NCBI GenBank assembly: GCA_958295905.1
Contig: OY282382.1
Span: 1 to 64,000 of the forward strand
Length of the DNA stretch: 64,000 bases
Source: an uncultured Vicinamibacterales bacterium
GTDB lineage: Bacteria > Acidobacteriota > Vicinamibacteria > Vicinamibacterales > UBA8438
Direction of reading: 5' to 3'
Shown: positions 1 through 64,000 of the stretch, in pieces
Numbering within the stretch: the stretch's first letter is position 1
Layout of the letters: every line of letters begins with the position of its first letter
Notes under the pieces: model-generated
What the model was told of the DNA's origin: nothing
Seen by the model: the letters and a program-made list of their open reading frames with translations, nothing else
Database searches by the model: none
Made by a program: the position numbers and the translations under genes

Positions 1-1
1 C

Positions 2-520
2 TGTCAGGACCCCAAGGCGAAAGACGCCTACTTGGCGTGGCTGCGCCAGCTTCGCCCGGCGGAGGTGGACGATGTGGGCACCCTGAAGGGCGCCGTCGGC
101 GAACCGCTGTTCATGCTGCGGGAGAACGACGTGGAGTTCCCGGCGCCTGTCCTGAGCGATGGCACCCTGCGTTTCGCCGCAATCACCGCCGCCTTCTTCC
201 AGGACGACACGCCCGGCATCACGATGATCGAGGAAATCGAGAAGGGCATTCATGCGAGTCGAGTGAAAATCCTGTTGGAACTGTTGCGTAGCCAGGCTGA
301 ATCCACGGGAACACAAGTCGTGGCGACAACCCACTCGGCGGCGGTTCTGGACTGGCTTCAGGAAGAGGACTACAAAACTACGTTTTTCTTCAGACGAGAC
401 GAGGCGACGGGCGAATCAAGGATCTGTTCGCTGGCCGATATGCCTCGATTCATGGATGTCGTCAAGAAGAAGCCCGCTTCCGAGTTGTTCTCGCAGGGTT
501 GGCTGGAAGCGGCGTCATGA
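2..520 (+). CDS. AAA family ATPase (AAA_21/OLD-like), C-terminal part
   Basis: The window opens inside this gene; the frame is open from base 2, so the N-terminal Walker A half lies upstream. The visible C-terminal half carries the ABC-type signature region LSDGTLRFAAI, a Walker B-like ITMIEEIEKGIH and the H-loop VVATTHSAAVLDW, the order seen in SMC/RecF-like AAA_21 ATPases of defence and repair systems. It ends 33 bp before a restriction-like helicase/nuclease on the same strand, so an ATPase-helicase-nuclease operon is likely. Walker B reads E-E instead of the common D-E. The family is clear; the cellular role is inferred from context only. Confidence 0.75.
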   Translation, partial: CQDPKAKDAYLAWLRQLRPAEVDDVGTLKGAVGEPLFMLRENDVEFPAPVLSDGTLRFAAITAAFFQDDTPGITMIEEIEKGIHASRVKILLELLRSQAESTGTQVVATTHSAAVLDWLQEEDYKTTFFFRRDEATGESRICSLADMPRFMDVVKKKPASELFSQGWLEAAS

Positions 521-553
521 GTTTCGCAGCGCATCTTCAGAATCTGTGAACCC

Positions 554-3500
554 ATGCCGGACGACCAGATCCCCATCCGGCCGGTCGAAGATCCCATCCT
601 GTGCCCGCCCTGGACGGAGCCGGACCAGCACTGGCTGTACGACACCCGCACCGGCGTGCCGTCGAAGAATCCGGGGCGGCGGCCGGCCGGCTACTGGTTC
701 AAGACCGAACGCACGGGCAGCGCCCAGCGATCGCTGCTGGCGGAGGAAGAGCGGGACGACCTGCCGCTGGTGAACGTGCTGCGGGCCGACGTCCGCCGCT
801 GGCGGGAGGCCGGATGGCCGGGCGCCTCCCAGACCACGAAGAAGCTCCTGCGCCACTGGTGGCGACCGGACCGCGCGCGACGGCTGTTCTTCTGCCAGCT
901 CGAGGCGGTCGAGACGATCATCTACCTGCGCGAACTGCTGGCACGGGGCAGGAAACCGCGCTGGACGCCCCAGCTCGGCGTGCGCGACTTCGAACTGTTG
1001 AACGCGGGGCGCAACCCGCGGCCCGCCGAGTGGGTGACCACAGTGGCGCAGCCCCCCAGGCTCGCGGATGCGCCGCACGGGAACGGCGGGCGGCCGATCC
1101 CGCGCTACGCCTGCAAGATGGCGACCGGCAGCGGCAAGACGGTGGTCATGGCGATGCTCGTCGCCTGGGCGTTCTGCAACCGCGGCGCGACTCCCGGCGA
1201 CCCGCGGTTCCCCCGCCGGGTGCTGGTCGTCTGTCCCAACCTGACGATCCGGGACCGGCTGCGCGTGCTGCGCCCCTCCGACGCCGACAGCTACTACGAG
1301 CAGTTCGACGTCGTGCCGTCTCCGCTCCGTCCCGCCCTCGCCGGGGGCAAGGTGCTCGTGACCAACTGGCACCGGCTCAGCCCCGCGCCGGACGAGGTCA
1401 CGGTCGGCGGGGTGGCCGTGGGCCGGCTCGGCGAAGAGACACCGGAGGCGTTCGCCCGCAACCGCCTGGGCGACCTCTGGGACGGCGAGCCGCTGCTGGC
1501 ACTGAACGACGAGGGCCACCACGCGTACCGCCCGGCGCCGGCCGGCGATGGCGCCCTCTCCGCCGAGGAGCGGGCTGACCGCGAAGCGGCGACGGTCTGG
1601 GTCGACGGGCTCGACCGGATACACGCCGCTTGCGGGATCGACGCCTGCATCGATCTGTCGGCCACGCCGTTCTACATCCAGGGCAGCGGATACCCCGAAG
1701 GGTCGCCGTTCCCCTGGATCGTCAGCGACTTCAGCCTGGTCGACGCCATCGAATGCGGCGTCACGAAGATTCCGCGCCTCCCCGCCGCCGACAACACCGG
1801 GCGTCCCGACCCGAAGTACTTCCGGCTGTGGGAGCACGTGACGAAAGACCTGAAGGCGGGCGAAAGGCTGACGGGCGGACGTCCGAAGCCGGAAGTGGCC
1901 TACCGCAAGGCCGAGGACGCGCTGCTCACCCTCGCCGGCGAATGGCAGGCGCAGTTCGACCGGGTGCGGGCGTCGGCGCCCGGCCAGGACCGGACCCCGC
2001 CGGTGCTGATCGTCGTCTGCGACACCACCGCCACCGCGACCCACGTCCACCGGATGATCTCCGGAGAGGAAGTGGTCGAAGACGGGTCTCCGGACGACCC
2101 CGGCGGCGATGGGAACGGCGGATCGCCGCGGGCGCGTCGGCGGGCGGCGTCACGGACGACGCGCCACGGAACCGGGCTGCCCGGGTTTCCGGCGTTGTGG
2201 AACCGGAACGGCGAAGAGGTCACGCTCCGCATCGACTCCAAACTGCTCGAAGCGGCCGAGCGCGGCGACCCGGCCGCCACCCGGAAGGACGCCGCCGAGG
2301 AGCTGCGCCGGATCGTCTCCACCATCGGACGGCCGGGCGAACCGGGGGCGCGCATCCGCTGCGTCGTCAGCGTCAACATGCTGAGCGAAGGGTGGGACGC
2401 CAACAACGTGACCCACATCCTCGGGCTGCGCGCCTTCCAGAGTCAGTTGCTGTGCGAGCAGGTCGTCGGCCGCGGCCTCCGGCGCATGGACTACACGCCC
2501 GACCCGGCCACCGGCCTGCTGACCGCCGAGTACGTCGACATTTTCGGCGTCCCGTTCTCCCTGATTCCGTTCAAGGGCCGCGAACCGGGAGAGAAACCGC
2601 CACCACCGGAAGGACCGAAGCACGAAGTCATGGCGCTGCCCGCGCGCCGGGCGTTCGAGATCCGTTTCCCGGTCGTCGAGGGCTACGTCGTCTCCCTGCC
2701 GCGGAACCGCGTCGTCTGCGACGTCGAATCGATGGAGTGGACGACGCTCGATCCGGCGGCCACGCCGGTCGCCGCGTTCGTGCAGCCCCAAGTCGGGTAC
2801 AAGATCGGCGATCCCGGCGCGTACGGCGGGTTCGGGTTCCAGGAGGTCGACCGGCAGACGTACTACGACGCCGTGCACCCGCAGACGATCGCGTTCCAGA
2901 TCGCCCTTGAAGTGGTCGATCGGTTGATCTGCGCAGCCGGCGACGGCGCGCGGCGACGGAACCACCGCGGCGCGCTGTTCCCGCAAGTGCTGCAGATCGT
3001 CGAGCGGTACATCCGGATGCGCGTGCGCTTCAACGGCCTTCATCCGTGCGAGATCGGCTTGCAAACCTATGCGCAGCGCATCGCCGGACTGCTCGCCGCC
3101 GCGATCAGGCCGGACGACGCCCGGGGCGAACCGCCGCTGCTCCCGCGGCTGAACCGGTACGAGCCGGTGGGCAGCACGGCGCGGGTGCGCTTCAAGACCG
3201 CGCGGCCCGTGCAGGCGACCCGGGCGAGCCATCTGAACTTCGTGGCGTGCGACACGGCGGGCTGGGAGCAGGCGGCGACGTTCCAGTTGGAGCGCTTGGC
3301 CGCGGGCGGCGTCGTGGACTGCTACGCGCGCAACGACCACCTCGAGTTCAACATCCCGTACGAGTTCTACGGTGAACCGCACGCCTACGAACCCGACTTC
3401 ATCGTGCGTCTGAAGAACGGCGCGCACGTCGTGCTGGAGATCAAGGGACGGCCGCACGCGGGGACGGACGCGAAGCACGAGGCGGCGCGGCGCTGGACGT

Positions 3501-3751
3501 CCGCCGTCAACCACTGGGGGCACCTCGGCGAATGGGACTTCCTGGTCTGTTGGGATCCACAGGCGCTGGAGAACGACCTGGCGGCGCTGATCGACGCGCG
3601 CCGCCAGCGCATCCGCGAAACCGCCGTGCTGGTCCGCGAACAAGCCGAGCGTGACGTCGGCAGGTTGCGGGAGCAGGGCTGGAAGAAAGCCGACTTCGCG
3701 CGCGCGCTGCGGAACCTGCTGAGCGCGAACGAAGAGGGCGGCTCCGCATGA
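554..3751 (+). CDS. Type III restriction-like DEAD/DEAH helicase-nuclease
   Basis: A 1065-residue superfamily 2 helicase fused to a nuclease. Visible motifs in order: Walker A ATGSGKT near residue 190; DEGHH as motif II near 318; SATPFY as motif III near 368; QVVGRGLRR as motif VI near 635; and a C-terminal PD-(D/E)XK-like site, EPDFIVRL followed by VVLEIKGR, near 945-965. Size and layout fit the type III Res subunit group often called BPTD_3080-like. Such proteins translocate on DNA and cleave it. No methyltransferase is visible downstream; it may lie left of the window or be absent. The gene overlaps the next by ATGA, so the two are translationally coupled. Confidence 0.85.
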   Translation: MPDDQIPIRPVEDPILCPPWTEPDQHWLYDTRTGVPSKNPGRRPAGYWFKTERTGSAQRSLLAEEERDDLPLVNVLRADVRRWREAGWPGASQTTKKLLRHWWRPDRARRLFFCQLEAVETIIYLRELLARGRKPRWTPQLGVRDFELLNAGRNPRPAEWVTTVAQPPRLADAPHGNGGRPIPRYACKMATGSGKTVVMAMLVAWAFCNRGATPGDPRFPRRVLVVCPNLTIRDRLRVLRPSDADSYYEQFDVVPSPLRPALAGGKVLVTNWHRLSPAPDEVTVGGVAVGRLGEETPEAFARNRLGDLWDGEPLLALNDEGHHAYRPAPAGDGALSAEERADREAATVWVDGLDRIHAACGIDACIDLSATPFYIQGSGYPEGSPFPWIVSDFSLVDAIECGVTKIPRLPAADNTGRPDPKYFRLWEHVTKDLKAGERLTGGRPKPEVAYRKAEDALLTLAGEWQAQFDRVRASAPGQDRTPPVLIVVCDTTATATHVHRMISGEEVVEDGSPDDPGGDGNGGSPRARRRAASRTTRHGTGLPGFPALWNRNGEEVTLRIDSKLLEAAERGDPAATRKDAAEELRRIVSTIGRPGEPGARIRCVVSVNMLSEGWDANNVTHILGLRAFQSQLLCEQVVGRGLRRMDYTPDPATGLLTAEYVDIFGVPFSLIPFKGREPGEKPPPPEGPKHEVMALPARRAFEIRFPVVEGYVVSLPRNRVVCDVESMEWTTLDPAATPVAAFVQPQVGYKIGDPGAYGGFGFQEVDRQTYYDAVHPQTIAFQIALEVVDRLICAAGDGARRRNHRGALFPQVLQIVERYIRMRVRFNGLHPCEIGLQTYAQRIAGLLAAAIRPDDARGEPPLLPRLNRYEPVGSTARVRFKTARPVQATRASHLNFVACDTAGWEQAATFQLERLAAGGVVDCYARNDHLEFNIPYEFYGEPHAYEPDFIVRLKNGAHVVLEIKGRPHAGTDAKHEAARRWTSAVNHWGHLGEWDFLVCWDPQALENDLAALIDARRQRIRETAVLVREQAERDVGRLREQGWKKADFARALRNLLSANEEGGSA

Positions 3752-4227
3752 GCGGGGTGCGGAGGCGGGTTGTTCTCGACACGAACCAGATCGTCGGCGC
3801 CGGTTCCCGCTGGCTGCGCGAGTCTTTCCCGACGCCAGATCCCGATCCCGATCCCGATCCCGATCCCAATCCGCACCGACGGTTGGTCATCTGTATCGTG
3901 GAGAAGCACACCGGCCTCTATTGCGATCCGATCATCCAGGAGTACATCGAGACGCTGCTCGAACGCCGCCATCCGCCGGCGCGGGTGCGGAACCTGATCG
4001 CCTATCTCATGGGATCGTTCGAATCGGTCGCCATCACGTCTGCAGCCGCGCCCGTGGCGCCCGTGGATCCCGACGACGAAATCTTCCTCATCTGCGCGAT
4101 CGACGGCGCCGCGGACTACGTCGTCTCCGAAGACCGCGACCTGCTGCGCCTGAAGAACAGCTACCAGCGCCCCGTGATCGGCCGTTGCTCGGAACTCGTC
4201 GACATCCTGGATACGGAACGCGACTGA
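3748..4227 (+). CDS. PIN-domain protein, coupled to the restriction-like helicase
   Basis: A 159-residue PIN-like ribonuclease candidate. The N-terminus VVLDTNQIVG supplies the first acidic residue (Asp11), VDPDDEIFLICA the middle acidic cluster and VSEDRDLL the last, matching the PIN acidic triad. It starts in an ATGA overlap with the helicase gene, so it belongs to the same operon rather than to a free-standing VapBC pair; no antitoxin is seen. A run of five Asp-Pro pairs (residues 31-40) is inserted just after the first strand and is encoded by a perfect hexanucleotide array. RNA cleavage is expected for the family but not proven here. Confidence 0.7.
   Translation: MSGVRRRVVLDTNQIVGAGSRWLRESFPTPDPDPDPDPDPNPHRRLVICIVEKHTGLYCDPIIQEYIETLLERRHPPARVRNLIAYLMGSFESVAITSAAAPVAPVDPDDEIFLICAIDGAADYVVSEDRDLLRLKNSYQRPVIGRCSELVDILDTERD
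3838..3867 (+). repeat. In-frame GATCCC hexanucleotide array (5 units)
   Basis: Five perfect GATCCC units, followed by a degenerate AATCC, encode (Asp-Pro)5-Asn-Pro inside the PIN gene. Because the unit is six bases, slippage would change length without breaking the frame. Confidence 0.9.
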
Positions 4228-4270
4228 CACCCGCCACCTACCTCACCGAGCGCTTCACCCGCGTGTCGCC

Positions 4271-4290
4271 GGACATCCTTCAGGGTGTCC
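4271..4290. terminator. Hairpin between convergent genes
   Basis: An inverted repeat, GGACATCC-TTCA-GGGTGTCC (one mismatch-tolerant 8-bp stem with a 4-nt loop), lies between the 3' ends of the PIN gene (+) and the TonB receptor (-). Position suggests a bidirectional terminator; no clear U-tract is seen. Confidence 0.45.
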
Positions 4291-4320
4291 GCCGCGGCGG
4301 GCATGGCCAAACCGCGGGAA

Positions 4321-6825
4321 TCAGAAGAACCGCAACGAGTAGCCCGCGCGGACGCCGCGGCCCATCTCGGGGGCCAGGTCCTTGATGAACGACGTGTGGT
4401 TCCGGTAGAGGGCGTTCGCCAAGTTGTAGCCGGTGAACGAGAGGATGTGGGCGACGTGCTGCCGGGGCCAGACGTACGACGCGTCCAGGTTGACCACCGC
4501 ATATCCGCGCGTCTCCGTCTCTCCGCGGAAAATCCGGTCCTGCCGTCCCGCGAACAGGAGCTCCGGACTGATCGTCAGACCGCCGAACGGAACGTCGAGG
4601 CTCAGCGTGCCGCGCAGCGGCGGTATGCGCGGCAGCGGCTCGTTCGTCGTCGTCAGGGCCGCGTCGACGTAACCGATCCCGAGCGTGGCCCAGACCTGGC
4701 CGCCCAGCCGGAAGCTCCCGCGGGCGTCGAAGCCGACGAACCGGCTGTCGCCCTGGCGGAGGTCCAGGACGCGCAGGTTGTCCACGATCTCGTCGGTCAG
4801 GTCTCCGAAGATGAAGTCGGCGATGTCGTACACGTAGAAGTTCGCCTCGCCCTGCACGCGGCCGACGCGCTGCCGGAAGCTCACGTCCAGGCCGCGCATC
4901 GTCTCGGCCTCGAGATCGGGGCTCCCGACCTCGAAATTCCCCAGGTGCGGGCCGAAGTTGTAGAGCTCCTCGAGCGCCGGCACGCGATGCCCGTGGGTGA
5001 AGTTGGCCACGATCGCGGTGCTGGCGCCGAGGTCCGCGTGCAGGCCGACGGACGCCGACGCCCCGAGGAACTGCCGGTCGCGGGGGTCGGCAGGTGCCCG
5101 CACGACCTCCTCCCCCTCGTCGTCGTGGTCGTCGCCGTCGTCGTCGTGGTCGCCGTCGTCGTGATCATCATCCCCGTGGTCGTGGCCGGGCAGGACGGGG
5201 CGCGCGGCCGCGTCGTAGCCCGTGCGCTCGACGCGCCCGCCGACCTGCACGCGATGGCGCCCGAAGGTCAGCTCTTCGTAGCCGAAGAGCGAGAACGAGA
5301 CCTGCTCGGTGCGCGGCGCGAGCGCCTCGGCACCGGTCGCCGCGAAGTTGCGGAACCGCAGCTCCGAGCCGAACCGTCCGGTGAGGTGCTCCTGCTGCCG
5401 CTGGTAGACCAGCGTGCGCGTGAGGTAGGTCCGGTTGTCGAAGCGCGTATCGACGTTCTCGATGCCGCCGAGGGTGTCGACGTGGTCGTCCTGGACGTCG
5501 ATCGCGTGGAACCCGGTGCGGACCCCCTGGATCACGCGGTTGTCGATGTTGCGCACGCCGATGTCAAGCCGGGCTACGCGACGCTCGGAGGCGAGGTCGA
5601 TCTCCAGCTCCTCGTCGTGCCCGTCTTCGGCCTCCCCGAGCCCGGGCTCGTCGTGATCGTGCTCCTCCGGCTCCCCGTGGGCGTGGAAGCGATCCTCGAA
5701 GGGCAGTCCGAAGCGGCTGTTCTCCATGGTGAGGCCGAGGCTGGTGAAGAAGCGGTCGTCGAAGTAGCCCAGCCCGGCGCGTCCGCTCGAGAGCTCCGTG
5801 GCCGAGTTGAAAACACTCCCCTCCGGCGTGTCGTAGTCGCCCGCCCGCCGGTAGGCGCCACTCCCCCAGTAGAGGAGCTTGCCGCGCGAATGCTGCACGT
5901 TGGCGTAGGTGCCGACCTGCCGGTTCGCGCTTCCGGCGTCCGTGCCCAGCCGCCCCCGCGTGCCGTCGAGCAGCGTGTCGCCATAGCTCTCGGGCGGCGT
6001 GAGCAGGTTGCGGTAGGCCGCGTGCGGCGTAATCACGTTGATGAGTCCGACGATGTTCGACCCGTAGAGCAGTGTGGCCGGTCCCCGTGTGATCTCGATG
6101 CGCTCGGCGCTGTTCGGGTCTATCGTGACGCCGTGGTGATCGGAAGTGCTGGAGAGGTCGCCGGTGGGGATCCCGTCCTCGATAACGTGCACGCGGTCCC
6201 CGCCGAACCCGCGGATGATCGGCCGGCTCGACCCCGGTCCGAAGCTGCGGTTCGCAATGCCCGGCTCGTCCTCGAGGGCTTCCCCGATGCTGCCGGGCGC
6301 GTCCCGGGCGATCTGGAAGGCGTCGACCGTCGTAACGGCGTTGAACGCCCGGAGCGTCGCCTCGGCCCCTACCGTCGCCTGGGCGGTGACGGTCACCTCC
6401 TCGCGGACCGGCGACAGGCGGAGCGCGAACTCGACGCTCGTCGTCCCGCCGGCCGTGACGGCCACGCTCTGGCGGGCGGTGGTGAGGCGCTCGCGCTGCG
6501 CCGTGACCTCGTACGAACCGGCCGGCACGCCGGTGATCTCGAACGTCCCGTCGTCGGTGAAGGTGAATGCGCCGGTCCCGAGGATCAGTATTATCGCGCC
6601 ATCGACGAGCCCTCCGGTCTCGACCAGTGTCACCGTGCCGCGCAGCGTGCCGGTATCCTGCGCCTCGGAGTCTGCGCCGCAGGAAGTTCGCGGAATCCCG
6701 GTGGCTTGCGTCGTGACGCACGGCGTCAAGGTGTCTTCCGCGGTCGACGAGCAGGTGATTTTCGACCAGCCGGCGGCGTGAACCGAAAACAGGCCGTACA
6801 CCCCTCCAAACGCCGCGATTCGCAC
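4321..6825 (-). CDS. TonB-dependent receptor, metal-type (ZnuD-like), His/Asp-rich loops
   Basis: An outer-membrane receptor of about 834 residues if the GTG at 6825 is used. The order is a carboxypeptidase-regulatory-like domain (GTLRGTV to VEFALRL), a TonB plug (EALEDEPGIANRSF, then RPIIRGFGGDR near 178-210) and a beta-barrel ending in the aromatic SLRFF. Two barrel segments are strikingly rich in His, Asp and Glu (residues about 378-408 and 545-577), as in zinc receptors of the ZnuD type, so divalent metal uptake is the likely role. The 5' end abuts an IS1182-family element; no ATG exists upstream, and the start VRIAAFGGVYGLFSVHA looks only partly like a signal peptide, so the native N-terminus may have been removed. 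Confidence 0.8.
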   Translation of the reverse strand: MRIAAFGGVYGLFSVHAAGWSKITCSSTAEDTLTPCVTTQATGIPRTSCGADSEAQDTGTLRGTVTLVETGGLVDGAIILILGTGAFTFTDDGTFEITGVPAGSYEVTAQRERLTTARQSVAVTAGGTTSVEFALRLSPVREEVTVTAQATVGAEATLRAFNAVTTVDAFQIARDAPGSIGEALEDEPGIANRSFGPGSSRPIIRGFGGDRVHVIEDGIPTGDLSSTSDHHGVTIDPNSAERIEITRGPATLLYGSNIVGLINVITPHAAYRNLLTPPESYGDTLLDGTRGRLGTDAGSANRQVGTYANVQHSRGKLLYWGSGAYRRAGDYDTPEGSVFNSATELSSGRAGLGYFDDRFFTSLGLTMENSRFGLPFEDRFHAHGEPEEHDHDEPGLGEAEDGHDEELEIDLASERRVARLDIGVRNIDNRVIQGVRTGFHAIDVQDDHVDTLGGIENVDTRFDNRTYLTRTLVYQRQQEHLTGRFGSELRFRNFAATGAEALAPRTEQVSFSLFGYEELTFGRHRVQVGGRVERTGYDAAARPVLPGHDHGDDDHDDGDHDDDGDDHDDEGEEVVRAPADPRDRQFLGASASVGLHADLGASTAIVANFTHGHRVPALEELYNFGPHLGNFEVGSPDLEAETMRGLDVSFRQRVGRVQGEANFYVYDIADFIFGDLTDEIVDNLRVLDLRQGDSRFVGFDARGSFRLGGQVWATLGIGYVDAALTTTNEPLPRIPPLRGTLSLDVPFGGLTISPELLFAGRQDRIFRGETETRGYAVVNLDASYVWPRQHVAHILSFTGYNLANALYRNHTSFIKDLAPEMGRGVRAGYSLRFF

Positions 6826-6860
6826 CCGATTCTCGGTCGGTGGGGGCAGGATCCACCCCC

Positions 6861-8184
6861 TTACGCCGCCATCAGCGCGTGCAGGCGCTTGGCGTTCACC
6901 GCCAGGCACACCAAGTCCCACTCGCCCCGCACCTGAGCCAGGCCGCGCAGGCTGAAGCGCCGGAAGCCCAGCACGTGCTTGACCCAGCCGTACGGCGCCT
7001 CCGACAACCACTTCCGCTCCGCATACACCGCCCGCCCCGCCGGCGTCGACAGCTTCTCCACCATCCGCCCCGTCGCCGGATGCTTCTCCAGATCGCGGCC
7101 GGCGACCCCCTTGTCCTCCCGGCCCGCCGCCACGTAACCGTCAACACCCCGCGTTTCCAGGTCCGCCAAATCCCGCTCGTTGCAGTACCCCGCGTCGGCC
7201 AGCACCGTCGCCGGCTGCGTCTCGAACGTCTCCCGCACCTGGTCGAGCAACACCGGCAGCCCCCCCTGGTCGTTCGCGTTCGCCGTCACATCCGTCGCCA
7301 CCAACAACTGGTGCTCGGCGTCCACCGCCGCCTGCGCGTTGTAGCACTGCTGGAAGCCCTCGTTGCCCGTCTTCATGATCCCGCTTTCCGGGTCCGTGAA
7401 GTTGCTCTGCGACTTCTCGTCGGGCTCTCCGTACGCCCGCTTGTACGGCCGGCCCCCCTTCGGATTCCGGGTCCGCCCCGGCTGCCGGCCGCGCGCGGCG
7501 TCCGCAGCCCGTTGCGCCGCCTCCAAACGCGCCTGCGCCGCCCGGATCGCCGCCAAACGATCCTCACGCCGCCGCAACTCCGCCGGCAACTCGTCGCCCC
7601 GTACCGCCGGACCCAACCGCACATCCTCGGCCACGTCGGTCTCATCCGCCGACCGCAACAGCGCGTCGACCTCGCCGGCCAGACGCCGTTCCTCCTCCTG
7701 CATCCGACCGTAGCTCATCGCCTTGCGCTTGCTCGCATTCGCGCGCACCTTCGTCCCGTCGATCGACAGCTTCCCGAACCGGGCCAGCCCCAATTCCCGC
7801 GCGAGACCGACCACATCGACGAACAGCCGCTTGAAATCGGCCAGGTGCCGGCGACGGAACTCGCAAATCGTCCGATGCTGCGGGAAGTTGCCGGCGGCCA
7901 GCACCCGGAACGCGACGTCCTCTTCCAGCTTCTTCGCGATCCTCCGCGACGAAAACACCCCCGTCGCGTAGGCGTAGAGCAGCACCTTCACCATCATCCG
8001 AGGCGAATACGGCGCGTTGCGACGACCGTCCCCCCTCGTACGGCGCGTAGAACGCCGTCAGATCCAGACCTTCAACCAGATCGCTGATGTGGTGCGCCAA
8101 GTGACCCTCGGGCAGCCACTCCCGCACATCGGGCGGCAACAACAGCGACTGCTCGGGCACGTAGGGGCGAAACGTTGTCGACAT
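6861..8184 (-). CDS. IS1182-family transposase, single-base frameshift
   Basis: Read as one gene, this encodes a DDE transposase of about 440 residues, normal for IS1182. The N-terminus, from the ATG at 8184 (MSTTFRPYVPEQ, then LVEGLDLTAFYAPYEG), is in one frame. The rest (from RRNAPYSPRMMVKVLLYAY through LSIDGTKVRANASK, ATVLADAGYCNERDL and GWVKHVLGFRRFSLRG) is in another. The frames join at a run of six C on the plus strand (8030-8035); removing one base restores Y-E-G-D-G-R-R-N-A-P-Y. IS1182 is not known for programmed shifting, so decay or a homopolymer read error are the likely causes. Terminal repeats could not be placed. Confidence 0.8.
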
Positions 8185-8678
8185 CAAGCTCCCTCTCGTC
8201 GTCGGCTCGTCTACAATTGTCGCATCGATTTTCTGCGGCGCAGACTCCTCGGCCGGCGCCGCGGCGATCGCGACGGCGGCGGCGATGGCGACGGCGGAGG
8301 GTCGGAGGCGCCGGCCCGGGCCGGCCGGCGGGCGCCGCCGAGGCGGCCTGCGCGGGCGCGCCGGCGCCGGGCCGCGGCCTGAAGGGATCGTGGAGTGCAA
8401 GCTCAGGGGCGTTCGTGGCATCATGGGCGTCCGGCGGCGCGTCTTGAACAGGGCTATTCTATCTATCGGATGCGCAGTACACGCCACTTTGGTCTTGCGG
8501 TGCGAGGTCAGCGCACTGGAATCGCCCCGATGACGGACCGCCCAGGCAGCCGGCACGCCCTCCGGCGCTTGCCGCCCGCCGCGCCGGCTCGGAGCGGCAT
8601 TCATGACGCACGGACTGGTTCTTCCAGCCGTACGATAGCCTTTATTGGCGCGGGGCTGGCACGCACGGAGGAGACGGC
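8185..8678. other. Intergenic: extreme-GC stretch and a hairpin half-site
   Basis: No gene is seen. A family-H half-site (TTCTGCGGCGCAGACTCCT) lies at 8231-8249, and 8250-8390 is almost pure G+C with GGCGGC-like simple sequence. The promoter of the downstream amidohydrolase should lie in 8600-8670, where a short AT-richer patch (GATAGCCTTTATTGG) precedes the start. Confidence 0.5.
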
Positions 8679-9905
8679 ATGAGAACGGCATTGGCGGCAA
8701 TCGGTCTCGCCCTGGCGGCGGCCACCGTCCAGGCGCAAGAGGAAACCGTGACCATCCGGGCCGGCCGGCTCCTCGACGGGCTCGGCAACGTGCGCGGGAA
8801 CGTCACGTTGCGCGTCACCGGATCGCGGATCGCGGCGGTCGACGACGCGCCCGCGGCCGACGAAACGCCCGGCCCGGTCACCTACGATCTTTCCGGGCTC
8901 ACCCTGATGCCGGGGCTGATCGACACCCACGTGCATCTGACCGCGCACTTCGACCCGGACGGCCGCAACCACCACGACCCGGACGAGACCCCGGCCCAGA
9001 CGATGCTCTACGCGGCGGGGAACGCCCATGCGACCCTGACGGCCGGCTTCACCACCGTCCAGAGCCTCGGCAGCCCCGCCGACCGCGACCTGCGCGACGC
9101 CATCGCGCGCGGCGACCTGCCCGGTCCCCGCGTGCTCACCTCCCTCGGCGCCGTCCGGGCCGGCACGGGGACGCCCGACGAGATCCGTGCGTATGTGCGT
9201 CAATTGGCGGAGGACGGGGCGGACGTCGTCAAGGTGTTCGCCTCGGCCAGCATCCGCGAGGGGGGCGGGCTCGTGATGAGCCCCGAACAGCTCGACGCGG
9301 TGTGCGCGGAGGCGCAGGCGGTCGGGCTGCGCACGGTGGTCCACGCCTACGGCACCGACGGACTGACGGCGACGATCGAGGCGGGCTGCGGCGGCATCGA
9401 GCACGGCAACCGGTACGACGACGCGGTCATCGACCTGATGGCGGCGCGCGGTACGTACCTCGACCCCCACGTCGGCTCGCTCTGGGCCAACTACTTCGAG
9501 CATCGGGACCGCTTCATCGGCCGAGGCAACTACACCGAAGAAGGTTTCGCACTGATGGAGGAGGCGCGGACCACCGGCTACGAAACGTTCCGGCGCACCC
9601 TCGCCCACGGGGGCGTGAAGGTGGTCTACGGCACCGACGCGGTGGCCGGCGCCCACGGACGCAACGCCGACGAGCTCGTCTACCGGGTCCGCGACGGCGG
9701 CCAGGACCCGATGGACGCCATCGTCTCTGCGACCTCCCTCGCCGCCGAGTCGCTGGGGCTCGCGGACACCATCGGCCGGATAGCGCCGGGATACGAGGCG
9801 GACCTCGTGGCGGTGGCCGGCAACCCCCTTGACGACATCGCCGCGGTTCGCGCGGTGCGGTTCGTGATGAAGGGCGGCGTCGTCTACCGGAATCCCGCGC
9901 CCTGA
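8679..9905 (+). CDS. Secreted amidohydrolase (imidazolonepropionase-like)
   Basis: A 408-residue metal-dependent hydrolase of the amidohydrolase superfamily with a Sec signal (MRTALAAIGLALAAATVQAQ). Metal ligands are in order: HVH at 84-86 in GLIDTHVHLTAH, Lys185 in DVVKVFASAS, His222 in VVHAYG, His242 in IEHGNR and Asp320 in VYGTDAVAG. This is the pattern of binuclear secreted amidohydrolases common in Acidobacteriota and related to prolidase and imidazolonepropionase. The substrate cannot be told; small cyclic amides or Xaa-Pro dipeptides are typical. It stands alone, flanked by repeats on both sides. Confidence 0.88.
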   Translation: MRTALAAIGLALAAATVQAQEETVTIRAGRLLDGLGNVRGNVTLRVTGSRIAAVDDAPAADETPGPVTYDLSGLTLMPGLIDTHVHLTAHFDPDGRNHHDPDETPAQTMLYAAGNAHATLTAGFTTVQSLGSPADRDLRDAIARGDLPGPRVLTSLGAVRAGTGTPDEIRAYVRQLAEDGADVVKVFASASIREGGGLVMSPEQLDAVCAEAQAVGLRTVVHAYGTDGLTATIEAGCGGIEHGNRYDDAVIDLMAARGTYLDPHVGSLWANYFEHRDRFIGRGNYTEEGFALMEEARTTGYETFRRTLAHGGVKVVYGTDAVAGAHGRNADELVYRVRDGGQDPMDAIVSATSLAAESLGLADTIGRIAPGYEADLVAVAGNPLDDIAAVRAVRFVMKGGVVYRNPAP

Positions 9906-9967
9906 AGGCGTTTGCAGGGATCCCAGGAGGCCCGGAACCGCCGCCGTGGGCCGGCGCGGGCTCATCA

Positions 9968-10140
9968 GTCCGCGGCAGAAGCTATGCTGCATGCGGCCGG
10001 GGCCGTACTCGGCCCCAGAGTGTGTCGTTTACAGCGGTCGAAATCGCCGGAATCTGGCCGATCCGAGCCGTTTCCGCGCCACCGCCGGCCAGTTTCTGGC
10101 GCGCCGCGGAGTTTGCCACGGGCTCATGGCGGGGGGTCGG
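9968..10140 (+). repeat. Dispersed repeat family D, copy 1
   Basis: About 160 bp that recurs in inverted orientation at 27452-27620. Shared blocks include CGGCCGGGGCCGTACTCGGC, ATCCGAGCCGTTTCCGCGCC and GCGCGCCGCGGAGTTTGCCA (one base differs in places). No open frame is conserved between copies. Confidence 0.8.
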
Positions 10141-10286
10141 GGCACCGTCCTGCGGCGCAGACTCCCCGTGTGGAGTCCCTCAAGTTCGATACAGAATATG
10201 ACCGTTGATCTGGACCGCAATGGCGCGGCCCACGGCAGCACCTGATTGTGTTGCATATTTCAGGGACACCACGCTACCAGTATCAG

Positions 10287-10396
10287 CCCGGAAATCGTCG
10301 CCGTAGGGTCGCGCTGCGGCCTCCGATTGCCGCCCAACCCTCCAGGGAGTCAGCCCTCAGGGAGGAGGCGGCCCCGTTCTACGGCGCAGACTCCTA
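10287..10396 (+). repeat. Composite of family G module and family H hairpin half-sites
   Basis: A block GGAAATCGTCGCC...CCGCCCAACC (family G, reverse) is followed by GGGAGTCAGCCCT and TTCTACGGCGCAGACTCCTA (family H). The last bases overlap the stop codon of the minus-strand DUF1761 gene, so the hairpin may end its transcript. A second half-site is at 10147-10166. Confidence 0.65.
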
Positions 10397-10807
10397 GCGC
10401 CACAGGCCCAGCACGACGGCCATCACCGCGACCGACGCCAATTGGTATCCGGCGTCGATGGCCCACAGGCTGAGCGGCTTGTCCGAGAAGAGGTTGTTCG
10501 TCAGGCCGACGGTGGCCGAGAACCCGAGCCACAGGTGGAGGCCGATGTGGAGCGTCGGGCCGACGCCCTCGCCGAAGTGCGGAGCGATCAGCGCGAGCAC
10601 CGTCGCCATCACGAACCAGCAGACGAAAGAAACGGCGTAGGTCGGCCCCATGCCGGCCTGCATCCGCTGGAGGTCCTCCGCCGTGTAGCCCTGGCCCGCC
10701 ATCCACGGCTTCGCGAACAACAGGGGCGAGTACCACAGCATGCCGAGCGCGAAGGTCAGCACCGCCGCCAGCCCCACCGCAAGAAAGTTCACCTCTGCAA
10801 ATCCCAT
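10394..10807 (-). CDS. DUF1761-family membrane protein
   Basis: A 137-residue protein with four likely membrane helices: LAVGLAAVLTFALGMLWYSP, YAVSFVCWFVMATVLALIA, LHLWLGFSATVGLTNN and LASVAVMAVVLGLW. The WYSPLLFAKPW stretch after helix 1 and the overall length match DUF1761. Function in the family is unknown. The start at 10807 (MGFAEVNFLAV) follows a GGAG-type ribosome site; the frame stays open upstream but that part is low-complexity and unlikely to be translated. The stop sits in a family H half-site. Confidence 0.75.
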   Translation of the reverse strand: MGFAEVNFLAVGLAAVLTFALGMLWYSPLLFAKPWMAGQGYTAEDLQRMQAGMGPTYAVSFVCWFVMATVLALIAPHFGEGVGPTLHIGLHLWLGFSATVGLTNNLFSDKPLSLWAIDAGYQLASVAVMAVVLGLWR

Positions 10808-11131
10808 CCGCTCCTCCCCCGGGTTGCCGAAACCCCGACCAGTGTGGGGCCGGGGCGCGGAATCGTCAATCCGCGGCGGGGCGCGGATCGGCAACGGACG
10901 ACCGGCGGGCCCGGCTCGGACCGGTGGGACGCCGCCCCCGCACCGATGCCGGGAAGACGTTGACGGCGCCCGCGCAACGGCCGTAGCATGGCCGTCGTGA
11001 CGCCACCGACGCCGCGGCACCGAACCCCGCCGGCGATGCCGGCGCCCGCGGTGATTTTCTCCCAGCCGACACCCGGCCATCGCCGTGACCCGTCGAACGG
11101 GTCATGAGCACTCCATGAAAGCAGGTTCACC
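10808..11131. other. Divergent intergenic region
   Basis: No gene is seen. The region separates the DUF1761 gene (-) from the metallo-beta-lactamase-fold gene (+) and should hold both promoters. A hairpin-capable GTGTGGGGCCGGGGC stretch near 10841 is the only structure noted. Confidence 0.4.
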
Positions 11132-11917
11132 ATGCGCCTCTCCGTGCTCACGGCACTCACCGCGGCGTTCCTGACCGTCGCCGTCCCCGCGTCCGCGCAG
11201 TCCCACCGGATCGCGGCCGACGGCGGCGACGTCGTCATCACGCCGATCCTCCACTCGAGCGTGCAGATCGAGCACGCCGGCACGGTGGTGCACATCGACC
11301 CGTGGACGGCCGGCGACCTGTCCGCGGCCGAGCCCGCCGACCTGATCCTGGTGACCGACGATCCGGGGCACCATCTCGATCCGGCGGCCATCGAGCAGCT
11401 CCGCAAGCCCGGCGCCCCGGTGGTGCTGACCTCGGCCGCCCATGCGCGATTCGGCGACGGCGAAGTGCTCGCGAACGGCGAACAGGGGGTCTTTGCCGGG
11501 GTACCGGTCGAAGCCGTCCCCGCCTACGACATGACGCCCGGACAGCCGTGGCATCCGAAGGGCGAGGCGAACGGCTACGTGGTCACCCTCGGCGGCCGGC
11601 GGCTCTTCTTCTCGGGGGTGGGCGAGTGCGTGCCCGAGATCCAGGCGCTCGAAGGCATCGACGTCGCATTCATGCCGATGAACCTGCCGGTCGACCGCAT
11701 GCGCCCGATCCCGGTGGCGGAATGCGTCAAGACCTTCAGACCGTCGGTCGTCTACCTCATCCACTACGACAACGCCACCGCAAGATGGTTCGGCGATCCC
11801 GCGCAACCCCGGCCGGACAACGCGCAGGAGATTGCGGCCACGATTCAGGCCCTGCGGGACGCTCTCGACGGCGAGCCGATCGAAGTGCGCGACGGCGACT
11901 GGTATCCGGACCGCTAG
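11132..11917 (+). CDS. Secreted metallo-beta-lactamase-fold hydrolase (UlaG-like)
   Basis: A 261-residue exported protein with a Sec signal ending ASA-QS. Motifs fit the UlaG/L-ascorbate-lactonase-like branch: ILHSSVQIEHAGTVVHIDPW at the start of the fold, TDDPGHHLD in place of HxHxDH, FSGVGECVPE as the later acidic site, and VVYLIHYDN with the last His. Some canonical ligands are replaced (the TDDPGHH motif keeps only two His), so metal content and activity are uncertain. The stop codon overlaps an IS630 remnant on the other strand. Confidence 0.75.
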   Translation: MRLSVLTALTAAFLTVAVPASAQSHRIAADGGDVVITPILHSSVQIEHAGTVVHIDPWTAGDLSAAEPADLILVTDDPGHHLDPAAIEQLRKPGAPVVLTSAAHARFGDGEVLANGEQGVFAGVPVEAVPAYDMTPGQPWHPKGEANGYVVTLGGRRLFFSGVGECVPEIQALEGIDVAFMPMNLPVDRMRPIPVAECVKTFRPSVVYLIHYDNATARWFGDPAQPRPDNAQEIAATIQALRDALDGEPIEVRDGDWYPDR

Positions 11918-12066
11918 TGAGGGAGGCCGGGAGTCTGCGCCGGCTGCTCATCCATGCACACGACAGGGCATGCGGGGTCGTACGGTCGCGAATAGATGTC
12001 CAGAACATGCTTCATGTGCGCCACGAACTCGGCATCGGTCTGCGGCGGGATCACCCAGTACTCGAT
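11914..12066 (-). pseudogene. IS630-family transposase fragment
   Basis: About 50 residues on the minus strand read IEYWVIPPQTDAEFVAHMKH, then VLDIYSRPYDPACPVVCMDE, the catalytic-core segment of IS630 transposases up to the second acidic residue (CMDE). Both ends are missing. Confidence 0.7.
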
Positions 12067-12068
12067 GT

Positions 12069-12762
12069 TTATTTATGGCGACGCACTGGCTTGCGCAGGG
12101 CCTCGTCGATGTCCGTGTCCGGCATCCAAGGGTCCTCCAGCTTCACCGACTCCCGCCCGCGCCGCGGCGGTGTCACGGTTGATCTGATCGCGAAGCTCCA
12201 AGAGCTGCGCCCGTATCTCGGCGCCGGAGCGATCACCGCCCCTCGCACCAGCGGGCGTTGTCGGCCAAGTGAGTGGCGTGCTGTTTCAGCGCGTCCCTTG
12301 TTGCCGGCCACCTTTTCGGGCAGGTGGATCTCTTCGTGGTACGGGTTCTTGGGAGTCGGCGCGGCGACGACCCGCCTCCCATCCTGTCGGGCTAGCTCGC
12401 GCGTGACGTAGGCCCAGCCCCGGAACGAGCCGTCTCGGCTTCCCTCATCCGCTCGGGCGATGTCCGCCAGTTGCCCGAGGGCCGCTACCCTGAGCCCGTC
12501 GACCGATAGGTTGGGCGGCTTCGTGGTCTCCGCGCCTGCCGGCGAGTGGGGTGCCTTCCCGGCCGGAGGCATGAACTCGCTGTGTGGTGTTCTCCGATTT
12601 TTGGCACGCCTGGCGTTCTTCTCGGAGTAGAAGCGGCGGCCCAGGCACCCCTCCACATCTTCACAGCACAGCCCGCATTCGTCACCTACCGCTCGCTCCC
12701 AAGGTCGTCCAGGGCCTCCTGAACGAAGTTGCGGAGGGAAGCCGACGACGTCGCGACGGGCA
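12069..12762 (-). pseudogene. Decayed gene(s) of unknown function
   Basis: Minus-strand coding-like sequence broken by at least three frame changes. Pieces in order: MPVATSSASLRNFVQEALDD (stop soon after), GDECGLCCEDVEGCLGRRFY, then RGWAYVTRELARQDGRR and APTPKNPYHEEIHLPEKVAG, whose natural end DALKQHATHLADNARWCEGR is one base out of frame. A further frame gives AEIRAQLLELRDQINRDTAA. These look like one or two small genes cut off by the adjacent transposon at about 12760. No family was recognised. Confidence 0.5.
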
Positions 12763-14000
12763 TGTACACGCCGCGGCGATGCTGCCGCGCGCCGTTCTAC
12801 GCGGTGATGGGCCGGCCGAGTCTGGCTCCCGGACGGTACTTCCGATTGCTGCTCATCGGGTACTTCGAAGGGCTGGACTCGGAGCGGGGCATCGCGTGGC
12901 GCGCGGAGGATTCGCTGAGCATGCGGGCGTTTCTGCGTTTGGCGGCGCCGGCGGCGCCCCCGGACCATTCGACGATTTCGCGGACGCGTCGGCTGTTCCC
13001 GGTGGAGACCCATCAGGCGGTGTTCACTTGGGTGCTGGAGCAGTTGGCGGGGGCGGGCTTGGTTGCGGGGAAGACGTTGGGCGTCGATGCGACGACGCTG
13101 GAGGCGAACGCGGCGATGCGGAGCATCGTTCGGCGTGACACGGGCGAGGATTACACGGCGTTCCTGACCCGTTTGGCGAAAGCTTCCGGCATCGAGACGC
13201 CGACGGCGGAGGAGTTGGCGCGTTTTGACCGGAAGCGGAAGAAGAAGACGTCGAACAAGGATTGGACCCACCCCCACGACCCGGACGCGAAGGTCGCGAA
13301 GATGAAGGACGGCAGCACCCACCTGGCCCACAAGGTGGAGCATGCGGTGGATCTGGAGACGGGTGCGGTGGTGGGTGTGACGATCCAGGGGGCGGACAAG
13401 GGGGATACGGCGACGATGGCCGAGACCCTCGTGACGGCGACGGAGCAGGTGGAGACGGTGTTGCCGGAGGCGGCGGGGGTTTCGGAGGTGGTTGCGGACA
13501 AGGGCTACCACAGCAACGAGACGATGGTGGATTTGGCGGCGGTGGAGGTTCGGAGCTACATTGCGGAGCCGGACCGGGGCCGGCGGAGCTGGAAGAACGC
13601 GCCGGAGGCTCGGGACGCGGTGTATGGGAACCGGCGCCGGATCCGGGGCAAGCGGGGCCGGCGTTTGCTGCGGCGTCGTGGCGAGCTGGTGGAGCGTCCG
13701 TTTGCGCACCTGTTTGAGACCGGCGGGATGCGCCGGGTGCACCTTCGGGGGCATTCGAACATCCTGAAGCGCCTGCTGGTGCACGTCGCGGGCCTCAACC
13801 TCGGGCTGCTTCTGCGTCAGGCGATCGGCGCCGGCACGCCCCGCGGCCTGCGGGGCGGGGTGGTATCCGCCGTCTGCGGGCTGATTGGGCGGTTTGTGGG
13901 CCTGTGGAGCGGTCTGGAGCGGCTCTTGACGCGATTCCGGCCCAATTCGGCGCGGGTCGCCGCGCTATCGAGCCACCGGCCCCTTCAGCCAGCCATCTGA
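12729..14000 (+). CDS. DDE transposase (IS4/IS1182-like, DUF772 type)
   Basis: A 423-residue frame with GRPSLAPGRYFRLLLIGYFE (DUF772-like N-domain), PDHSTISRTRRLF, the first catalytic Asp in LGVDATTLEANAAMRSIVRR, VEHAVDLETGAVVGV, and a second in VVADKGYHSNE. The C-terminal RGHSNILKRLLVHVAGLNLG is typical. The first 25 or so residues do not resemble the family and there is no strong start, so the N-terminal end is probably truncated; translation might begin at MGRPSL (about 12807). It lies against a decayed gene on its left. Confidence 0.75.
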   Translation: MRREADDVATGMYTPRRCCRAPFYAVMGRPSLAPGRYFRLLLIGYFEGLDSERGIAWRAEDSLSMRAFLRLAAPAAPPDHSTISRTRRLFPVETHQAVFTWVLEQLAGAGLVAGKTLGVDATTLEANAAMRSIVRRDTGEDYTAFLTRLAKASGIETPTAEELARFDRKRKKKTSNKDWTHPHDPDAKVAKMKDGSTHLAHKVEHAVDLETGAVVGVTIQGADKGDTATMAETLVTATEQVETVLPEAAGVSEVVADKGYHSNETMVDLAAVEVRSYIAEPDRGRRSWKNAPEARDAVYGNRRRIRGKRGRRLLRRRGELVERPFAHLFETGGMRRVHLRGHSNILKRLLVHVAGLNLGLLLRQAIGAGTPRGLRGGVVSAVCGLIGRFVGLWSGLERLLTRFRPNSARVAALSSHRPLQPAI

Positions 14001-14154
14001 ACACCGGGGACTTCTACCTCGGGCTGCTAAGCACGCACGGAGAGGCGGTCAAGAACCGCAGAGCCCCGATGGGGCACGGGCTGTGACGCAGTCAGCTACG
14101 ACCACACTCCCCATCCTACCAGACTGCCCGGTCATCAGAGCGTCTCTCCGCCCG

Positions 14155-14660
14155 TCATCTCGCCCGCCGCCGGTACGGCCCCCGCGGCCCAGGCGGCGGC
14201 GTGTTGATCTCGATCAGATCCACGATCCAGTCGAGATCCCGCAACTTGCCGGCCACACCAGCCTGCATCGCCGGCGACATCGCAGTGCCGAGTGGATCCG
14301 GCAGAAGTTGTACCAGACCGCGTACAGGGCGACGTGGTGGGCGTGGTTGATCAGCCTCTTGCTGTACGCGTTCGTCATGCGCGCGAATCGCCGGACGGAC
14401 ATCCACACGCTCAGGTTGTGCCGCTCTACGTAGGACGTCGACACGTGTTTGGGGTCCGGCCGCCCCGACACTTGGCGCATCGTCGAGTTGACGGTCGAGG
14501 ACGGGCTGTAGCGCCGCTCGGTCTCGGGGTTGTCGTCGCGGCCGTAGCCCTTCACCAGCTGGGCGAAGTCCACATCGCCGCCGAACGGCTCCTCGACCGC
14601 AGGGCGGTAGTGCGACAGCCCGTCGGTCGTGAGCTGGACGCGCCCGCGCCCAGTGAGGCC
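14155..14660 (-). pseudogene. IS1-like transposase, C-terminal remnant with frameshift
   Basis: Minus-strand remnant reading TTDGLSHYRPAVEEPFGGDV, DFAQLVKGYG, VSTSYVERHNLSVWMSVRRF and VWYNFCRIHSALR, the C-terminal DDE half of IS1-type transposases found in many soil and marine bacteria. After RIHSALR the frame shifts near 14285 and resumes as TAMSPAMQAGVAGKLRDLDW to the stop at 14155. The N-terminal half is gone; its left edge touches a family H hairpin next to yqgE. Confidence 0.75.
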
Positions 14661-14689
14661 GGGAAGTCTGCGCCGCGGTACGGCGCGGG

Positions 14690-15250
14690 CTAGTGAACCC
14701 CGCTCCCCATCTGCAGCATGGAGGGGTCGGCGCCGAGGCGGCGAATCGCCGTTTCCCACATCTGGGCGGCCTTGGTGTCGAAAATCAGATCGAGCTGGAC
14801 GTCGGCGATCAACCAGGCCGAGGCCGACAGCTCGGCGTCGAGCTGACCGGCGCCCCATCCGGCGTACCCCGTCAGGAGCCGGGTCCGTGCCGGGGGGCGG
14901 TCTTCGAGGAGCCGCCGCAACAGGTTGGGGGAAGTGGACAGGTAGAGGCCCTCGCAGACCTCGACCGACTCGGCGTCGGCCGGCTGCTGGCCCATCAGAA
15001 TCCAGCCCCGCTCCGGCTCGACGGGGCCGCCGATCCACAGTTGCAGACCGTTGTCCACCTTGACCGGGGGGGTCAATCGCACGACCGACGACGCCGGGGT
15101 ATCGGTCTGCCGGTTCAGCACGAGGCCGAAGGCGCCCTCTTCTCCGTGCTCGCAGAGCAGCACCACCGTCTGCCGGAAGTTCGGGTCGCAGAGCTGGGGC
15201 ATCGAGAGCAGAAGCCTCGGCGCGAGGGAGCTGTTGTTCCCGTTCGTCAC
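14690..15250 (-). CDS. yqgE: YqgE/AlgH family protein (UPF0301)
   Basis: A 186-residue protein of normal length for UPF0301. The hallmark segments are visible: APRLLLSMPQLCDPNFRQTV at the start, ALGLVLN-like GAFGLVLNRQTD, IGGPVEPERGWIL, YLSTSPNLLRRL, and TGYAGWGAGQLDAE. The family is widespread; AlgH was named for an alginate-related phenotype but its biochemical role is unknown. It lies 91 bp downstream of queG on the same strand and may be cotranscribed. A family H hairpin starts at its stop codon. Confidence 0.9.
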   Translation of the reverse strand: MTNGNNSSLAPRLLLSMPQLCDPNFRQTVVLLCEHGEEGAFGLVLNRQTDTPASSVVRLTPPVKVDNGLQLWIGGPVEPERGWILMGQQPADAESVEVCEGLYLSTSPNLLRRLLEDRPPARTRLLTGYAGWGAGQLDAELSASAWLIADVQLDLIFDTKAAQMWETAIRRLGADPSMLQMGSGVH

Positions 15251-15341
15251 GCGCTGATCATAGTGCAGGTAGGGGCGGGCGGGGGAACGTCGGCCGTCGT
15301 TCCGACCTTCGAGCCGAACGTCCCGCCGGGGGCGCAGCCGC

Positions 15342-16406
15342 CTACCGGCGCCGTCCCGCGAGCTCGGCCCGCGCCCACTCGACGTGCTCCTGCACGAGCG
15401 GATCGCGGATCGAATCGGCGTCCGGGCGGGTCGCGCCCGGTTCCGGGGACAGCGCCGCCCCGGCGGCGGCGGTTCCGCTGTTCCCCAGCGCCACCGCCAC
15501 GTTCCGGCGCAGCCGCCTGACCCGGGCCCGGGTCATCGGCCCCTTGCGAATGGCCTTCCGCAACCCCGCGTCGGACCGGGACCACAGCTCGACCAGGGAG
15601 GGCCGGTCGAGGGGCGGCCGGGCCTGCCACGCGGGGTCGTCGCTGACCGGCGCGACCGCGTTGTAGGGACATACCTCCTGGCAGATGTCGCAGCCGTAGA
15701 CGTGCGCGCCCAGATCGGCGCGGCGCGCCGGCGGAATCGTTCCCTTCGTCTCGATCGTCAGGTAGGACAGGCAGCGGGTGGCATCGAGCACCCCCGGCGC
15801 GGGAAAGGCGCCGGTCGGACAGGCCTCGAGACAGAGCGTGCACGCGCCGCACTGATCGACGGACGGCGGGTCCGGTTCGAGGTCCACGCTGCAGAGCACC
15901 TCGGACAGGAACAGCCACGACCCGATGTCGGGATTGATGAGACAGGTGTTCTTGCCGATCCACCCGAGGCCCGCGTAGCGGGCGTACACGCGCTCCTGCA
16001 CCGGCCCGGTATCGACGTAGACGCGGGTCTCGCAGGGCGCCCCGTGCGCCCCTCGCATCCACGCGCCGAGCGCCCGGGTGCGCCCGGCGAGCACGTCGTG
16101 ATAATCGTCGCCCCACGCATACCGGGAGATCAGCGCCGTCTCCGGCTCGTCGATCTCCGTCGAGTGGGGACGGTCGGTGTTGTAGAGGGTCCCCAGCGCC
16201 ACGACCGTCCGCGCCGACGGCATCACCGCGCGGACGTCGGCCCGGCGGTCGGCGGTGCGGGCCATGTACGCCATGTCGCCGGCGTAGCCCCGATCGAGCC
16301 AGTCGCGCAACGCCGCCAGCTCGGGATGCGCCCCGGCGGGGGCCACGCCGCACAGGTCGAACCCGATCTCGCGGGCCTTCGTCTTGACCGCATCCGACGT
16401 CAGCAT
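15342..16406 (-). CDS. queG: Epoxyqueuosine reductase
   Basis: A 354-residue cobalamin- and iron-sulfur-dependent enzyme that reduces epoxyqueuosine to queuosine in tRNA, the last step of queuosine synthesis. The DUF1730 N-domain is visible, the VYVDTGPVQERVYARYAGLG segment holds the catalytic Asp (132), and GLGWIGKNTCLINP follows. Two 4Fe-4S cluster motifs are complete: Cys186, 189, 192 and 196 (CGACTLCLEAC) and Cys239, 242 and 246 (CDICQEVC). The start at 16406 (MLTSDAVKTKAREIG) fits the family; the upstream open frame is low-complexity repeat. Confidence 0.93.
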   Translation of the reverse strand: MLTSDAVKTKAREIGFDLCGVAPAGAHPELAALRDWLDRGYAGDMAYMARTADRRADVRAVMPSARTVVALGTLYNTDRPHSTEIDEPETALISRYAWGDDYHDVLAGRTRALGAWMRGAHGAPCETRVYVDTGPVQERVYARYAGLGWIGKNTCLINPDIGSWLFLSEVLCSVDLEPDPPSVDQCGACTLCLEACPTGAFPAPGVLDATRCLSYLTIETKGTIPPARRADLGAHVYGCDICQEVCPYNAVAPVSDDPAWQARPPLDRPSLVELWSRSDAGLRKAIRKGPMTRARVRRLRRNVAVALGNSGTAAAGAALSPEPGATRPDADSIRDPLVQEHVEWARAELAGRRR

Positions 16407-16411
16407 GGGTA

Positions 16412-16600
16412 GCCCCCCCGCGGGCGGGGCGGGCACCTTCCAATCGACGCCCACCACCTCGGCCCACTTGCGCAGCCCCCCCGCGGGCGGGCGCATGCGC
16501 CGTCCGCCGCCGCTTCCGCCGCGTTCGCACAAGCACGTGCTGGTCCCTGATCACCGGCGCGCCGGGCAATGCGCCGTCCGCCGCCGCTTCCGCCGCGTTC
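16412..16600 (+). repeat. Local direct repeats upstream of queG and the NHL gene
   Basis: GCCCCCCCGCGGGCGGG occurs near 16412 and 16478. A longer unit beginning TGCGCCGTCCGCCGCCGCTT occurs near 16499 and 16568, about 69 bp apart. This is the shared promoter region of queG (-) and the NHL gene (+). Confidence 0.7.
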
Positions 16601-16626
16601 GCGCAGAGTGCCGTACACTGGGGAAT

Positions 16627-17757
16627 ATGATGCCACGACGACCGCTGGCGGCGTTCGCGATACCGGCCCTGCTGCTCGCCTTCTGCGGGCGGATCGACGA
16701 CACGGCGATGGGCGCGGCGGCGGTCGGCGCCCAGACGCCCGCGCCGTCGTTCGAGGTCGACCCCTTCTGGCCGCAGCCGCTCCCCGACGGCTGGCTGCTC
16801 GGCAACGTCGTCGGCGTTGCGACCGATTCGCAGGACAACGTGTGGATCGTCCACCGGCCGAACAGCCAGCGGGGAGCGGAGGGCACTCCGCCGGTCATCG
16901 CGTTCGATCCGGCCGGCAACGTCGTCCACGGCTGGGGCGGGCCGGGCGACGGGTACGCGTGGGGCACCCAGACGCACGGCATCCACGTCGACCACCGGGA
17001 CAACGTGTGGGTCGGCTTCGGCGGGGGGCTCCCCTACGACCTGACCAGCCGGGCCACCACCGACAACGCCCACGTGCTCAAGTTCACCCCGGAAGGCGGC
17101 TTCCTGCTGCAGATCGGCGAGTTCGGCCGCGGCTCCGCGGGCAGCGGCAGCACCCGCTTCCTCGGCCAGCCGACCGGCATCTTCGTCGACCCCGCGGCCG
17201 ATGAGGTGTACATCAGCGACGGCTACACCAATCGGCGGGTCATCGTCTTCGACGCGGACACCGGCGAGTACCGGCGTCACTGGGGCGCCTACGGCAACCC
17301 GCCCGACGACGCCCCCCAGCCGGCGTTCACGCGGGACGGACCCCCGCCGCAGCAGTTCGACACGCCCCATTGCGTGGATCGGGCGGCCGACGGCCGGGTC
17401 TACGTCTGCGACCGCGGCAACCGGCGCCTGCAGGTGTTCGAGCCGGACGGCGCGTTCGTCACCGAGGCGCTGATCGCGGCCCCCCGGCGGGACGCCACGG
17501 TGGGCGGAGCGCCCTGGGACCTCGCGTTCTCGCGCGACCCCGCCCAGCGGCTCGTGTTCGTCGCCGACGGGGGGACGCACGCCGTCCACGTGCTGCGCCG
17601 CGACACGCTGGAGGTGGCGGCGACGTTCGGCCGCCGCGGGCGGTGGGCCGGCCAGTTCGAATCGCCCCACAGCCTCGCCGTCGACTCGCGGGGGAACCTG
17701 TTCGTGGGCGAGACGCTCGACGGACGCCGCGTCCAGAAGTTCGCGCCCGCCGAGTAA
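16627..17757 (+). CDS. Secreted NHL-repeat beta-propeller protein
   Basis: A 376-residue exported protein; the start MMPRRPLAAFAIPALLLAFC resembles a Sec signal, possibly a lipoprotein (Cys20). The rest is a six-bladed NHL propeller: repeated HGIHVDHRDNVWVG, PTGIFVDPAADEVYISDGYT, PHCVDRAADGRVYVCDRGNR and PHSLAVDSRGNLFVGE blocks. Such proteins resemble peptidyl-alpha-hydroxyglycine lyases in fold but are usually of unknown function. A paralogue lies at 44511-45638 on the other strand (shared EVDxxWP...LGxVxxVxxD...D.VWIVHRP opening). Confidence 0.85.
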   Translation: MMPRRPLAAFAIPALLLAFCGRIDDTAMGAAAVGAQTPAPSFEVDPFWPQPLPDGWLLGNVVGVATDSQDNVWIVHRPNSQRGAEGTPPVIAFDPAGNVVHGWGGPGDGYAWGTQTHGIHVDHRDNVWVGFGGGLPYDLTSRATTDNAHVLKFTPEGGFLLQIGEFGRGSAGSGSTRFLGQPTGIFVDPAADEVYISDGYTNRRVIVFDADTGEYRRHWGAYGNPPDDAPQPAFTRDGPPPQQFDTPHCVDRAADGRVYVCDRGNRRLQVFEPDGAFVTEALIAAPRRDATVGGAPWDLAFSRDPAQRLVFVADGGTHAVHVLRRDTLEVAATFGRRGRWAGQFESPHSLAVDSRGNLFVGETLDGRRVQKFAPAE

Positions 17758-17967
17758 CGTCCGAGCCCGGAACGGGCGCCGGCGGGGCTCCCCGGCCGCC
17801 CGACCCGCCGGCGTCTCCACGGCGCATACTCCCGGGGGTGCGCGTCCGTTTGTGACATGACTGCCCCGGGCACTGTTGACGCTTCGGCGCCCGGGGGGCA
17901 GCCACGCCGGATACTTCCAGCGGCGGCGCCTCACTTTTTCGACGGGCGCCCTCTCCCGGTCGGTGCG

Positions 17968-18146
17968 GGGTGCACGTCGGATTTGTGAGACGACCGCCCT
18001 GTCGCTGCCAGATTGGCAATTCCGATCCCGTTCCCGGCCTGGATGCCCTCCGAACGGGCCTTTCGGGCTTCGACGCGATGGGGCACCCCGGGGCCGCCCG
18101 CGCCGGATACCCCCCCAACGGCGCCGTCTCACTTTGACGTGCACCC
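17968..18146 (+). repeat. MITE, family K (ISKra4-type ends), copy 1
   Basis: A 179-bp non-coding element with terminal inverted repeats GGGTGCACGTCGGATTTGTG and its partner ending TTTGACGTGCACCC. The interior is palindromic-rich and almost identical to 41980-42160 in the opposite orientation. Its ends match those of the ISKra4-type IS at 37011-38886, so that transposase probably mobilised it. It sits upstream of the ankyrin gene. Confidence 0.85.
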
Positions 18147-18198
18147 CTACTCCCGGCTGGCACTTGCGCCGAGGGTGCAGTAGCATTCATGAGATTCC

Positions 18199-19848
18199 AT
18201 GCTCATGCGGCCCTGCGCACTCGCGTCGGCGCTTGGCGTGATCGTCACCGTGGCTGTCTCGTCCGCTTCGGCCACCCGGGCGGCCGGTCCGGCCGCGCTC
18301 CGGCCCCCGACCGCCGGTGCCGCGCAGAACGCCGAACGGCCGGCCCCTGACGATCCGCGGCTCGCGGAGGCCGCCCAGCGCCGCGACCGGGACGCCGTCC
18401 GCGCCCTGCTCGCCGGGGGGCACGGCGTCGATGCGCCGCAGGCCGACGGCGCGACCGCCCTCGCGTGGGCGGCGCACCGCGACGACGCGGCGATGGCCGA
18501 CCTGCTGCTCGAGGCGGGCGCCGACCCGAACGCCGCCAACGATCTCGGCGTCACCCCGTTGATGCTCGCGGGCGAGAACGGCAGCGCCCCGATGGTCGGG
18601 CGGCTGCTGCGGGCGGGGGCCGACCCGAACCTCGCCCGGCCCGCCGGCGGCACCGCCCTCATGACCGCCGCGCGCTCGGGGAGCGTCGCGGTGGTCCGGC
18701 GGCTGATTGCCGCGGGCGCCGACGTCGACGCCGCGGCCGGCGGGGGGCAGACGGCCCTGATGTGGGCGGCGGCGGGGGGGCATGCCGGCGTGGTGACGGT
18801 GCTGGCCGAGGTGGGGGCGGACGTCGACGCGCGCACCGCGGTGCTGACGCGCCCGGGCCGGACCATCGTCCGCGAGCCGAGGGTGCTCAGCCGGTTCGAG
18901 GCGGTCAATCCCGCATCCCTGCCCCGGGACGGGGATCGGGATCCCCCGCGTCCCGAGGGCGGGTTCACGCCGCTGCTGTACGCGGTCCTGGCCGGCGATG
19001 CGGAGTCCGTGGGGGTTCTGCTGGCGGCGGGGGCGGACGTCGACGACGCCGGCCCCGACGGGGTGACCGCGTTGATGCTGGCCCTGACCAAGCGCCATAC
19101 CGCGATCGCGCTCCGGCTTCTCGAGGCGGGGGCCGACCCGCGTCCCGCCGAGGCGGGATACTCGGCGTTGCACCTGGCCGCAGCCACCGGCCGCCTGGAG
19201 GTGGCGGAAGCGCTGCTGGCGCGGGGGGCCGACCCCAACGTCCGTCTCGAGCGGCCGCAGCGGCTGACCAACGCGTTCGAGATCGGAGTCTTCCAGTCTC
19301 CCGGCTCCGGCCGGCTGACCCAGATCGGGTCGACGCCGCTCCTGGTCGCCGCCAAGTCCGCCGACGCCGGCATGATGCGGCTGCTCGCCGAGGCGGGCGC
19401 CGCCCCCCGCACGGCGACGGACGACGGGACCACCGCCCTGATGCTGGCGGCCGGGCTGGGCAAGCGCGCCGCGACCGACGTCACCTACTACGACTGGACC
19501 GAGGAGAAGGCGATCGAGGCCCTCGCGGCCGGCTTGGACCTGGGCCTGGACATCGATGCGGCCAACGCGCACGGCGAGACCGCCCTGCACGCGGCGGCGT
19601 ATCACAACGCGAACCGGGTCATCGGGTTCCTGGTCGACCGGGGCGCGAACATCGACGCGCTGAACGCGGCCGGGCAGACCCCGCTGCGCATCGCCGAGGG
19701 GCATCTCATCTGCTGCACGACCTTCGTGCGCCATGCCGAGGCGGCGGCGCGGCTTCGCGCGCTCGGCGCCGACCCCGACGCCGGCGTCCGGTTGACGTTC
19801 GGGCTGACGAACTACGGCGACGAGGCGGCGGCCGAGCCGCGGCCCTGA
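18199..19848 (+). CDS. Secreted ankyrin-repeat protein
   Basis: A 549-residue protein with an N-terminal signal (ALASALGVIVTVAVSSASA) and about ten ankyrin repeats, e.g. DGATALAWAAHRDDAAMADL, GVTPLMLAGENGSAPMVGRL, GGTALMTAARSGSVAVVRRL, GYSALHLAAATGRLEVAEAL and GETALHAAAYHNANRVIGFL. Each ends in the GADPN/GADVD turn. Ankyrin arrays mediate protein binding; no enzymatic domain is seen. The gene precedes the DUF1592/DUF1552 pair on the same strand, a grouping often seen in Acidobacteriota, so joint function at the cell surface is inferred. Confidence 0.88.
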   Translation: MLMRPCALASALGVIVTVAVSSASATRAAGPAALRPPTAGAAQNAERPAPDDPRLAEAAQRRDRDAVRALLAGGHGVDAPQADGATALAWAAHRDDAAMADLLLEAGADPNAANDLGVTPLMLAGENGSAPMVGRLLRAGADPNLARPAGGTALMTAARSGSVAVVRRLIAAGADVDAAAGGGQTALMWAAAGGHAGVVTVLAEVGADVDARTAVLTRPGRTIVREPRVLSRFEAVNPASLPRDGDRDPPRPEGGFTPLLYAVLAGDAESVGVLLAAGADVDDAGPDGVTALMLALTKRHTAIALRLLEAGADPRPAEAGYSALHLAAATGRLEVAEALLARGADPNVRLERPQRLTNAFEIGVFQSPGSGRLTQIGSTPLLVAAKSADAGMMRLLAEAGAAPRTATDDGTTALMLAAGLGKRAATDVTYYDWTEEKAIEALAAGLDLGLDIDAANAHGETALHAAAYHNANRVIGFLVDRGANIDALNAAGQTPLRIAEGHLICCTTFVRHAEAAARLRALGADPDAGVRLTFGLTNYGDEAAAEPRP

Positions 19849-19995
19849 CCCTGGAGGCGGCCGAGGCGCCGGCCGCCGTGTCAGCGTGGGCCCGCTGAAG
19901 CTTGGAGGGTCGTGAAGCCCGATCCTGAGGCGGCCGAGGCGACGGCCGCCCATGGTCGACACGGCGACGAGGCGGCGGCCGAGCCGCGGCCCTGA
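19817..19995 (+). repeat. Duplicated 3' end of the ankyrin gene
   Basis: GACGAGGCGGCGGCCGAGCC and the following GCGGCCCTGAC occur at the end of the ankyrin gene and again about 146 bp on, just before the DUF1592 start. A second block, GAGGCGGCCGAGGCG, is also doubled between them. A local tandem duplication is the simplest explanation. Confidence 0.75.
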
Positions 19996-20011
19996 CGACG
20001 GGGATGACGGA

Positions 20012-22393
20012 ATGACGGGCAGCGCACGACGGACGATCGTGATCGCGGGCATGGCGTGTCTCGCCGCGGCGGCGGCGGGCGGCGGCGTCCGGGCGCAACC
20101 CCCGCCCGGCGGCCCGGCCCCGGCCGTCTCCGCCCGCGCGATCCTCGATCGCTACTGCGTTGCCTGCCACAACGCCCGCACCCTCGCGGCCGGCCTCGCG
20201 CTCGACGCCGTCGACCCCGCGCACATCGGTGACGACGCCGCGGTGTGGGAGAAGGTGCTGAGGAAGCTGCGCACCAGGACGATGCCGCCGTCCCCGCGCC
20301 CGCGGCCCGACGCCGCGACCTACGCGTCGCTCGTCACGTCTCTCGAGACCGCCCTCGATCGCGCGGCCGAAACCGATCCCGACCCCGGCCGGCCGGCCGT
20401 GCAGCGGTTGAACCGCGCCGAGTACGCCAACGCCGTCCGCGATCTGCTGGCCCTCGAGGTCGACGGCCAGACCCTGCTGCCGGCCGACGAGTCGGGGTAC
20501 GGCTTCGACAACATCGGCGACGTCCTGAGTGTCTCACCGGGGCTGTTGGAACGTTACCTGCTGGCCGCCGCGAAGATCAGCCGCCAGGCCGTCGGGGATG
20601 CGACGCTGCGCCCCACGACCGCCGTCTACAGGACGTCGCCCCTGCTGGCCCAGGACGGACGGGTGAGCGAGGACCTGCCGTTCGGGTCGCGGGGCGGGCT
20701 GGCCGTGCGCCACTTCTTCCCCCTCGACGCCGAGTACGTCATCCGGGTCGCGCTGCGGGGCCGGGCGCGGGCCGGCCACGCGCTCGACGTGCGGCTCGAT
20801 CGGGAGCGGGTGCGGCGATTCGACCTCGGGGAACGGACGCCGCTGGAGGTCCGTGTTCCCGTCGCCGCCGGCGCCCGGCTGCTCGGGGTCTCGTTTGTGG
20901 AGGCGCTGGAACAGTCGCTGCCGCGGGACGGGCGCCCGCCGCCGCCGCCGATCACCAGCTTCGCCTTCACCCTGTATCCGAACGATCCCGCGCTGGAGAG
21001 GGTCGAGGTCATCGGGCCGTACGCGGGACGGACCCCGGCCGACACTCCGAGCCGCCGCGCCATCTTCACCTGCCGTCCCGACACCCTCGGGGACGAAACG
21101 GCGTGCGCCGAGCGCATCGTCGCCTCACTGGCGCGGCGCGCCTACCGGCGCCCGGTGACCGCCGCCGACACCGCCCCCCTGCTCGCCGCCTACGAGGCGG
21201 GGCGGCGCGAAGGCCCCGGCTTCGAAGACGGCGTGCGGTGGGCGATCGAGGCGCTGCTCGTGTCGCCGAAGTTCCTGTTCCGGGTCGAGCGGGATCCCGC
21301 CGGGGCGGCCCCCGGCGCGCCGTACCGCGTCCACGAACTGGACCTCGCGTCGCGGCTGTCGTTCTTCCTCTGGAGCAGCATTCCCGACGACGAACTCGTC
21401 GACCTCGCGGCGCGCGGCCGGCTGCGCGAGCCGGGCGTCCTCGAACGGCAGGTCCGCCGGATGCTCGACGATCCGCGCGGGCGGGCGCTGGTGGAGAACT
21501 TCGCGGGACAGTGGCTCTATCTGCGCAACCTGCGCAGCGCGGCCCCCGACGCCACCCGGTTCCCCGCGTTCGACGACAACCTCCGGCAGGCGCTCCTGCA
21601 GGAGACGGAGCTGTTCGTGGGCAGCCAGATCCGCGGGGACCGCGGCGTGCACGACCTGCTGCGCGCCGACTACACGTTCGTCAACGAGCGGCTGGCCCGG
21701 CACTACGGCATGCCCGACGTCTACGGCAACCACTTCCGGCGCGTGTCGTATCGCAACGACCGGCGCGCGGGCCTGCTCGGCCACGGCAGCCTGCTGACGG
21801 TGACCTCCTACCCCCACCGCACCTCGCCGGTGCTGCGCGGGAAGTGGCTGCTCGAGAACCTGCTGGGGGCGCCGCCCCCGCCGCCCCCGCCGGACATCCC
21901 GGAGCTGGAGGACGAGGGCGGCGCGGCGGCACCGGCGACGATGCGCGAGCGGATGGCGCAGCATCGGGCGAGCCCCGCCTGCGCGACCTGCCACGCCAAG
22001 ATCGACCCGCTGGGGTTCGCCCTCGAGAACTTCGACGCGGTGGGGCGGTGGCGCGCGCGCGAGGACGGCGCCGAAACCCCGATCGACGCGTCGGGCGCGC
22101 TCCCGGACGGCGCGCCCTTCGACGGCCCGGCCGCGTTCCGGGACGCGCTGCTGCGCGAGCCCTGGGCCACCGAGTTCGCGGCCACCGTCACCGAGAAGCT
22201 GCTGACCTATGCGCTCGGCCGCGGACTGGAGCACTACGATGCGCCGGCCGTCCGCCGCATTCTGCGGGACGCCGAACCCGGCGGCTACCGCTGGTCGTCG
22301 CTGATACTGGGCATCGTCGAGAGCGTGCCGTTCCAGATGAGGCGCGCGCCGGATGTCGGCGACGCGCGCGCGCAGCCGCCGTCCGCGCCGTGA
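20012..22393 (+). CDS. DUF1592-type multi-domain secreted protein with two haem motifs
   Basis: A 793-residue exported protein with the order seen in Planctomycetota and Acidobacteriota: signal (MTGSARRTIVIAGMACLAAA), a cytochrome c-like CVACH (Cys49, Cys52, His53), DUF1587 (RLNRAEYANAVRDLLAL), DUF1595, DUF1592 (LASRLSFFLWSSIPDDELVD), DUF1588 (YRNDRRAGLLGHGSLLTVTS, PACATCHAKIDPLGFALENF with a second CATCH motif near 660) and DUF1585 at the end. Function is unproven; periplasmic electron transfer linked to polymer degradation is often suggested. The ATG at 20012 is preferred because the signal starts there. It pairs with the DUF1552 gene downstream. Confidence 0.88.
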   Translation: MTGSARRTIVIAGMACLAAAAAGGGVRAQPPPGGPAPAVSARAILDRYCVACHNARTLAAGLALDAVDPAHIGDDAAVWEKVLRKLRTRTMPPSPRPRPDAATYASLVTSLETALDRAAETDPDPGRPAVQRLNRAEYANAVRDLLALEVDGQTLLPADESGYGFDNIGDVLSVSPGLLERYLLAAAKISRQAVGDATLRPTTAVYRTSPLLAQDGRVSEDLPFGSRGGLAVRHFFPLDAEYVIRVALRGRARAGHALDVRLDRERVRRFDLGERTPLEVRVPVAAGARLLGVSFVEALEQSLPRDGRPPPPPITSFAFTLYPNDPALERVEVIGPYAGRTPADTPSRRAIFTCRPDTLGDETACAERIVASLARRAYRRPVTAADTAPLLAAYEAGRREGPGFEDGVRWAIEALLVSPKFLFRVERDPAGAAPGAPYRVHELDLASRLSFFLWSSIPDDELVDLAARGRLREPGVLERQVRRMLDDPRGRALVENFAGQWLYLRNLRSAAPDATRFPAFDDNLRQALLQETELFVGSQIRGDRGVHDLLRADYTFVNERLARHYGMPDVYGNHFRRVSYRNDRRAGLLGHGSLLTVTSYPHRTSPVLRGKWLLENLLGAPPPPPPPDIPELEDEGGAAAPATMRERMAQHRASPACATCHAKIDPLGFALENFDAVGRWRAREDGAETPIDASGALPDGAPFDGPAAFRDALLREPWATEFAATVTEKLLTYALGRGLEHYDAPAVRRILRDAEPGGYRWSSLILGIVESVPFQMRRAPDVGDARAQPPSAP

Positions 22394-22758
22394 ACGGGTA
22401 CGGACGGTTGCCAACGGTCCGTCACGTCATAAGTTTCGGACAGACGGACTTGAGTCGAACGACGTATTTCTTCTGCATAGGACTCTTGCGGTTCGAGGTG
22501 AGTGCCCCCGGACGCTCCTATTTTTAGTGGTGGCGATGCACTAGATCGGTTGGGCGGAAAGCGGAAACGCCTGCGGCGACGATTGCCGGGCGAGGAGTCT
22601 CCGTAGAACGGCGCTGATTCCTACGGGAGACGCTGGACTCACCGGAAGATTGGTTGGGCGGAAAGCGGAGACCGCAGCCCGACCCTGCGGGCGCGTTGGG
22701 CGTTTCGCGGGCGCGAATTCCTGCGGCGACGATTGCCGGGCGAGAGGGAGTTGGACCC
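22394..22758 (+). repeat. Intergenic repeat cluster (families F, G and H)
   Basis: No gene is seen. 22418-22470 holds a family F copy (CGTCACGTCATAAGTTTCGG, then AGACGGACTTGAGTCGAA), also at 55132-55182. GGTTGGGCGGAAAGCGGA occurs twice (about 22549 and 22655) and CTGCGGCGACGATTGCCGGG twice (about 22571 and 22721), forming an imperfect tandem unit around a family H hairpin (GAGGAGTCTCCGTAGAACGG) at 22592-22630. Confidence 0.7.
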
Positions 22759-24117
22759 ATGATGATGATCACGAAGAAGACGCTGCCCCGCCGCACCGTG
22801 CTCCGCGGTCTCGGCGCCTCGCTCGCGCTGCCGCTGCTCGACGGCATGGCGCCGGCCCTCGCGGCGACCCGGAACACCGCCGCGAACCCGGTCCGGCGCT
22901 TCGGCGCCGTCTACGTCCCGAACGGGGTCGAGATGCGCGCGTGGACCCCGCCGGGCGCGGCCGGCGCGCTGGAGCTCACCCAGGTTCTCGAGCCCCTGGC
23001 CCCGGTGCGGCAGCAGGTGAACGTGCTAAGCGGCCTCGCCGACCAGGTCGCCATTCCCCGCGAGGGCGAAGGGGTCGGCGACCACGCCCGCGCCGCGGCG
23101 ACCTGGCTGACCGGCGTGCACGTCAAGAAGACCGAGGGCGCCGACATCCAGGCCGGCACCTCGGTGGACCAGATCGCGGCGCGCGCGTTCGGTAACGAGA
23201 CCCAGCTCACGTCTCTCGAGCTCGCCATCGACTCGGTGGAGGTGCTCGGGGCCTGCGACCAGGGCTACAGTTGCGCCTACGTCAACACCATCGCCTGGCG
23301 CACCCCGAACACCCCGCTGCCGATGGAGAACAACCCGCGCGCGGTCTTCGAGCGCCTGTTCGGGGCCACCGACAGCACCGATGTCCAGGCGCGGCTCGCC
23401 CGCCTGCGCCAAGACCGCAGCATCCTCGACTTCGTCACCGGCGAGGCCCACGCCCTCCGCCGCACCCTCGGCGCCGGCGACCGGCGCAAACTCGCCCAGT
23501 ACCTCGACGCGGTGCGCGACGTCGAGCGGCGCATCCAGAGGGCCGAGGAGCAGAGCGACCGCGAGATCCCCGTCGTCGAGCAGCCGGCCGGCATCCCCGA
23601 CACGTTCGAGGAGCATTGCCGGCTGATGTTCGACCTGCTGCTCCTGGCCTACCAGACCGACCTGACCCGCGTGAGCACGTTCATGTTCGGCAAGGAGGTC
23701 AGCGGCCGGTCGTTCCCCGAGATCGGCGTCCCCGGCGGCCACCACGGATACTCGCACCACCAGAACGACCCCGAGAACCTCGCGATGCTGGCCCGCATCA
23801 ACACCTACCACATCCGGCAGTTCGCGTATTTTCTGGAACGGATGCAGGCGACGCCCGACGGCGACGGCTCTCTGCTCGACCACTCGCTGTTCATCTACGG
23901 CTCGGGCATCAGCGACGGCAACCTCCACTTCCACCTCGACCTGCCGACCCTGCTCGCGGGCGGCGCGGCGGGGCGCATCCAGGGCGGGCGGCATCTCCGC
24001 TACGCGTCCGACACCCCCATCGCGAACCTCCACGTCGCGGTGCTCGACAAGCTGGGGCTGCCGGTCGAGACCTTCGGCGACAGCACCGGCGCCCTGGGCT
24101 ACCTGTCGGACGTGTGA
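22759..24117 (+). CDS. DUF1552 secreted protein with Tat-type signal
   Basis: A 452-residue protein starting MMMITKKTLPRRTVLRGLGA, a twin-arginine signal (PRRTVLRG) with the usual hydrophobic run ASLALPLLDG. The body matches DUF1552: RFGAVYVPNGVEMRAWTPPG near the start, NVLSGLADQ, GTSVDQIAARAF, LSLELAID-like TSLELAIDSVEVLGACDQGY, CAYVNTIAWR, and FIYGSGISDGNLHFHLDLPT. The family is a partner of DUF1592 proteins in these phyla and is related to sulfatase/alkaline phosphatase-like exported proteins; its activity is unknown. The start was chosen at the Tat signal; upstream sequence is repeat. Confidence 0.88.
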   Translation: MMMITKKTLPRRTVLRGLGASLALPLLDGMAPALAATRNTAANPVRRFGAVYVPNGVEMRAWTPPGAAGALELTQVLEPLAPVRQQVNVLSGLADQVAIPREGEGVGDHARAAATWLTGVHVKKTEGADIQAGTSVDQIAARAFGNETQLTSLELAIDSVEVLGACDQGYSCAYVNTIAWRTPNTPLPMENNPRAVFERLFGATDSTDVQARLARLRQDRSILDFVTGEAHALRRTLGAGDRRKLAQYLDAVRDVERRIQRAEEQSDREIPVVEQPAGIPDTFEEHCRLMFDLLLLAYQTDLTRVSTFMFGKEVSGRSFPEIGVPGGHHGYSHHQNDPENLAMLARINTYHIRQFAYFLERMQATPDGDGSLLDHSLFIYGSGISDGNLHFHLDLPTLLAGGAAGRIQGGRHLRYASDTPIANLHVAVLDKLGLPVETFGDSTGALGYLSDV

Positions 24118-24241
24118 AGCCGGCGATTCGGCGCCCATCGAGAAGCTGATCGGTGCGTGATCCGGAAGGAAGGACTCCCTGCCGAAGACCGAGGAAAGGC
24201 CGGATCATGGGGCGGATCTTCGATGAAGTCGACTAACTAAT

Positions 24242-24567
24242 GTGCGCTCGTGTCCGGTGAGACCCACCTGGAAGGCCGTCACCGCCTTTGGAGGAGCGAC
24301 CGTGGTCTTCTGGGTGCTCGTCGAGCCTCTGGGGATCTCGTGGGCCGTGGCGTCACCGATCTGGGTGGCCAGCTCGTTCGTGCTCGCCTGGGCGCTCGGG
24401 TTGGAGATCCCGGACAGCGACAAGACGTTCGTCCGGGAGATGCTGCGCCCGTGGGTGGTGGGGTGGCTCGCCTGGGGAATCCTGATGACGTGGTCGACGG
24501 GGAAGTGGTGGTATGTGACGTTCATGTGGACGGCATACCCGCTCGGGGGCTGGTTGAGGACGAGGCC
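24242..24567 (+). pseudogene. Small membrane protein, 3' end replaced by repeat
   Basis: From a GTG at 24242 the frame reads about 105 residues with two or three membrane helices (VTAFGGATVVFWVLVEPLGI, IWVASSFVLAWALGLEIP, LAWGILMTWSTGKWWYVTFM). Near 24566 it runs into a family E repeat also present at 50985, and its continuation to 24841 has arginine-rich, non-coding character. The native C-terminus was probably lost when the repeat arrived. No family was recognised. Confidence 0.5.
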
Positions 24568-24683
24568 GAGCGCGCGTACAGTTTCCACTCGGCCGGTGCG
24601 CTCATCTCGATGCTGTTCCTGTGCTGCGGAGGCATCGAACCGGTGCCGCCGCTACCCACACTCGTTTGAGGAGATTCAGATAT
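24566..24683 (+). repeat. Dispersed module, family E, copy 1
   Basis: About 110 bp shared with 50985-51090, and its inner part with 63967-64000. One frame is conserved between copies with few changes (AYxFHSAGALISMLFLCCGG, then IExxPPLPT and a stop), which suggests it derives from the end of a coding sequence. Confidence 0.75.
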
Positions 24684-24768
24684 GGAAGGTCCCAAGCCGC
24701 CTTTATTTCGAAGGTGTGGGACAGAAGTGGTCCGCTCCGGCCGCGCCGGACTGCCACGTCCAGCCCGC

Positions 24769-25404
24769 TCAGGTCCCGCGCGCCATCGGGCGACGCGACA
24801 GGTCGAGGACAGCCGGGTCGCGTGGTGACGCGAATTCGTAACCAGGCCGGGACGGTTCGCGGAAGGTGATCGCGTCGTAGTAGTCATCAAGCGGGATGAA
24901 GACACCACGAGTTTCCGCCCACACGCGCATACCCCGGTTGCATGAATGCGCCCACGACAGTACTTCCACCCGCCAGCCTCGTCGGTGCATCCGCTCCAGA
25001 GTGCTGTGGAATCCCCGACCATGGGCGTAGCCGGCGCCATCGCCGGTGAGCACAACGACGACCCCCGGAACGCCGTTGTGATCCAGGCCATCCTCGAGCA
25101 TGCGCAACTGCAGCCACTGATCGGGCACGCCCTGTTCGCCTTGGTCTCGCGCGCCACGGTCGAACAGATTGACCTCGACACCCCGGTTCTCCATCCGGTT
25201 CCAGAGCTGCTGCATTTCGGGGGGAATGGATCCGGCCGCCACGGCCCTCCTCACCGGCCGGTCGGCATGGGCCAGGCGCAGCAGGTTGTCGAAATGGACG
25301 CGTACCAGGTACCGGGCTCCCGGTGTGCCGTCCCGCTCGTCGGTGAGGCGTTGCGCTTCGTGGTAAATGTTGGAGTTGTCCCAGTAAACGAAGACGTCGT
25401 TCAT
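24769..25404 (-). CDS. NYN-domain (PIN-like) nuclease candidate
   Basis: A 211-residue NYN/LabA-like protein (DUF88 group). The fold's acidic residues are visible: Asp9 in VFVYWDNSNIYH and the pair in VVVVLTGDGAGYAHGRGF; RGWRVEVLSWAHSCNRGMR and FIPLDDYYDAITF fit the later strands. NYN proteins are predicted or shown RNases. It is a single gene with no visible partner; the gene on its right is a nth remnant. The start MNDVFVYWDNSN is clear. The 3' end overlaps the non-coding tail of the facing broken gene. Confidence 0.8.
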   Translation of the reverse strand: MNDVFVYWDNSNIYHEAQRLTDERDGTPGARYLVRVHFDNLLRLAHADRPVRRAVAAGSIPPEMQQLWNRMENRGVEVNLFDRGARDQGEQGVPDQWLQLRMLEDGLDHNGVPGVVVVLTGDGAGYAHGRGFHSTLERMHRRGWRVEVLSWAHSCNRGMRVWAETRGVFIPLDDYYDAITFREPSRPGYEFASPRDPAVLDLSRRPMARGT

Positions 25405-25579
25405 GGCATGGCTTCCGTCTCGCCTTCGACCGCCGGGCGAGGATCATCAGCTTGGGGCAGGAGCCTGCGCGCAACACTTCGATCCATGCACCGATGACCC
25501 CGGTCGACCGACCTTGAGCTGATCGGGCATGGGCGACGGCCGGGCGTGTCGAGCCTGTTCCGGCAGCAAGCATAGCACG

Positions 25580-25887
25580 CTTGACCCGGCGACGCCGCCT
25601 CAGGTCGTCGAGGACACGGCAGGTCTTGATGACGTTGGCCGCCTTGGTGTTATGGACTTGATGAACTCCCGGAGTCGGTCGAGGCCGAGGTCGAGCATGG
25701 CCTGCGGCGTGTTGGCGGCCGCGCACAGCGGGCCGGTGGTCTGATTGACGCTCACGTCCGTGGCCTGGGCCGATGGCATTACGGCGAGGAGCCGCTCGAA
25801 CGGCGTGCGGAAGTGCAGCTCGGCGGTGGGTTGCGGGTTCCCGGCCCGCAGGCGGGTGAAGATGTCGGCTCGCTTGCGCAGGTTCAT
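25580..25887 (-). pseudogene. nth: Endonuclease III (nth) remnant
   Basis: The first 90 residues (MNLRKRADIFTRLRAGNPQP, ELHFRTPFERLLAVMPSAQA, TDVSVNQTT) match the start of endonuclease III, though the usual ILSAQATD reads MPSAQATD. After LREFIKSIT the frame breaks; the next frame continues HNTKAANVIKTCRVLDDL and then ends in Arg-rich sequence. The helix-hairpin-helix, catalytic Lys/Asp and FeS loop are missing, so this copy cannot act in base excision repair. Confidence 0.75.
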
Positions 25888-26022
25888 GGGCCCGGACCGG
25901 CAGCGTCGATTCGGCTATTGCAGGCGGCTACCCGGACCACGGGGTCGCGGCCGACACGGCACTCCCCGCGGCGCGCCGGCCGGTCGTTGCTTCACCCGCC
26001 GTGAAGAAGTAGGCTGCCGGTT

Positions 26023-26731
26023 ATGGCTGCCGCGACGGCGCTCCCCAACGAACACTCGGACCTGCGCTTCGAGCACGGAGCCTTGATCTTCCCCATGCCG
26101 GTGGCCTGCTACGACCGGCTGATGGACAGCGCGAGCCTGCCCCGCGGTTCCTCGTACAACGGTCCCCGCGGGACGCTGGAGGTGGACGCGGTGCCCAACG
26201 GTCGGTACCACGACCCAAGGACCTTCGCGGTGGCCGAGCTGCTGACGGAGTTGCGCCGTGCATCCAGGGTGCTGACCCCACGTCGGTACGACCGCACCGG
26301 TCGAAGGCAGCGAAGGCGACCGGCGTCATCCGGACGCGCAACTCTTCGTATCCCCGGCGAAGCTCAAGGAGATCGAGACGGCTGCCCGCCCCGCGCCGGT
26401 TCCCGATGTCGTCGTGGAAGTCGACACTACACTGCTGGGCCGGGAACGGTTCGACGCACGCCTCGCGGCCTACCGGCGGCTCGGCGTACCGGAGTTGTGG
26501 GTCTGGCAGCGCACCGGCGGCTCGGAAGTGCGACCGGACGGCGCCGCCACCCTCCTTGTCATCTATGGCGGCAGATGGCGCGAGACGGACGAGTCCGCGG
26601 CGGTACCCGGTCTCCGGCCGCGCGACTTGGAGATCCTGCTCCGCGAACCCAACGACCTGGCCCGCACGCGACGCGCCGAGACACTGGCCACCCGTCTCGC
26701 ACCAGCCTTCGCGCGCCGGTACGCGCCGTAG
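26023..26731 (+). pseudogene. Uma2-family (DUF820) endonuclease-like gene, frameshifted
   Basis: The N-terminal part (LRFEHGALIFPMPVACYDRL, then RTFAVAELLTELRRASR) is in one frame; from about 26290 a second frame gives DAQLFVSPAKLKEIETAARP, APVPDVVVEVDTTLLGRERF and AYRRLGVPELWVW to the stop. The VPDVVVEVD...LGVPELW core is the PD-(D/E)XK signature of Uma2 proteins. The middle is shorter than normal, so a small deletion joined the frames. Confidence 0.65.
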
Positions 26732-26831
26732 CCGGCCCTGCCCCCCTGCCCCCCGCGGCGGTCGAGGAACTTCGCCTCGCCGACCCTGTGCAGGAGCGCC
26801 GTAGCCGGCCCTGCCCCCCTGCCCCCCGCGG
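26726..26831 (+). repeat. Direct repeat, two copies 72 bp apart
   Basis: A 34-bp unit beginning GCCGTAGCCGGCCCTGCCCC occurs at 26726-26759 and 26798-26831, the first copy overlapping the stop of the Uma2 remnant. Confidence 0.8.
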
Positions 26832-26867
26832 GCACCAATCCGGCGACCGTGCGCTCGACCGCCTCGG

Positions 26868-27362
26868 CCAGCGGTTCGACGACCACTGTTGCGGCAACCT
26901 TCACCGAGGAGGATGCGGTCGACGGCGCGCGCGCGGTGCTGCTGAGCGGGCGCACGTGGCGAAACGGTTCGGCTCGGACGCGGCGCTCGGCGGCGCGCCG
27001 ATGATGCTGGACGGTGAGCCGCACGCCGTGATCGACGTGGCACCGGAACGGGGGCGTCCGTTCCGGGCAGCGCTTCTGATGCTGGCCGCGACGACCGGCT
27101 TGGTCCTTGTGATGGCGTGGCGCCAATGTGGCCGGTCTCCGGTTGGGGCGCGGGATTTTCCGCCGGCGGGAGCTTGCGATTCGCGGGGCGCTCGGCGCCG
27201 GGCGAGGGCGAATCGTCCGGCAGCTTCTGACCGAGAGTCTCGCGCTGAGCGCAGCCGGCGGAGGGTGCGGCCTTGCGCTGGCGGCGGCGATTCTGCGTGC
27301 GGCGCCGGCGATGGTGCCGCTGCAGGTCCGGGCTGGCCGGCGTCGCTCTGGACACACCGGTG
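26868..27362 (+). pseudogene. ADOP/MacB-type ABC permease remnant
   Basis: Fragments in three frames spell parts of an acidobacterial ADOP-type permease: ATFTEEDAVDGARAVLLSGR, MLDGEPHAVIDVAPE, a helix [18 protein letters not shown], and the signature block [20 protein letters not shown] with [20 protein letters not shown]. Large parts are deleted. It ends where repeat family D copy 2 begins. Confidence 0.65.
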
Positions 27363-27451
27363 CCGGCCTTTGCGGCTGCAGCGCCAGCCGCGGCAGGGGT
27401 GGCGTTCGGCGCGGTCAGCGTGAAACGGTCCCGGACCGAACCGCCCCATCA

Positions 27452-27620
27452 ATGGCTTGGCAGCCCGTGGCAAAACTCCGCGGCGCGCCAGAACTGGCCG
27501 GCGGTGGCGCGGAAACGGCTCGGATCGGTCAGATTTCGGCGATTTTCGACCGCTGTACGACACGTTCTTGGGCCGAGTACGGCCCCGGCCGGATGCAGCA
27601 CAACTTCTGCCACACGGACT
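27452..27620 (-). repeat. Dispersed repeat family D, copy 2 (inverted)
   Basis: Reverse complement of 9968-10140 with small indels; shared blocks include CCGGCCGGTGGCGG-like and GCGGCGCGCCAGAACTGGCC sequence and TACGGCCCCGGCCGGATGCA. Confidence 0.8.
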
Positions 27621-27672
27621 GTTGGGAACAGTGTGAAACTGCCTTGGCGGATTCCGGGCCTGGATTCTGAAG

Positions 27673-27853
27673 CGCTGTCCACGACCAAGGCGGCCAGAGT
27701 CCTCGGCGTCAAGCCCGCGCAGGTTGGCAAGATGCTCCGCCCCGAGAAGGCGCGGTAGGGAGACGGTGCTTGCTCTACCTGCTCGACGCCAACGTCCTTA
27801 TCGATGCGAACCGCGCCTATCACCATTCATCCGCGATGATAAAATTCCTTTGA
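27673..27853 (+). pseudogene. Remnants of an antitoxin and a PIN (DUF4411-like) toxin
   Basis: LSTTKAARVLGVKPAQVGKM looks like the C-terminal half of a helix-turn-helix antitoxin (27673-27758). From TTG 27770 a frame reads LLYLLDANVLIDANRAYHH, the start of a PIN toxin of the DUF4411 type, and stops after 27 residues at 27853, where its TGA overlaps the vapB start codon. Confidence 0.5.
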
Positions 27854-28152
27854 TGAGAACTACGATCGACATCCCGGAGCATCTGCTCCGACACGCGAAG
27901 GCCCAGGCCGCTCTGCAGGGGCTGCGCCTCAAGGACATCGTGCGTGATGCGCTGCAACGTCACTTGGCGGATGCGGGAGACTTGCGCGAGCCGGCCAGGG
28001 CGTCGACGCTCGACGTGCAGGAGCTCGGTACAGGTTGTGTGTTCCCGCTCATTACCGGCGCGACGGGTCCCGTTCTCAGCCAACTGAGAGGTGGCAACGC
28101 GCAGCGGCTGCTCGACGAGGATGACGTCGACCGTGAAGTCCATTCTCGCTGA
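27853..28152 (+). CDS. vapB: VapB-type ribbon-helix-helix antitoxin
   Basis: A 99-residue protein starting MRTTIDIPEHLLRHAKAQAA, the ribbon-helix-helix DNA-binding start of DUF2191/VapB antitoxins, followed by LQGLRLKDIVRDALQRHLAD. The less ordered C-terminal half should bind and inhibit the VapC toxin next to it. Its end overlaps the vapC start by about 20 bp, so the two are coupled. VapB-VapC complexes usually repress their own promoter. The start codon overlaps the stop of a broken PIN fragment (TGATG). Confidence 0.8.
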   Translation: MRTTIDIPEHLLRHAKAQAALQGLRLKDIVRDALQRHLADAGDLREPARASTLDVQELGTGCVFPLITGATGPVLSQLRGGNAQRLLDEDDVDREVHSR

Positions 28153-28549
28153 CGTCAACGTCTGGCTGGCCACTTTGGTAGCGACGCACCCCCATCACGA
28201 GGCAGCAACCCGGTGGTGGCGGGCGGAAGTCGTTCCCGTCGGGGATTACGTTGCCTTCTGCCGGCTCACACAACTCGGTCTTTTGCGGTTGCTGTCGAAC
28301 GAGCGCGTGATGGGTCCGAACCGCATGGACCACGTGCGGGCGTGGACCACGGTGCGCGAAGTCGCGGCTCAGGCGAATGTCCAGTTTCTGGAGGAACCCA
28401 CCGGTATCGACGAGCAACTGCCTCTGTGCCCGCGACGCGGGTCGTCGCCCAGCTTCTGGTCGGATGCCTATCTCGTGGCGTTCGCGCTCACCGGGCGGCA
28501 TCGCATCGCAACGTTCGATCGTGGGGTTCCGGCGATTCGACGGGCTTGA
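28133..28549 (+). CDS. vapC: VapC-type PIN toxin
   Basis: A 138-residue PIN ribonuclease if the GTG at 28133 is used (MKSILADVNVWLATLVATHP); an ATG at 28121 is possible. Acidic residues: Asp7 in LADVNVWLA, Glu in HHEAATRWW, then FWSDAYLVAFAL and ATFDRGV. CRLTQLGLLRLLSNERVMG is typical of the VapC group that targets tRNA or rRNA. It is paired with the overlapping vapB. Unlike the three other PIN remnants nearby, this pair is intact. Confidence 0.8.
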   Translation: MKSILADVNVWLATLVATHPHHEAATRWWRAEVVPVGDYVAFCRLTQLGLLRLLSNERVMGPNRMDHVRAWTTVREVAAQANVQFLEEPTGIDEQLPLCPRRGSSPSFWSDAYLVAFALTGRHRIATFDRGVPAIRRA

Positions 28550-28619
28550 CCTCATTCTGCTGGGCTCGGCGCCGCGCACCGGCGCGAAGTCCACCGACTG
28601 AGATCCGGCCGGCGGCGGC

Positions 28620-28796
28620 ATGAATCCTGACCGCGTCATCGTAGTGGACGCGATCCGAAAGACGTACCGCCCCACCGTCGCAGCGGACGATGTCTCCTTC
28701 ACGGCGCGGCGGGATCTTCGGCCTCATCGGACCGAACGGCACCGGGAAGACCAGCACGATGGAGCGCGTCGAGGGGCTGCGCGCCCCGAACGCCGG
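28620..28796 (+). pseudogene. ABC transporter ATPase, N-terminal fragment
   Basis: VIVVDAIRKTYRPTVAADDV and SFTARR open a drug-export-type ATPase; after a one-base shift near 28700 the next frame gives IFGLIGPNGTGKTSTMERVE (Walker A GPNGTGKTS) and GLRAPNAG, then stops being coding. The signature and Walker B are absent. The break falls at repeat sequence and the facing katG terminator. Confidence 0.7.
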
Positions 28797-28842
28797 CCGG
28801 ATGCCGCCCGACCAACCCTCCCGCGAGTCGGCGCCTCCCGCA

Positions 28843-28874
28843 GGAGTCCGCGCCGTGGAAACGGCGCGGACTCC
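28843..28874 (-). terminator. Perfect 14-bp hairpin (family H) after katG
   Basis: GGAGTCCGCGCCGT and ACGGCGCGGACTCC form a perfect 14-bp stem around a 4-nt loop, 9 bp past the katG stop. Position suggests a terminator or 3' stabiliser. It is the most perfect copy of a dispersed hairpin family. Confidence 0.7.
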
Positions 28875-28883
28875 CGGCCGAGT

Positions 28884-31578
<2,695 letters not shown>

Positions 31579-31625
31579 AGCGTTGAGTCAAACACTTATT
31601 CTGGATTCAGTCAAGTATTGGGTTT
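31579..31625 (-). promoter_or_regulatory. Putative furA-katG promoter/operator
   Basis: An AT-rich stretch in an otherwise GC-rich region directly precedes the regulator's GTG. On the coding strand it reads AATACTTGACTGAATCCAGA followed by ATAAGTGTTTGACTC: two TTGACT hexamers 17 bp apart, the first a good -35 with AAGTGT as a weak -10. Autoregulation by the Fur protein is likely; the exact operator is not defined. Confidence 0.5.
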
Positions 31626-31791
31626 GATCCAGCGCGATCGGCGCGGCGACCCGCCGAACGCGCCCCCCTCGGCGGGCGGCCCGGCGTCCCGGGGCGGGAG
31701 TCGCCGCCGCCGGGCCAGCGACCCGCCGAACGCCGCGCGCATCTCCGCCCGGTTCCAGTGCGGAAGGGCGCCGGGCCGTCCGGCGCGGCCG

Positions 31792-32940
31792 TCACTCGAT
31801 GGCGTCGAGAAGGGCGGCGGTGTCGTCCGCGTCGTTGTAGAGGTGCGGTGCGACGCGGACGGCGTCGCCGCGGAACGACACCGCCACCTGCCGCTCGTGG
31901 AGGCGCTCGACGAGACGCGGCCGGTCGACGGCGTCCCGCACCCGCACCCCGAAAAGATGGCCGCCGCGCCAGCGCGGATCCTCGACCCAGTGTCCGCGCT
32001 CGCGCAGGGTCCGGGTCAGAGGCCCGGTCAGCGCGCGGCAGTAGTCCTGGATGGCGGGGACCGTCCACTCGAGGACGAGTTCGAGGGCCGCCGCGAGCAT
32101 GGGCAGAAGCACGAAGTTCGAGCGTTCGCCGACGTCGTACCGGAGGGCCGCCGGCTGGTACTCGTCCCGGTAGCGGACGAGCCCGGCGAACGCCTCGCTG
32201 CCGCGCCGGGTTATCCAGTTCTCCTCGATCGGCGTACCCTCGTCGAAGGCGGGTCCGTAGCAGGCCAGCCCCATCGAGTAGGGGCCGAGCAGCCACTTGT
32301 AGCCGGCGCAGACGAGGGCGTCGGGACGGACGCGCCGGACGTCGAACGGCATCGCCCCCACCGACTGGGTGCCGTCGACGGCGAGCAGGGCGCCGCAGTC
32401 GCGGGCGCGCTCCCCGACCCGATCGAGGTCGAACAGCGTGCCGTCGGCCCAGTGCACGTGGGGCACGGAGACGAGGGCGGTGCGCCGGTCGATGCTCGAG
32501 AGCAGCCGGATGTTCCACTCCAGGGCGCGGCCCCGGGCGTCCCACGGCGGCGCCTCGATGGTGCGCAGCTCGAGACCGCGCTCGGCGCACAGGCGTCGCC
32601 AGACGTAGACGTTGCTCGGGAACTGCTCCTCGAGGATGACGATGTTGTCGCCGCGCGAGGCGGGGACGTTGCGGGCGACGTTGGCCAGTCCGTACGATAC
32701 CGAGGGAACGATGGCCACGCGTTTCGGATCGGGGGCGTTGACGACCCGGGAGAACAGGCAGCGCAGGCGGTCGCTCTCGTCGAAGAAATCTTCCGGACGG
32801 ATCAGGTGCGGGGCCATCCGCCGGTCGATACCCTGAATGCCGGCAGCGCGGACGGCGGCGGCGAGCGGCGCCATGTACGCGCAGTTCAGGTAGTGGGCCC
32901 CGGCGGGCAACATGAAGTGGGAGCGCTGGCAGGAGAGCAT
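31792..32940 (-). CDS. Class V PLP-dependent aminotransferase-family protein
   Basis: A 382-residue fold-type I PLP enzyme. The PLP Lys is in VCAGYKWLLGPYSMGLACYG, the Asp that holds the pyridine nitrogen in LLAVDGTQSVGAMPFDVRRV, with SVPHVHWADGTLFDLDRVGE before it and FPSNVYVWRRL near the N-terminus. This pattern fits the cysteine desulfurase/isopenicillin epimerase-like class V group. The substrate is unknown. It is a single gene; the start MLSCQRSHFMLPAGAHYLNC fits the family, with repeat sequence immediately upstream. Confidence 0.85.
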   Translation of the reverse strand: MLSCQRSHFMLPAGAHYLNCAYMAPLAAAVRAAGIQGIDRRMAPHLIRPEDFFDESDRLRCLFSRVVNAPDPKRVAIVPSVSYGLANVARNVPASRGDNIVILEEQFPSNVYVWRRLCAERGLELRTIEAPPWDARGRALEWNIRLLSSIDRRTALVSVPHVHWADGTLFDLDRVGERARDCGALLAVDGTQSVGAMPFDVRRVRPDALVCAGYKWLLGPYSMGLACYGPAFDEGTPIEENWITRRGSEAFAGLVRYRDEYQPAALRYDVGERSNFVLLPMLAAALELVLEWTVPAIQDYCRALTGPLTRTLRERGHWVEDPRWRGGHLFGVRVRDAVDRPRLVERLHERQVAVSFRGDAVRVAPHLYNDADDTAALLDAIE

Positions 32941-32948
32941 GGCGTAGC

Positions 32949-33030
32949 CCGGAAATCGTCGCCTGCGGCTCCGATGGCCGCCCAACCAACCCTAACAGGA
33001 GTCCGCGACGTGCTACGCCGCTGACGCCTG
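32949..33030 (-). repeat. Family G module joined to a family H half-site
   Basis: CCGGAAATCGTCGCCTGCGG and CCGCCCAACCAACC (family G) are followed by AGGAGTCCGCGACGTGCTAC (degenerate family H). Related copies: 10287-10396, 22546-22745 and 55624-55690. Confidence 0.7.
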
Positions 33031-33199
33031 CCCCGGAAAGCGCCGCCTGTCGCCCCGCCGATTTCGGCGGAGCGCAGCCCGTGATTCCCTTGCGGGAACG
33101 CCGGAAACACGGCAAAGTACCTGTCAGAGCCCTGATCCGAGTATAGACAGAGCCGGCTGACCCCCACAAGGGGCGGGGCCGGCCCGAGAGGGAGGAGGC

Positions 33200-33862
33200 G
33201 TGGGCATCGACGCGTCGCTGAAGACGGGAGACCGCCGGCTGCTGGCCCTCGTCGATGCCGCGGCGGGCCGGGCGCGGGCGGCGGCGGGGGCCCATCTCGT
33301 CTGCCGGTCCGGATGCTCCCCGTGCTGCTTCGGCCCGTTCGCCATCACCCGGCTCGATGCCTGGCGCCTCCAAGACGGGCTGCGCAGGCTGGACGAGACC
33401 GAGCCGGAGCGGGCCGCCGCCGTCCACCGGCGGGCTGCCGCGGCGGTGACGCGGCAGACGCCCGCCTTCGGGGCCGGCCCGGCGGGCATCTTCGCCACCG
33501 AAGCCGAGGAAAAGCGGTTCTACGAGACCTTCGCGTCGGACCCCTGCCCCGCGCTCGACCCCGACAGCGGCGCCTGCACGGTCTACCCGTGGCGCCCCGT
33601 CGCCTGCCGAACCCACGGCCCCCCGATGCGGATCGGCGGCGACGACCGTCCGCCCTGTCCGCTCTGCTTCAAGGAGGCGTCCCCCGAAGAGGTCGAAGCG
33701 GCCCGCCAGACGATCGAGGCGGGCGACGTGGAGGACCCGTTGATCGACCAAGCAGAGCGGGAAACCGGCCGGCGGGGGATGACGACCGTCGCCTTCGCCA
33801 TCGCCGCCGCACCAGCCGATCGCGATGAAGGACAGGCTCCGCGCGACGACCGATCCGTCTGA
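33200..33862 (+). CDS. YkgJ-family cysteine-cluster protein
   Basis: A 220-residue protein from a GTG start. The cysteine pattern matches YkgJ/UPF0153: CRSGCSPCC near residue 35, CPALDPDSGACTVYPWRPVACRTHG in the middle, and CPLC near 155. The family is predicted to bind a metal or Fe-S centre; its role is unknown. The last 25 or so codons overlap a facing PIN fragment. Alternative start sites are possible because the N-terminal 30 residues are not conserved. Confidence 0.8.
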   Translation: MGIDASLKTGDRRLLALVDAAAGRARAAAGAHLVCRSGCSPCCFGPFAITRLDAWRLQDGLRRLDETEPERAAAVHRRAAAAVTRQTPAFGAGPAGIFATEAEEKRFYETFASDPCPALDPDSGACTVYPWRPVACRTHGPPMRIGGDDRPPCPLCFKEASPEEVEAARQTIEAGDVEDPLIDQAERETGRRGMTTVAFAIAAAPADRDEGQAPRDDRSV

Positions 33863-33867
33863 CGGCG

Positions 33868-33954
33868 AATCCGATCCTGAATCCAGGACAGGACGCCGCG
33901 GTGCGGGTTCGGACGCCGCAACTCGGAGACGATGTTGGTGTCGAGCAGATACAC
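33868..33954 (-). pseudogene. VapC-type PIN toxin, 5' fragment
   Basis: Only the first 27-29 residues remain (MYLLDTNIVSELRRPNPHRG, VLSWIQD). The rest is cut off where the ykgJ-like gene ends. It starts 3 bp after the antitoxin gene, so this was a toxin-antitoxin pair that has lost its toxin. Confidence 0.75.
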
Positions 33955-33957
33955 CGT

Positions 33958-34221
33958 CTACTCGAAGTGCGGCGCGGTGCGGCGCCGGAGCGTGGGACGC
34001 GGCGGGGTCAGTGCGTCGGTGCGGGCCTCGGGCGCCAGCAACAGTTCCTTGAGGTTGCGTCTCGCATTCCGTTCGAGCCGCCGCCACTGATCGATGGAAA
34101 CGAGCACCGCCGTCTCGACGCCGCGTCTGGTCACGATCTGCGGCCCGTCGGTGAGGCTCGTCTCGAGCAGCTCACTGAACCGGGCCTTCGCGTCCTGCAC
34201 TTGCCATCTATTGCTGTGCAT
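33958..34221 (-). CDS. Phd/YefM-family antitoxin (orphaned)
   Basis: An 87-residue Phd-type antitoxin: WQVQDAKARFSELLETSLTD is the N-terminal DNA-binding strand-helix region and GPQIVTRRGVETAVLVSIDQ the core. The C-terminal half is the toxin-binding part. The start MHSNRWQVQDAKARF is typical. Its toxin partner survives only as a short fragment directly downstream, so it may persist as a repressor or an anti-addiction remnant. Confidence 0.8.
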   Translation of the reverse strand: MHSNRWQVQDAKARFSELLETSLTDGPQIVTRRGVETAVLVSIDQWRRLERNARRNLKELLLAPEARTDALTPPRPTLRRRTAPHFE

Positions 34222-34382
34222 GTCCCGACGTTTCGTGGCGTTGGGGTGATCGGCGTCCCCGATCATGACGGTTTGGGCATGCCCCATTCCCTGCTCGACC
34301 CACCTGAACTGACCAGACAGAAGACTGGATCTGAACGACACCTGCCGTCAATCTTCCGAACGCGGCGCCAGGCCTGACGCCG

Positions 34383-35969
34383 TCAGTCGACGCCGAACGC
34401 GAGCAGGACGTTGCCGGGCCGGCCGCCGAACGCGGCGTAGCCGGAGTTGACGTAGACCATGCCGCCGACGACCACCGGGCCGGGGCCGTTGATCGACCCG
34501 CCCCGGGCCGCGACGCCGTTCACCGTGTCGTACTCGCCGTTGGTGTCGAACTCCCAGAGGACCGACCCGTCCTCGGTATCGTAGGCGCGGAACAGGCCGT
34601 CGTAGGCGCCGGAGAAGACGGCGCCCGGAATCGCGGTGATCGCGGCCAGCAGCGCGGGGCTGCACCCCCCGCAGACCGGCTCGTGCGGCTCGGCGTACCA
34701 GACGAGCTCGCCGGTGCGCAGGCGGACCGCGGCCAGGCCCCCCGGCTCCGGCGTCAGGTAGTCCGAGTTGGCGAAGTACGCCTTCTCCGCGTCGACCGCG
34801 AAGCCCCACTCGATGCCGCCGAGCAGGCTCCCCACCCCAACCTGATACCGCCAGACGACGGCACCGCCGCGGTCCGGATCGAGACCGTAGCCGAGCCCGG
34901 CCTTCTGACCGACGACCAGCAGGTCGCGGCCGGCGGCCATCGTCACCAGCACCGGAGACGCCCCGAAGTCGAAATCGGGGCCGTCGTCCTCCGGACAGTT
35001 CGGGTTGTCTCCGCCGCAGTTGAGGATGAACGCGTCGTCCGGCGTGAACTGGTTCGTCCACCGGACCGCGCCGGTGTCGAGGTCGAACGCGATGATCGCG
35101 TCGCTCGTGGCGGCGGCGGGCTCGGTGTAGGCGTTCCCGGTCGCGGCGTAGAGGAGCCCGCGCTGCGCATCGACGGTCGGAGCCGACCACACCGCCGCGC
35201 CGGACGGCCCCATGAGGGAGGCGCCGTCCGGGTTGCTCCCGCGCGGCCGCGGCGTCTCCGGAATGGTGTAGCTCTGCCAAATCAATTCGCCGGTCGACGC
35301 CTCGAGGGCGGCGATGCTCCCGCGGAACGTGCAGCAGGGATACCGGGGGTCGGCGGCCAGCAGCTCCTCCAGGGAAGATACGGGCACGTAGAGCCGGCCT
35401 TCGTGCAGCACCGGCGCCCCGGTGATGCGGGCTCCGGGATGGGCCTCCACGTCCCGGCGCCAGATCTCGGCACCGGTCGCCGCGTCGAGCGCGTAGACGT
35501 TTGCGCCGAAGTCGCCGAAGAAGAGCGCGTGCCGGCCGTCCGCGAGGCGGGTCACGGTCATGGCGCTGCGTACGCCGCTCTCGGCGTCGAACGACCAGTG
35601 GGTGCAGCCGGTCCCGGCGTCGAGCGCGTAGACCACGCCCCGCTCGCTGGCGACGAACAGGCGTCCGCCCACCACCGTCGGCTGCGACTGCGCGGTCGCG
35701 GAGCGCGGGTAGCCGAACGCCCACTTGAGGCGCAGGCGCGGAACGTCCCCCGCCGCGAGCCCCGCGCGCTCGGCCGGCTGGAAGCGCGCGTTGGTCACGC
35801 CCGCGCCCCAGCCGTTCCAACGGGGACCGCCGTCCAGCCCCGGCCATTCCGCCGGCGACGATGCGGCGCAGGCGCCGTCCGCGCGCGTCTGGCCGGCCGC
35901 CGTCCCGGCCGCGGCCGTGAGGGCCCATACCCCGGCAAGGGCTACGGCAACCGCGGGAGATCTGCGCAT
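34383..35969 (-). CDS. Secreted PQQ-type beta-propeller protein
   Basis: A 528-residue exported protein (signal MRRSPAVAVALAGVWALTAA, cleaved near AAG-QT) made of PQQ-like propeller blades: GGRLFVASERGVVYALDAGT, GANVYALDAATGAEIWRRDV, GSIAALEASTGELIWQSYTI, AIIAFDLDTGAVRWTNQFTP, GGLAAVRLRTGELVWYAEPH and GLFRAYDTEDGSVLWEFDTN. A vicinal CC (CCTFRG) and CGGCSP resemble polyvinyl-alcohol dehydrogenase-like quinoproteins. An attached cytochrome c domain is not seen. The start at the signal peptide is preferred over an upstream Met in repeat DNA. Confidence 0.85.
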   Translation of the reverse strand: MRRSPAVAVALAGVWALTAAAGTAAGQTRADGACAASSPAEWPGLDGGPRWNGWGAGVTNARFQPAERAGLAAGDVPRLRLKWAFGYPRSATAQSQPTVVGGRLFVASERGVVYALDAGTGCTHWSFDAESGVRSAMTVTRLADGRHALFFGDFGANVYALDAATGAEIWRRDVEAHPGARITGAPVLHEGRLYVPVSSLEELLAADPRYPCCTFRGSIAALEASTGELIWQSYTIPETPRPRGSNPDGASLMGPSGAAVWSAPTVDAQRGLLYAATGNAYTEPAAATSDAIIAFDLDTGAVRWTNQFTPDDAFILNCGGDNPNCPEDDGPDFDFGASPVLVTMAAGRDLLVVGQKAGLGYGLDPDRGGAVVWRYQVGVGSLLGGIEWGFAVDAEKAYFANSDYLTPEPGGLAAVRLRTGELVWYAEPHEPVCGGCSPALLAAITAIPGAVFSGAYDGLFRAYDTEDGSVLWEFDTNGEYDTVNGVAARGGSINGPGPVVVGGMVYVNSGYAAFGGRPGNVLLAFGVD

Positions 35970-36111
35970 CGGGACTCCTGGATTCATGGGGTGAAAGTGC
36001 GGCAAGGGGAGAATGCCGAGACTCCTTCGACGGCCCTGGGACTCCGCGCCGGACGCATCAACAGGATACTCTGTCGAGCCCGTCACCGTCGTGGCCGCGT
36101 CCTCTTTGCCC

Positions 36112-36357
36112 AGGATCATCCCGCGCTCCGCCACCGCCGTGCGCAGGCGGAATCGGGGCGGGTCCTTGGGCTCTGGACGGGCGGAATCGCGGGTCTCACG
36201 CGGCGCCGGACGGGCGGCAAGACGGCGGCGACCCCTCCGCGGGCGAAGCCGTCACCCCGGCGGCGGCGGACACGCGGCGCCGGACGGGCGGCAAGACGGC
36301 GGCGACCCCTCGAATCGGGGGCGAGCCGTCACGCGCAGTCAGCGTGGGATGCTCCTG
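36112..36357 (+). repeat. Family B inverted-repeat element, copy 1 (with inner duplication)
   Basis: Ends CAGGATCATCCCGCGCT and AGCGTGGGATGCTCCTG are inverted repeats. The interior includes CCTCGAATCGGGGGCG. A 75-bp inner part starting CACGCGGCGCCGGACGGGCG is doubled, making this copy longer than the usual 170 bp. It separates the PQQ gene (-) from the DUF6644 gene (+). Confidence 0.8.
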
Positions 36358-36450
36358 CAGGGCCTCCCGCTGCGGGCTGTCAGACTCGCGATGCTTGTAT
36401 AGAATGGCGCGACCGGCTGTCGATTCCGGCGCCCACGAGAGACCGAACCC

Positions 36451-37092
36451 ATGCGCGATTTTCTGGCCCAGGCGCTCCAGGAGAGCCCGACCCGCGATCT
36501 GATGGTGTACCTGCTCGGCAACGTGCCGGGCCTCCCTCCGATCGCCCAGTCCGTCCACATCATGGGGATCGCGGCGGTGGTCGGCTCCATCGTGATGGTC
36601 GACCTGCGGTTCCTGGGGCTCGCGCTTCGGAACCAGAACGTCAGCGAGATGATCCGCCGGCTGCTGCCCTGGACCTGGTACGCCCTGGCCGCCAACCTCG
36701 CCACCGGGCTGATCTTCGTCCTCGCGCGGCCGCTCCGCTACTTCTACAACCCCGTCGCCACGTTCAAGTTCTCGGTGCTGCTGCTGGCCGCCGCGCTGGC
36801 GTTCGTGGTCTACCGGATGAACCGGCGGGAGCACGGCTACTGGGAGCAGTCGGCCGACCGGCTGCTCGTGGCGCGGGTCATCGCCGGCGTGTCGCTCCTG
36901 CTGTGGATCGGCGTCATGCTCGGCGGGCGGTGGATCGCGTACTCCGAGTACATCACCGATCCGTTCCCGGTCCCGTTCGCCTGGGAGGAGCTGCAGGCCT
37001 ACCCGTCGATGGGTGCACGTCAGATTTGTGAGATGCCCCTCAAGCGGCCTTTGCGGCTCGTCGTTCCCAGAAATCCTCGAAGCGGCCGCTGA
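36451..37092 (+). CDS. DUF6644-type membrane protein, 3' end interrupted by IS
   Basis: About 187 native residues with four or five membrane helices: IAQSVHIMGIAAVVGSIVMV, LLPWTWYALAANLATGLIFV, FSVLLLAAALAFVVY and VIAGVSLLLWIGVMLGGRWI, ending YPSMG. At 37011 an ISKra4-type element begins and the frame continues into it to an accidental stop at 37092. The start MRDFLAQALQESPTRDLMVY fits the family. A paralogue at 42153 is hit at its other end by a related MITE. Function of the family is unknown; loss of the last few residues may or may not matter. Confidence 0.75.
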   Translation: MRDFLAQALQESPTRDLMVYLLGNVPGLPPIAQSVHIMGIAAVVGSIVMVDLRFLGLALRNQNVSEMIRRLLPWTWYALAANLATGLIFVLARPLRYFYNPVATFKFSVLLLAAALAFVVYRMNRREHGYWEQSADRLLVARVIAGVSLLLWIGVMLGGRWIAYSEYITDPFPVPFAWEELQAYPSMGARQICEMPLKRPLRLVVPRNPRSGR

Positions 37093-38389
37093 GCTTGCAG
37101 CACCGCAGGGCGATGATGGCGTTGGCGCCGGCCACCGTCCAGTGCATGCCGGCCCGCTTGAGCCGGGCGCCGATGGCGTGTTTGCATCCCGCCTCGACGA
37201 CGCCCGATGACACGCAAAGACCCCACGCGCGGAACTCCGCATAGCGCATCCGGTGGCGGTTGCGGGTCAGGTAGTCGATACACTTGCGGGCTTCATCGCA
37301 GGTCTGGCGGTGGGGGCGCAGGGCGGTCAGGACCGCCCCGATCCGCCCCGCGTCCAACTCGTCCCGCCGGTCCTTGCCCCACCGGGCGGCGAGGTCCGTG
37401 CCGGCGCCGTAGACGGCCTTGGCCACATCGCACAGATGCCCCTTGGCGTGGTAGAGGTCGACGATTTCGATGGCGCCGGGGAACTGTTCGGCGGACAGAT
37501 TCCAGATCCACTCGGCCCCGTCGCCGATGACGACGCGACGCGACGCGGTGTCGAAGCCGCGCCGCCGCGCTTCGCGGTACGCCCGTTGCGCGAACGGGGA
37601 CGGCTGCGGGTCGGCGTCGCGGCCGGCCGCGCTCTCGACCGCAGCGCTGTAGCTGACCGAACCGCGGTCCCGGACGGGCAGGCCGTCCCCGTCGCGCGTT
37701 TCCGCCGTCCACACCGTGACCAGCTTGACCTCGCGGGTCTTGGCCGAACCGTCGGGCTGCTTGCCGCGCCGCCCGGCCGTCTCGGACTTGCGCACCGGCA
37801 CCCCGGTGCCGTCCAACCCGAGGTACATCGTCGGCGCCGCGGCGGGGGCGGGTTCGACCACCCCGCGTTCGTCGGCCGCGACCGCGCATCCCAGCGCTTC
37901 GGCGGTACGCTCGACCTGCTTGGCCCCGATGCGCATCCCGGTCAAATCGCTCAACAACCCGCTCGCGTCGGCGAAGCTCCCATCCGCCGCCACCAGTCCC
38001 ACCATCCGCGTGAGGGCGGGGGACAGCGCGGTGCCGTGCAGGCCCAACGCTTGGTCCCGCGGGCACACGCCCGCGCGGCAGGCGGCGCAGTAGTAGTAGG
38101 CGCGTTCCAGCGTCACCGGCCCCAGTACGGTGCCGAACGTCTTCGGGCGGCGGCCGGCGTAGCGCGCCGTCTGTCCGCAGGCGCACACCACCGTCGGGCC
38201 GCAGGAGTCGGTGCGGTCCGCGTTCAGTTGGTGCTCTACCTCCCCCGCGGCGGCGTCGAGCACCCCGCGGCGGACGGCTTGTTCGAAGGCCTCGAAGTCC
38301 TGCCCGGACGCCCCCGGTCCGACGAGTTCGGCGATCCCGGTGGCAATCTTGAGGTTGATCCCGGCCGCGAACGCTTCCGCCGGGCCCCC
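37040..38389 (-). CDS. ISKra4-family transposase, -1 frame (orfB)
   Basis: The catalytic part of the transposase, about 449 residues when read from the shift site at 38389; an ATG-started version begins at 38263. It holds LKIATGIAELVGPGASGQDF, a zinc-ribbon-like CACGQTARYAG...YYCAACRAG, PTMYLGLDGTGVPVRKSE (catalytic Asp), VVIGDGAEWIWNLSAEQFPG, IVDLYHAKGHLCDVA and CVSSGVVEAGCKHAIGARLK (catalytic Glu). These match ISKra4. It should be made as a fusion with orfA by -1 frameshifting. Confidence 0.85.
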   Translation of the reverse strand, partial: GGPAEAFAAGINLKIATGIAELVGPGASGQDFEAFEQAVRRGVLDAAAGEVEHQLNADRTDSCGPTVVCACGQTARYAGRRPKTFGTVLGPVTLERAYYYCAACRAGVCPRDQALGLHGTALSPALTRMVGLVAADGSFADASGLLSDLTGMRIGAKQVERTAEALGCAVAADERGVVEPAPAAAPTMYLGLDGTGVPVRKSETAGRRGKQPDGSAKTREVKLVTVWTAETRDGDGLPVRDRGSVSYSAAVESAAGRDADPQPSPFAQRAYREARRRGFDTASRRVVIGDGAEWIWNLSAEQFPGAIEIVDLYHAKGHLCDVAKAVYGAGTDLAARWGKDRRDELDAGRIGAVLTALRPHRQTCDEARKCIDYLTRNRHRMRYAEFRAWGLCVSSGVVEAGCKHAIGARLKRAGMHWTVAGANAIIALRCCKLSGRFEDFWERRAAKAA

Positions 38390-38775
38390 TTTTTTTCCGC
38401 CGCGGCGGGGGGCGGCGGCGGAGCGGCGGGGCGCGGGCGCCCGGCCGCCAGCCGGGCTTCACTCAGCGCATCGCTGACCTCGATCAACGCTTTCGACAAC
38501 TCCCGGAAGCGCCGGTACTCCGCGTTCTGCGCCTGGACTTCCGCACCCGCGTCCGCCGGAATCAGCCGCGTCACCGTCTTGCCGTCCTGCTTGCGCGTCA
38601 GCGACAGGACCGGGCCGCGTCCCGAGGCCCCCCGGTCGGCGCAACCACAGGATGCCTTGCCGCAGCGGCGGCACCGCTCCGTCAGCGTCCCTGAACGCAT
38701 CTCGCCGACCGCGGCCAACTGACTCCGAAGGTGGGCGTGGCGCCGCTCCAGGGCGGCAATCTGCGCATCGGACAT
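38236..38775 (-). CDS. ISKra4 orfA (DUF6788-like) upstream frame
   Basis: A 179-residue frame starting MSDAQIAALERRHAHLRSQL, with a small Cys cluster CRRCGKASCGCAD and a helix RFRELSKALIEVSDALSEAR. Up to Lys128 (AAAEKK) the sequence looks real; beyond the slippery site it becomes Pro/Arg/Ser-rich and non-specific, as expected for the default product of a frameshift cassette. It resembles the DUF6788 N-terminal region of some ISKra4 transposases. Confidence 0.7.
   Translation of the reverse strand: MSDAQIAALERRHAHLRSQLAAVGEMRSGTLTERCRRCGKASCGCADRGASGRGPVLSLTRKQDGKTVTRLIPADAGAEVQAQNAEYRRFRELSKALIEVSDALSEARLAAGRPRPAAPPPPPAAAEKKGARRKRSRPGSTSRLPPGSPNSSDRGRPGRTSRPSNKPSAAGCSTPPRGR
38389..38395 (-). 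promoter_or_regulatory. A_AAA_AAG slippery heptamer for -1 frameshift
   Basis: On the coding strand the zero frame reads GAA-AAA-AAG. Slippage by -1 on A_AAA_AAG gives AAA-AAA-GGG and enters the transposase frame (K-K-G-G-P-A-E-A-F-A-A-G-I-N-L-K). This is the canonical bacterial heptamer used by dnaX and many IS. It is followed by G5 and GC-rich sequence able to form a stimulatory stem. Confidence 0.75.
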
Positions 38776-38892
38776 GATCGGGCTCCTCCAGGCTCAAAAC
38801 AGCCTCCATACTGATAGCATCGGTCGATCACGCCTTGCTCTACATCCCCAACGACATTCCCTAACCAACAAATCTGACGTGCACCCCCGTGG

Positions 38893-38949
38893 CAGGCCGT
38901 CCCACGCTCCGCCACCGCCGTGCGCAGGCGGAATCGTGGCGGATCCTGG
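38893..38949 (+). repeat. Family B element, left half of a split copy
   Basis: CAGGCCGTCCCACGCT and GTGCGCAGGCGGAATCGTGG match the end and interior of family B. The copy breaks off after CTGG at 38949 and resumes at 39253. Confidence 0.85.
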
Positions 38950-39252
38950 CCCAAGTTTACCCAGTTGACCGGTCATTTTGCCGATCTTGGCTGTATTTCG
39001 GGTCTTTCATGTCCGTAAGTTATTGATTCTAAAGGATCTGGTTTTATTGTCGTGTAATTGTAGTGCCATAATTTTCAAAGATGGGTTGGCTGGGGTAGAT
39101 CCACCCGCCATCGCGGGCATCGTGTTCCGCAAGACGCTCATCTGACCGACCCCTCTCACCGGTTTGGGTACGTTTGTAGTGCCACTCGAGTATTTCTGTC
39201 GGCGTAAGCTGCTTATTTACAGTATTTTATATTTATGGCTGGTAAACTTGGG
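38950..39252. mobile_element. AT-rich 303-bp MITE nested in a family B repeat
   Basis: Perfect 12-bp terminal inverted repeats CCCAAGTTTACC / GGTAAACTTGGG bound a 303-bp segment that is conspicuously AT-rich against its surroundings. The host repeat is split exactly here and CTGG is present on both sides (38946-38949 and 39253-39256), a 4-bp target duplication. No open frame is seen. The motif TTGTAGTGCCA occurs in the interior twice. Confidence 0.9.
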
Positions 39253-39371
39253 CTGGGGCTCTGGACGTGCGGAATCGTGGATCTCACGCGATGCCGGCCG
39301 GTCGCCGAAACGGCGGCGACCCCTCGAATCGGGGGCGGGCCGTCACGCGCCGTCAGCGTGGGATGCTCCTG
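39253..39371 (+). repeat. Family B element, right half of a split copy
   Basis: Resumes the family B sequence (GGGGCTCTGGACG, ACCCCTCGAATCGGGGGCGG, AGCGTGGGATGCTCCTG at the end). Removing the 303-bp insert and one CTGG rebuilds a normal copy. Confidence 0.85.
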
Positions 39372-39406
39372 CTACCGCGGCGGAGCGTGGGATGGCGGGC
39401 TGCAGC

Positions 39407-39461
39407 GGGTGCGCGTCGGATTCGTGCCGGGGGCGTCCTTGCGCAAATCCGACGCGCACCC
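39407..39461 (-). terminator. 55-bp inverted repeat at the larB stop (K-derived)
   Basis: GGGTGCGCGTCGGATT and AATCCGACGCGCACCC form a perfect 16-bp stem around 23 nt, 2 bp past the larB stop codon. The arms match the ends of family K MITEs apart from one base, so this seems a collapsed MITE now placed as a terminator. Confidence 0.7.
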
Positions 39462-39463
39462 GC

Positions 39464-40234
39464 CTACAGATGGTTGATCTGGCTGGCGAGGGCGGCGGCG
39501 CCGAACCCGTTGTCGATGTTGACCACCGCCACCCCCGTCGCGCAACTGTTCAGCATCGCGAGCAACGCGGCGACGCCCCCGGCGCCGGCGCCGTAGCCCA
39601 CGCTCGTGGGCACCGCGACGACCGGCGCCGCGACCAGCCCGCCGACCACGCTCGCGAGGGCGCCCTCCATGCCCGCGGCCACCACGATGACCCGGGCCTC
39701 CTCCAGACGCGTCCGTGCCGACAGCAGCCGGTGCAGGCCGGCGACCCCGACGTCGTAGAGCCGCTCGACGCGGTTGCCCATGACCGCGGCGGTGACCGCC
39801 GCTTCCTCCGCCACCCGCTGATCGGCGGTGCCGCCCGACACCACGAGGATTGTGCCCCGGCCGGTCGGCTCCGGGTGCGCGGTACGGCTGATGATGCCGG
39901 CTTCCGGGTGGAAGACGGCATCGTTCACGCGTTCGCGGACCGCGTCGAACGCGGCGTCGTCGGTTCGCGTCACCAGCAGGGTCTGGTTCGCCTCGACGAT
40001 CCGGGCCGCGATGTCCGCCACTTGGCCCGGGGTCTTGCCGGCGCCGAAGACGACCTCGGGGAAGCCCTGCCGGATGGCCCGATGGTGATCGATGCGGGCG
40101 AACCCGAGGTCCTCGAACGGCGCGCGCCGCATCGACGCGGCCACTTCCGCCTGGGCCGCGTCCACGTCGAGCGCCCCCCCGCGCACCTGCTCCAGAAGAG
40201 AACGAAGCCTCTCGGGTTCCATGCCTACGATCAT
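39464..40234 (-). CDS. larB: LarB, nickel-pincer cofactor carboxylase
   Basis: A 256-residue protein of the AIR carboxylase-like family: RIDHHRAIRQGFPEVVFGAG is the N-terminal LarB signature, VVSGGTADQRVAEEAA and VYDVGVAGLHRL-like YDVGVAGLHRLLSARTRLEE form the PurE-like core with VVAAGMEGALASVVGGLVAA and VPTSVGYGAGAGGVAALLAM. LarB carboxylates and hydrolyses nicotinic acid adenine dinucleotide in synthesis of the nickel-pincer cofactor. The larC and larE genes are not in this window. The start is MIVGMEPERL or the internal Met at 40222. Confidence 0.9.
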   Translation of the reverse strand: MIVGMEPERLRSLLEQVRGGALDVDAAQAEVAASMRRAPFEDLGFARIDHHRAIRQGFPEVVFGAGKTPGQVADIAARIVEANQTLLVTRTDDAAFDAVRERVNDAVFHPEAGIISRTAHPEPTGRGTILVVSGGTADQRVAEEAAVTAAVMGNRVERLYDVGVAGLHRLLSARTRLEEARVIVVAAGMEGALASVVGGLVAAPVVAVPTSVGYGAGAGGVAALLAMLNSCATGVAVVNIDNGFGAAALASQINHL

Positions 40235-40260
40235 ACAGACGGCGGCGGGGGGCGGATCGG

Positions 40261-40421
40261 CAGGGGCATCCCACGCTGACTGCGCGTGACGGCCCGCCCC
40301 CGATTCGAGGGGTCGCCACCGTCTTGCCGATCAGCCGGCGCCGCGTGAGACCCACGATTCCGCCCGTCCGGAGCCCCAGGACCCGCCACGATTGGCGGTG
40401 GCGGAGCGTGGGATGGTCCTG
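40261..40421 (-). repeat. Family B element, tandem copy 1
   Basis: Ends CAGGGGCATCCCACGCT and AGCGTGGGATGGTCCTG. It lacks about 11 bp of the interior (CCTGCGCACGG) relative to its neighbour. Confidence 0.9.
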
Positions 40422-40431
40422 GGCGGATCGG

Positions 40432-40603
40432 CAGGAGCATCCCACGCTGACTGCGCGTGACGGCCCGCCCCGATTCGAGGGGTCGCCACCGTCTTGCCGA
40501 TCAGCCGGCGCCGCGTGAGACCCACGATTCCGCCCGTCCGGAGCCCCAGGACCCGCCACGATTCCGCCTGCGCACGGCGGTGGCGGAGCGTGGGATGGTC
40601 CTG
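40432..40603 (-). repeat. Family B element, tandem copy 2
   Basis: A 172-bp copy with ends CAGGAGCATCCCACGCT and AGCGTGGGATGGTCCTG, 10 bp after the previous copy and in the same orientation. The two fill the gap between larB (-) and gltA (+). Confidence 0.9.
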
Positions 40604-40660
40604 GGCGGATCGGCGCCGGCGGTTGCGGTCCGCCGCCGGGACCACTATTCTTCGGGACCC

Positions 40661-41887
40661 ATGACCAGGCAGTCGACGGCGGCGGGGCTCGACGAGGTCG
40701 TCGCGGCCACGTCGCGGATCTGTTATCTCGACGGGCAGCGCGGCGTGCTGGCCTATTGCGGGCACGACATCCACGACCTCGCGCGCCACGCGACCTTCGA
40801 GGAGGTGTGCCACCTGCTCTGGCGCCGGCGGCTGCCGACCCGGGCCGAGCTCGGCGATCTGCAGACCGATCTGGCGCGGCACCGCGCCCTCCCGGAACCG
40901 GTGATCCGCCTGCTGCGGGCGCTGCCGCCCGGAGATCTCATGGATGCGGTGCGCACCGGGGTGTCGGCGCTGGCGCATCACGATCCGGATGCCGGGGGGG
41001 ACGATTCGGCCGCGGCGTCGCGGCGCAAGGCGGTGCGGCTGACGGCCCAGATCGGCACGCTGGTGGCGACGCTGGGAAGACTGGCCGCGGGGGGCGCGCC
41101 GATGACGCCGGATCCGGCGCTGGGGCACGCCGCCAACTTCCTGTATCTCCTCACCGGAGACCGTCCGGGCGCGCTCGCCGCGCGCGCGTTCGACGTGGGG
41201 TTGATCCTCCACGCCGACCACGAGCTGAACGCGTCGACGTTCGCCGCGCGGGTGGCCGCGGCGACCCTCACCGACCTGCACTCGACCATCGTGGCGGGGG
41301 TCGCGGCGTTGAAGGGACCCCTGCACGGCGGGGCGAACGCCGCCGTCATGCGGATGCTGACGGCGGTCGGCGACGATGCCGACGACCGGCGGGTCGAGGA
41401 CGTCATCCGCGGCATGCTCGCCGACAAGCGGCGGGTGCCCGGCTTCGGCCATCGGGTCTATCGCACCGAGGATCCCCGCGCGACCCATCTGCGCCGGATG
41501 TCGCGGGACCTCGGCGAGCAGACGGGACGGCCCCGCTGGTTCGCGATCTCCGAACGCATCGAGAAGCTGATGAAGGCGGAGACCGGGATCGACGCGAACG
41601 TCGACTTCTATTCCGCGTCCACCTACCACGTGCTCGGGATCCCGATCGATCTGTTCACGCCCATCTTCGTGGTGAGCCGGGTGGCGGGCTGGACCGCGCA
41701 CGTGCTGGAGCAGTACGCGAACAACCGCCTGATCCGGCCGCGGGCGGAGTACGTGGGGCCCGAATACCCGCAGGCGTTCGTGCCGCTGGCCGATCGGCAG
41801 GCGCCCTCGGCGCAGGCGTTTGCGCCGGGGAACGGCGGACGCCGCGAAACCGGCGCCGACTCCCGCTGGGAGGTGCCGACTCCCTGA
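40661..41887 (+). CDS. gltA: Citrate synthase family protein
   Basis: A 408-residue citrate/2-methylcitrate synthase. The acid-base residues are in place: His222 in GPLHGGANAAVM, His264 in PGFGHRVYR and Asp315 in ANVDFYSAS, with His187 in LHADHELNAST. Sequence RICYLDGQRGVLAYCGHDIH fits the short, non-allosteric type II-like group used for citrate or 2-methylcitrate. It would condense acetyl-CoA or propionyl-CoA with oxaloacetate. No prp genes adjoin, so citrate synthase is the default. The C-terminal 30 residues are extended and unordered. The start at 40661 follows a family B repeat. Confidence 0.9.
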   Translation: MTRQSTAAGLDEVVAATSRICYLDGQRGVLAYCGHDIHDLARHATFEEVCHLLWRRRLPTRAELGDLQTDLARHRALPEPVIRLLRALPPGDLMDAVRTGVSALAHHDPDAGGDDSAAASRRKAVRLTAQIGTLVATLGRLAAGGAPMTPDPALGHAANFLYLLTGDRPGALAARAFDVGLILHADHELNASTFAARVAAATLTDLHSTIVAGVAALKGPLHGGANAAVMRMLTAVGDDADDRRVEDVIRGMLADKRRVPGFGHRVYRTEDPRATHLRRMSRDLGEQTGRPRWFAISERIEKLMKAETGIDANVDFYSASTYHVLGIPIDLFTPIFVVSRVAGWTAHVLEQYANNRLIRPRAEYVGPEYPQAFVPLADRQAPSAQAFAPGNGGRRETGADSRWEVPTP

Positions 41888-41979
41888 ACCGCCCGCGGCG
41901 AACCCCGCGCCGCCCCGAGAGCGGCGCGGCCGCCAGCGGGCGGAGGAGCGCCCGCGGGCGAAGAGCGCCCGTGCCCGAC

Positions 41980-42160
41980 GGGTGCACGTCAAGTAAAGTG
42001 AGACGGTGCCGTTGGGGGTATCCGGCGCGGGCGGCCCCGAGGCGCCCCATCGTGTCGAAGCTCGAAAGGCCCGTTCGGAGGGCATCCAGGCCGGGAACGG
42101 GATCGGAATCGCCAATCTGGCAGCGACAGGGCGGCCGTCTCACAAATCTGACGTGCACCC
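41980..42160 (-). repeat. MITE, family K, copy 2
   Basis: A 181-bp inverted copy of 17968-18146 with ends GGGTGCACGTCAAG and CACAAATCTGACGTGCACCC. It has replaced the 5' end of the following DUF6644 gene, whose only sensible start (GTG at 42153) lies in the MITE's right terminal repeat. Confidence 0.88.
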
Positions 42161-42644
42161 CCCGTCGATCTGGCAATGGCTGCAGGACCACCCGCTCGCG
42201 CAGCACATCGGCTTCACCTGGTGGTTCCCGCTGCTGGAATCGATCCACGTGATCGGGATCGGCCTGGTGATCGGCTCGATCCTGACCGTCGACCTGCGGC
42301 TGCTCGGGCTCGCGGCGCTCCGGTACCCGCTGACCCAGATAACCGGCAAGCTGCTCCCGTGGACCTGGGCGGCCTTCGTCGTGGCCGCGATCACCGGCTT
42401 CGGCATGTTCGTGACGCGCGCGCCGGCGTACGTCGAGAATCCGGCCTTCCAGATCAAGTTCCTGCTGCTGCCGCTGGCGTGCATCAACATGGCCATCTTC
42501 CATTTCCGGACGTTCCGCCGGGGCATCGCCGACTGGGACACGGCGGAAGAGCCGCCCCCGGCCGCGCGTATCGCCGGCGGCGCTTCGCTGCTGATCTGGG
42601 CCGGCATCGTGCTTGCCGGCCGCTGGACCGGACACCTCATCTGA
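42153..42644 (+). CDS. DUF6644-type membrane protein, start inside a MITE
   Basis: About 163 residues with four helices: FTWWFPLLESIHVIGIGLVI, LLPWTWAAFVVAAITGFGMF, FQIKFLLLPLACINMAIFHF and IAGGASLLIWAGIVLAGRW. It is a paralogue of 36451-37092 (shared SIHVxGIxxVxGSIxxVDLR and LLPWTW). The GTG at 42153, MHPPSIWQWLQDHPL, is the first usable start, and it lies in the terminal repeat of a family K MITE; a longer reading from 42006 would translate the whole MITE and is unlikely. Function unknown. Confidence 0.78.
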   Translation: MHPPSIWQWLQDHPLAQHIGFTWWFPLLESIHVIGIGLVIGSILTVDLRLLGLAALRYPLTQITGKLLPWTWAAFVVAAITGFGMFVTRAPAYVENPAFQIKFLLLPLACINMAIFHFRTFRRGIADWDTAEEPPPAARIAGGASLLIWAGIVLAGRWTGHLI

Positions 42645-42821
42645 CCCGATCCGCACCGCCGCGGCACGGTCGGCCGCGCCAGCCTGCTCGGGCGGCCCGC
42701 TGCGGGCGGCCCCGGCAATCCGCCGGCGCGGCGGGCCGCACGCAACCGCCGGCGCGGGTGTCGTCATGCCGGCCGCGGCCGGTCCCGCGCGGCCACGCGC
42801 CGGGGCCAGGCGGTTCGGCCC

Positions 42822-43571
42822 TCACACCGCGGCCGACGCCGTGGGGTCGAACTTCCGCCGGTAGTGCCGCGTCCAGACGACAATGGCCGGAATGCCGATG
42901 ACCGTCGGCAGGATCCACGGCACGACGGCGAGCGCTCCGGCGAGCTCGTAGGCCCATAGCTGCTGGGCCCCGAAGACGATGAACGCGGTGTGGAACGCAA
43001 TGCCGCCCCCCAGCATGGATCCCAGGTGGCTGTAGAACCAGCCCATGCGCTGCCCGCCGGGATTGCGCATGATCCGCAGCATGCCCCGCCCCGTGAAGAG
43101 GCCGATCGGGCTCAGGCCCAGCAGGACGGGCGAAACGCCGGACCACACCCCCAACGCGAACCCGATGACGGCGGCGCTGCCGGCCATCGACGCCCAGGCG
43201 AGAGCCTCGTGGAAGGGAGTCCGCAGCGTCTCGGGCGACCTCCGCGTCGCGACCACCCGTATCGCGTGCCGCACCGTGGCGAAGGTCACCACCCCGAGAT
43301 AGCCGAGAAACAACGCGAAGGCGTAGAGCTCGGGCCGGTCCGCAAGCGCGATGCCCTGAACCTGATAGGAGACGATGCGTCCCGCCGACACGGTCACCGC
43401 GGACAGCGTCACGACGTAGGCGCAGTACGTGAAGACGCGGCCGGCCTGCACGTGCGCCCGCCCCCCCTTGCGGGCGAACAACGGGATCCAGAACGCCGCG
43501 AGGCCGGCGAACCCGGTCGCGACGTGGGTCAGGAGGAGGGTGTTCAACACCAGGCTCACGATGCTCGTCAC
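42822..43571 (-). CDS. Multi-pass membrane protein (DUF2306-like)
   Basis: A 249-residue integral membrane protein with about seven helices: LLLTHVATGFAGLAAFWIPL, VFTYCAYVVTLSAVTVSAG, LYAFALFLGYLGVVTFATVR, AWASMAGSAAVIGFALGVWS, MLGGGIAFHTAFIVFGAQQL and LAVVPWILPTVIGIPAIVVW. The opening H-A-H-x-x-x-G-R-V-F (GGRAHVQAGRVFTYC) and a later GWFYSHLGSMLGGGIAFHTA resemble DUF2306-like proteins. Role unknown; haem or quinone binding by the conserved His is speculation. Confidence 0.65.
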   Translation of the reverse strand: MTSIVSLVLNTLLLTHVATGFAGLAAFWIPLFARKGGRAHVQAGRVFTYCAYVVTLSAVTVSAGRIVSYQVQGIALADRPELYAFALFLGYLGVVTFATVRHAIRVVATRRSPETLRTPFHEALAWASMAGSAAVIGFALGVWSGVSPVLLGLSPIGLFTGRGMLRIMRNPGGQRMGWFYSHLGSMLGGGIAFHTAFIVFGAQQLWAYELAGALAVVPWILPTVIGIPAIVVWTRHYRRKFDPTASAAV

Positions 43572-43719
43572 GACAGATGCTCCGTCCGTTTTCCGCGGTT
43601 CGTCCTGTGTCGCGGCCCCTTGCCCGGATTTCTCTGGAGGGCGTCAACGCGCCCCGCCCGAGGCCGCCGCCCCGGAACGACTGAACGTCGAACCCGCGGT
43701 TCTCCGCCCGCCGGTCCCG

Positions 43720-44457
43720 TCACTCCTCGGTCAGCGCCGCCAGGAACGCGCGTACGCGCCGCGCATTGACCCCGAGGTCCCCCATGCCGACGCGCGAAAG
43801 CGAGCGGACGTCGACGCGGCTGCCGGTCTCGCCCTCGGCCGCGATCCGGATCACGACATCGTCCTCGAACCCGAACCAGAACGTGCGGTCCGTCGCCTCG
43901 ATGCGGAGGGCGTCGGGATCGGTCGCGACGAGCTCCCAGTCCATGCGCTCCACCACCGCGAGCGCCCGTCGGAAGGCGTCGGCCGGCGCGTCCGCCAGCA
44001 TCGCCGGCCGCAGGTCGGGATAAGCGGCCCGCTGCCGCTCGGCGAGGGCCGGGCCTTCGTAGTCGGTGCGGCCCGGCGCGTTCAGCGGAACCGCGGCGAC
44101 GAACGCCGGCGGGTTCTCGGTATCGGTCGCGACGTCGTGGATCGGCGGGGCGCCCCGGGCCGAGAACAGCGTCGCCACCGGGACCATGCCCACGACGACG
44201 GCGCCGGCCAGGACCGCACCGGCGGACCGATCCAGAGCCGGCCCGCGCACCATCCGCACGCCGAGGACCACCGCGCTGGCCGCGAGAACGAACAGGCCGC
44301 CGGCGAGCAGCAGAAACGCCGGCCCCAACGGCGCGATGCCGATGCGGTATCCGAGGGGGGCCGCGGCGACGGCGGCGGCGCCCGCCGCCGCGCCCCACGC
44401 CGCCCGGCGCGTCACCCTCAGGACCGTGATCGACACGAAATCGCCAACCGCACCCAT
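43720..44457 (-). CDS. DUF1499 membrane-anchored protein
   Basis: A 245-residue protein with three N-terminal helices (AAWGAAAGAAAVAAAPLGYR, FLLLAGGLFVLAASAVVLGV, AGAVLAGAVVVGMVPVATLF) and a C-terminal DUF1499 domain: PIHDVATDTENPPAFVAAVP, then YPDLRPAMLADAPADAFRRA, TFWFGFEDDVVIRIAAEGE and VDVRSLSRVGMGDLGVNARR. DUF1499 is of unknown function and common in proteobacteria and acidobacteria. The start at 44457 (MGAVGDFVSITVLRV) is preferred; a GTG/ATG 36 bp upstream is possible. Confidence 0.8.
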   Translation of the reverse strand: MGAVGDFVSITVLRVTRRAAWGAAAGAAAVAAAPLGYRIGIAPLGPAFLLLAGGLFVLAASAVVLGVRMVRGPALDRSAGAVLAGAVVVGMVPVATLFSARGAPPIHDVATDTENPPAFVAAVPLNAPGRTDYEGPALAERQRAAYPDLRPAMLADAPADAFRRALAVVERMDWELVATDPDALRIEATDRTFWFGFEDDVVIRIAAEGETGSRVDVRSLSRVGMGDLGVNARRVRAFLAALTEE

Positions 44458-44510
44458 GCTCAGCCCGTTTCTACGGTTTCCCGCGCTTGACACACGGCAA
44501 GGTCATTCCG

Positions 44511-45638
44511 TCAGCGTCCCTGCGGCGGCGCCATGCCGGTGAACGTGAACTTCTGCACCCGGCGGCCGCGCTGGGCCTCGGCCGTGTAGAGGTTGCCGTC
44601 GCTGTCGGTGGCGAGGTGGTGCAGCGCCTGGAACTCGCCCGGCGCGGCGCCGTTGCTGCCGAAGGTGTCCAGCACCTCCAGTGTCGCCCGGTCGATCACG
44701 TGGATGTGCGAGTTGCCCTGGTCCGCGGAGTACATGAACCGCTGCTCCGCATCGGGCGAGAACGCCAGGCCGGCCACCGTCGAGGCGCTCTCGGCTCCCC
44801 GGTTGACGAAGCCCTGCGTCCGATAGGCGCCGTCGGTATCGAACACCTGCACCCGGCTGTTGCCCCGGTCGGCCACGTACACCAGCCCGTCGCTCGAGAC
44901 CTCGATGCCGTGCACGATGCCGAACTGCGGCGGACCCTCCGGCCCCGCCGGCCCGCCGCCCGCTTCCGACGGGTCGAGCGGCGTGTTCGCGAACGCGCCC
45001 CACATCCGCTTGTACCCGCCGGTCTCGGCGTCGAACACGATCACGCGCCGGTTGCCGTAGCCGTCGGCCACGAACACCTCGCCGGTCGCCGCGTGCACGA
45101 ACGACTCGGCCGGCCGCATCACGTTCTCGGTGTCGTCGTTGCCGCTGCTCCGGGCGCGCCCGCCGATCTGCAGCAGGAGCCCGCCCTCGGGGCTGAACTT
45201 CAGCAGCATGTCGTCGGATTCCGGCTGCGCGCTGTTGCCGCCGATCCAGACGTTGCCGTCCGGGGCCACGTGGATGCCGTGTTCGTTCGCCGGCCAGTCG
45301 AATCCGTCCGCCGGACCGCCCCAGCCGCGGACGAACGTCCCGTCCTGCTCGAACGCCAGCACCGGCGGCGCCGGCGTGCCCTGATCCTCCCCCACCGTGC
45401 GGGGCCGGTGCAGCACCCAGATCCGATCGTCGGGTCCCACCGTCACCGACGACACCTGCCCGAGCACCCAGTCGTTGGGCATGCTCGGCCACGACGCATC
45501 GACCTCGAACGTCGGCACCCCGCCCTCCTGCGCCTCCGACGCGACGACCGCCGGACCGCGCCCGAAGCTCGACGGCCCGCCGCCGAGGGTGATGACCAGC
45601 GCGACGACCGACCACCCGGTGATGATTCTCCAGCGCAT
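44511..45638 (-). CDS. Secreted NHL-repeat beta-propeller protein
   Basis: A 375-residue exported propeller protein (signal MRWRIITGWSVVALVITLGG). NHL blocks repeat: VSSVTVGPDDRIWVLHRPRT, HGIHVAPDGNVWIGGNSAQP, FVHAATGEVFVADGYGNRRV, HGIEVSSDGLVYVADRGNSR and HHLATDSDGNLYTAEAQRGR. It is a paralogue of the protein at 16627-17757. Function unknown; the family resembles peptidylglycine lyase-like six-bladed propellers. Confidence 0.85.
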   Translation of the reverse strand: MRWRIITGWSVVALVITLGGGPSSFGRGPAVVASEAQEGGVPTFEVDASWPSMPNDWVLGQVSSVTVGPDDRIWVLHRPRTVGEDQGTPAPPVLAFEQDGTFVRGWGGPADGFDWPANEHGIHVAPDGNVWIGGNSAQPESDDMLLKFSPEGGLLLQIGGRARSSGNDDTENVMRPAESFVHAATGEVFVADGYGNRRVIVFDAETGGYKRMWGAFANTPLDPSEAGGGPAGPEGPPQFGIVHGIEVSSDGLVYVADRGNSRVQVFDTDGAYRTQGFVNRGAESASTVAGLAFSPDAEQRFMYSADQGNSHIHVIDRATLEVLDTFGSNGAAPGEFQALHHLATDSDGNLYTAEAQRGRRVQKFTFTGMAPPQGR

Positions 45639-46039
45639 GTGCTCTCCTTATGCCGTTCCGGCGGCGCATTCCATCCGCTTCTCCGACAAGCCCCGAGCCC
45701 GTCCGTGCTCGGGGCCGTCGACGGCCCCTCCGCGTTGCGCGCCCCTCAACTATAGCGGACGCGCCCGCTTGCGGGCCCCGGGTTTCCCGGTTGCCGCGGC
45801 GTCCAGGCCGACAACCCGGCGGGACGGACGCGGAGTCGACGGGCGAAATCCGAATCGGCGGTTGTTCAATCCCGGCTCGCACTCATCGACCGGAGCGCCG
45901 ACCCGGAAACGGGCCTGAACGTCAAGTACGGCAACACGCCGAACCTGACCGTCGACGGGCCGTCGGCCTGCCGCCCTTCACGCGGCCACCCCTACTACGG
46001 CGGGCCGCGGTCGACGGGTCGTGGTGGCGACCGTCGGCT
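45639..46039. other. Intergenic with a coding-like scrap
   Basis: The promoter of the NHL gene (-) should lie at 45639-45760. At 45870-45950 the plus strand reads ALIDRSADPETGLNVKYGNT and PNLTVDG without a start, a probable gene fragment of unknown family. GTCGGCCTGCCGCCCTTC occurs at 45962 and 46214, on either side of the family B copy. Confidence 0.45.
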
Positions 46040-46209
46040 CAGGGGCACCCACGCTGGCTGCGCGGGACGGCTCGCCCCGATTCGAGGAGTCGCCACCGTC
46101 ATGCCGACCGGCCGGGCCGCGTGAAACCCCACGATTCCGCACGTCCGGAGCCCCAGGACCCGCCACGATGCCGCCTGCGCACGGCGGTGGCGGAGCGGGG
46201 ATGGCCCTG
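46040..46209 (-). repeat. Family B element, isolated copy
   Basis: Ends CAGGGGCACCCACGCT and AGCGGGGATGGCCCTG are degenerate inverted repeats; the interior CGCCCCGATTCGAGGAGTCG matches the other copies. An 18-bp flank is repeated on both sides at some distance. Confidence 0.85.
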
Positions 46210-46409
46210 GACCGTCGGCCTGCCGCCCTTCTATGCGCCCACCGTCACGGATATCATGGAACCAGCAGCCCGCGCGGGACGGCGCGGACACCAGAGGGGT
46301 TGGTTGGGCGGCGGGCGGGACGGCCGGCGGCGTGCCGGACTGGCTGATCCGCGTGGCCGCCGCGCCGGATCCGGTTACACGCCGAGATCGAAGAGACCGA
46401 GGTAACGCC

Positions 46410-47708
46410 ATGAGATCACACATTCGCCTGACGGCGCCCGCCGTCGTGTTCGCACTCCTCCTCGTTCCCCAGACGCCCGCCGCCCAGGGGCTGGTCCGCG
46501 TCGAGCCCGAAGAAGTGGGGATGTCGTCGGAGCGGCTCGACCGCCTGAGCCTCGCCCTCGAGAGTCTCGTCGACGAGGGCCGGCTCGCCGGCGCCGTCAC
46601 CATCGTGGTCCGCCGCGGCAAGATCGCCTACCGCGAGGGCATCGGCTACCGCGACGTCGAGGCGGAGGCGCCGATGCCGTCCGACGGCATCTTCCGCATC
46701 GCGTCGCAGACCAAGGCGCTGGCCAGCGTCGGGGTCATGCTGCTGCAGGAGGAGGGGAAGCTGCTGATCACCGACCCGGTCGGCAAGTACCTCCCGGCGT
46801 TCGCCGAAACCACCGTGGCCGAGCCGGACGGCGAGGGCGGCTACGAGGTGGCGCCGGCGCGCCGGCGCATCACCATCCGCGACCTGCTGACGCACACCGC
46901 CGGCATCAGCTACGGCATGGGGCTGCTCACCAGCCGCGGGCCGGTCGCCGACGCGTGGGAAGAGGCGGGCATCACCGGCTGGTACTTCGCCGACCGCGAC
47001 GAGCCGGTCGGCGACACGATGGCGCGCCTCGCCGAGCTCCCCATGGACGCGCACCCCGGCGAGCGGTGGATCTACGGCTTCAACACCGACATCCTGGGCG
47101 CGATGATCGAGAAGATCAGCGGCCAGACCCTCGGCGACTTCCTGAAAGAGCGGTTGTTCGACCCGCTCGGGATGACCGACACCCATTTCTTTCTGCCCGA
47201 CGGCAAGCTGGGCCGGCTGGCCACCGTCTACTCGTCCGTCGGCGACGGCGGCAGCTTCGAGCGGGCCCCCGACCCCGGCCACATGGTGGGCCAGGGACAC
47301 TACGCCGACGGCCCCCGCAAGGCCTTCTCGGCCGGAGCGGGGTCGCTGTCGACGGCCACCGACTACGCCACGTTCCTGCAGATGATGCTGAACGGCGGCG
47401 AGCTGAACGGCACGCGCATCCTGTCGCGCAAGACCGTCGAGTCGATGCTCTCCGACCACCTCGGCGGCATCCCCTTCCGGCCCGGCCAGGGCTTCGGCCT
47501 CGGCTTCTCGATCACCCACGACCCCGCCGCCGCCGGCCTGCCCGGCTCGGCCGGCGAGTTCGGGTGGGGCGGCGCCTACCACTCCACCTACTGGGCCGAC
47601 CCCGAGGAAGAGCTGGTGGTGGTCTACCTGACCCAGATCATCCCCGCCATCAACCTCGACGACCAGCAGAAGGTGCGGACGCTGGTCTATCAGGCGATCG
47701 TCGACTGA
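46410..47708 (+). CDS. Secreted serine hydrolase (class C beta-lactamase family)
   Basis: A 432-residue exported enzyme (signal MRSHIRLTAPAVVFALLLVP). The nucleophile motif S-x-x-K is SQTK at 99-102 in FRIASQTKALASVG. The Tyr motif is WIYGFNTDILGAMIEK near 222, and WGGAYHSTYWADP holds the third motif. TIRDLLTHTAGISYG and PGERWIYGFNTD are typical of the esterase/DD-peptidase-like EstB branch. Beta-lactam resistance should not be assumed. The gene stands alone, with an AGAGACCGAGG ribosome site. Confidence 0.88.
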   Translation: MRSHIRLTAPAVVFALLLVPQTPAAQGLVRVEPEEVGMSSERLDRLSLALESLVDEGRLAGAVTIVVRRGKIAYREGIGYRDVEAEAPMPSDGIFRIASQTKALASVGVMLLQEEGKLLITDPVGKYLPAFAETTVAEPDGEGGYEVAPARRRITIRDLLTHTAGISYGMGLLTSRGPVADAWEEAGITGWYFADRDEPVGDTMARLAELPMDAHPGERWIYGFNTDILGAMIEKISGQTLGDFLKERLFDPLGMTDTHFFLPDGKLGRLATVYSSVGDGGSFERAPDPGHMVGQGHYADGPRKAFSAGAGSLSTATDYATFLQMMLNGGELNGTRILSRKTVESMLSDHLGGIPFRPGQGFGLGFSITHDPAAAGLPGSAGEFGWGGAYHSTYWADPEEELVVVYLTQIIPAINLDDQQKVRTLVYQAIVD

Positions 47709-47821
47709 CGCCCCGGCGCCGTCGGCGCCCGCGGAGAGACGGCGCCTCGGGTCGAACCCGAGGCGCCTGAACGCGCACGGGAATGCGCGGACACGACCAC
47801 GGACGATTCCAAGAACACGTC

Positions 47822-49247
47822 ATGCCCGGCGCCATTCCCGAAGACCGAACGCCGCTCACGTTCACGTTCCGGAACATCGGCCCCATCGAAAATGCCGAAC
47901 TGCAGCTCGGCGACCTCACGATAATCGCCGGCCGCAACAACACCGGCAAGACCTACCTCGTCTACAGCCTGTACGGCTTCCTGAAGACATGGGAGAACTG
48001 GTCCGGGCCCGTTCTCACCTCCCGTGCCGCGGCCTGGTATCCCACGTTCGAAGAGCTCAGCCAACAGATCGCCGACAACGGGCAGGCTGAGCTCCCGGTG
48101 GATCCGGACGCCCTGAACCGCGAGCGCGACGCGGCCATGAACGCGTTGACGAGACGGTTCTCCGAAAACGGCTTGGCCGCCGTTTTCAGCTCCCCCGCCC
48201 GAGAAGTTCGACAACGCTTCCATAGGTGTCAAGCTGGGCGCGGAGTTTCCCGGGAGCGAAGTCTCCGCGGAACCCGAAGATTCGCCATCGATCCGCTACG
48301 ACGGAACGGTCCTTTCCGCCGCCGGTGTTCAGCCCGGAAGCGGGCGACTCCATCCAATGGTTCTACGGCGTCACCTCTGGCGCCGGTATCTCCGCTTCAT
48401 GTTCCCCGAGTTGCCGTCGGACCCGTTCGTGCTTTCCGCCGAGCGCATCGGGATTTCGCTCTTCTACCGCGAGCTCGACTTCCGAAAGAGCCAACTCGTC
48501 GATCTGCTGCAGAAGTACGGGGACCGCCAAGGCAAGGACCGCAAGAACCCTGATTTTCCGTTCCATTTGTTCGACGAAGCAGTCAGTCGGTACGCGCTTC
48601 CCATCAAGGAAAACATCGACTACACCCGTAGCATTCCCGATCTCCGCAAGCAAAAGAGCGAAGTCTACGATGACGGTTTCTTCAAGGACATCCGAAGGTT
48701 GATGGACGGTTACTATGCGGCTTCCAGTGATGCGATCGAGTTTCGATCCGTCGCACGCAGCAAACACGCTTTCGCCATTCCCCTGCATCTTGCGTCCTCA
48801 TCAGCACGCGGCCTCTCGGACTTGTACTTCTTTCTGCGTCACGTTGCCCGACGGAACCATCTTCTCATCATTGACGAGCCCGAGAGTCATCTCGACACCG
48901 CCAACCAGGTACTGCTGGCGCGATTGCTGGCGCGCCTCGTGCGAGCTGGATTGAAGGTGCTCTTGACCACCCACAGCGACTACCTCATCAAGGAACTCAA
49001 CAACCTGATCATGTTGAGTTGCTCGTTCGACAACAAAGCAAGAGTACGGAGGAGGCTGAAATACGCCAAGGATGACTGCATCGCACCGGAACGGATCCGG
49101 GCGTACATCGCGCAAGCAAACAGCTTAACTCGATGCGAGGTCGGCGAGTTCGGCATCGATATGCCGAACTTCGATGAGACCATCAACAAGATAAACGACG
49201 TGGCCAACGAGCTGGCCATGCGCTTGACGGAAGAATCGAACGGTTGA
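47822..49247 (+). CDS. AAA family ATPase (AAA_15/OLD-like), frameshifted
   Basis: Read through one frameshift this is a 475-residue ABC-type ATPase. First frame: LTFTFRNIGPIENAELQLGD and LTIIAGRNNTGKTYLVYSLY (Walker A GRNNTGKT). At C5 (48192-48196) the frame changes; the second gives PPEKFDNASIGVKLGAEFPG, LPSDPFVLSAERIGISLFYR, ASSSARGLSDLYFFLRHVAR (signature), HLLIIDEPESHLDTANQVLL (Walker B) and VLLTTHSDYLIKELNNL (H-loop). It is followed 1 bp later by a nuclease-like partner, so they form a two-gene module like several anti-phage ATPase/effector pairs. Whether the shift is real or a read error is open. Confidence 0.78.
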
Positions 49248-49248
49248 C

Positions 49249-49795
49249 ATGTCACTCGTCTCCGAACTGCCGGGAATCGTGGACGCCGTCGCGCTCGCGC
49301 CCGCGAACGCCGACGGCGTCCTCTTGACCGACGAGCAATCCGGAATGCAGGTGCAGGTCCTGGCTCGAGTACCAATCGCTGCGATCCGCTTGGGAAGCGC
49401 GGGGGTGGGTCACGTTCCACGCCTCAACCTGCACGCCGGCTTGAACCTGATCTGCGACCCTGCTGGTCGCGGAGTTGAACGGTCGCACGCATGCGATTCT
49501 CGTAGAGCTCAAGACAACCTGGGAGCCGAAAGCAAGAGACCAAGTGCGCCGCTCGCTGCCGCTATTGGCGTACCTGCGGACCGTATGCGAAGTCGAGCGT
49601 GAGGCTCCCTTCGACGATGGCAGGATGGAGACCGGTTATCTGGTCATCTGCGAGAACCGCCGGCTGAACAAACAACCCTTGAGGGCGGAACCGGCCAAGA
49701 CCGTCGACAGCGAAGACTACAGAAATATCAGAGTCCGGACCTATATCGGCACGACGGTCTCACTTGAAGTTCTGACGGGCTTATCTCCACGCTGA
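49249..49795 (+). CDS. Nuclease-like partner of the ATPase, frameshifted
   Basis: About 180 residues in two frames joined near 49455. The first opens MSLVSELPGIVDAVALAPAN and VPRLNLHAGLNLICD; the second continues DLLVAELNGRTHAILVELKT, TWEPKARDQVRRSLPLLAYL and RVRTYIGTTVSLEVLTGL. Deleting one C in CCC at the join gives CDLLVAELNG...ILVELK, a D-x(12-14)-E-x-K arrangement that fits a PD-(D/E)XK nuclease core. It begins directly after the ATPase stop, so co-translation is likely. No named family was recognised; an effector role is inferred. Confidence 0.6.
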
Positions 49796-49942
49796 ACATC
49801 GTCCGCCGGCGGCGAGACAGGCGGACGATTCCGGGCTGTCGAACTTCCCCGTCGCCATTTCGTTACCGGCAGCCACAGTAAAAATGGCCTCGCTCCCCGC
49901 CCCTGGTACGCCGGGCAGGAACCTGCCGGTCATGGTCGCCAT
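49781..49942 (-). CDS. Small open frame downstream of the nuclease-like gene
   Basis: 53 residues (MATMTGRFLPGVPGAGSEAI, FTVAAGNEMATGKFDSPESS, ACLAAGGRCSAWR) starting 3 bp after the stop of the minus-strand nuclease-like gene. No family was recognised and coding is uncertain; close spacing is the only support. Confidence 0.25.
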   Translation of the reverse strand: MATMTGRFLPGVPGAGSEAIFTVAAGNEMATGKFDSPESSACLAAGGRCSAWR

Positions 49943-49944
49943 CA

Positions 49945-50682
49945 CTACGCTTCGGGGCACACGGAAGCCAATCCGTCGAAGGCATCGCGCACCTGCCGGC
50001 CCGCCTCTGTGAGCGTGGCCGCGTCGCACGCCGCCCGGACTTCTCCTCCGGTGGCAAATGGCAGACGGTGGAACCACTCGGGGAATTCCAGCACGTCAAG
50101 GGACATCGACAACCCTTTCATCTTCGATCCGATATCGAACCGCGTGAGGTGTTCGCGTGCTCGCACGAGGCTATCCCGCAGGCCCGGGTCCGTGTAGTAG
50201 TGGGCCGGTGCCGCAACCTGGAGAGAAATCTCACAGGCCCGCATCACCGCACGGCGCCTGACCGGCAGCCTGTTACTGTACATCCTGCAAAAGAGGTAGG
50301 CGGCACCGTAGCGTAGGATCTGGCGCACACTTTTCGACGGGCCGTCGCTGTCCCATTTCAATTCGACGAGGCGCACATGGCGGTCCGCCTCGTGCCAGTG
50401 CACCAGATCGACGTTGCTGCGTCTGGTGCGGGAAGAACCGCCGATGCCCGATGCGGTCGGACACTGATTGAACCATCCCGGCATGTGCCCGTTCCCGGCC
50501 AACATCGCGACAGCTTTCTCGAGCATCGTCTCCCGACCCGGATTGTGGGCTAAGCGGGTTGCTCGCCGAAGTGTCCAGAGCTTTTGTGAAGTCGACGAAG
50601 GATACGGAATATTGGCTTCCATCTGGTCAAGGATCTCCGCGATGTTCTCCATATCCTTGGTCCCGTCGAACAGTCTCGCCAT
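49945..50682 (-). CDS. PD-(D/E)XK nuclease-like protein of unknown family
   Basis: A 245-residue protein with a strong ribosome site (GGAGGAGGGG) before the ATG at 50682. A helical N-terminal half (MARLFDGTKDMENIAEILDQ, SQKLWTLRRATRLAHNPGRE) is followed by RTRRSNVDLVHWHEADRHVR and LVELKWDSDGPSKSVRQILR, a D-x(13)-E-x-K core, then YGAAYLFCRMYSNRLP. Layout fits a restriction-like nuclease. It lies opposite to the ATPase module and between two copies of that module's ATPase end. Function is inferred from motif and context only. Confidence 0.6.
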   Translation of the reverse strand: MARLFDGTKDMENIAEILDQMEANIPYPSSTSQKLWTLRRATRLAHNPGRETMLEKAVAMLAGNGHMPGWFNQCPTASGIGGSSRTRRSNVDLVHWHEADRHVRLVELKWDSDGPSKSVRQILRYGAAYLFCRMYSNRLPVRRRAVMRACEISLQVAAPAHYYTDPGLRDSLVRAREHLTRFDIGSKMKGLSMSLDVLEFPEWFHRLPFATGGEVRAACDAATLTEAGRQVRDAFDGLASVCPEA

Positions 50683-50984
50683 CCCCTCCTCCAGGACCAC
50701 ACCAGCCGGGGCTCTGCCACGCCGGGTCACTTCCCCCACGCAATTGGCCACAACGGAGATCCTTACGTGACGCCTGACACTATAATAACAGACTGTCCTG
50801 TTCCCGGATCTCTTCGACCAGCCCCTCGTCGCCACGTTCGACCAACGTCCGGCAAGCTCTGACGGCGGCGGGGTTCTGCTCAAGGCGGGCCGAGCGGGTG
50901 ACGGCTTGGTCAAGGCGTTCGCAGGATGTCTGACCGACAAACGCGCCCCGGAGAAGATTCGGCATATCCAGGAGCGACGAACCG

Positions 50985-51090
50985 CGCGTACGGTTTCCAC
51001 TCGGCCGGTGCGCTCATCTCGATGCTGTTCCTGTGCTGCGGAGGCATCGAACTGGCGCCGCCCCTACCCACACGCATTTGAGGAGATTCT
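50985..51090 (+). repeat. Dispersed module, family E, copy 2
   Basis: Near-identical to 24566-24683 (CGCGCGTACGGTTTCCACTC, TCGATGCTGTTCCTGTGCTG, TGCGGAGGCATCGAA). Its right end joins the duplicated ATPase sequence. Confidence 0.8.
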
Positions 51091-51262
51091 GAAATACGCC
51101 AAGGATGACTGAATCGCACCGGAACGGATCCGGGCGTACATCGCGCAAGCAAACGGCTTGACTCGATGCGAGGTCGCCATGCGCTTGACGGAAGAATCGA
51201 ACGGTTGACATGTCACTCGTCTCCGAACTACCGAAATCGTGGACGCCGTCGCGCCCGCGCCC
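51091..51262 (+). pseudogene. Duplicated end of the ATPase gene and start of its partner
   Basis: About 170 bp repeat 49058-49295: AAATACGCCAAGGATGACTG, ATCCGGGCGTACATCGCGCA, GACGGAAGAATCGAACGGTT and GACATGTCACTCGTCTCCGA. The copy has an early stop (GACTGA), lacks about 66 bp, and breaks off in the partner gene's ninth codon or so. It cannot be functional. Confidence 0.85.
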
Positions 51263-51276
51263 CGGGGGGGCTTCCC

Positions 51277-51795
51277 TCAGAATCCCAGGGACACCGACAG
51301 AACGGCACCGTCGCGTGACAGGCGGGGAGAAACGGCGAGACGCCGGTTGGAAGGCGCCGCACGGTAGATGACCCGCGAACCTTGGTGCAGGGAGTCCAGG
51401 CCGGCGCCGATACCGGCGCCGGCCGCTCCGAACAACGCGTACCACGACGCGCTGCCGCCGCCCTCGCCAACGACGAGAATCAGGGCAAGGGCCACGCCCA
51501 CGCCGGACGCGAATCCGAACACGGCGCCGTTCGTGAGCGAGTCGCGCTCCCGGCGCCGGACGACGGAGACGTCGTCCCGGTTCAGATCGCGGCGAAGGGC
51601 GCCCGCTTGCAGGGAGAGGATGGACGGGGACAGATCGACGATCCGCCCCTGCAACTTCTGACCGCCGCTGTCGGTGACGGTGACGCGGTCTCCCTGATTG
51701 AGCTCGAGCGCCAGCCGGTCGAACGAGAGGCTCTGGGCCCCGGCGAGCGGGGCCGTCGCCGTTGCCGCTGCGAGAACGAGAACGATTCGAGTCAT
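51277..51795 (-). CDS. Hypothetical secreted/envelope protein
   Basis: 172 residues from the ATG at 51795: a signal peptide (MTRIVLVLAAATATAPLAGA), then LALELNQGDRVTVTDSGGQK and LQGRIVDLSPSILSLQAGAL, an SH3-like or LSm-like small beta domain, and a Gly-rich glycine-zipper hairpin (GAVFGFASGVGVALALILVV, YALFGAAGAGIGAGLDSLH). Such proteins are common and unstudied in Acidobacteriota. The gene is single, next to tRNA-Asn. Confidence 0.7.
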   Translation of the reverse strand: MTRIVLVLAAATATAPLAGAQSLSFDRLALELNQGDRVTVTDSGGQKLQGRIVDLSPSILSLQAGALRRDLNRDDVSVVRRRERDSLTNGAVFGFASGVGVALALILVVGEGGGSASWYALFGAAGAGIGAGLDSLHQGSRVIYRAAPSNRRLAVSPRLSRDGAVLSVSLGF

Positions 51796-52037
51796 TCCAT
51801 TCCCTCCGCGCGGTGGATGCCGAAGAGCCTCGAACCCGGCGCCCACCGACCTCCGGGGTCGCCGCTTCTGCCGGGGAATGCGTCAGGCGGCGGCAAACCG
51901 GCTCATCCGGTCCGGGTTCCCCGCGACCTGCGCCGCCGGGAGCGGTTCCGTGGTGACGAAGGCGCGGGGGTCGAGCGGCGCGCTTCCCGCCGGTCGCGGG
52001 GCGCCGGCCGGGTGCGGAACGACAACAGGTAGGAAGG

Positions 52038-52113
52038 TGGCTCCTCAGGTTGGACTCGAACCAACAACCCTCCGGTTAACAGCCGGATGCTCTGCCAATT
52101 GAGCTACTGAGGA
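52038..52113 (-). tRNA. tRNA-Asn (GTT), CCA encoded
   Basis: A 76-nt cloverleaf on the minus strand. The acceptor stem TCCTCAG pairs with CTGAGGA, the discriminator is G and CCA is encoded. The D-arm is GCTCAATTGGCAGAGC, the anticodon loop CTGTTAA gives GUU, and the T-arm is TTGGTTCGAGTCCAA. Confidence 0.96.
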
Positions 52114-52197
52114 ACACGTGGCAGCCGCGGGCGGCGCCCGATGAGAAGCTGAGGCACCGGACGAAGCCCCGATCATAGAGGACCGGCGCCCGCAGCG

Positions 52198-52818
52198 TCA
52201 AATTTCGGGGTCCGGCGGGGGCGATTTCGCCGATCGCGCCCCCAGCAGTTGCCACAACGCGGCGAGCAGTCCCAGGCTCAGCCACCCCACCGCGAACGGC
52301 ACCTGCCCAAGGGCCGGGGCCAAGGGATACATCCGCCACAGGTCGCCGCCGACCACCGCCTGCGCGCCGGGGTGCCCCACGAGCGCGAGGACCCCCACGA
52401 GGGCGGTCCACGCGCCGCCGAAGGCGGTCCCCACGATGATGACGTGGCGCTGCAGGACCACTGCGATGCTCGCGCCGATGAGACACGCGAGGATGACCAT
52501 CCAGGCCTCGGGCTCGCCGCCGGCCGGGGGCCAGGAGAGGTTGAGGACCAGCACCCCGACGCCGGCCCCCGCCACCGCCACCGCCGCCAGATAGACGACG
52601 AGCAGCACCGCGGCCCCGGCCAAGCCGCCCACGATGACCACCGCGGCCGCCGGCCACGACGGCAGCGTGCCGACGAACAACGACGTGACCCAGGCGCCCC
52701 CCGCGAACCCGTACAGCACCAGCAGCCACCGAAACAACCGGTAGCCCAGGAAGCAGGTCACCAGCCCGGCCGCCAGTAGAATGATCGCCGCCAGGACCTG
52801 CGGCGACAGGAAGGCCAT
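52198..52818 (-). CDS. DUF4203-like multi-pass membrane protein
   Basis: About 206 residues from the ATG at 52818, almost all hydrophobic: VLAAIILLAAGLVTCFLGYR, WLLVLYGFAGGAWVTSLFVG, AAVVIVGGLAGAAVLLVVYL, AGAGVGVLVLNLSW, VILACLIGASIAVVLQRHVI and VPFAVGWLSLGLLAALWQLL, seven helices. This resembles DUF4203/TM7S3-like proteins of unknown function. Its start is only 9 bp from that of the divergent fusion gene, so their promoters must overlap each other's coding sequence or the true starts lie further in. Confidence 0.6.
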   Translation of the reverse strand: MAFLSPQVLAAIILLAAGLVTCFLGYRLFRWLLVLYGFAGGAWVTSLFVGTLPSWPAAAVVIVGGLAGAAVLLVVYLAAVAVAGAGVGVLVLNLSWPPAGGEPEAWMVILACLIGASIAVVLQRHVIIVGTAFGGAWTALVGVLALVGHPGAQAVVGGDLWRMYPLAPALGQVPFAVGWLSLGLLAALWQLLGARSAKSPPPDPEI

Positions 52819-52827
52819 CCCGCCATT

Positions 52828-55065
52828 ATGCCGGCGCGCGTCGAAGCGCCGCAACACGCGATGCCCGACGCTTCGACCCCGGCCCGCCGCCCGAGACCAT
52901 TCTCCCCGGCCGGCCTAGCCGCGGCGGCGGCGGGCGTCGCGCTGTTCGTCTACTTCGTCGAACGCACCGGCGCCGCGAACATCGCGGCGGGGGCCGGCCG
53001 CCTCGGGTGGACTTTCCCGGCGATCGTGGCCCTCGGCGGCCTGCGGCTCGCCGCGCGGGCTCTGGCTTGGCGCAACTGCCTCGACGACCGGCACCGCCTG
53101 ACCCGCCGGCACGCGTTCTGCGCCGTGGTCGCTGGCGATACGCTGGGGAACCTGACCCCGCTGGGCCCGCTCGCCGGCGAGCCGGCGAAGGCCCTGTTCG
53201 CGGTCGACCGCGAGCCGGCGGCGCGCACCCTCCCGGCCCTCGCCGTCGAGAATCTGTTCTTCACCCTGTCGGCGGCCCTCGTCGTCGCCGGCGGGGCGAT
53301 CGCCCTGGTGCTCCGGCTCGGTCCGGCCCACCGAGGGTGGATGGCCGGCGCGGCGCTGGCGGCGACGCTCGTTCTGCTGATCATGGCCCTCCATGGGGTG
53401 ATGTGGCGGCGCCGGCATCCCGCCAGCGGTCTGCTCGCGGGGGCCGCGCGGCTCGGTCCGGCGGCGAACCGCCTCGGGGGCTGGGCCGAACGGGTGCGCC
53501 GGGTCGAGCATCGCGTGCACGACCTGTACCCCCGCGCGCCCCGCCGGCTCGCCGCCGTGGCCGGCTGGGAGCTCGGCTTCCACGCCCTCGCGATCCTCGA
53601 GATTCACCTCGTGCTCGCGTTCGTCAGCGCCGTGCCGCCGACCCTGCTCGACGCGTTCGTCCTCGAATCGACGAACCGCCTCCTGGCCGCCGCGTTCAAG
53701 GTCGTCCCGCTGCGCATCGGCGTGGACGAAGCAGGCGCCGCCGCGGTGGCTGAACTGCTGGCGTTGGGCGGCGGCGCCGGGGTCACCCTGGCCATCGTGC
53801 GCAAGGCGCGCATGCTGGTGTGGATGGCCGCCGGGATCGTGCTGCTGGCGCGCCGGGGGCTGCTGGCGCGCCGCCGCGGAGGCGGCGCGGCGGCGCCGGC
53901 GGCGGACGGTCCGGAGGCGCCCGCGCCAAGCCACCCGGCTGGCGCCCGGCAGCCGAAGGTCCGAGAAGCTGTCGCGGTGGCCGCGGACAGTTCGGAGGAG
54001 CCCGCGCCACACCACCACGCCGTAGTGGTGGCCACGGACGGTCCGGAAGCACCCGCGCCGCGCCGCCCGGCTGGCGCCCGGCAGCCGGAGGTCCGAGAGG
54101 CTGTCGCGGTGGCCGCCGACAGTTCGGAGGAGCCCGCGCCACACCGCCACGCCGTAGTGGTGGCCACGGACGGTCCGGTAGCACCCGCGCCGCGCCGCCC
54201 GGCTGGCGCCCGGCAGCCGGAGGTCCGAGAGGCTGTCGCGGTGGCCGCGGACGGTCCGGTAGCACCCGCGCCGCGCCGCCACACCGTAGTGGTGGCCGCG
54301 GACAGTCCGGAGGCGCCCGCGCCACGCGGCCCGGCGGTCGTGGTGATGGCGCGCTCGCCGCGGGGCGCGCGGGCGCCCAAGACGCGGCTGGCCGGCGTGC
54401 TGACCAACGTGGAGGACCGGCGGCGGCTGTACGCCGCCTTCCTGACCGACGTCGTCTCGGCGTGCCGCACCGTGGCGGGGACCACCGTCCGGGTCGCGTA
54501 CACCCCCGACGGCGGACCGCTAGGGTTCGCCCCGGTCGGGATCGCCGGCGGAGAGCTGATGCCGCAACGGGGGGCCAGCCTGGGCGACCGCGAGCGCGGC
54601 GTCTTCGAAGACTTGTTCCGCGGCGGGTTCTCGCCGGTGGTGATGATAGGCTCCGACCTGCCGGGGCTGCCGGCGGCGCGGATCGGCGACGCGCTCGACC
54701 GGCTGGCCGCGGCACGCGACACGGCGGTGCTGGGTCCCACCCCGGACGGCGGCTACTACCTGCTCGGACTCGCCCGTCCCGGAACCGGACGCGCGGTGCC
54801 GGATCTGTTCACCGGCATCCGCTGGAGCAGCGCCCGGACCCGCGCCGACACCGTGGCTGCGGCTGAACGATGCGGGCTGCAGGTCGTGCTGCTGGACCCG
54901 TGGCGCGACGTCGACGACGCGGCGGACCTCGCCGAGCTTCGCATCACGCTTGCCGGCCCGGGTGCCGGCCGGGCCCCCGCCACCGCATCCGTGTTGCAGG
55001 ACCTGGCGGCCCGGAATCGCGGACTCACATCCCGCGGCGGCCCTCCATCGCCTTCGGCATCGTGA
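52828..55065 (+). CDS. Flippase-like membrane domain fused to a DUF2064 glycosyltransferase
   Basis: A 745-residue fusion. Residues 20-345 are a UPF0104/LPG-synthase-type flippase domain (VALGGLRLAARALAWRNCLD, LGNLTPLGPLAGEPAKALFA, FKVVPLRIGVDEAGAAAVAE). Residues 370-500 are a Pro/Ala linker with three 44-residue repeats. From about 500 on is a complete TIGR04282/DUF2064 glycosyltransferase-like domain (VVMARSPRGARAPKTRLAGV, VMIGSDLPGLPAARIGDALD, VLGPTPDGGYYLLGLARPGT). The two parts are usually separate genes. A lipid-linked sugar transfer role is inferred. The last 20 residues are read through a duplicated recR end, so the native C-terminus may be lost. An internal ATG at 52861 may be the start. 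Confidence 0.82.
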   Translation: MPARVEAPQHAMPDASTPARRPRPFSPAGLAAAAAGVALFVYFVERTGAANIAAGAGRLGWTFPAIVALGGLRLAARALAWRNCLDDRHRLTRRHAFCAVVAGDTLGNLTPLGPLAGEPAKALFAVDREPAARTLPALAVENLFFTLSAALVVAGGAIALVLRLGPAHRGWMAGAALAATLVLLIMALHGVMWRRRHPASGLLAGAARLGPAANRLGGWAERVRRVEHRVHDLYPRAPRRLAAVAGWELGFHALAILEIHLVLAFVSAVPPTLLDAFVLESTNRLLAAAFKVVPLRIGVDEAGAAAVAELLALGGGAGVTLAIVRKARMLVWMAAGIVLLARRGLLARRRGGGAAAPAADGPEAPAPSHPAGARQPKVREAVAVAADSSEEPAPHHHAVVVATDGPEAPAPRRPAGARQPEVREAVAVAADSSEEPAPHRHAVVVATDGPVAPAPRRPAGARQPEVREAVAVAADGPVAPAPRRHTVVVAADSPEAPAPRGPAVVVMARSPRGARAPKTRLAGVLTNVEDRRRLYAAFLTDVVSACRTVAGTTVRVAYTPDGGPLGFAPVGIAGGELMPQRGASLGDRERGVFEDLFRGGFSPVVMIGSDLPGLPAARIGDALDRLAAARDTAVLGPTPDGGYYLLGLARPGTGRAVPDLFTGIRWSSARTRADTVAAAERCGLQVVLLDPWRDVDDAADLAELRITLAGPGAGRAPATASVLQDLAARNRGLTSRGGPPSPSAS
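53941..54336 (+). repeat. 132-bp tandem repeat inside the fusion gene (3 units)
   Basis: Units start at 53941, 54073 and 54205 with GGCGCCCGGCAGCCG and encode a 44-residue Pro/Ala/Val segment (GARQPEVREAVAVAADSSEE, PAPHRHAVVVATDG). A partial fourth unit leads into the glycosyltransferase domain. The units differ by a few bases. Confidence 0.9.
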
Positions 55066-55085
55066 TCTCGTCGGCGTACTCGAGG
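55006..55085 (+). repeat. Duplicate of the recR 3' end
   Basis: 80 bp (GCGGCCCGGAATCGCGGACT to GTCGGCGTACTCGAGG) repeat 55781-55860, the recR terminus, with two or three substitutions, in the same orientation. The copy forms the last codons and stop of the flippase/glycosyltransferase fusion. Confidence 0.88.
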
Positions 55086-55131
55086 GTGCCGGCCCGGCCC
55101 CCGCTACCGCGTCCATGATGCAGGACCTGGC

Positions 55132-55182
55132 GGCTCGTCACGTCATAATATTCGGATAGACGGACTTGAGTCGAATGATGCG
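55132..55182 (+). repeat. Dispersed repeat family F, copy 2
   Basis: CGTCACGTCATAATATTCGG and AGACGGACTTGAGTCGAA also occur at 22418-22470. It lies between two genes and has no conserved frame. Confidence 0.7.
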
Positions 55183-55340
55183 ATTCATGAACCGCATGGC
55201 GGAAAGAATCTGCTGTTGCGTGTTCGGTCACTGGCGTGAGCGCCTACCCCGCTCCCGAAGCGCCGCAGATGCGAACTACGGCGTTTCACCTTGTGCGGAC
55301 GGCGTTTCTACCTTCCACGGAATCGGGGTATCATGCCGAC

Positions 55341-55592
55341 ATGCCGAGCCGGGACGTTCAGTGGCTTATCGGTGTCGTCGTGGCCGCAGCCGTGGCCATC
55401 AGCGTGCAGACGGGCGTGCAGTTCGCCGGTCTCCGGAGCGAGATCGCCGGTCTCCGGGGCGGGATCGGGGAACTGCGGACCGACCTGCGCCGGCTCGATG
55501 ACCGTCTCCGGGCCGTCGAGATTGCGTTGGGGAAGGTCGAGCAACGCCTTGAGACGCTCGAACGGCTGAACCTGCCCACGCCGGCCGACTAG
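55341..55592 (+). CDS. Small membrane-anchored coiled-coil protein
   Basis: 83 residues: one helix (WLIGVVVAAAVAISVQTGVQ) and then a heptad-rich coil (LRSEIAGLRGGIGELRTDLR, RLDDRLRAVEIALGKVEQRL, ETLERLNLP). This is the common one-TM plus coiled-coil design with no known function; such proteins often oligomerise. The start MPSRDVQWLIGVVVAA is preferred over an upstream Met. A family H hairpin overlaps the stop codon (the TAG is part of CTAGGAGTCTGCGCC). Confidence 0.55.
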   Translation: MPSRDVQWLIGVVVAAAVAISVQTGVQFAGLRSEIAGLRGGIGELRTDLRRLDDRLRAVEIALGKVEQRLETLERLNLPTPAD

Positions 55593-55780
55593 GAGTCTGC
55601 GCCATAGAACGGCGCGGACTCCTGGAAGGTTGGTTGGGCGGTGAGCGGAGCCGCAGGCGACGCTCTAGGAGTCTGCGCCGTAGAACCGTTTTGGATCCGA
55701 TCTAGCACAATATGTAGCGTTCAATCGCCTAAACTTGCACAACATATGGTGGTCAGAATTTCCTGCGGCGCAGACTCTTA
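55591..55780 (+). repeat. Cluster of family H hairpins and family G module
   Basis: 55591-55623: AGGAGTCTGCGCC and GGCGCGGACTCCT, a compact hairpin over the stop codon of the small gene. 55624-55666: family G (GGTTGGTTGGGCGG...GCCGCAGGCGACG). 55667-55780: an element of 114 bp bounded by AGGAGTCTGCGCCG and CGGCGCAGACTCTT with an AT-rich interior (ACAATATGTAGCGTTCAATC). Confidence 0.75.
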
Positions 55781-55799
55781 GCGGCCCGGAATCGCGGAC

Positions 55800-56396
55800 T
55801 CACATCTCGCGGCGGCCCTCCATCGCCTTCAGCATCGTGATCTCGTCGGCGTACTCGAGGTCGCTGCCCACCGGCACCCCCATCGCGATGCGGCTGACCC
55901 GCACCCCGAGCGGCTTGAGTAGCTTCGCCAGATAGATGGCCGTCGCCTCTCCCTCGACGTTGGGATTGGTGGCGAGAATCACCTCAGTCACCTCGCCGCC
56001 GCCGACCCGCCGCAGCAGCCCCGCGATCCGCAGATCGTCGGGACCGACCCCCTTCAACGGCGACAACGCCCCCATCAACACGTGGTAGGCGCCCTTGAAG
56101 TCGCCGGTCTTCTCGATCGCGGCGACGTTGTGCGGATCCTCCACCACGCACAGCAACCGCCGATCCCGCCCCGCGTCGGTGCAGTAGAAGCAGGGGTCGC
56201 AGTCGGTGATGTTCGAGCAGACCGAGCAGTAGACGACCCGCTCCTTGACGTCGCGAATGGCCTCGCACAACTGGTCGGCCTCCCCGCGCGGCTGCTTCAG
56301 GAGGTGGAAGGCCAGCCGCTGGGCGCTCTTGGCCCCGATGCCCGGCAGCTTCTGGAGCTCGCCGGTCAGCCGCACGAGGGGCTCGACTCGTGTCAT
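55800..56396 (-). CDS. recR: Recombination protein RecR
   Basis: A 198-residue RecR of normal length. The N-terminal helix-hairpin-helix is [20 protein letters not shown], the zinc finger [16 protein letters not shown] (Cys57-72), then the Toprim domain with [20 protein letters not shown] (Glu86-Asp87) and [20 protein letters not shown], and [20 protein letters not shown] at the end. RecR loads RecA on gapped DNA with RecF and RecO. It lies 17 bp after ybaB in the dnaX-ybaB-recR operon. An 80-bp copy of its end occurs 775 bp away. Confidence 0.96.
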
Positions 56397-56412
56397 GGAA
56401 CTGCCGGCCGGA

Positions 56413-56712
56413 TCACGACAGCCCGGGAATCTTGAGCCCGCCCATCATGCCGCCCATCCGCTGGGAGACCAGCTCGTCGACGCGGCGCTGCGCATCGGTC
56501 ACCGCCGCCACGATGAGGTCCTGCAGCATCTCCACATCGTCGGGCGACACCACCTCGGGGTCGATGCTCAGGCTCTGGATCTCCTTGACCCCGTTCATCA
56601 CGACGGTCACCATGCCGCCGCCGGCGGTCGCCTCGACCGTGGCCTGCTTGAGCTGCTTCTGCAAATTGTCCTGCATCTGCTGCGCCTGCTGCATCATCTT
56701 CTGTATGTTCAT
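56413..56712 (-). CDS. ybaB: YbaB/EbfC nucleoid-associated protein
   Basis: 99 residues: [20 protein letters not shown], then [20 protein letters not shown] and [20 protein letters not shown], the full YbaB pattern. The protein dimerises and binds DNA without strict specificity. A GTG at 56718 would overlap the dnaX stop (GTGA) and extend the protein by two residues; either start implies translational coupling to dnaX. The C-terminal [13 protein letters not shown] is Gly/Met-rich as usual. Confidence 0.94.
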
Positions 56713-56714
56713 GG

Positions 56715-58955
56715 TCACATCTCTTCGACGTCCTTGATCTCGGCCGGGAACACGTCGAGCATGGTCTGCACCGCGGGGTCGCCCATCGCCTGCGACAGCA
56801 GGTCGTCGGCCTTCTCCGACGGCGGCGCCGCGGACCCGGAACGCACCGGCGAACCGAGCAGCCCCGGGGCGCGCCGCGCCGGCGGACCGGGGGGCGGCGG
56901 GGAACCGGACTGCACCGGTGACCCGAGCAGCGCCGGCGGACCGGGGGGCGGCGGGGAACCGGACTGCACCGGTGACCCGAGCAGCGAGGGCGCGGAGGCG
57001 ACCGGGGGCGCGTCCGCCGTCTCCGCCCCTTCGGACTGCGACGGCTGCTCGGACCGCACCGGCGGCCCGAGCAGCGAGGGCGCGCGGTCCGCCGGCCGTT
57101 CGGTCGCCGACGGAGCCCCCGACCGCACCGACGGACCGAGCGGTGACGGACCGGGATCCGACGGCGGCTCGGACCGCACCGGCGATCCGAGCGACGGCGG
57201 CTCGGGATCAGACGAGAGATCGAGATCGGCCGGCGGCTCGGTCGGCGGCGACGGCTCCGGCGGCAGCGTCGTCAGGGCCGGCTGCCGCGGGTCCGGCCCC
57301 GACTCCCCCGACGCGGTCCGGGTGGAGGGGGGCGCCGGCCCGTCGACCTGCCGGACGGTCACCGTCGTCTTCCGTCCGGCCACTTGTCCGGCCAGCGGTT
57401 CGAGCCACGAGCGGTTCTTTTCGACTTGCTGCGCCAGCGTGCGCTGGGCCGTGGTGAAGACGAACGCGATCCGCCCGTTCTCGACCTCGATCTCACGGGC
57501 CTGGGCGGCCACCGTCCCGTGGAAGAACTTCCTCGTACGCTGCAGCTCGGCGAGAAAGCGTTCCTTCAGGCCGGCCGCCGACCCGGTGGGGGGGGCCGGG
57601 GCGGCCGCCGCCGGCGACCGGCCGACCGGGGGGCCGGGAGAGGGCTCGGGATGCGCCGCCGCCGAAGGGGCCGGGGGGGGGCCGGGAGAGGGCTCGGGAC
57701 GCGCCGGGGCCGGGGAGGCCGCGGTCCGGCGCACCTGCGGCGCCGGCCGGGCGCGCCGCGGCGGCTCGACCGGCGCCGGTCGGCGGCCGACCGGCGTTGC
57801 GCCCGAGGGGGCCGCCTCGAGCCGGCCGGCCCCGCCGAGCAGATCGGCCAGCGGCACGAGCGCGCGCAGGTGGATCCAGCGCAGCATCGCCATCTCAAAG
57901 TGGTAGCGGGGCTGCGTCGCGTTGCGGATGTCGAGCTCGGCCCGCGACAGCACGTCGAACCCGCGCAGCAGATCCTCACGCGAGAACCGATCGACCAGCG
58001 CCTGCAGGCGGTCGCGCTCGGCGTCGAGAGCGATCTCGGGGTCGCCGATGCGGCGCGCGTCCACCTTCAGCACCATCAGGTCCCGCACCAGCCGAGCCAG
58101 CTCGCGGCAGACCGACCGCAGGTCGTATCCCGCCTCGACGAAACGGCCCGCCAGATCGAAGACGCGCTCGGCCGCCTCGGCCGCAACCGTCTCCGCCATC
58201 TCGAGGACCGCATCGCGGCCCACCAGGCCCAGCACCGCGGACACGTCGTCGGCCCCCGCCGAATCACCCGCGAAGGCGATCACCTGATCGAGCGCGCTCT
58301 GCGCGTCGCGCATGCTGCCGTTGGCGGTGCGGGCGACGAGGGCGAGACCCGCCTCGTCGACGGAGACCTCCTCCGCCGCGACGATCGTCCGAAGCTGCTC
58401 GGCGATGGCGGCGGTGCCGATGGTGCGGAACTCGAAGACCTGCGAGCGCGAGAGAATCGTGTCGGGAATCTTGTCGAGCAGGGTCGTCGCCATGATGAAG
58501 ACCACGTGCGGCGGCGGCTCCTCGACGGATTTCAGCAGGGCGTTGAACGAACTGGACGAGAGCTGGTGCACCTCGTCGATGATGAACACCTTGTAGCGGT
58601 CGCGCACCGGGGCGATCGACAGCCCCGAGATGATCACCTCGCGAACGTTGTCGACCTGGGTGTGGGTGGCGGCATCTATCTCCAGCACGTCGATGTCGCG
58701 GCCCTCGGCGACCTCGCGGCAGACATCGCATTCGCCGCACGGGTCGGCGGTCGGCCCCTCGACGCAGTTCAGGGCCCGGGCGAGAATGCGCGCCGTCGTC
58801 GTCTTGCCGACACCGCGCGGCCCCGCGAACACGAAGGCATGGGCGAGCCGCCCGCGGGCGATGGCGTTGCGCAGGGTCTGGGTGACGCCGCGCTGGCCGA
58901 TGACGTCATCGAGCCGTTGCGGCCGCCACTTGCGGGCGAGAACCTGATAGGCCAT
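56715..58955 (-). CDS. dnaX: DNA polymerase III subunits gamma and tau
   Basis: A 746-residue clamp-loader ATPase. Walker [10 protein letters not shown] lies at 45-53, the zinc-binding Cys64, 73, 76 and 79 in [18 protein letters not shown], Walker B in [20 protein letters not shown] with VEEPP after it, and the sensor-1 [12 protein letters not shown]-like segment follows. The linker (residues 400-490) and tail (560-720) are Pro-rich; the tail repeats [17 protein letters not shown]. No A-rich slippery site was noticed, so a gamma-only product by frameshift is not evident. It heads the dnaX-ybaB-recR operon, with the SRP RNA gene just upstream on the same strand. Confidence 0.95.
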
Positions 58956-58993
58956 TCGGTGAGGGGTGGCGGGTCCCAGCCGCGACCCGGAAG

Positions 58994-59087
58994 AGCCTGC
59001 GGCACATGTCAGTGACTACTTAGCGCTGCTGCCTTCCGGCCCTGACGCGGTTCGTAGGCTGAGATTGCACAGGGTCCGAGCCGCGCT
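58994..59087 (-). ncRNA. ffs: Signal recognition particle RNA, bacterial small type
   Basis: The minus strand contains GTCAGGGCCGGAAGGCAGCA followed by GCGCTAAG, the strongly conserved domain IV tetraloop and asymmetric loop that bind Ffh. Flanking GGACCCTGTGCAATCTCAGC and CACTGACATGTGCCGCAGG close the hairpin. Position directly upstream of dnaX is the common one. Ends are approximate. Confidence 0.92.
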
Positions 59088-59193
59088 GCGACCCGTCACC
59101 CTCCTGGACGGCGGCCGCCCGCCCCGATCGGCCGGCGGCGGGTTCAGTCTATCGCCAGCTCCCCGGCCGATCAAGCAGCCGCCCCCGCTCCGC

Positions 59194-59366
59194 TAGGGGC
59201 ATCCCACGCTGACGGCGCGTGACGGCCCGCCCCCGATTCGAGGGATCGCCACCGTCTTGCCGCCCGTCCGGCGCCGGCGTGAGACCCGCGATTCCGCCCG
59301 TCCGGAGCCCCAGGACCCACCACGATGCTGCCTGCGCCCGCGGTGACGGAGCGTGGGATGCCCCTG
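59194..59366 (-). repeat. Family B element, copy between ffs and tRNA-Ser
   Basis: Ends AGGGGCATCCCACGCT and AGCGTGGGATGCCCCT are perfect inverted repeats; the interior GCCCCCGATTCGAGGGATCG matches the other copies. Confidence 0.9.
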
Positions 59367-59484
59367 CCCGCTCCGCCGGCCCGCCGTCGGCCCGGGGGGG
59401 CGATCGAGCGCCCGGCGCGCCCCGGCGCGGAACGCAGAAACGCCCGTGATAGACTGTTCATGAGACGGTGAGACCCCCGTTCCC

Positions 59485-59574
59485 GGAGAGATGTCCGAGC
59501 GGTTGAAGGAGCACGCTTGGAAAGCGTGTGTAGGGGAAACTCTACCGTGGGTTCGAATCCCACTCTCTCCGCCA
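59485..59574 (+). tRNA. tRNA-Ser (GGA), CCA encoded
   Basis: A 90-nt class II tRNA: acceptor GGAGAGA pairs with TCTCTCC, D-arm GTCCGAGCGGTTGAAGG, anticodon loop CTTGGAAAG (GGA), a long variable arm TGTAGGGGAAACTCTACC, T-arm GTGGGTTCGAATCCCAC, and GCCA at the end. A T8 stretch follows as a likely terminator. Confidence 0.96.
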
Positions 59575-59772
59575 CTCATTTTTTTTATTAAATTGTTGAA
59601 AACAAACGGCTAACCGGCATGGTACCGTACGCGACCCGCCCGCAATCCGTCACGCCGAAGCGGCCGTTGCGGCGTTGCTGACAGCGACCGCCGGGTGCCT
59701 TGATGCGCGGCAGCGGTCGGGCGACGACCCGGGTGCTGCCGGGCCGCGCGTCGCCGTGGCGAATGGTTCGAG

Positions 59773-60036
59773 ATGGACGCGACGGAACAGGACGGGGTGA
59801 CGACAGCGATCTCGGTCACCCTCTCCGACGGGCTGGACAACGATCGGTTCGACCAGTCGTTGACGCTGATTGTCACGCCGCCGGCCGACTGGCGCGGGCG
59901 GCTGGTGCGCGTCACGCAGAACGGGCGGCACGTCGAGTGGATTTTCCCGGATGCGGAGACCGCGCAGACCGTGCTGGTGTCTCTGCCGCCCAACGAGGAG
60001 TCGTTCGTACTGGAGCCCTTCCGGAACGAGGAATGA
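59773..60036 (+). CDS. Small protein coupled to a glycosyltransferase
   Basis: 87 residues (MDATEQDGVTTAISVTLSDG, FDQSLTLIVTPPADWRGRLV, VRVTQNGRHVEWIFPDAETA), predicted all-beta, without a signal peptide or membrane helix. Its stop overlaps the next start (ATGA), so it is probably real and translated with the glycosyltransferase. It could equally be the C-terminal part of a larger lost gene, since no strong ribosome site is seen. No family was recognised. Confidence 0.45.
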   Translation: MDATEQDGVTTAISVTLSDGLDNDRFDQSLTLIVTPPADWRGRLVRVTQNGRHVEWIFPDAETAQTVLVSLPPNEESFVLEPFRNEE

Positions 60037-61034
60037 CCCGGACGCCGGCAGACTGCCTCTCCGTCGTGGTCCCCTGCTTCGACGAGGAAGCGGTCATCGG
60101 CGAAACCCACCGCCGCCTTGTCGCCACCCTGGAAGCGGTGCCCGATCTCGACTTTGAAGTCGTCTACATTGACGACGGCAGCCGCGACGCGACGCTGAAC
60201 CTCCTGCGGGATCTCCAGCAAGCCGATGCGCGGGTGCGGGTCTTGGCCCTGTCCCGCAATTTCGGCCATGAGATCGCGGTTACCGCCGGCCTGGAGTGCG
60301 CCGCCGGCGATGCCGCCATCATCACTGACGGCGATCTCCAGGACCCGCCCGAGGTCATCCCCGAGATGCTGGACCGTTGGCGGGAAGGGGCGGACGTGGT
60401 CTACGGCGTGCGGACCGAACGCGATGGCGAGACGCGGTTCAAGCGCTGGACGGCCCGCGCCTTCTACCGCCTCCTCGCCCGCCTCACCGACATCTCCATG
60501 CCGCTCGACACCGGCAACTTCCGGCTCATGGACCGCACGGTGATAAACGCCTTCCTCGCCATGCCGGAACGTGACCGCTTCGTGCGTGGCATGGTGGCCT
60601 GGACCGGCTTTCGGCAGGAGCCCGTCCACTACCGGCGGTCGGCCCGCGCGGCGGGCGAGACCAAGTACGCGTTCGGGAAGATGCTGCGCCTCGCCGTCGA
60701 CGCCATTCTGTCGTTCTCCCCCGCGCCGCTGCGCCTGGCGACGTGGCTCGGCTTTCTCGCTTCCGGGCTGGCCGTGTCGGGCATCGTCCTTGTCCTTGTC
60801 CTGCACCTCTTTACCGCCGTCCGCGTCTCCGGCTGGACGCCGCTCCTCATCGCCATCCTGTTTCTCGGCGGCGCGCAACTTGTGGTCCTCGGCATCCTCG
60901 GTGAATACTTGGGGCGCATCTATGGCGAGGTGAAGCGCCGGCCGCTCTATCTGGTAAAGGAGCGGCTGGGGTTCACCGCATCTGGGAAGCGGAGTTCCGC
61001 CGATGAAGAGGATTTGGGCGACGCTGCCAAATGA
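60033..61034 (+). CDS. Membrane glycosyltransferase family 2 (GtrB/DPM-like)
   Basis: 333 residues. The GT-A core has VVVPCFDEEAVIGETHRRLV, the nucleotide-binding YIDDGSRDAT (47-52), RNFGHEIAVTAGLECAAGDA and IITDGDLQDPPEVIPEML (DGDLQD 99-104), and VYGVRTERDGETRFKRWTAR. Two C-terminal helices (LATWLGFLASGLAVSGIVLV, TPLLIAILFLGGAQLVVLGI) and GEYLGRIYGEVKRRPLYLVK complete the GtrB/ArnC-like type, which transfers a sugar from UDP-sugar to polyprenyl phosphate. It overlaps the next gene by 32 bp; that gene is a likely acceptor-side membrane transferase. Confidence 0.9.
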   Translation: MTRTPADCLSVVVPCFDEEAVIGETHRRLVATLEAVPDLDFEVVYIDDGSRDATLNLLRDLQQADARVRVLALSRNFGHEIAVTAGLECAAGDAAIITDGDLQDPPEVIPEMLDRWREGADVVYGVRTERDGETRFKRWTARAFYRLLARLTDISMPLDTGNFRLMDRTVINAFLAMPERDRFVRGMVAWTGFRQEPVHYRRSARAAGETKYAFGKMLRLAVDAILSFSPAPLRLATWLGFLASGLAVSGIVLVLVLHLFTAVRVSGWTPLLIAILFLGGAQLVVLGILGEYLGRIYGEVKRRPLYLVKERLGFTASGKRSSADEEDLGDAAK

Positions 61035-62781
61035 GCGCTTGGGGATGATGAGGGGAACCCTTTGTCTTCCCGCGCTCATCGTACTCGTCGCCCTTCTCGG
61101 TGCGGCGCATATCCTCGTCCGCACATCCACCTACGGCGCGTCGCTCGACTACGCCTTTACCTACCTGTCGGCAGCCGAGAGCCTGGCCGCCGGGGAGGGC
61201 CTGCTGAGTCCTGGCGGCGGAAAAGTGGCGATCGTTGCGCCTTTCTTCTCCATGGCCATGGCGTTCCTGAGCCTGTTCGGCCTCGAGCCCGTGGACGGGG
61301 GCCGATTCCTGAACGCAACGGCCTTCGGCCTGCTCATCGGGGCGTCGGGGCTCTGGCTGAGCCGGCGTCTTGAGTCACGGCCGATCGCGCTGGGCGTGGC
61401 GGTGGCGGTGATGGCATCCGTCCCTGTCGCTCATTCCGCTTCGGCCCTCATAAGCGAACCCCTCTTCATCCTGTTCTGCCTCCTCGCCCTGATGCCACTG
61501 GAGTCGTTCCTGGACCGGAGGGGCGGCACGCCGGCCCTAGTGCTTTCCGCCGTATTCGCCGCGCTTGCCGCGCTGACGCGGTACATGGGAGCTGCGCTCA
61601 TCATCTCCGGAGTCCTCATGCTCCTTGCACGCCGGAACGTCCCGGTACGCCAGCGGTTGAAGCATGCCTTGGCCTTCGGCGCCATCTCGTCGCTCCCGCT
61701 CGCGGGGGTGATGGTGCGCAACCAACTGGTCTCGGGAGCCCTCTTCGGGGTCAGGACCGAAGCGGCGGGACAGGGCCCGTCGGGACAGTCCCTGTTCGAT
61801 TCGCTGGGTCAGGTCATCGAGGTGTTCCAGCAGTGGGCCGACCCGCTGTTTCTCATCCATTGGCAGTTGCAGCACTCGCCGTGGCTGATTGCCTGCCTGT
61901 TGCTGCTGCCGGCGGCGCTGCTCCTCGTCACTCCGCGTCTGAGCCGGGCGTCTTCTGTCTTCTGGATCTTCGCACTGACTTATCTTGCGATTATCGCCGT
62001 GGTGGCACCACTCACGGTCGGGGCGAAGATAGACAGCCGATACCTCGTGCCGATCTACGTCCCGCTGCTGTTCGTCGCGGCGTTCTGGCTGGACGCACTC
62101 CTGCGCGGCAAGCCGTCTGGCAGGATGTCCGCGGTCCGGCAGGCGCTGGTCGCTCTCGCGCTTGTCGGCGGCTCCTGGCATATCGGCGTCTCGGTGCTGC
62201 AGAATCTGCGGTTGACCGCCGAAGCGCTGGAATCGGGGTACATCGGCAAGAGTCTCAACACGGCGTACTGGGAGGATTCCGAGCTTGTGGCATATGTCCG
62301 GGCGAACCCCGTCTCCGGCCGGTACTACAGCAACGATCCCAACGTACTCCGATGGAACGCGGGGGTTCCGGGAACGCTGGTGACTTGGGTGCCGGTGCCG
62401 CGGCGGAACCCGGGGAACATGTGCCGGCGCTGGTTCGAGCGGGCCGTCCTGGACTCCCGGCAGTACGGAGAACCCGAAGAGCATGTCGTATGGGTCGGCG
62501 GGCGCGAACCCGGCGAGATAACTTGCACCCTCTTCGACATGGAAGCGCCGCTCCCGTTGGAGCCGGTGGCCGAACTGGCCGACGGTGCCATCTTCAGAGT
62601 GAATGAAGCCTTTGACAGCTTTGACGGTGCCGGCGCGCGTCAGTCCGCCTACGAGCAGCTCGTATCCGGCGAACCGGCGGTCCGCTCCGAAATCAGGACC
62701 GGCCAGTACGTGCCCGTGGCAGGCGGCGTCAACCCGCTCCGGGAGGAGGAGATGCGCCTTGAACAGTCACGCCGGCGGTAG
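61003..62781 (+). CDS. Multi-pass membrane protein, GT39/ArnT-like
   Basis: 592 residues with a long luminal C-terminal tail. Helices include CLPALIVLVALLGAAHILVR, AIVAPFFSMAMAFLSLFGLE, FLNATAFGLLIGASGLWLSR, ALVLSAVFAALAALTRYMGA, ACLLLLPAALLLVTPRL and FWIFALTYLAIIAVVAPLTV. DYAFTYLSAAESLAAGEGLL after helix 1 holds the acidic loop expected in GT-C enzymes, and SRYLVPIYVPLLFVAAFWLD is typical of them. It should take the sugar from the lipid carrier made by the upstream GT2. The start overlaps the previous gene by 32 bp, so the MRG Met at about 61048 is also possible. Confidence 0.75.
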   Translation: MKRIWATLPNERLGMMRGTLCLPALIVLVALLGAAHILVRTSTYGASLDYAFTYLSAAESLAAGEGLLSPGGGKVAIVAPFFSMAMAFLSLFGLEPVDGGRFLNATAFGLLIGASGLWLSRRLESRPIALGVAVAVMASVPVAHSASALISEPLFILFCLLALMPLESFLDRRGGTPALVLSAVFAALAALTRYMGAALIISGVLMLLARRNVPVRQRLKHALAFGAISSLPLAGVMVRNQLVSGALFGVRTEAAGQGPSGQSLFDSLGQVIEVFQQWADPLFLIHWQLQHSPWLIACLLLLPAALLLVTPRLSRASSVFWIFALTYLAIIAVVAPLTVGAKIDSRYLVPIYVPLLFVAAFWLDALLRGKPSGRMSAVRQALVALALVGGSWHIGVSVLQNLRLTAEALESGYIGKSLNTAYWEDSELVAYVRANPVSGRYYSNDPNVLRWNAGVPGTLVTWVPVPRRNPGNMCRRWFERAVLDSRQYGEPEEHVVWVGGREPGEITCTLFDMEAPLPLEPVAELADGAIFRVNEAFDSFDGAGARQSAYEQLVSGEPAVRSEIRTGQYVPVAGGVNPLREEEMRLEQSRRR

Positions 62782-62900
62782 CATGATTATGCGAGCGGCC
62801 TCGACCTGTGCCGCGCTCTCGGCGCGCATCGCGCGCGGCAGTCATGGGCCTTGCGGCCTGGAGGGGGCGCCCCGGCCGTCCAAGTGCTATCCTGGTGGAT

Positions 62901-63806
62901 ATGGCCGATACGCTCCTCCCGGCCGTCGTTGGACATTACCGAGAGGGCATCCGGATGTTCGGCAGGACGATTGACTACTGGTTGCTGCGGCCGCTCGCGC
63001 ATGACAGGCATCCCGAAACGGAGGAGCTTCGCAGGGTCGAGAGCAATCTGAGCGCCCAGTCCGCGAGGGAGCGCTTCGAAAAATGGAACCGCCGCCTGGG
63101 CAACGAAATTACCGTCGATCCGGCCCTGCGCTACCTGGATGTCGGGTGCGGCATGGGAGAGATGGCCCTGGCGCTGGCTGAGCGCGGATGCAGGCACGTG
63201 ACCGGTATTGATGTAGACCCCTATTACATCGAAATAGCAAGGCGCTGCGCCGGGAGCAGGCAGTTGCAGGACAGGGTCACATTCGAGTGCATGGATGTTC
63301 ATGACATGCCGGACGGGCGGAAGTATGACGTCGTGCTTTCTCACGAGGCGCTGGAGCACGTGGAGCGCCCTGGCGATGTCCTCCGCCGTATTGACGGCAT
63401 TCTCGAGTCGGGAGTCCGTCCGGGAGGGAGGGTGATTCTGGGGTTCGGCCCGCTGTTTCATTCACCGCTCGGGGGCCACTTGAACAGGTTTTTCAGATTC
63501 CGCATACCGTGGACAGGAGCCCTGTTTTCAGAAGCTGCGCTCATGCGCCTCAGGCGCGAATTCTGGCGGCCTCTGGTGGATGAGGCCGAGTCGTTCGAAG
63601 AAGTGCGGGAAGGATTGAACAAGATGCGTTTTTCGGAGTTTCTTCGCTACGTCGAAGAAATCGGATGGAGAATGGAGCCGCTGGTTGTGAACCCGCAGCT
63701 CAAGCGCTGGCCTGCACTCTATCGCCTTTCCTGCCTGTTGATGCGCGCGCCCGTGTTGCGCGACTACTTTGCGGTTTCCGTATATGCCATTTGCCGACGG
63801 CCATAG
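62901..63806 (+). CDS. Class I SAM-dependent methyltransferase
   Basis: 301 residues from the ATG at 62901. Motif I is YLDVGCGMGEMALALAERG (78-96), motif II ends GIDVDPYYIEIARRCAG, and YDVVLSHEALEHVERPGDVL gives the post-I and motif IV region. The sequence fits UbiE/Methyltransf_11-like enzymes of polysaccharide and lipid clusters. Substrate unknown; a sugar or lipid carrier intermediate is inferred from the neighbouring glycosyltransferases. The open frame extends upstream to 62808, but the Arg-rich extension lacks a ribosome site. Confidence 0.85.
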   Translation: MADTLLPAVVGHYREGIRMFGRTIDYWLLRPLAHDRHPETEELRRVESNLSAQSARERFEKWNRRLGNEITVDPALRYLDVGCGMGEMALALAERGCRHVTGIDVDPYYIEIARRCAGSRQLQDRVTFECMDVHDMPDGRKYDVVLSHEALEHVERPGDVLRRIDGILESGVRPGGRVILGFGPLFHSPLGGHLNRFFRFRIPWTGALFSEAALMRLRREFWRPLVDEAESFEEVREGLNKMRFSEFLRYVEEIGWRMEPLVVNPQLKRWPALYRLSCLLMRAPVLRDYFAVSVYAICRRP

Positions 63807-63818
63807 CAGCCCGTGGTG

Positions 63819-63930
63819 GTGCGCCGTGAAAGGCGCCATTCTTCAGCGGGTGCGAATCCCGCCCGGCAGCTGTCGCTCCCGCCGGTAGCGGTCGGAGCGG
63901 ACGATGGAGGCGGTCCCCGCTTGGCGCCGT
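63819..63930 (+). ncRNA. Possible group II intron 5' end
   Basis: GTGCGCCGTGAAAGGCGCC begins like bacterial group II introns (GTGCG start, closing IA-type helix) and is followed by CAGCGGGTGCGAATCCCGCC, resembling the small domain I hairpin of such introns, and further GC-rich pairings. The rest would lie outside the window. Without a covariance model this is tentative; a tRNA T-arm-like coincidence is possible. Confidence 0.3.
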
Positions 63931-63966
63931 TCGTGAAGCTGGGCGCACGATTCGTGTGGACAGCAG

Positions 63967-64000
63967 TGGTGTGCTGCGGAGGCATCGAACCGGTGCCGCC
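63967..64000 (+). repeat. Dispersed module, family E, copy 3 (cut by window end)
   Basis: GTGTGCTGCGGAGGCATCGA and ACCGGTGCCGCC match the inner part of 24566-24683 base for base after the first few positions. The copy continues past the window. Confidence 0.7.

What the first reader, a model, noticed from the sequence alone, without database searches (positions are those of the whole stretch)
52828..55065. Flippase domain fused to a DUF2064 glycosyltransferase through a 44-residue tandem repeat
UPF0104-type membrane proteins and TIGR04282/DUF2064 transferases are normally separate. Here both are complete in one frame, joined by three 132-bp repeats. The fusion predicts that sugar transfer and lipid handling act on one substrate, and the variable linker could tune spacing.
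Basis: partly seen in the sequence, partly recalled or inferred. Interest (0 to 1): 0.7.

Follow-up and report, generated by a model that had tools for sequence, protein, structure and literature searches.

The report
Flippase fused to nucleotide-using enzyme domain
A bacterial membrane protein joins a lipid-flipping domain to a nucleotide-using enzyme domain; the join is shared by many relatives, while the repeated spacer between the two halves is a local and probably unimportant expansion.

Summary
One 745-codon frame (52828-55065, +) carries an N-terminal membrane domain, a 132-bp (44-residue) tandem array and a full DUF2064/TIGR04282 domain.

The fusion is not a one-off. In the window's family 13 of 28 sampled genomes have it, 7 have two adjacent, mostly overlapping genes, and 8 are cut off or without a match. 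A second family of the order has it in 4 of 9 listed genomes. Synteny with recR-ybaB-dnaX is kept. The linker is 0-29 residues in most fused relatives, 54 unrepeated residues in the sister species, and 136 repeated residues only here. The genome is rich in tandem arrays, so a spacing function has no support.

The membrane domain models as the MprF flippase domain (Z 18-19, five entries). The C-terminal domain is not safely called a glycosyltransferase: its solved relatives of known activity are CofC/FbiD guanylyltransferases, and it keeps their three metal-binding aspartates (D610, D694, D696).

Best reading: a cytosolic nucleotide-dependent enzyme, probably nucleotidyl transfer, helps build the head group of a lipid that the attached flippase domain moves, on the plan of MprF and AglD. 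Substrate unknown. New variant of a known kind.

The parts
52828..55065 (+). Fused gene: flippase-type membrane domain, repeated linker, DUF2064 domain (true start perhaps 52861)
52897..53880 (+). Membrane domain, residues 24-351 as modelled; HpnL/UPF0104 type, MprF flippase fold
53903..54335 (+). 132-bp tandem array (44-residue units, 3.3 copies) coding an Ala/Pro-rich linker predicted to be disordered
54322..55008 (+). DUF2064/TIGR04282 domain, about residues 499-727, CofC-like fold
54655..54657 (+). Codon of D610, aligned with the metal-binding D116 of FbiD and CofC
54907..54915 (+). Codons of D694 and D696, aligned with FbiD D188/D190 and CofC D191/D193
54960..55137 (+). Tandemly duplicated junction: gene 3' end, copy of the recR 3' end, second copy of the gene 3' end
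52198..52857 (-). Conserved divergent neighbour, TM7S3/TM198-like
55800..56396 (-). Conserved convergent neighbour recR; ybaB-like (56413-56718, named from synteny and recall) and dnaX (56715-58955) follow

Best explanation
The gene encodes one inner-membrane protein on the plan of MprF and AglD: a flippase-type bundle of helices and, on the cytosolic side, a soluble nucleotide-dependent enzyme domain. I commit to this mechanism: the DUF2064 domain uses metal ions held by D610, D694 and D696 to join a nucleotide to a phosphorylated polar group, activating it as the head group of a lipid or lipid-linked sugar, and the attached flippase domain moves the finished lipid across the membrane. Nucleotidyl transfer is judged more likely than direct glycosyl transfer. 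The repeated linker is a passive disordered tether, probably expanded by slippage. Shown here: two domains in one frame, conserved fusion and neighbourhood, predicted folds, conserved metal site. Inferred: topology, catalysis, flipping, coupling of the two. Unknown: substrate and lipid.
For: Fusion in 13 of 28 genomes of family f1 and 4 of 9 listed of f14; separate pairs adjacent, six of eight with overlapping start and stop; convergent neighbours in five f4/f10 loci. MprF fold of the membrane domain, Z 18.3-18.7 over 263-269 residues, next row 5.2. FbiD and CofC are the next solved relatives after 3cgx by sequence profile and by fold, with the three metal aspartates aligned to residues invariant in 15 of 15 and 17 of 17 sequences. 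Sister loci put a MobA-like NTP transferase (scanned in L054) and a flippase/CDP-alcohol transferase fusion (scanned in L053, L054) in the same slot.
Against: No enzymology of any DUF2064 protein found. NCBIfam names the family a glycosyltransferase, and stand-alone DUF2064 genes occur beside or fused to GT2 genes, which fits a glycosyltransferase as well. Genomes of genus g32 (f14) keep DUF2064 and lack the membrane gene in the slot (4 of 5 loci seen), so the flippase domain is not always needed. The flippase domain scores far below the HpnL cut-off, and an MprF-like fold does not show flipping. The second FbiD segment (D188/D190) has no significance on its own (-0.8 bits).
Confidence: 0.45

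Rival explanations
1. The DUF2064 domain is a true glycosyltransferase that puts a sugar from an NDP-sugar directly on a membrane lipid or carrier, and the fused domain flips the product: the first reader's idea, and the logic of GpgS+GpgF and AglD.
For: NCBIfam name of TIGR04282; 3cgx is deposited as a putative nucleotide-diphospho-sugar transferase; GT2 and GT87-like neighbours and GT2 fusions of other DUF2064 genes; AglD and the gpgSDF operon pair a glycosyltransferase with a UPF0104 protein (passages).
Against: Solved relatives of known activity among the top fold matches are nucleotidyltransferases; the three-aspartate site of CofC/FbiD is kept. The name rests on no experiment that I found.
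Confidence: 0.35
2. The two domains do not share a substrate: overlapping genes in one operon merged by chance, and the fusion is tolerated because both parts are membrane-proximal or co-expressed.
For: Fusion state changes at least twice on the membrane-domain tree; separate genes overlap by a few bases, so one indel or stop change joins or splits them; DUF2064 persists without the membrane gene in genus g32.
Against: The two genes stay neighbours in four families, also in convergent orientation where chance merging cannot be the reason; both domains stay intact in all 12 other full-length fused genes of alignment A1 besides the two cut or repeat-bearing ones, with conserved catalytic residues in 15 of 15.
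Confidence: 0.16
3. The repeated linker is functional: copy number sets the distance between enzyme and flippase domain.
For: In frame (132 = 3 x 44); longest linker of the set.
Against: Of 17 fused genes scanned only the window's has a long-period array; one other has a two-copy 21-bp match. Sister species: 54 residues, unrepeated. Copy pairs differ by 4, 12 and 8 replacement against 5, 4 and 2 silent codons, no sign of constraint on sequence (three copies only). 28 arrays of period 24 or more in 464 kb, among them another 132-bp one; dnaX next door carries three.
Confidence: 0.04

Closest known systems
MprF (lysyl/alanyl-phosphatidylglycerol synthase and flippase)
   Same: N-terminal flippase domain of the same fold followed in one chain by a cytosolic enzyme domain; recalled and from passages
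   Different: Enzyme domain is DUF2064/CofC-like, not the DUF2156 aminoacyl transferase; no further helices between
AglD of archaea (glycosyltransferase plus UPF0104 domain)
   Same: Nucleotide-dependent transferase and UPF0104 domain in one chain (passage)
   Different: Domain order reversed; the enzyme is a GT2-type transferase there, DUF2064 here
gpgSDF of Pseudomonas aeruginosa
   Same: Head-group enzyme encoded with a UPF0104 flippase candidate (passages)
   Different: Separate genes; a GT4-type transferase and a deacetylase; flippase activity unverified there too
CofC/FbiD guanylyltransferases
   Same: Fold and three metal-binding aspartates of the C-terminal domain
   Different: Far below the TIGR03552 cut-off (43 against 105 bits); no membrane domain there
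Flippase-CDP-alcohol phosphatidyltransferase proteins of sister families (L053, L054)
   Same: Same chromosomal slot; a flippase-type domain joined to a head-group enzyme
   Different: Other enzyme chemistry; the NTP transferase is a separate gene

Membership tests
UPF0104 / LPG_synthase_TM (PF03706) | Score over the Pfam cut-off | tested here: inconclusive
   Window protein not listed at E 1; 9 of 15 fused proteins match at E 0.1, best 9.4e-21
UPF0104 / LPG_synthase_TM (PF03706) | Fold of the MprF flippase domain | tested here: met
   Five MprF entries at Z 18.3-18.7, next 5.2; Foldseek E only 0.14
UPF0104 / LPG_synthase_TM (PF03706) | Lipid flipping | not testable with these tools
   Needs a transport or lipid-topology assay
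HpnL (TIGR03476) | Score over the NCBIfam cut-off | tested here: not met
   75.7 against 195.65 bits; no hopene cyclase over its cut-off in the genome
TIGR04282 / DUF2064 | Score over the curated cut-off and full model | tested here: inconclusive
   PF09837 met (88 against 25.8); TIGR04282 full length but 131.8 against 134
TIGR04282 / DUF2064 | Glycosyltransferase activity implied by the name | not testable with these tools
   No enzymology found
Arsenosugar pathway (implied by the TIGR04282 name) | Radical-SAM partner TIGR04167 in the genome | tested here: not met
   Best 32.9 against a cut-off of 300 bits
CofC proper (TIGR03552) | Score over the curated cut-off | tested here: not met
   43 against 105 bits
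CofC/FbiD-like nucleotidyltransferase superfamily | Fold and three metal-binding aspartates | tested here: met
   the second FbiD segment alone is not significant
MprF | DUF2156 aminoacyl-transferase domain | tested here: not met
   Not among Pfam matches at E 1
AglD | N-terminal GT2-type domain, C-terminal UPF0104 domain | tested here: not met
   Order reversed, no GT2 match

The most novel reading that the evidence does not exclude
An undescribed kind of lipid head-group protein in which a CofC-type nucleotidyltransferase, not a glycosyl- or aminoacyl-transferase, is built into an MprF-type flippase, so that one chain both activates the head group and moves the finished lipid; the fusion arose, split and re-fused within one bacterial order.
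Probability: 0.3. Interest if true: 0.6.

Novelty: new variant of a known kind. Interest (0 to 1): 0.36.

Why it matters
Many bacteria carry flippase-like UPF0104/HpnL proteins and DUF2064 proteins of unknown substrate. A conserved fusion, with overlapping gene pairs and convergent neighbours in sister lineages, ties the two families to one pathway and gives a single gene whose removal or expression could reveal the substrate of both. It also warns against reading the 'arsenosugar biosynthesis glycosyltransferase' label literally, since the metal site is that of guanylyltransferases.

Tried and rejected
Arsenosugar pathway: TIGR04167 only far below its cut-off in the own genome. Hopanoid pathway: no hopene cyclase above the cut-off. 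Linker as a mobile or shared module: its DNA recurs elsewhere in the own genome only as two stretches of 46 and 30 bp. The DNA polymerase gamma/tau hit over the linker (NF005846, 23.9 bits against 625) is most likely composition alone. Structure of the whole protein: linker under pLDDT 50, membrane part weak, so the membrane part was modelled alone; the relative placement of the domains was not assessed. Stand-alone DUF2064 contexts (its output was cut in the middle, so most of L153, all of L154 and the top of L155 were not seen) gave mixed neighbourhoods. L057's large protein was read but not scanned; L058 has other genes in the slot.

Literature: searches returned no paper; two papers and ten, seen in the listing only, most of the latter on other meanings of HpnL; some searches listed papers, of which four were read as passages (PMC12713373, PMC5898192, PMC8764529, PMC6450877). 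That this fusion is undescribed rests on these searches of the held library only.

Fusion beyond the order was tested only on a phylum sample of 297 genomes; other phyla were not tested. A count of fused genes in reads or in strains of one species was not possible.

Full report
Observation. The ORF at 52828-55065 (+) is intact, 745 codons. The linker holds a 132-bp array of 3.3 copies; ungapped copies are 93% and 84% identical to the first. The translated units are 44 residues long and the third is partly replaced by a 17-residue sub-unit. The C-terminal domain is a DUF2064 and matches the whole TIGR04282 model, about 2 bits under its cut-off. The N-terminal domain matches HpnL well below cut-off. 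Nine of 15 fused proteins match PF03706 although the window protein does not.

Who has it. The window lies on a 6.13-Mb contig of a 6.30-Mb genome. The named records nearest by this protein are Acidobacteria/Vicinamibacteria MAGs, with one labelled Chloroflexota. Of 100 relatives searched, 75 have a match. In the window's family f1 (28 genomes, handles G000-G027) I count 13 fused, 7 with two adjacent genes, 2 cut by a contig end (G001, G027) and 6 without a match. In family f14, one search lists 9 genomes: 4 fused (one, G094, truncated) and 5 with DUF2064 only. One search covered 162 genomes of the order and searched 297 of the phylum; every single-frame match that spans both domains lies in f1 or f14. 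Other phyla were not tested.

Neighbourhood. The order TM198-like / membrane gene / DUF2064 / recR / ybaB-like / dnaX recurs through f1 and f14 (Pfam names for the window's own neighbours). In three f4 loci (L060, L062, L063) and two f10 loci (L065, L070) DUF2064 and the membrane gene are convergent neighbours. In four of the five f14 genomes with DUF2064 alone (L068, L069, L125, L126) the membrane gene is absent from the slot; the fifth was not looked at. In L053, L054 and L057 the slot holds a larger gene with a second flippase-type domain; Pfam finds LPG_synthase_TM plus CDP-alcohol phosphatidyltransferase in L053 and L054, and a MobA-like NTP transferase beside it in L054.

How the fusion moved. 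Where the genes are separate, the DUF2064 start lies 1-8 nt before the end of the membrane gene in six of the eight loci examined (L035, L036, L037, L038, L039, L066), and about 60 nt after it in L033 and L073 (other start codons are possible). On the membrane-domain tree (28 rows) the fused state needs two changes: the window genus and G011 form a fused group (support 93/86) inside an otherwise separate clade. On the DUF2064 tree (30 rows) it needs four, of which well-supported branches force two. A re-fusion in the window's lineage is the simplest reading of the first tree, not proven.

The linker. Between the two BLAST matches there are 136 residues here, 54 in the sister species G002, 25 in G011, and from an overlap of 5 to 29 in the other fused genes (edges depend on where the matches end). 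Of 17 fused genes scanned, only the window's has a long-period array; L047 has a two-copy 21-bp match. In 400 kb sampled from the own genome plus the window there are 28 arrays of period 24 or more, 13 with a period divisible by three; the linker's has the third best score. dnaX next door has three of period 54, 51 and 48. Codon differences between copies are 5 silent/4 replacement, 4/12 and 2/8. I read the linker as a tolerated expansion.

Membrane domain. The model of residues 24-351 (328 residues, pLDDT 72.6, pTM 0.71) gives three MprF entries as its best Foldseek hits, at weak E-values (0.14-0.44). Structural alignment of the candidates gives five MprF entries at Z 18.3-18.7 over 263-269 residues against 5.2 for the next row. 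The stand-alone membrane gene of L054, which passes the PF03706 cut-off, aligns with it over 323 columns at 45% identity. The stretch after the last helix is basic at first, which fits a cytosolic C-terminus.

DUF2064 domain. Its best solved relative is 3cgx, a putative nucleotide-diphospho-sugar transferase. A profile of 17 diverse domains next finds FbiD (6bwg, E 1.9e-10) and CofC (7p97, E 6.3e-10), and the fold search ranks the same proteins after 3cgx. FbiD holds two magnesium ions with D116, D188 and D190, CofC with D116, D191 and D193 (passages of PMC6450877 and PMC8764529). In the printed alignments these fall on window D610, D694 and D696; I matched residue numbers by counting along the printed chains, with one constant offset per chain. 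FbiD's second segment is listed with -0.8 bits, so it supports the register but not by its own score. All three residues are invariant in 15 of 15 fused proteins and 17 of 17 diverse domains. This favours nucleotidyl transfer without proving it.

Context elsewhere. Stand-alone DUF2064 genes of family f23 (L147, L148, L152) lie in a row with a large membrane protein, and with a methyltransferase or a GT2 gene or both; Pfam names were obtained for the four genes of L152 (methyltransferase, DUF2064, weak GT87, GT2), the GT87-like gene of L147 and the GT2 gene of L148. DUF2064 is fused behind a GT2 domain in L142 and L143. These contexts point to lipid-linked sugars and fit either chemistry.

Known systems. 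MprF joins a UPF0104 flippase domain to an aminoacyl transferase, AglD joins a glycosyltransferase to a UPF0104 domain (passages), and gpgSDF encodes a glycosyltransferase, a deacetylase and a UPF0104 candidate flippase as separate genes (passages). The window protein is like these in outline and a member of none, since its enzyme domain is of a third family.

Verdict. Confirmed observation, ordinary linker, conserved and informative fusion. Closest reading: nucleotide-dependent head-group enzyme joined to an MprF-type flippase domain, substrate unknown.

Noticed in passing
window 55583-55780: Dispersed repeat with inverted ends (23 nt, 83% complementary) and a strong hairpin (z -3.3); one search counts 62 matches of the 55138-55780 query in the own genome, most of the listed ones in this part, and related stretches in two congeners. 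Looks like a MITE or REP-like family.
   Followed up: partly
window 54960-55860: The junction of the fused gene's 3' end and the recR 3' end is duplicated (54960-55013 like 55084-55137, 89%; 55006-55085 like 55781-55860, 97.5%), with about 640 bp in between that hold a small coiled-coil-like ORF (55236-55592) and the dispersed repeat. The last residues of the fused ORF come from this.
   Followed up: partly
L053 4271-6751, L054 134-3177, L057 8960-11755: Sister families carry a UPF0104 domain fused to a CDP-alcohol phosphatidyltransferase (L053, L054 scanned) next to a MobA-like NTP transferase, in the same slot beside recR.
   Followed up: partly
L120 3832-5979: UPF0104 domain fused to MacB/FtsX permease domains in a distant family of the phylum.
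   Followed up: no
L142 6889-8352, L143 5948-7327: GT2 domain fused in front of DUF2064.
   Followed up: no
window 56876-57721: Three tandem arrays of period 54, 51 and 48 in the C-terminal half of dnaX, next door to the linker array.
   Followed up: partly
window 40250-40563 and L174 5660-5973: A 170-bp tandem repeat with the same length, copy number and score at two places of the genome, so probably a dispersed element.
   Followed up: no
L073: A MAG contig labelled Chloroflexota groups with G019 of the window's family in both trees; the label is probably wrong.
   Followed up: partly
L068, L069, L125, L126: Genomes of genus g32 (f14, 1.5-2.5 Mb) keep DUF2064 between the TM198-like gene and recR but have lost the membrane gene there.
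   Followed up: partly

Follow-up and report, generated by a model that had tools for sequence, protein, structure and literature searches.

The 64-kb stretch of DNA analysed here, referred to as the window, carries towards its end a small gene whose stop codon is completed by the first base of a hairpin-forming repeat, here called F4. In this focal copy, the first hairpin spans 55589-55624 and the second is truncated on its 3' side by an adjoining MITE. Further F4 copies, an insertion sequence (IS) of the IS1182 family and several isolated or decayed ends were located elsewhere in the window (Table 1). Two near-identical repeats 132 bp apart (GGAGCCCGCGCCACACC..CACGCCGTAGTGGTGGCCACGGACGGTCCGG) were also seen at 53997-54141, within a 745-aa ORF (52828-55065).

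Table 1. Repeat elements and adjoining genes in the window
Feature	Position	Strand	Remarks
IS1182-family insertion sequence	6667..8248	-	GGAGTCTGCGCCG inverted ends; flanks TC/TC
Decayed pair of inverted ends (MITE-like remnant)	10108..10165	-	core matches
F4 with additional arm in hairpin 1	10286..10397	-	nhmmer E 1.4e-12
DUF1761 gene	10394..11080	-	TAG stop formed at F4 junction; natural C-terminus (domain 123/123)
Solo core	11930..11942	+	13 nt past stop of MBL-fold gene 11132-11917(+)
Isolated short hairpin, one-mismatch core	14663..14691	+	core search
F4, diverged	22593..22677	+	nhmmer E 8e-8
F4, 5' part	28810..28877	-	perfect hairpin 28843-28874; 3' limit approximate
katG-like peroxidase gene	28884..31457	-	stop 10 nt before F4 28810..28877
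F4	32947..33031	-	CM 88.5 bits, E 1e-14
Weak, partial F4 match	46277..46335	+	nhmmer E 7e-4; limits approximate
Small gene, 118 aa, no Pfam family	55236..55592	+	TAG stop = TA + first G of F4
F4, focal copy	55589..55666	+	nhmmer E 7e-20, CM 85 bits
MITE of ~110 bp, IS1182-type inverted ends	55668..55778	+	inserted at F4 3' end; flanks CTA / TAG

To count the core sequence GGAGTCTGCGCCG, the complete 6.30-Mb genome was searched. A total of 305 exact copies were found (150 on the plus and 155 on the minus strand) compared to none for the reversed-pattern control, and the recurrence proposed in the initial annotation was therefore borne out, far above chance. Six exact copies were present within the window, plus several with one or two mismatches. 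Sampling was systematic, with 80 stretches of 20 kb each that together with the window covered 1.664 Mb or 26% of the genome (below, G000 denotes this genome, G001 and G002 two congeners, and L-numbers 20-kb stretches, including those from G000). The sample contained 87 exact copies of the core. Replichore polarity, suggested by an apparent single strand over 2 Mb, was rejected, the unbiased sample giving 38 copies on the plus and 49 on the minus strand.

The core was found to be the terminal sequence common to three carriers, namely the 1.58-kb IS1182-family IS, MITEs of ~110 bp and the 84-bp, two-hairpin F4. Profile searches of the 26% sample gave 141 F4 matches at E<1e-3; the stricter limit of E<1e-6 left 104. 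This extrapolates to roughly 400-530 per genome. The core sites in the window had originally been taken for a single family of perfect, 33-bp hairpins. The sites at 10377, 22592, 28843, 32998 and 55591 are all F4, with two hairpins. The site at 8231 is the right end of the IS1182-family element, the left end of which (6667) had been missed; those at 55667 and 55759, listed as separate hairpins, mark the two termini of a single ~110-bp MITE; and those at 10147, 11928 and 14662 represent ends that are isolated or have decayed. A complete F4 unit measures ~84 bp, and the stem of a typical copy is not perfect, having a conserved T-G wobble.

The F4 consensus (~84 bp) is CCAGGAGTCTGCGCCGTAGAACGGCGCGGACTCCTGGAGGGTTGGTTGGGCGGCnATCGGAGCCGCAGGCGACGATTTCCGGGC. 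In it, a G-rich linker (AGGGTTGGTTGGG) joins a hairpin of 16-17 bp (CCAGGAGTCTGCGCCGTAGAACGGCGCGGACTCCTGG) to a second hairpin around GGAGCCGCAGGCGA that shows covariation. The 5' border reads CTAG, CCAG or GCAG, with CCAG pairing in the stem with CTGG, and the 3' end reads CCGGGC. The predicted folding of both hairpins gave z = -6.0 as RNA; as DNA, the two strands gave -6.4 and -7.4. In an alignment of 47 copies, 87% of cells paired compared to about 40% with partners slid, and 41 cells had changed on both sides compared to 18.7 in shuffles, these cells not being independent as the copies are related. Compensatory change was clearest in hairpin 2, where AATCG/CGATT was replaced by GAGCG/CGCTC. 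G-U pairs outnumbered A-C mismatches on the sense strand by 111 to 20, or by 65 to 20 without two systematically variable pairs, which points to that strand folding, either as RNA or as single-stranded DNA. In copies sense to a gene the excess was 2.9:1, and otherwise 1.8:1; this difference is not clear, and confinement of the excess to gene-sense copies was not supported.

In one subtype of F4, an additional arm (GCCTCCCCCCGGAGGC) makes hairpin 1 a three-way junction (L086:3-106, L082:7155-7258 and window 10286-10397). A head-to-tail array of four units with a period of 83 bp was present at L033:7661-7993, with joints CCGGGGCAGGAGTC, GCAG at the inner joints and GGGCTT or GGGCTA ending the last unit. 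No match for F4 was obtained above the gathering score in Rfam 15, where two tRNAs and the small SRP RNA were the sole hits of the window. An integron attC site (RYYYAAC...GTTRRRY ends) was also rejected, on a consensus compared by eye: GTTGGGC is found in the linker, with no partner at the ends.

For the analysis of gene ends, the gene caller had been trained on the same sample, and 88 F4s of the 26% sample were scored for stop position. The first G of F4 (of GGAGTC) was the third base of a same-strand stop codon in 21 of the 88. In the two congeners G001 and G002 (400 kb), 8/23 F4s were exactly on a same-strand stop. The overlap with stop codons first noticed in the window thus holds genome-wide, with about three quarters of F4s lying off the exact junction. 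Seven more genes in the sample, and those at 2 of the 23 copies in G001/G002, ended at the internal TAG of F4 (offset -15). Within the window, the stop contacts claimed for the DUF1761 gene and the small gene both proved real, each TAG being formed at the F4 junction. The katG-like gene was indeed close, its stop (28884, minus strand) being 10 nt from F4. The contact claimed for the MBL gene (11132-11917) was not upheld: what lies past its stop is a solo core with no clean hairpin.

The type of stop codon was also distinctive. Sample genes ended in 875 TGA, 402 TAG and 80 TAA codons; the stops at F4 junctions were essentially all TAG and never TGA (20/402 TAG versus 0/875 TGA genes, p = 7e-11). 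Of the 19 F4s preceded by CTAG, 13 coincided with a sense stop, against a background of 14% for all oriented CTAGs and 23% for extragenic CTAGs, and a pure CTAG target preference was therefore insufficient to account for the junctions. With regard to orientation, a gene was located upstream of F4 in the sense direction in 77/101 cases, and in co-directional spacers 59 copies were sense and 10 antisense (41:10 without at-stop copies). The corresponding sense:antisense count in G001/G002 was 8:4, which is not significant. The Pfam C-termini of F4-stopped proteins were complete (L5, DUF1761, CcmE, RsfS, OAD_beta, TonB barrel and others); stop-bearing proteins were mostly full length by this measure, with a few of the scanned proteins having no Pfam family.

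The sampled stretch L098 (genome 5,122,501-5,142,500; rplV, rpsC, rplE, rpsE) is syntenic with G001:C453 and G002:C19. F4s sit here within the S10/spc ribosomal operon, between co-directional ribosomal-protein genes, and their presence varies among the congeners. The copy after rplE is shared by G000 and G002 and is missing or decayed in G001; that at 14025-14264, 3' of the r-protein gene adjoining rpsC, is found in G000 and G002 and is absent in G001; and one further copy in this region is found in G002 only. The end of rpsE carries an F4 in all three (G000 L098:9082-9181, G001 L173:9889-9964, G002 L174:9713-9788), which in G000 provides the stop. Orthologues of the DUF1761 gene (window 10394) stop at the same place without F4, with TGA in G001 and TAG in G002. 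The comparison of F4 flanks was ambiguous, with no clean empty site or target duplication readable, because the congeners are only ~85% identical and the spacers have turned over.

Searches with a covariance model found from 53 to at least 153 F4 copies in genera g1, g2 and g9 and in one g6 species, and one match each in two other g6 species. F4 is therefore present in four of the ten genera of the host family; it was absent from the other six by the same model, and from 246 other genomes of a phylum-wide sample searched with stricter filters. F4 is lineage-restricted. An exact 29-mer of F4 was present in a Vicinamibacteraceae MAG (JAAXGX010000135.1), and the host family is therefore probably Vicinamibacteraceae (Acidobacteriota).

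The 1.58-kb element is an ordinary IS1182 member. Its intact transposase (441 aa, L031:17052-18377) scored 360.6 bits against NF033551 (cut-off 270), and five intact copies of the IS are located elsewhere in the genome. In the window copy, the transposase is frameshifted near 8030, giving separate matches to residues 1-55 and 51-441. This copy adjoins, or is inserted in, the 3'/5' part of a minus-strand TonB-receptor ORF (4321-6825/7011). The ~110-bp elements, with IS-type inverted ends (GGAGTCTGCGCCG) and a duplicated target, are ordinary IS1182 MITEs. They form two subfamilies, with TA/TA flanks in 14/25 readable copies, and 8/32 were located at the 3' end of an F4.

F4 is like the IS and MITEs in that its first arm is their inverted repeat (GGAGTCTGCGCCG + nAGAA) and its junction falls between CTA and G. 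It is unlike them in having no matching inverted repeat at its 3' end (CCGGGC), and on this feature it does not fit a MITE of IS1182. Because the first arm has the sequence of the IS and MITE ends, F4 most likely arose from IS1182-type ends and shares their TA/CTAG target. IS1182 fragments in G012, G014, G023 and G026 had the same ends (GGAGTCTGCGCCGCAG); a 51%-identical IS1182 in the F4-free G032 had the ends CTAGGAGCCCGTCCGAGTAATCG, in which the start (CTA/GGAG) is alike and the remainder different. The ends shared by the fragments indicate that the first arm of F4 belongs to this IS clade, or that the IS acquired the arm of F4. The IS1182 transposase was undetected in the F4-rich G001, G003, G017, G020 and G022 (draft assemblies, 71-95% complete). 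Since F4 is plentiful where the transposase was undetected, dependence of F4 on an IS1182 copy was rejected; with no IS-type 3' end on F4 either, IS1182 is unlikely to be its present mobiliser. No enzyme moving the 84-bp unit as a whole was found.

F4 is postulated, with even confidence, to be a TA/CTAG-targeting mobile hairpin of IS1182-type ancestry, the first base of which regenerates TAG so that insertions at stops would be tolerated. Insertion would place GGAGTC... directly behind a TA. Where this TA is part of a TAG or TAA stop, the first G of F4 would restore TAG and the gene would therefore stay whole. A reverse-oriented insertion generally would not restore the stop, and selection would therefore leave sense copies on amber stops. 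F4 is presumably transcribed with the gene, its strong hairpin beginning at the stop codon, and this hairpin may slow termination or 3'-to-5' decay, like E. coli REPs near stops. TA/CTAG-targeted insertion with survival of the TAG-restoring insertions is the best supported explanation for where F4 lies, for the type of stop at its junctions and for some of the orientation bias. Stop regeneration cannot be the whole story, because the sense bias remains when at-stop copies are left out. The remaining sense bias, together with the covariation and G-U excess, suggests selection on the folded sense strand. The sense orientation, the covariation and the excess of G-U over A-C would also be compatible with an effect of F4 on mRNA stability or translation.

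The stop overlap could instead be an artefact in which random F4 insertion truncates genes and ORF calls end there. As a TAG is present both at the border of F4 and within it, ORFs reading into the element tend to stop there, and the seven cases at offset -15 fit this account. However, the mostly full-length proteins contradict it for most genes tested, and congener orthologues terminate at the same codon whether F4 is present or not. Truncation was rejected on the orthologue ends and Pfam coverage (a few proteins without a Pfam family aside) and is considered improbable. An intrinsic terminator family, as the initial annotation had allowed, would be consistent with a strong GC-rich hairpin just 3' of genes; however, hairpin 1 is followed by TGGAGGGTTGG and not by a T-run, and so does not qualify. 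A terminator scan of window positions 50000-60000 likewise raised no flag, and the location of F4s between co-directional S10/spc genes argues against a strong terminator. Of the readings considered, this one has the least credence. The REP/BIME-type assignment stood as far as behaviour is concerned, F4 being high-copy, palindromic, mostly extragenic, 3' of genes, single or in tandem, and polymorphic. It shares with REP/BIME elements the location between co-directional genes, lineage restriction, plausible transcription and occasional clustering, but is an 84-bp two-hairpin unit with head-to-tail arrays and a junction exactly on TAG. The copy number, palindromes and 3' location, and the TAG that often begins F4 copies, would suit a true REP mobilised by a RAYT that has been lost or missed. 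GTAG-type REPs are 20-40 bp long, with an unpaired GTAG tag, and are RAYT-associated (PMC3733652). No unpaired GTAG tag was present at the foot of the F4 hairpin, and the arrays are not inverted. The RAYT search proposed in the initial annotation gave no match in G000 to PF01797 (Y1_Tnp) or NF047646, even at E<=10, and none was found in six F4-rich relatives (G001-G003, G010, G012 and G017). Y1/RAYT transposases were found only in relatives without abundant F4, several of which carry one. As no F4-rich genome tested had a RAYT, F4 is REP-like but not a RAYT-mobilised REP, and mobilisation by a RAYT is strongly disfavoured. CGTC-tagged REPs, which have unpaired CGTC at one end, stems of 8-9 bp and no known dedicated transposase (PMC3733652), are like F4 in the last respect, but F4 has a stem of 16-17 bp, a different sequence and size, and no CGTC at either border. 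Although F4 behaves as a REP does, it belongs to neither class.

A more substantial alternative, possible although doubtful, is that F4 is a functional RNA element (a 3'-end protector, translational attenuator or intercistronic processing hairpin) positively selected at stops, with its spread incidental. In keeping with this are a sense bias that persists without the at-stop copies, the covariation, the excess of G-U pairs on the sense strand, and the rpsE-end copy common to three species and supplying the stop. Against it, F4 is often present or absent at orthologous ribosomal genes of congeners, it is missing from most of the family, and the G-U excess is not clearly stronger in gene-sense copies. 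A far-reaching extension of the stop-regenerating mobile hairpin, rather unlikely as a whole, would make F4 a mobile RNA/ssDNA element, independent of any RAYT, that docks in one orientation on amber stops, regenerates or supplies the stop, and places a termination hairpin behind hundreds of genes, including the S10/spc operon, thereby tuning their expression.

In E. coli, REPs are known to occur near stops; they can lower translation there and have a link to RAYT transposases. Those within 15 nt (<16 nt) of the stop lower translation, as PMC12306157 relates from its reference 17. F4 resembles the stop-proximal REPs described there in having a stable sense hairpin very near the stop, but starts on the stop itself and contributes its third base; at a distance of 0 it is a candidate for the same lowering of translation. 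F4 would represent a RAYT-less family in an unrelated lineage with a stricter rule, in that the junction coincides exactly with TAG. The stop-regenerating first base would, if confirmed, explain in a simple way how gene ends are colonised harmlessly, even in essential operons.

The presence and absence of F4 at the same ribosomal genes of congeners amounts to a natural experiment on stop-codon hairpins. In the same ribosomal stretch, a different short hairpin element (GGAGTCTAGGGAGCCTGCGCGACC...GGAGTTCGTTGGCGCGAAACTCC) was observed at L098:4717-4802, directly 3' of a conserved CTAG stop. Pieces related to this element, CGCGACCTTGCGGTCGCGTTCGGAGTTTCGC, were found within several F4s.
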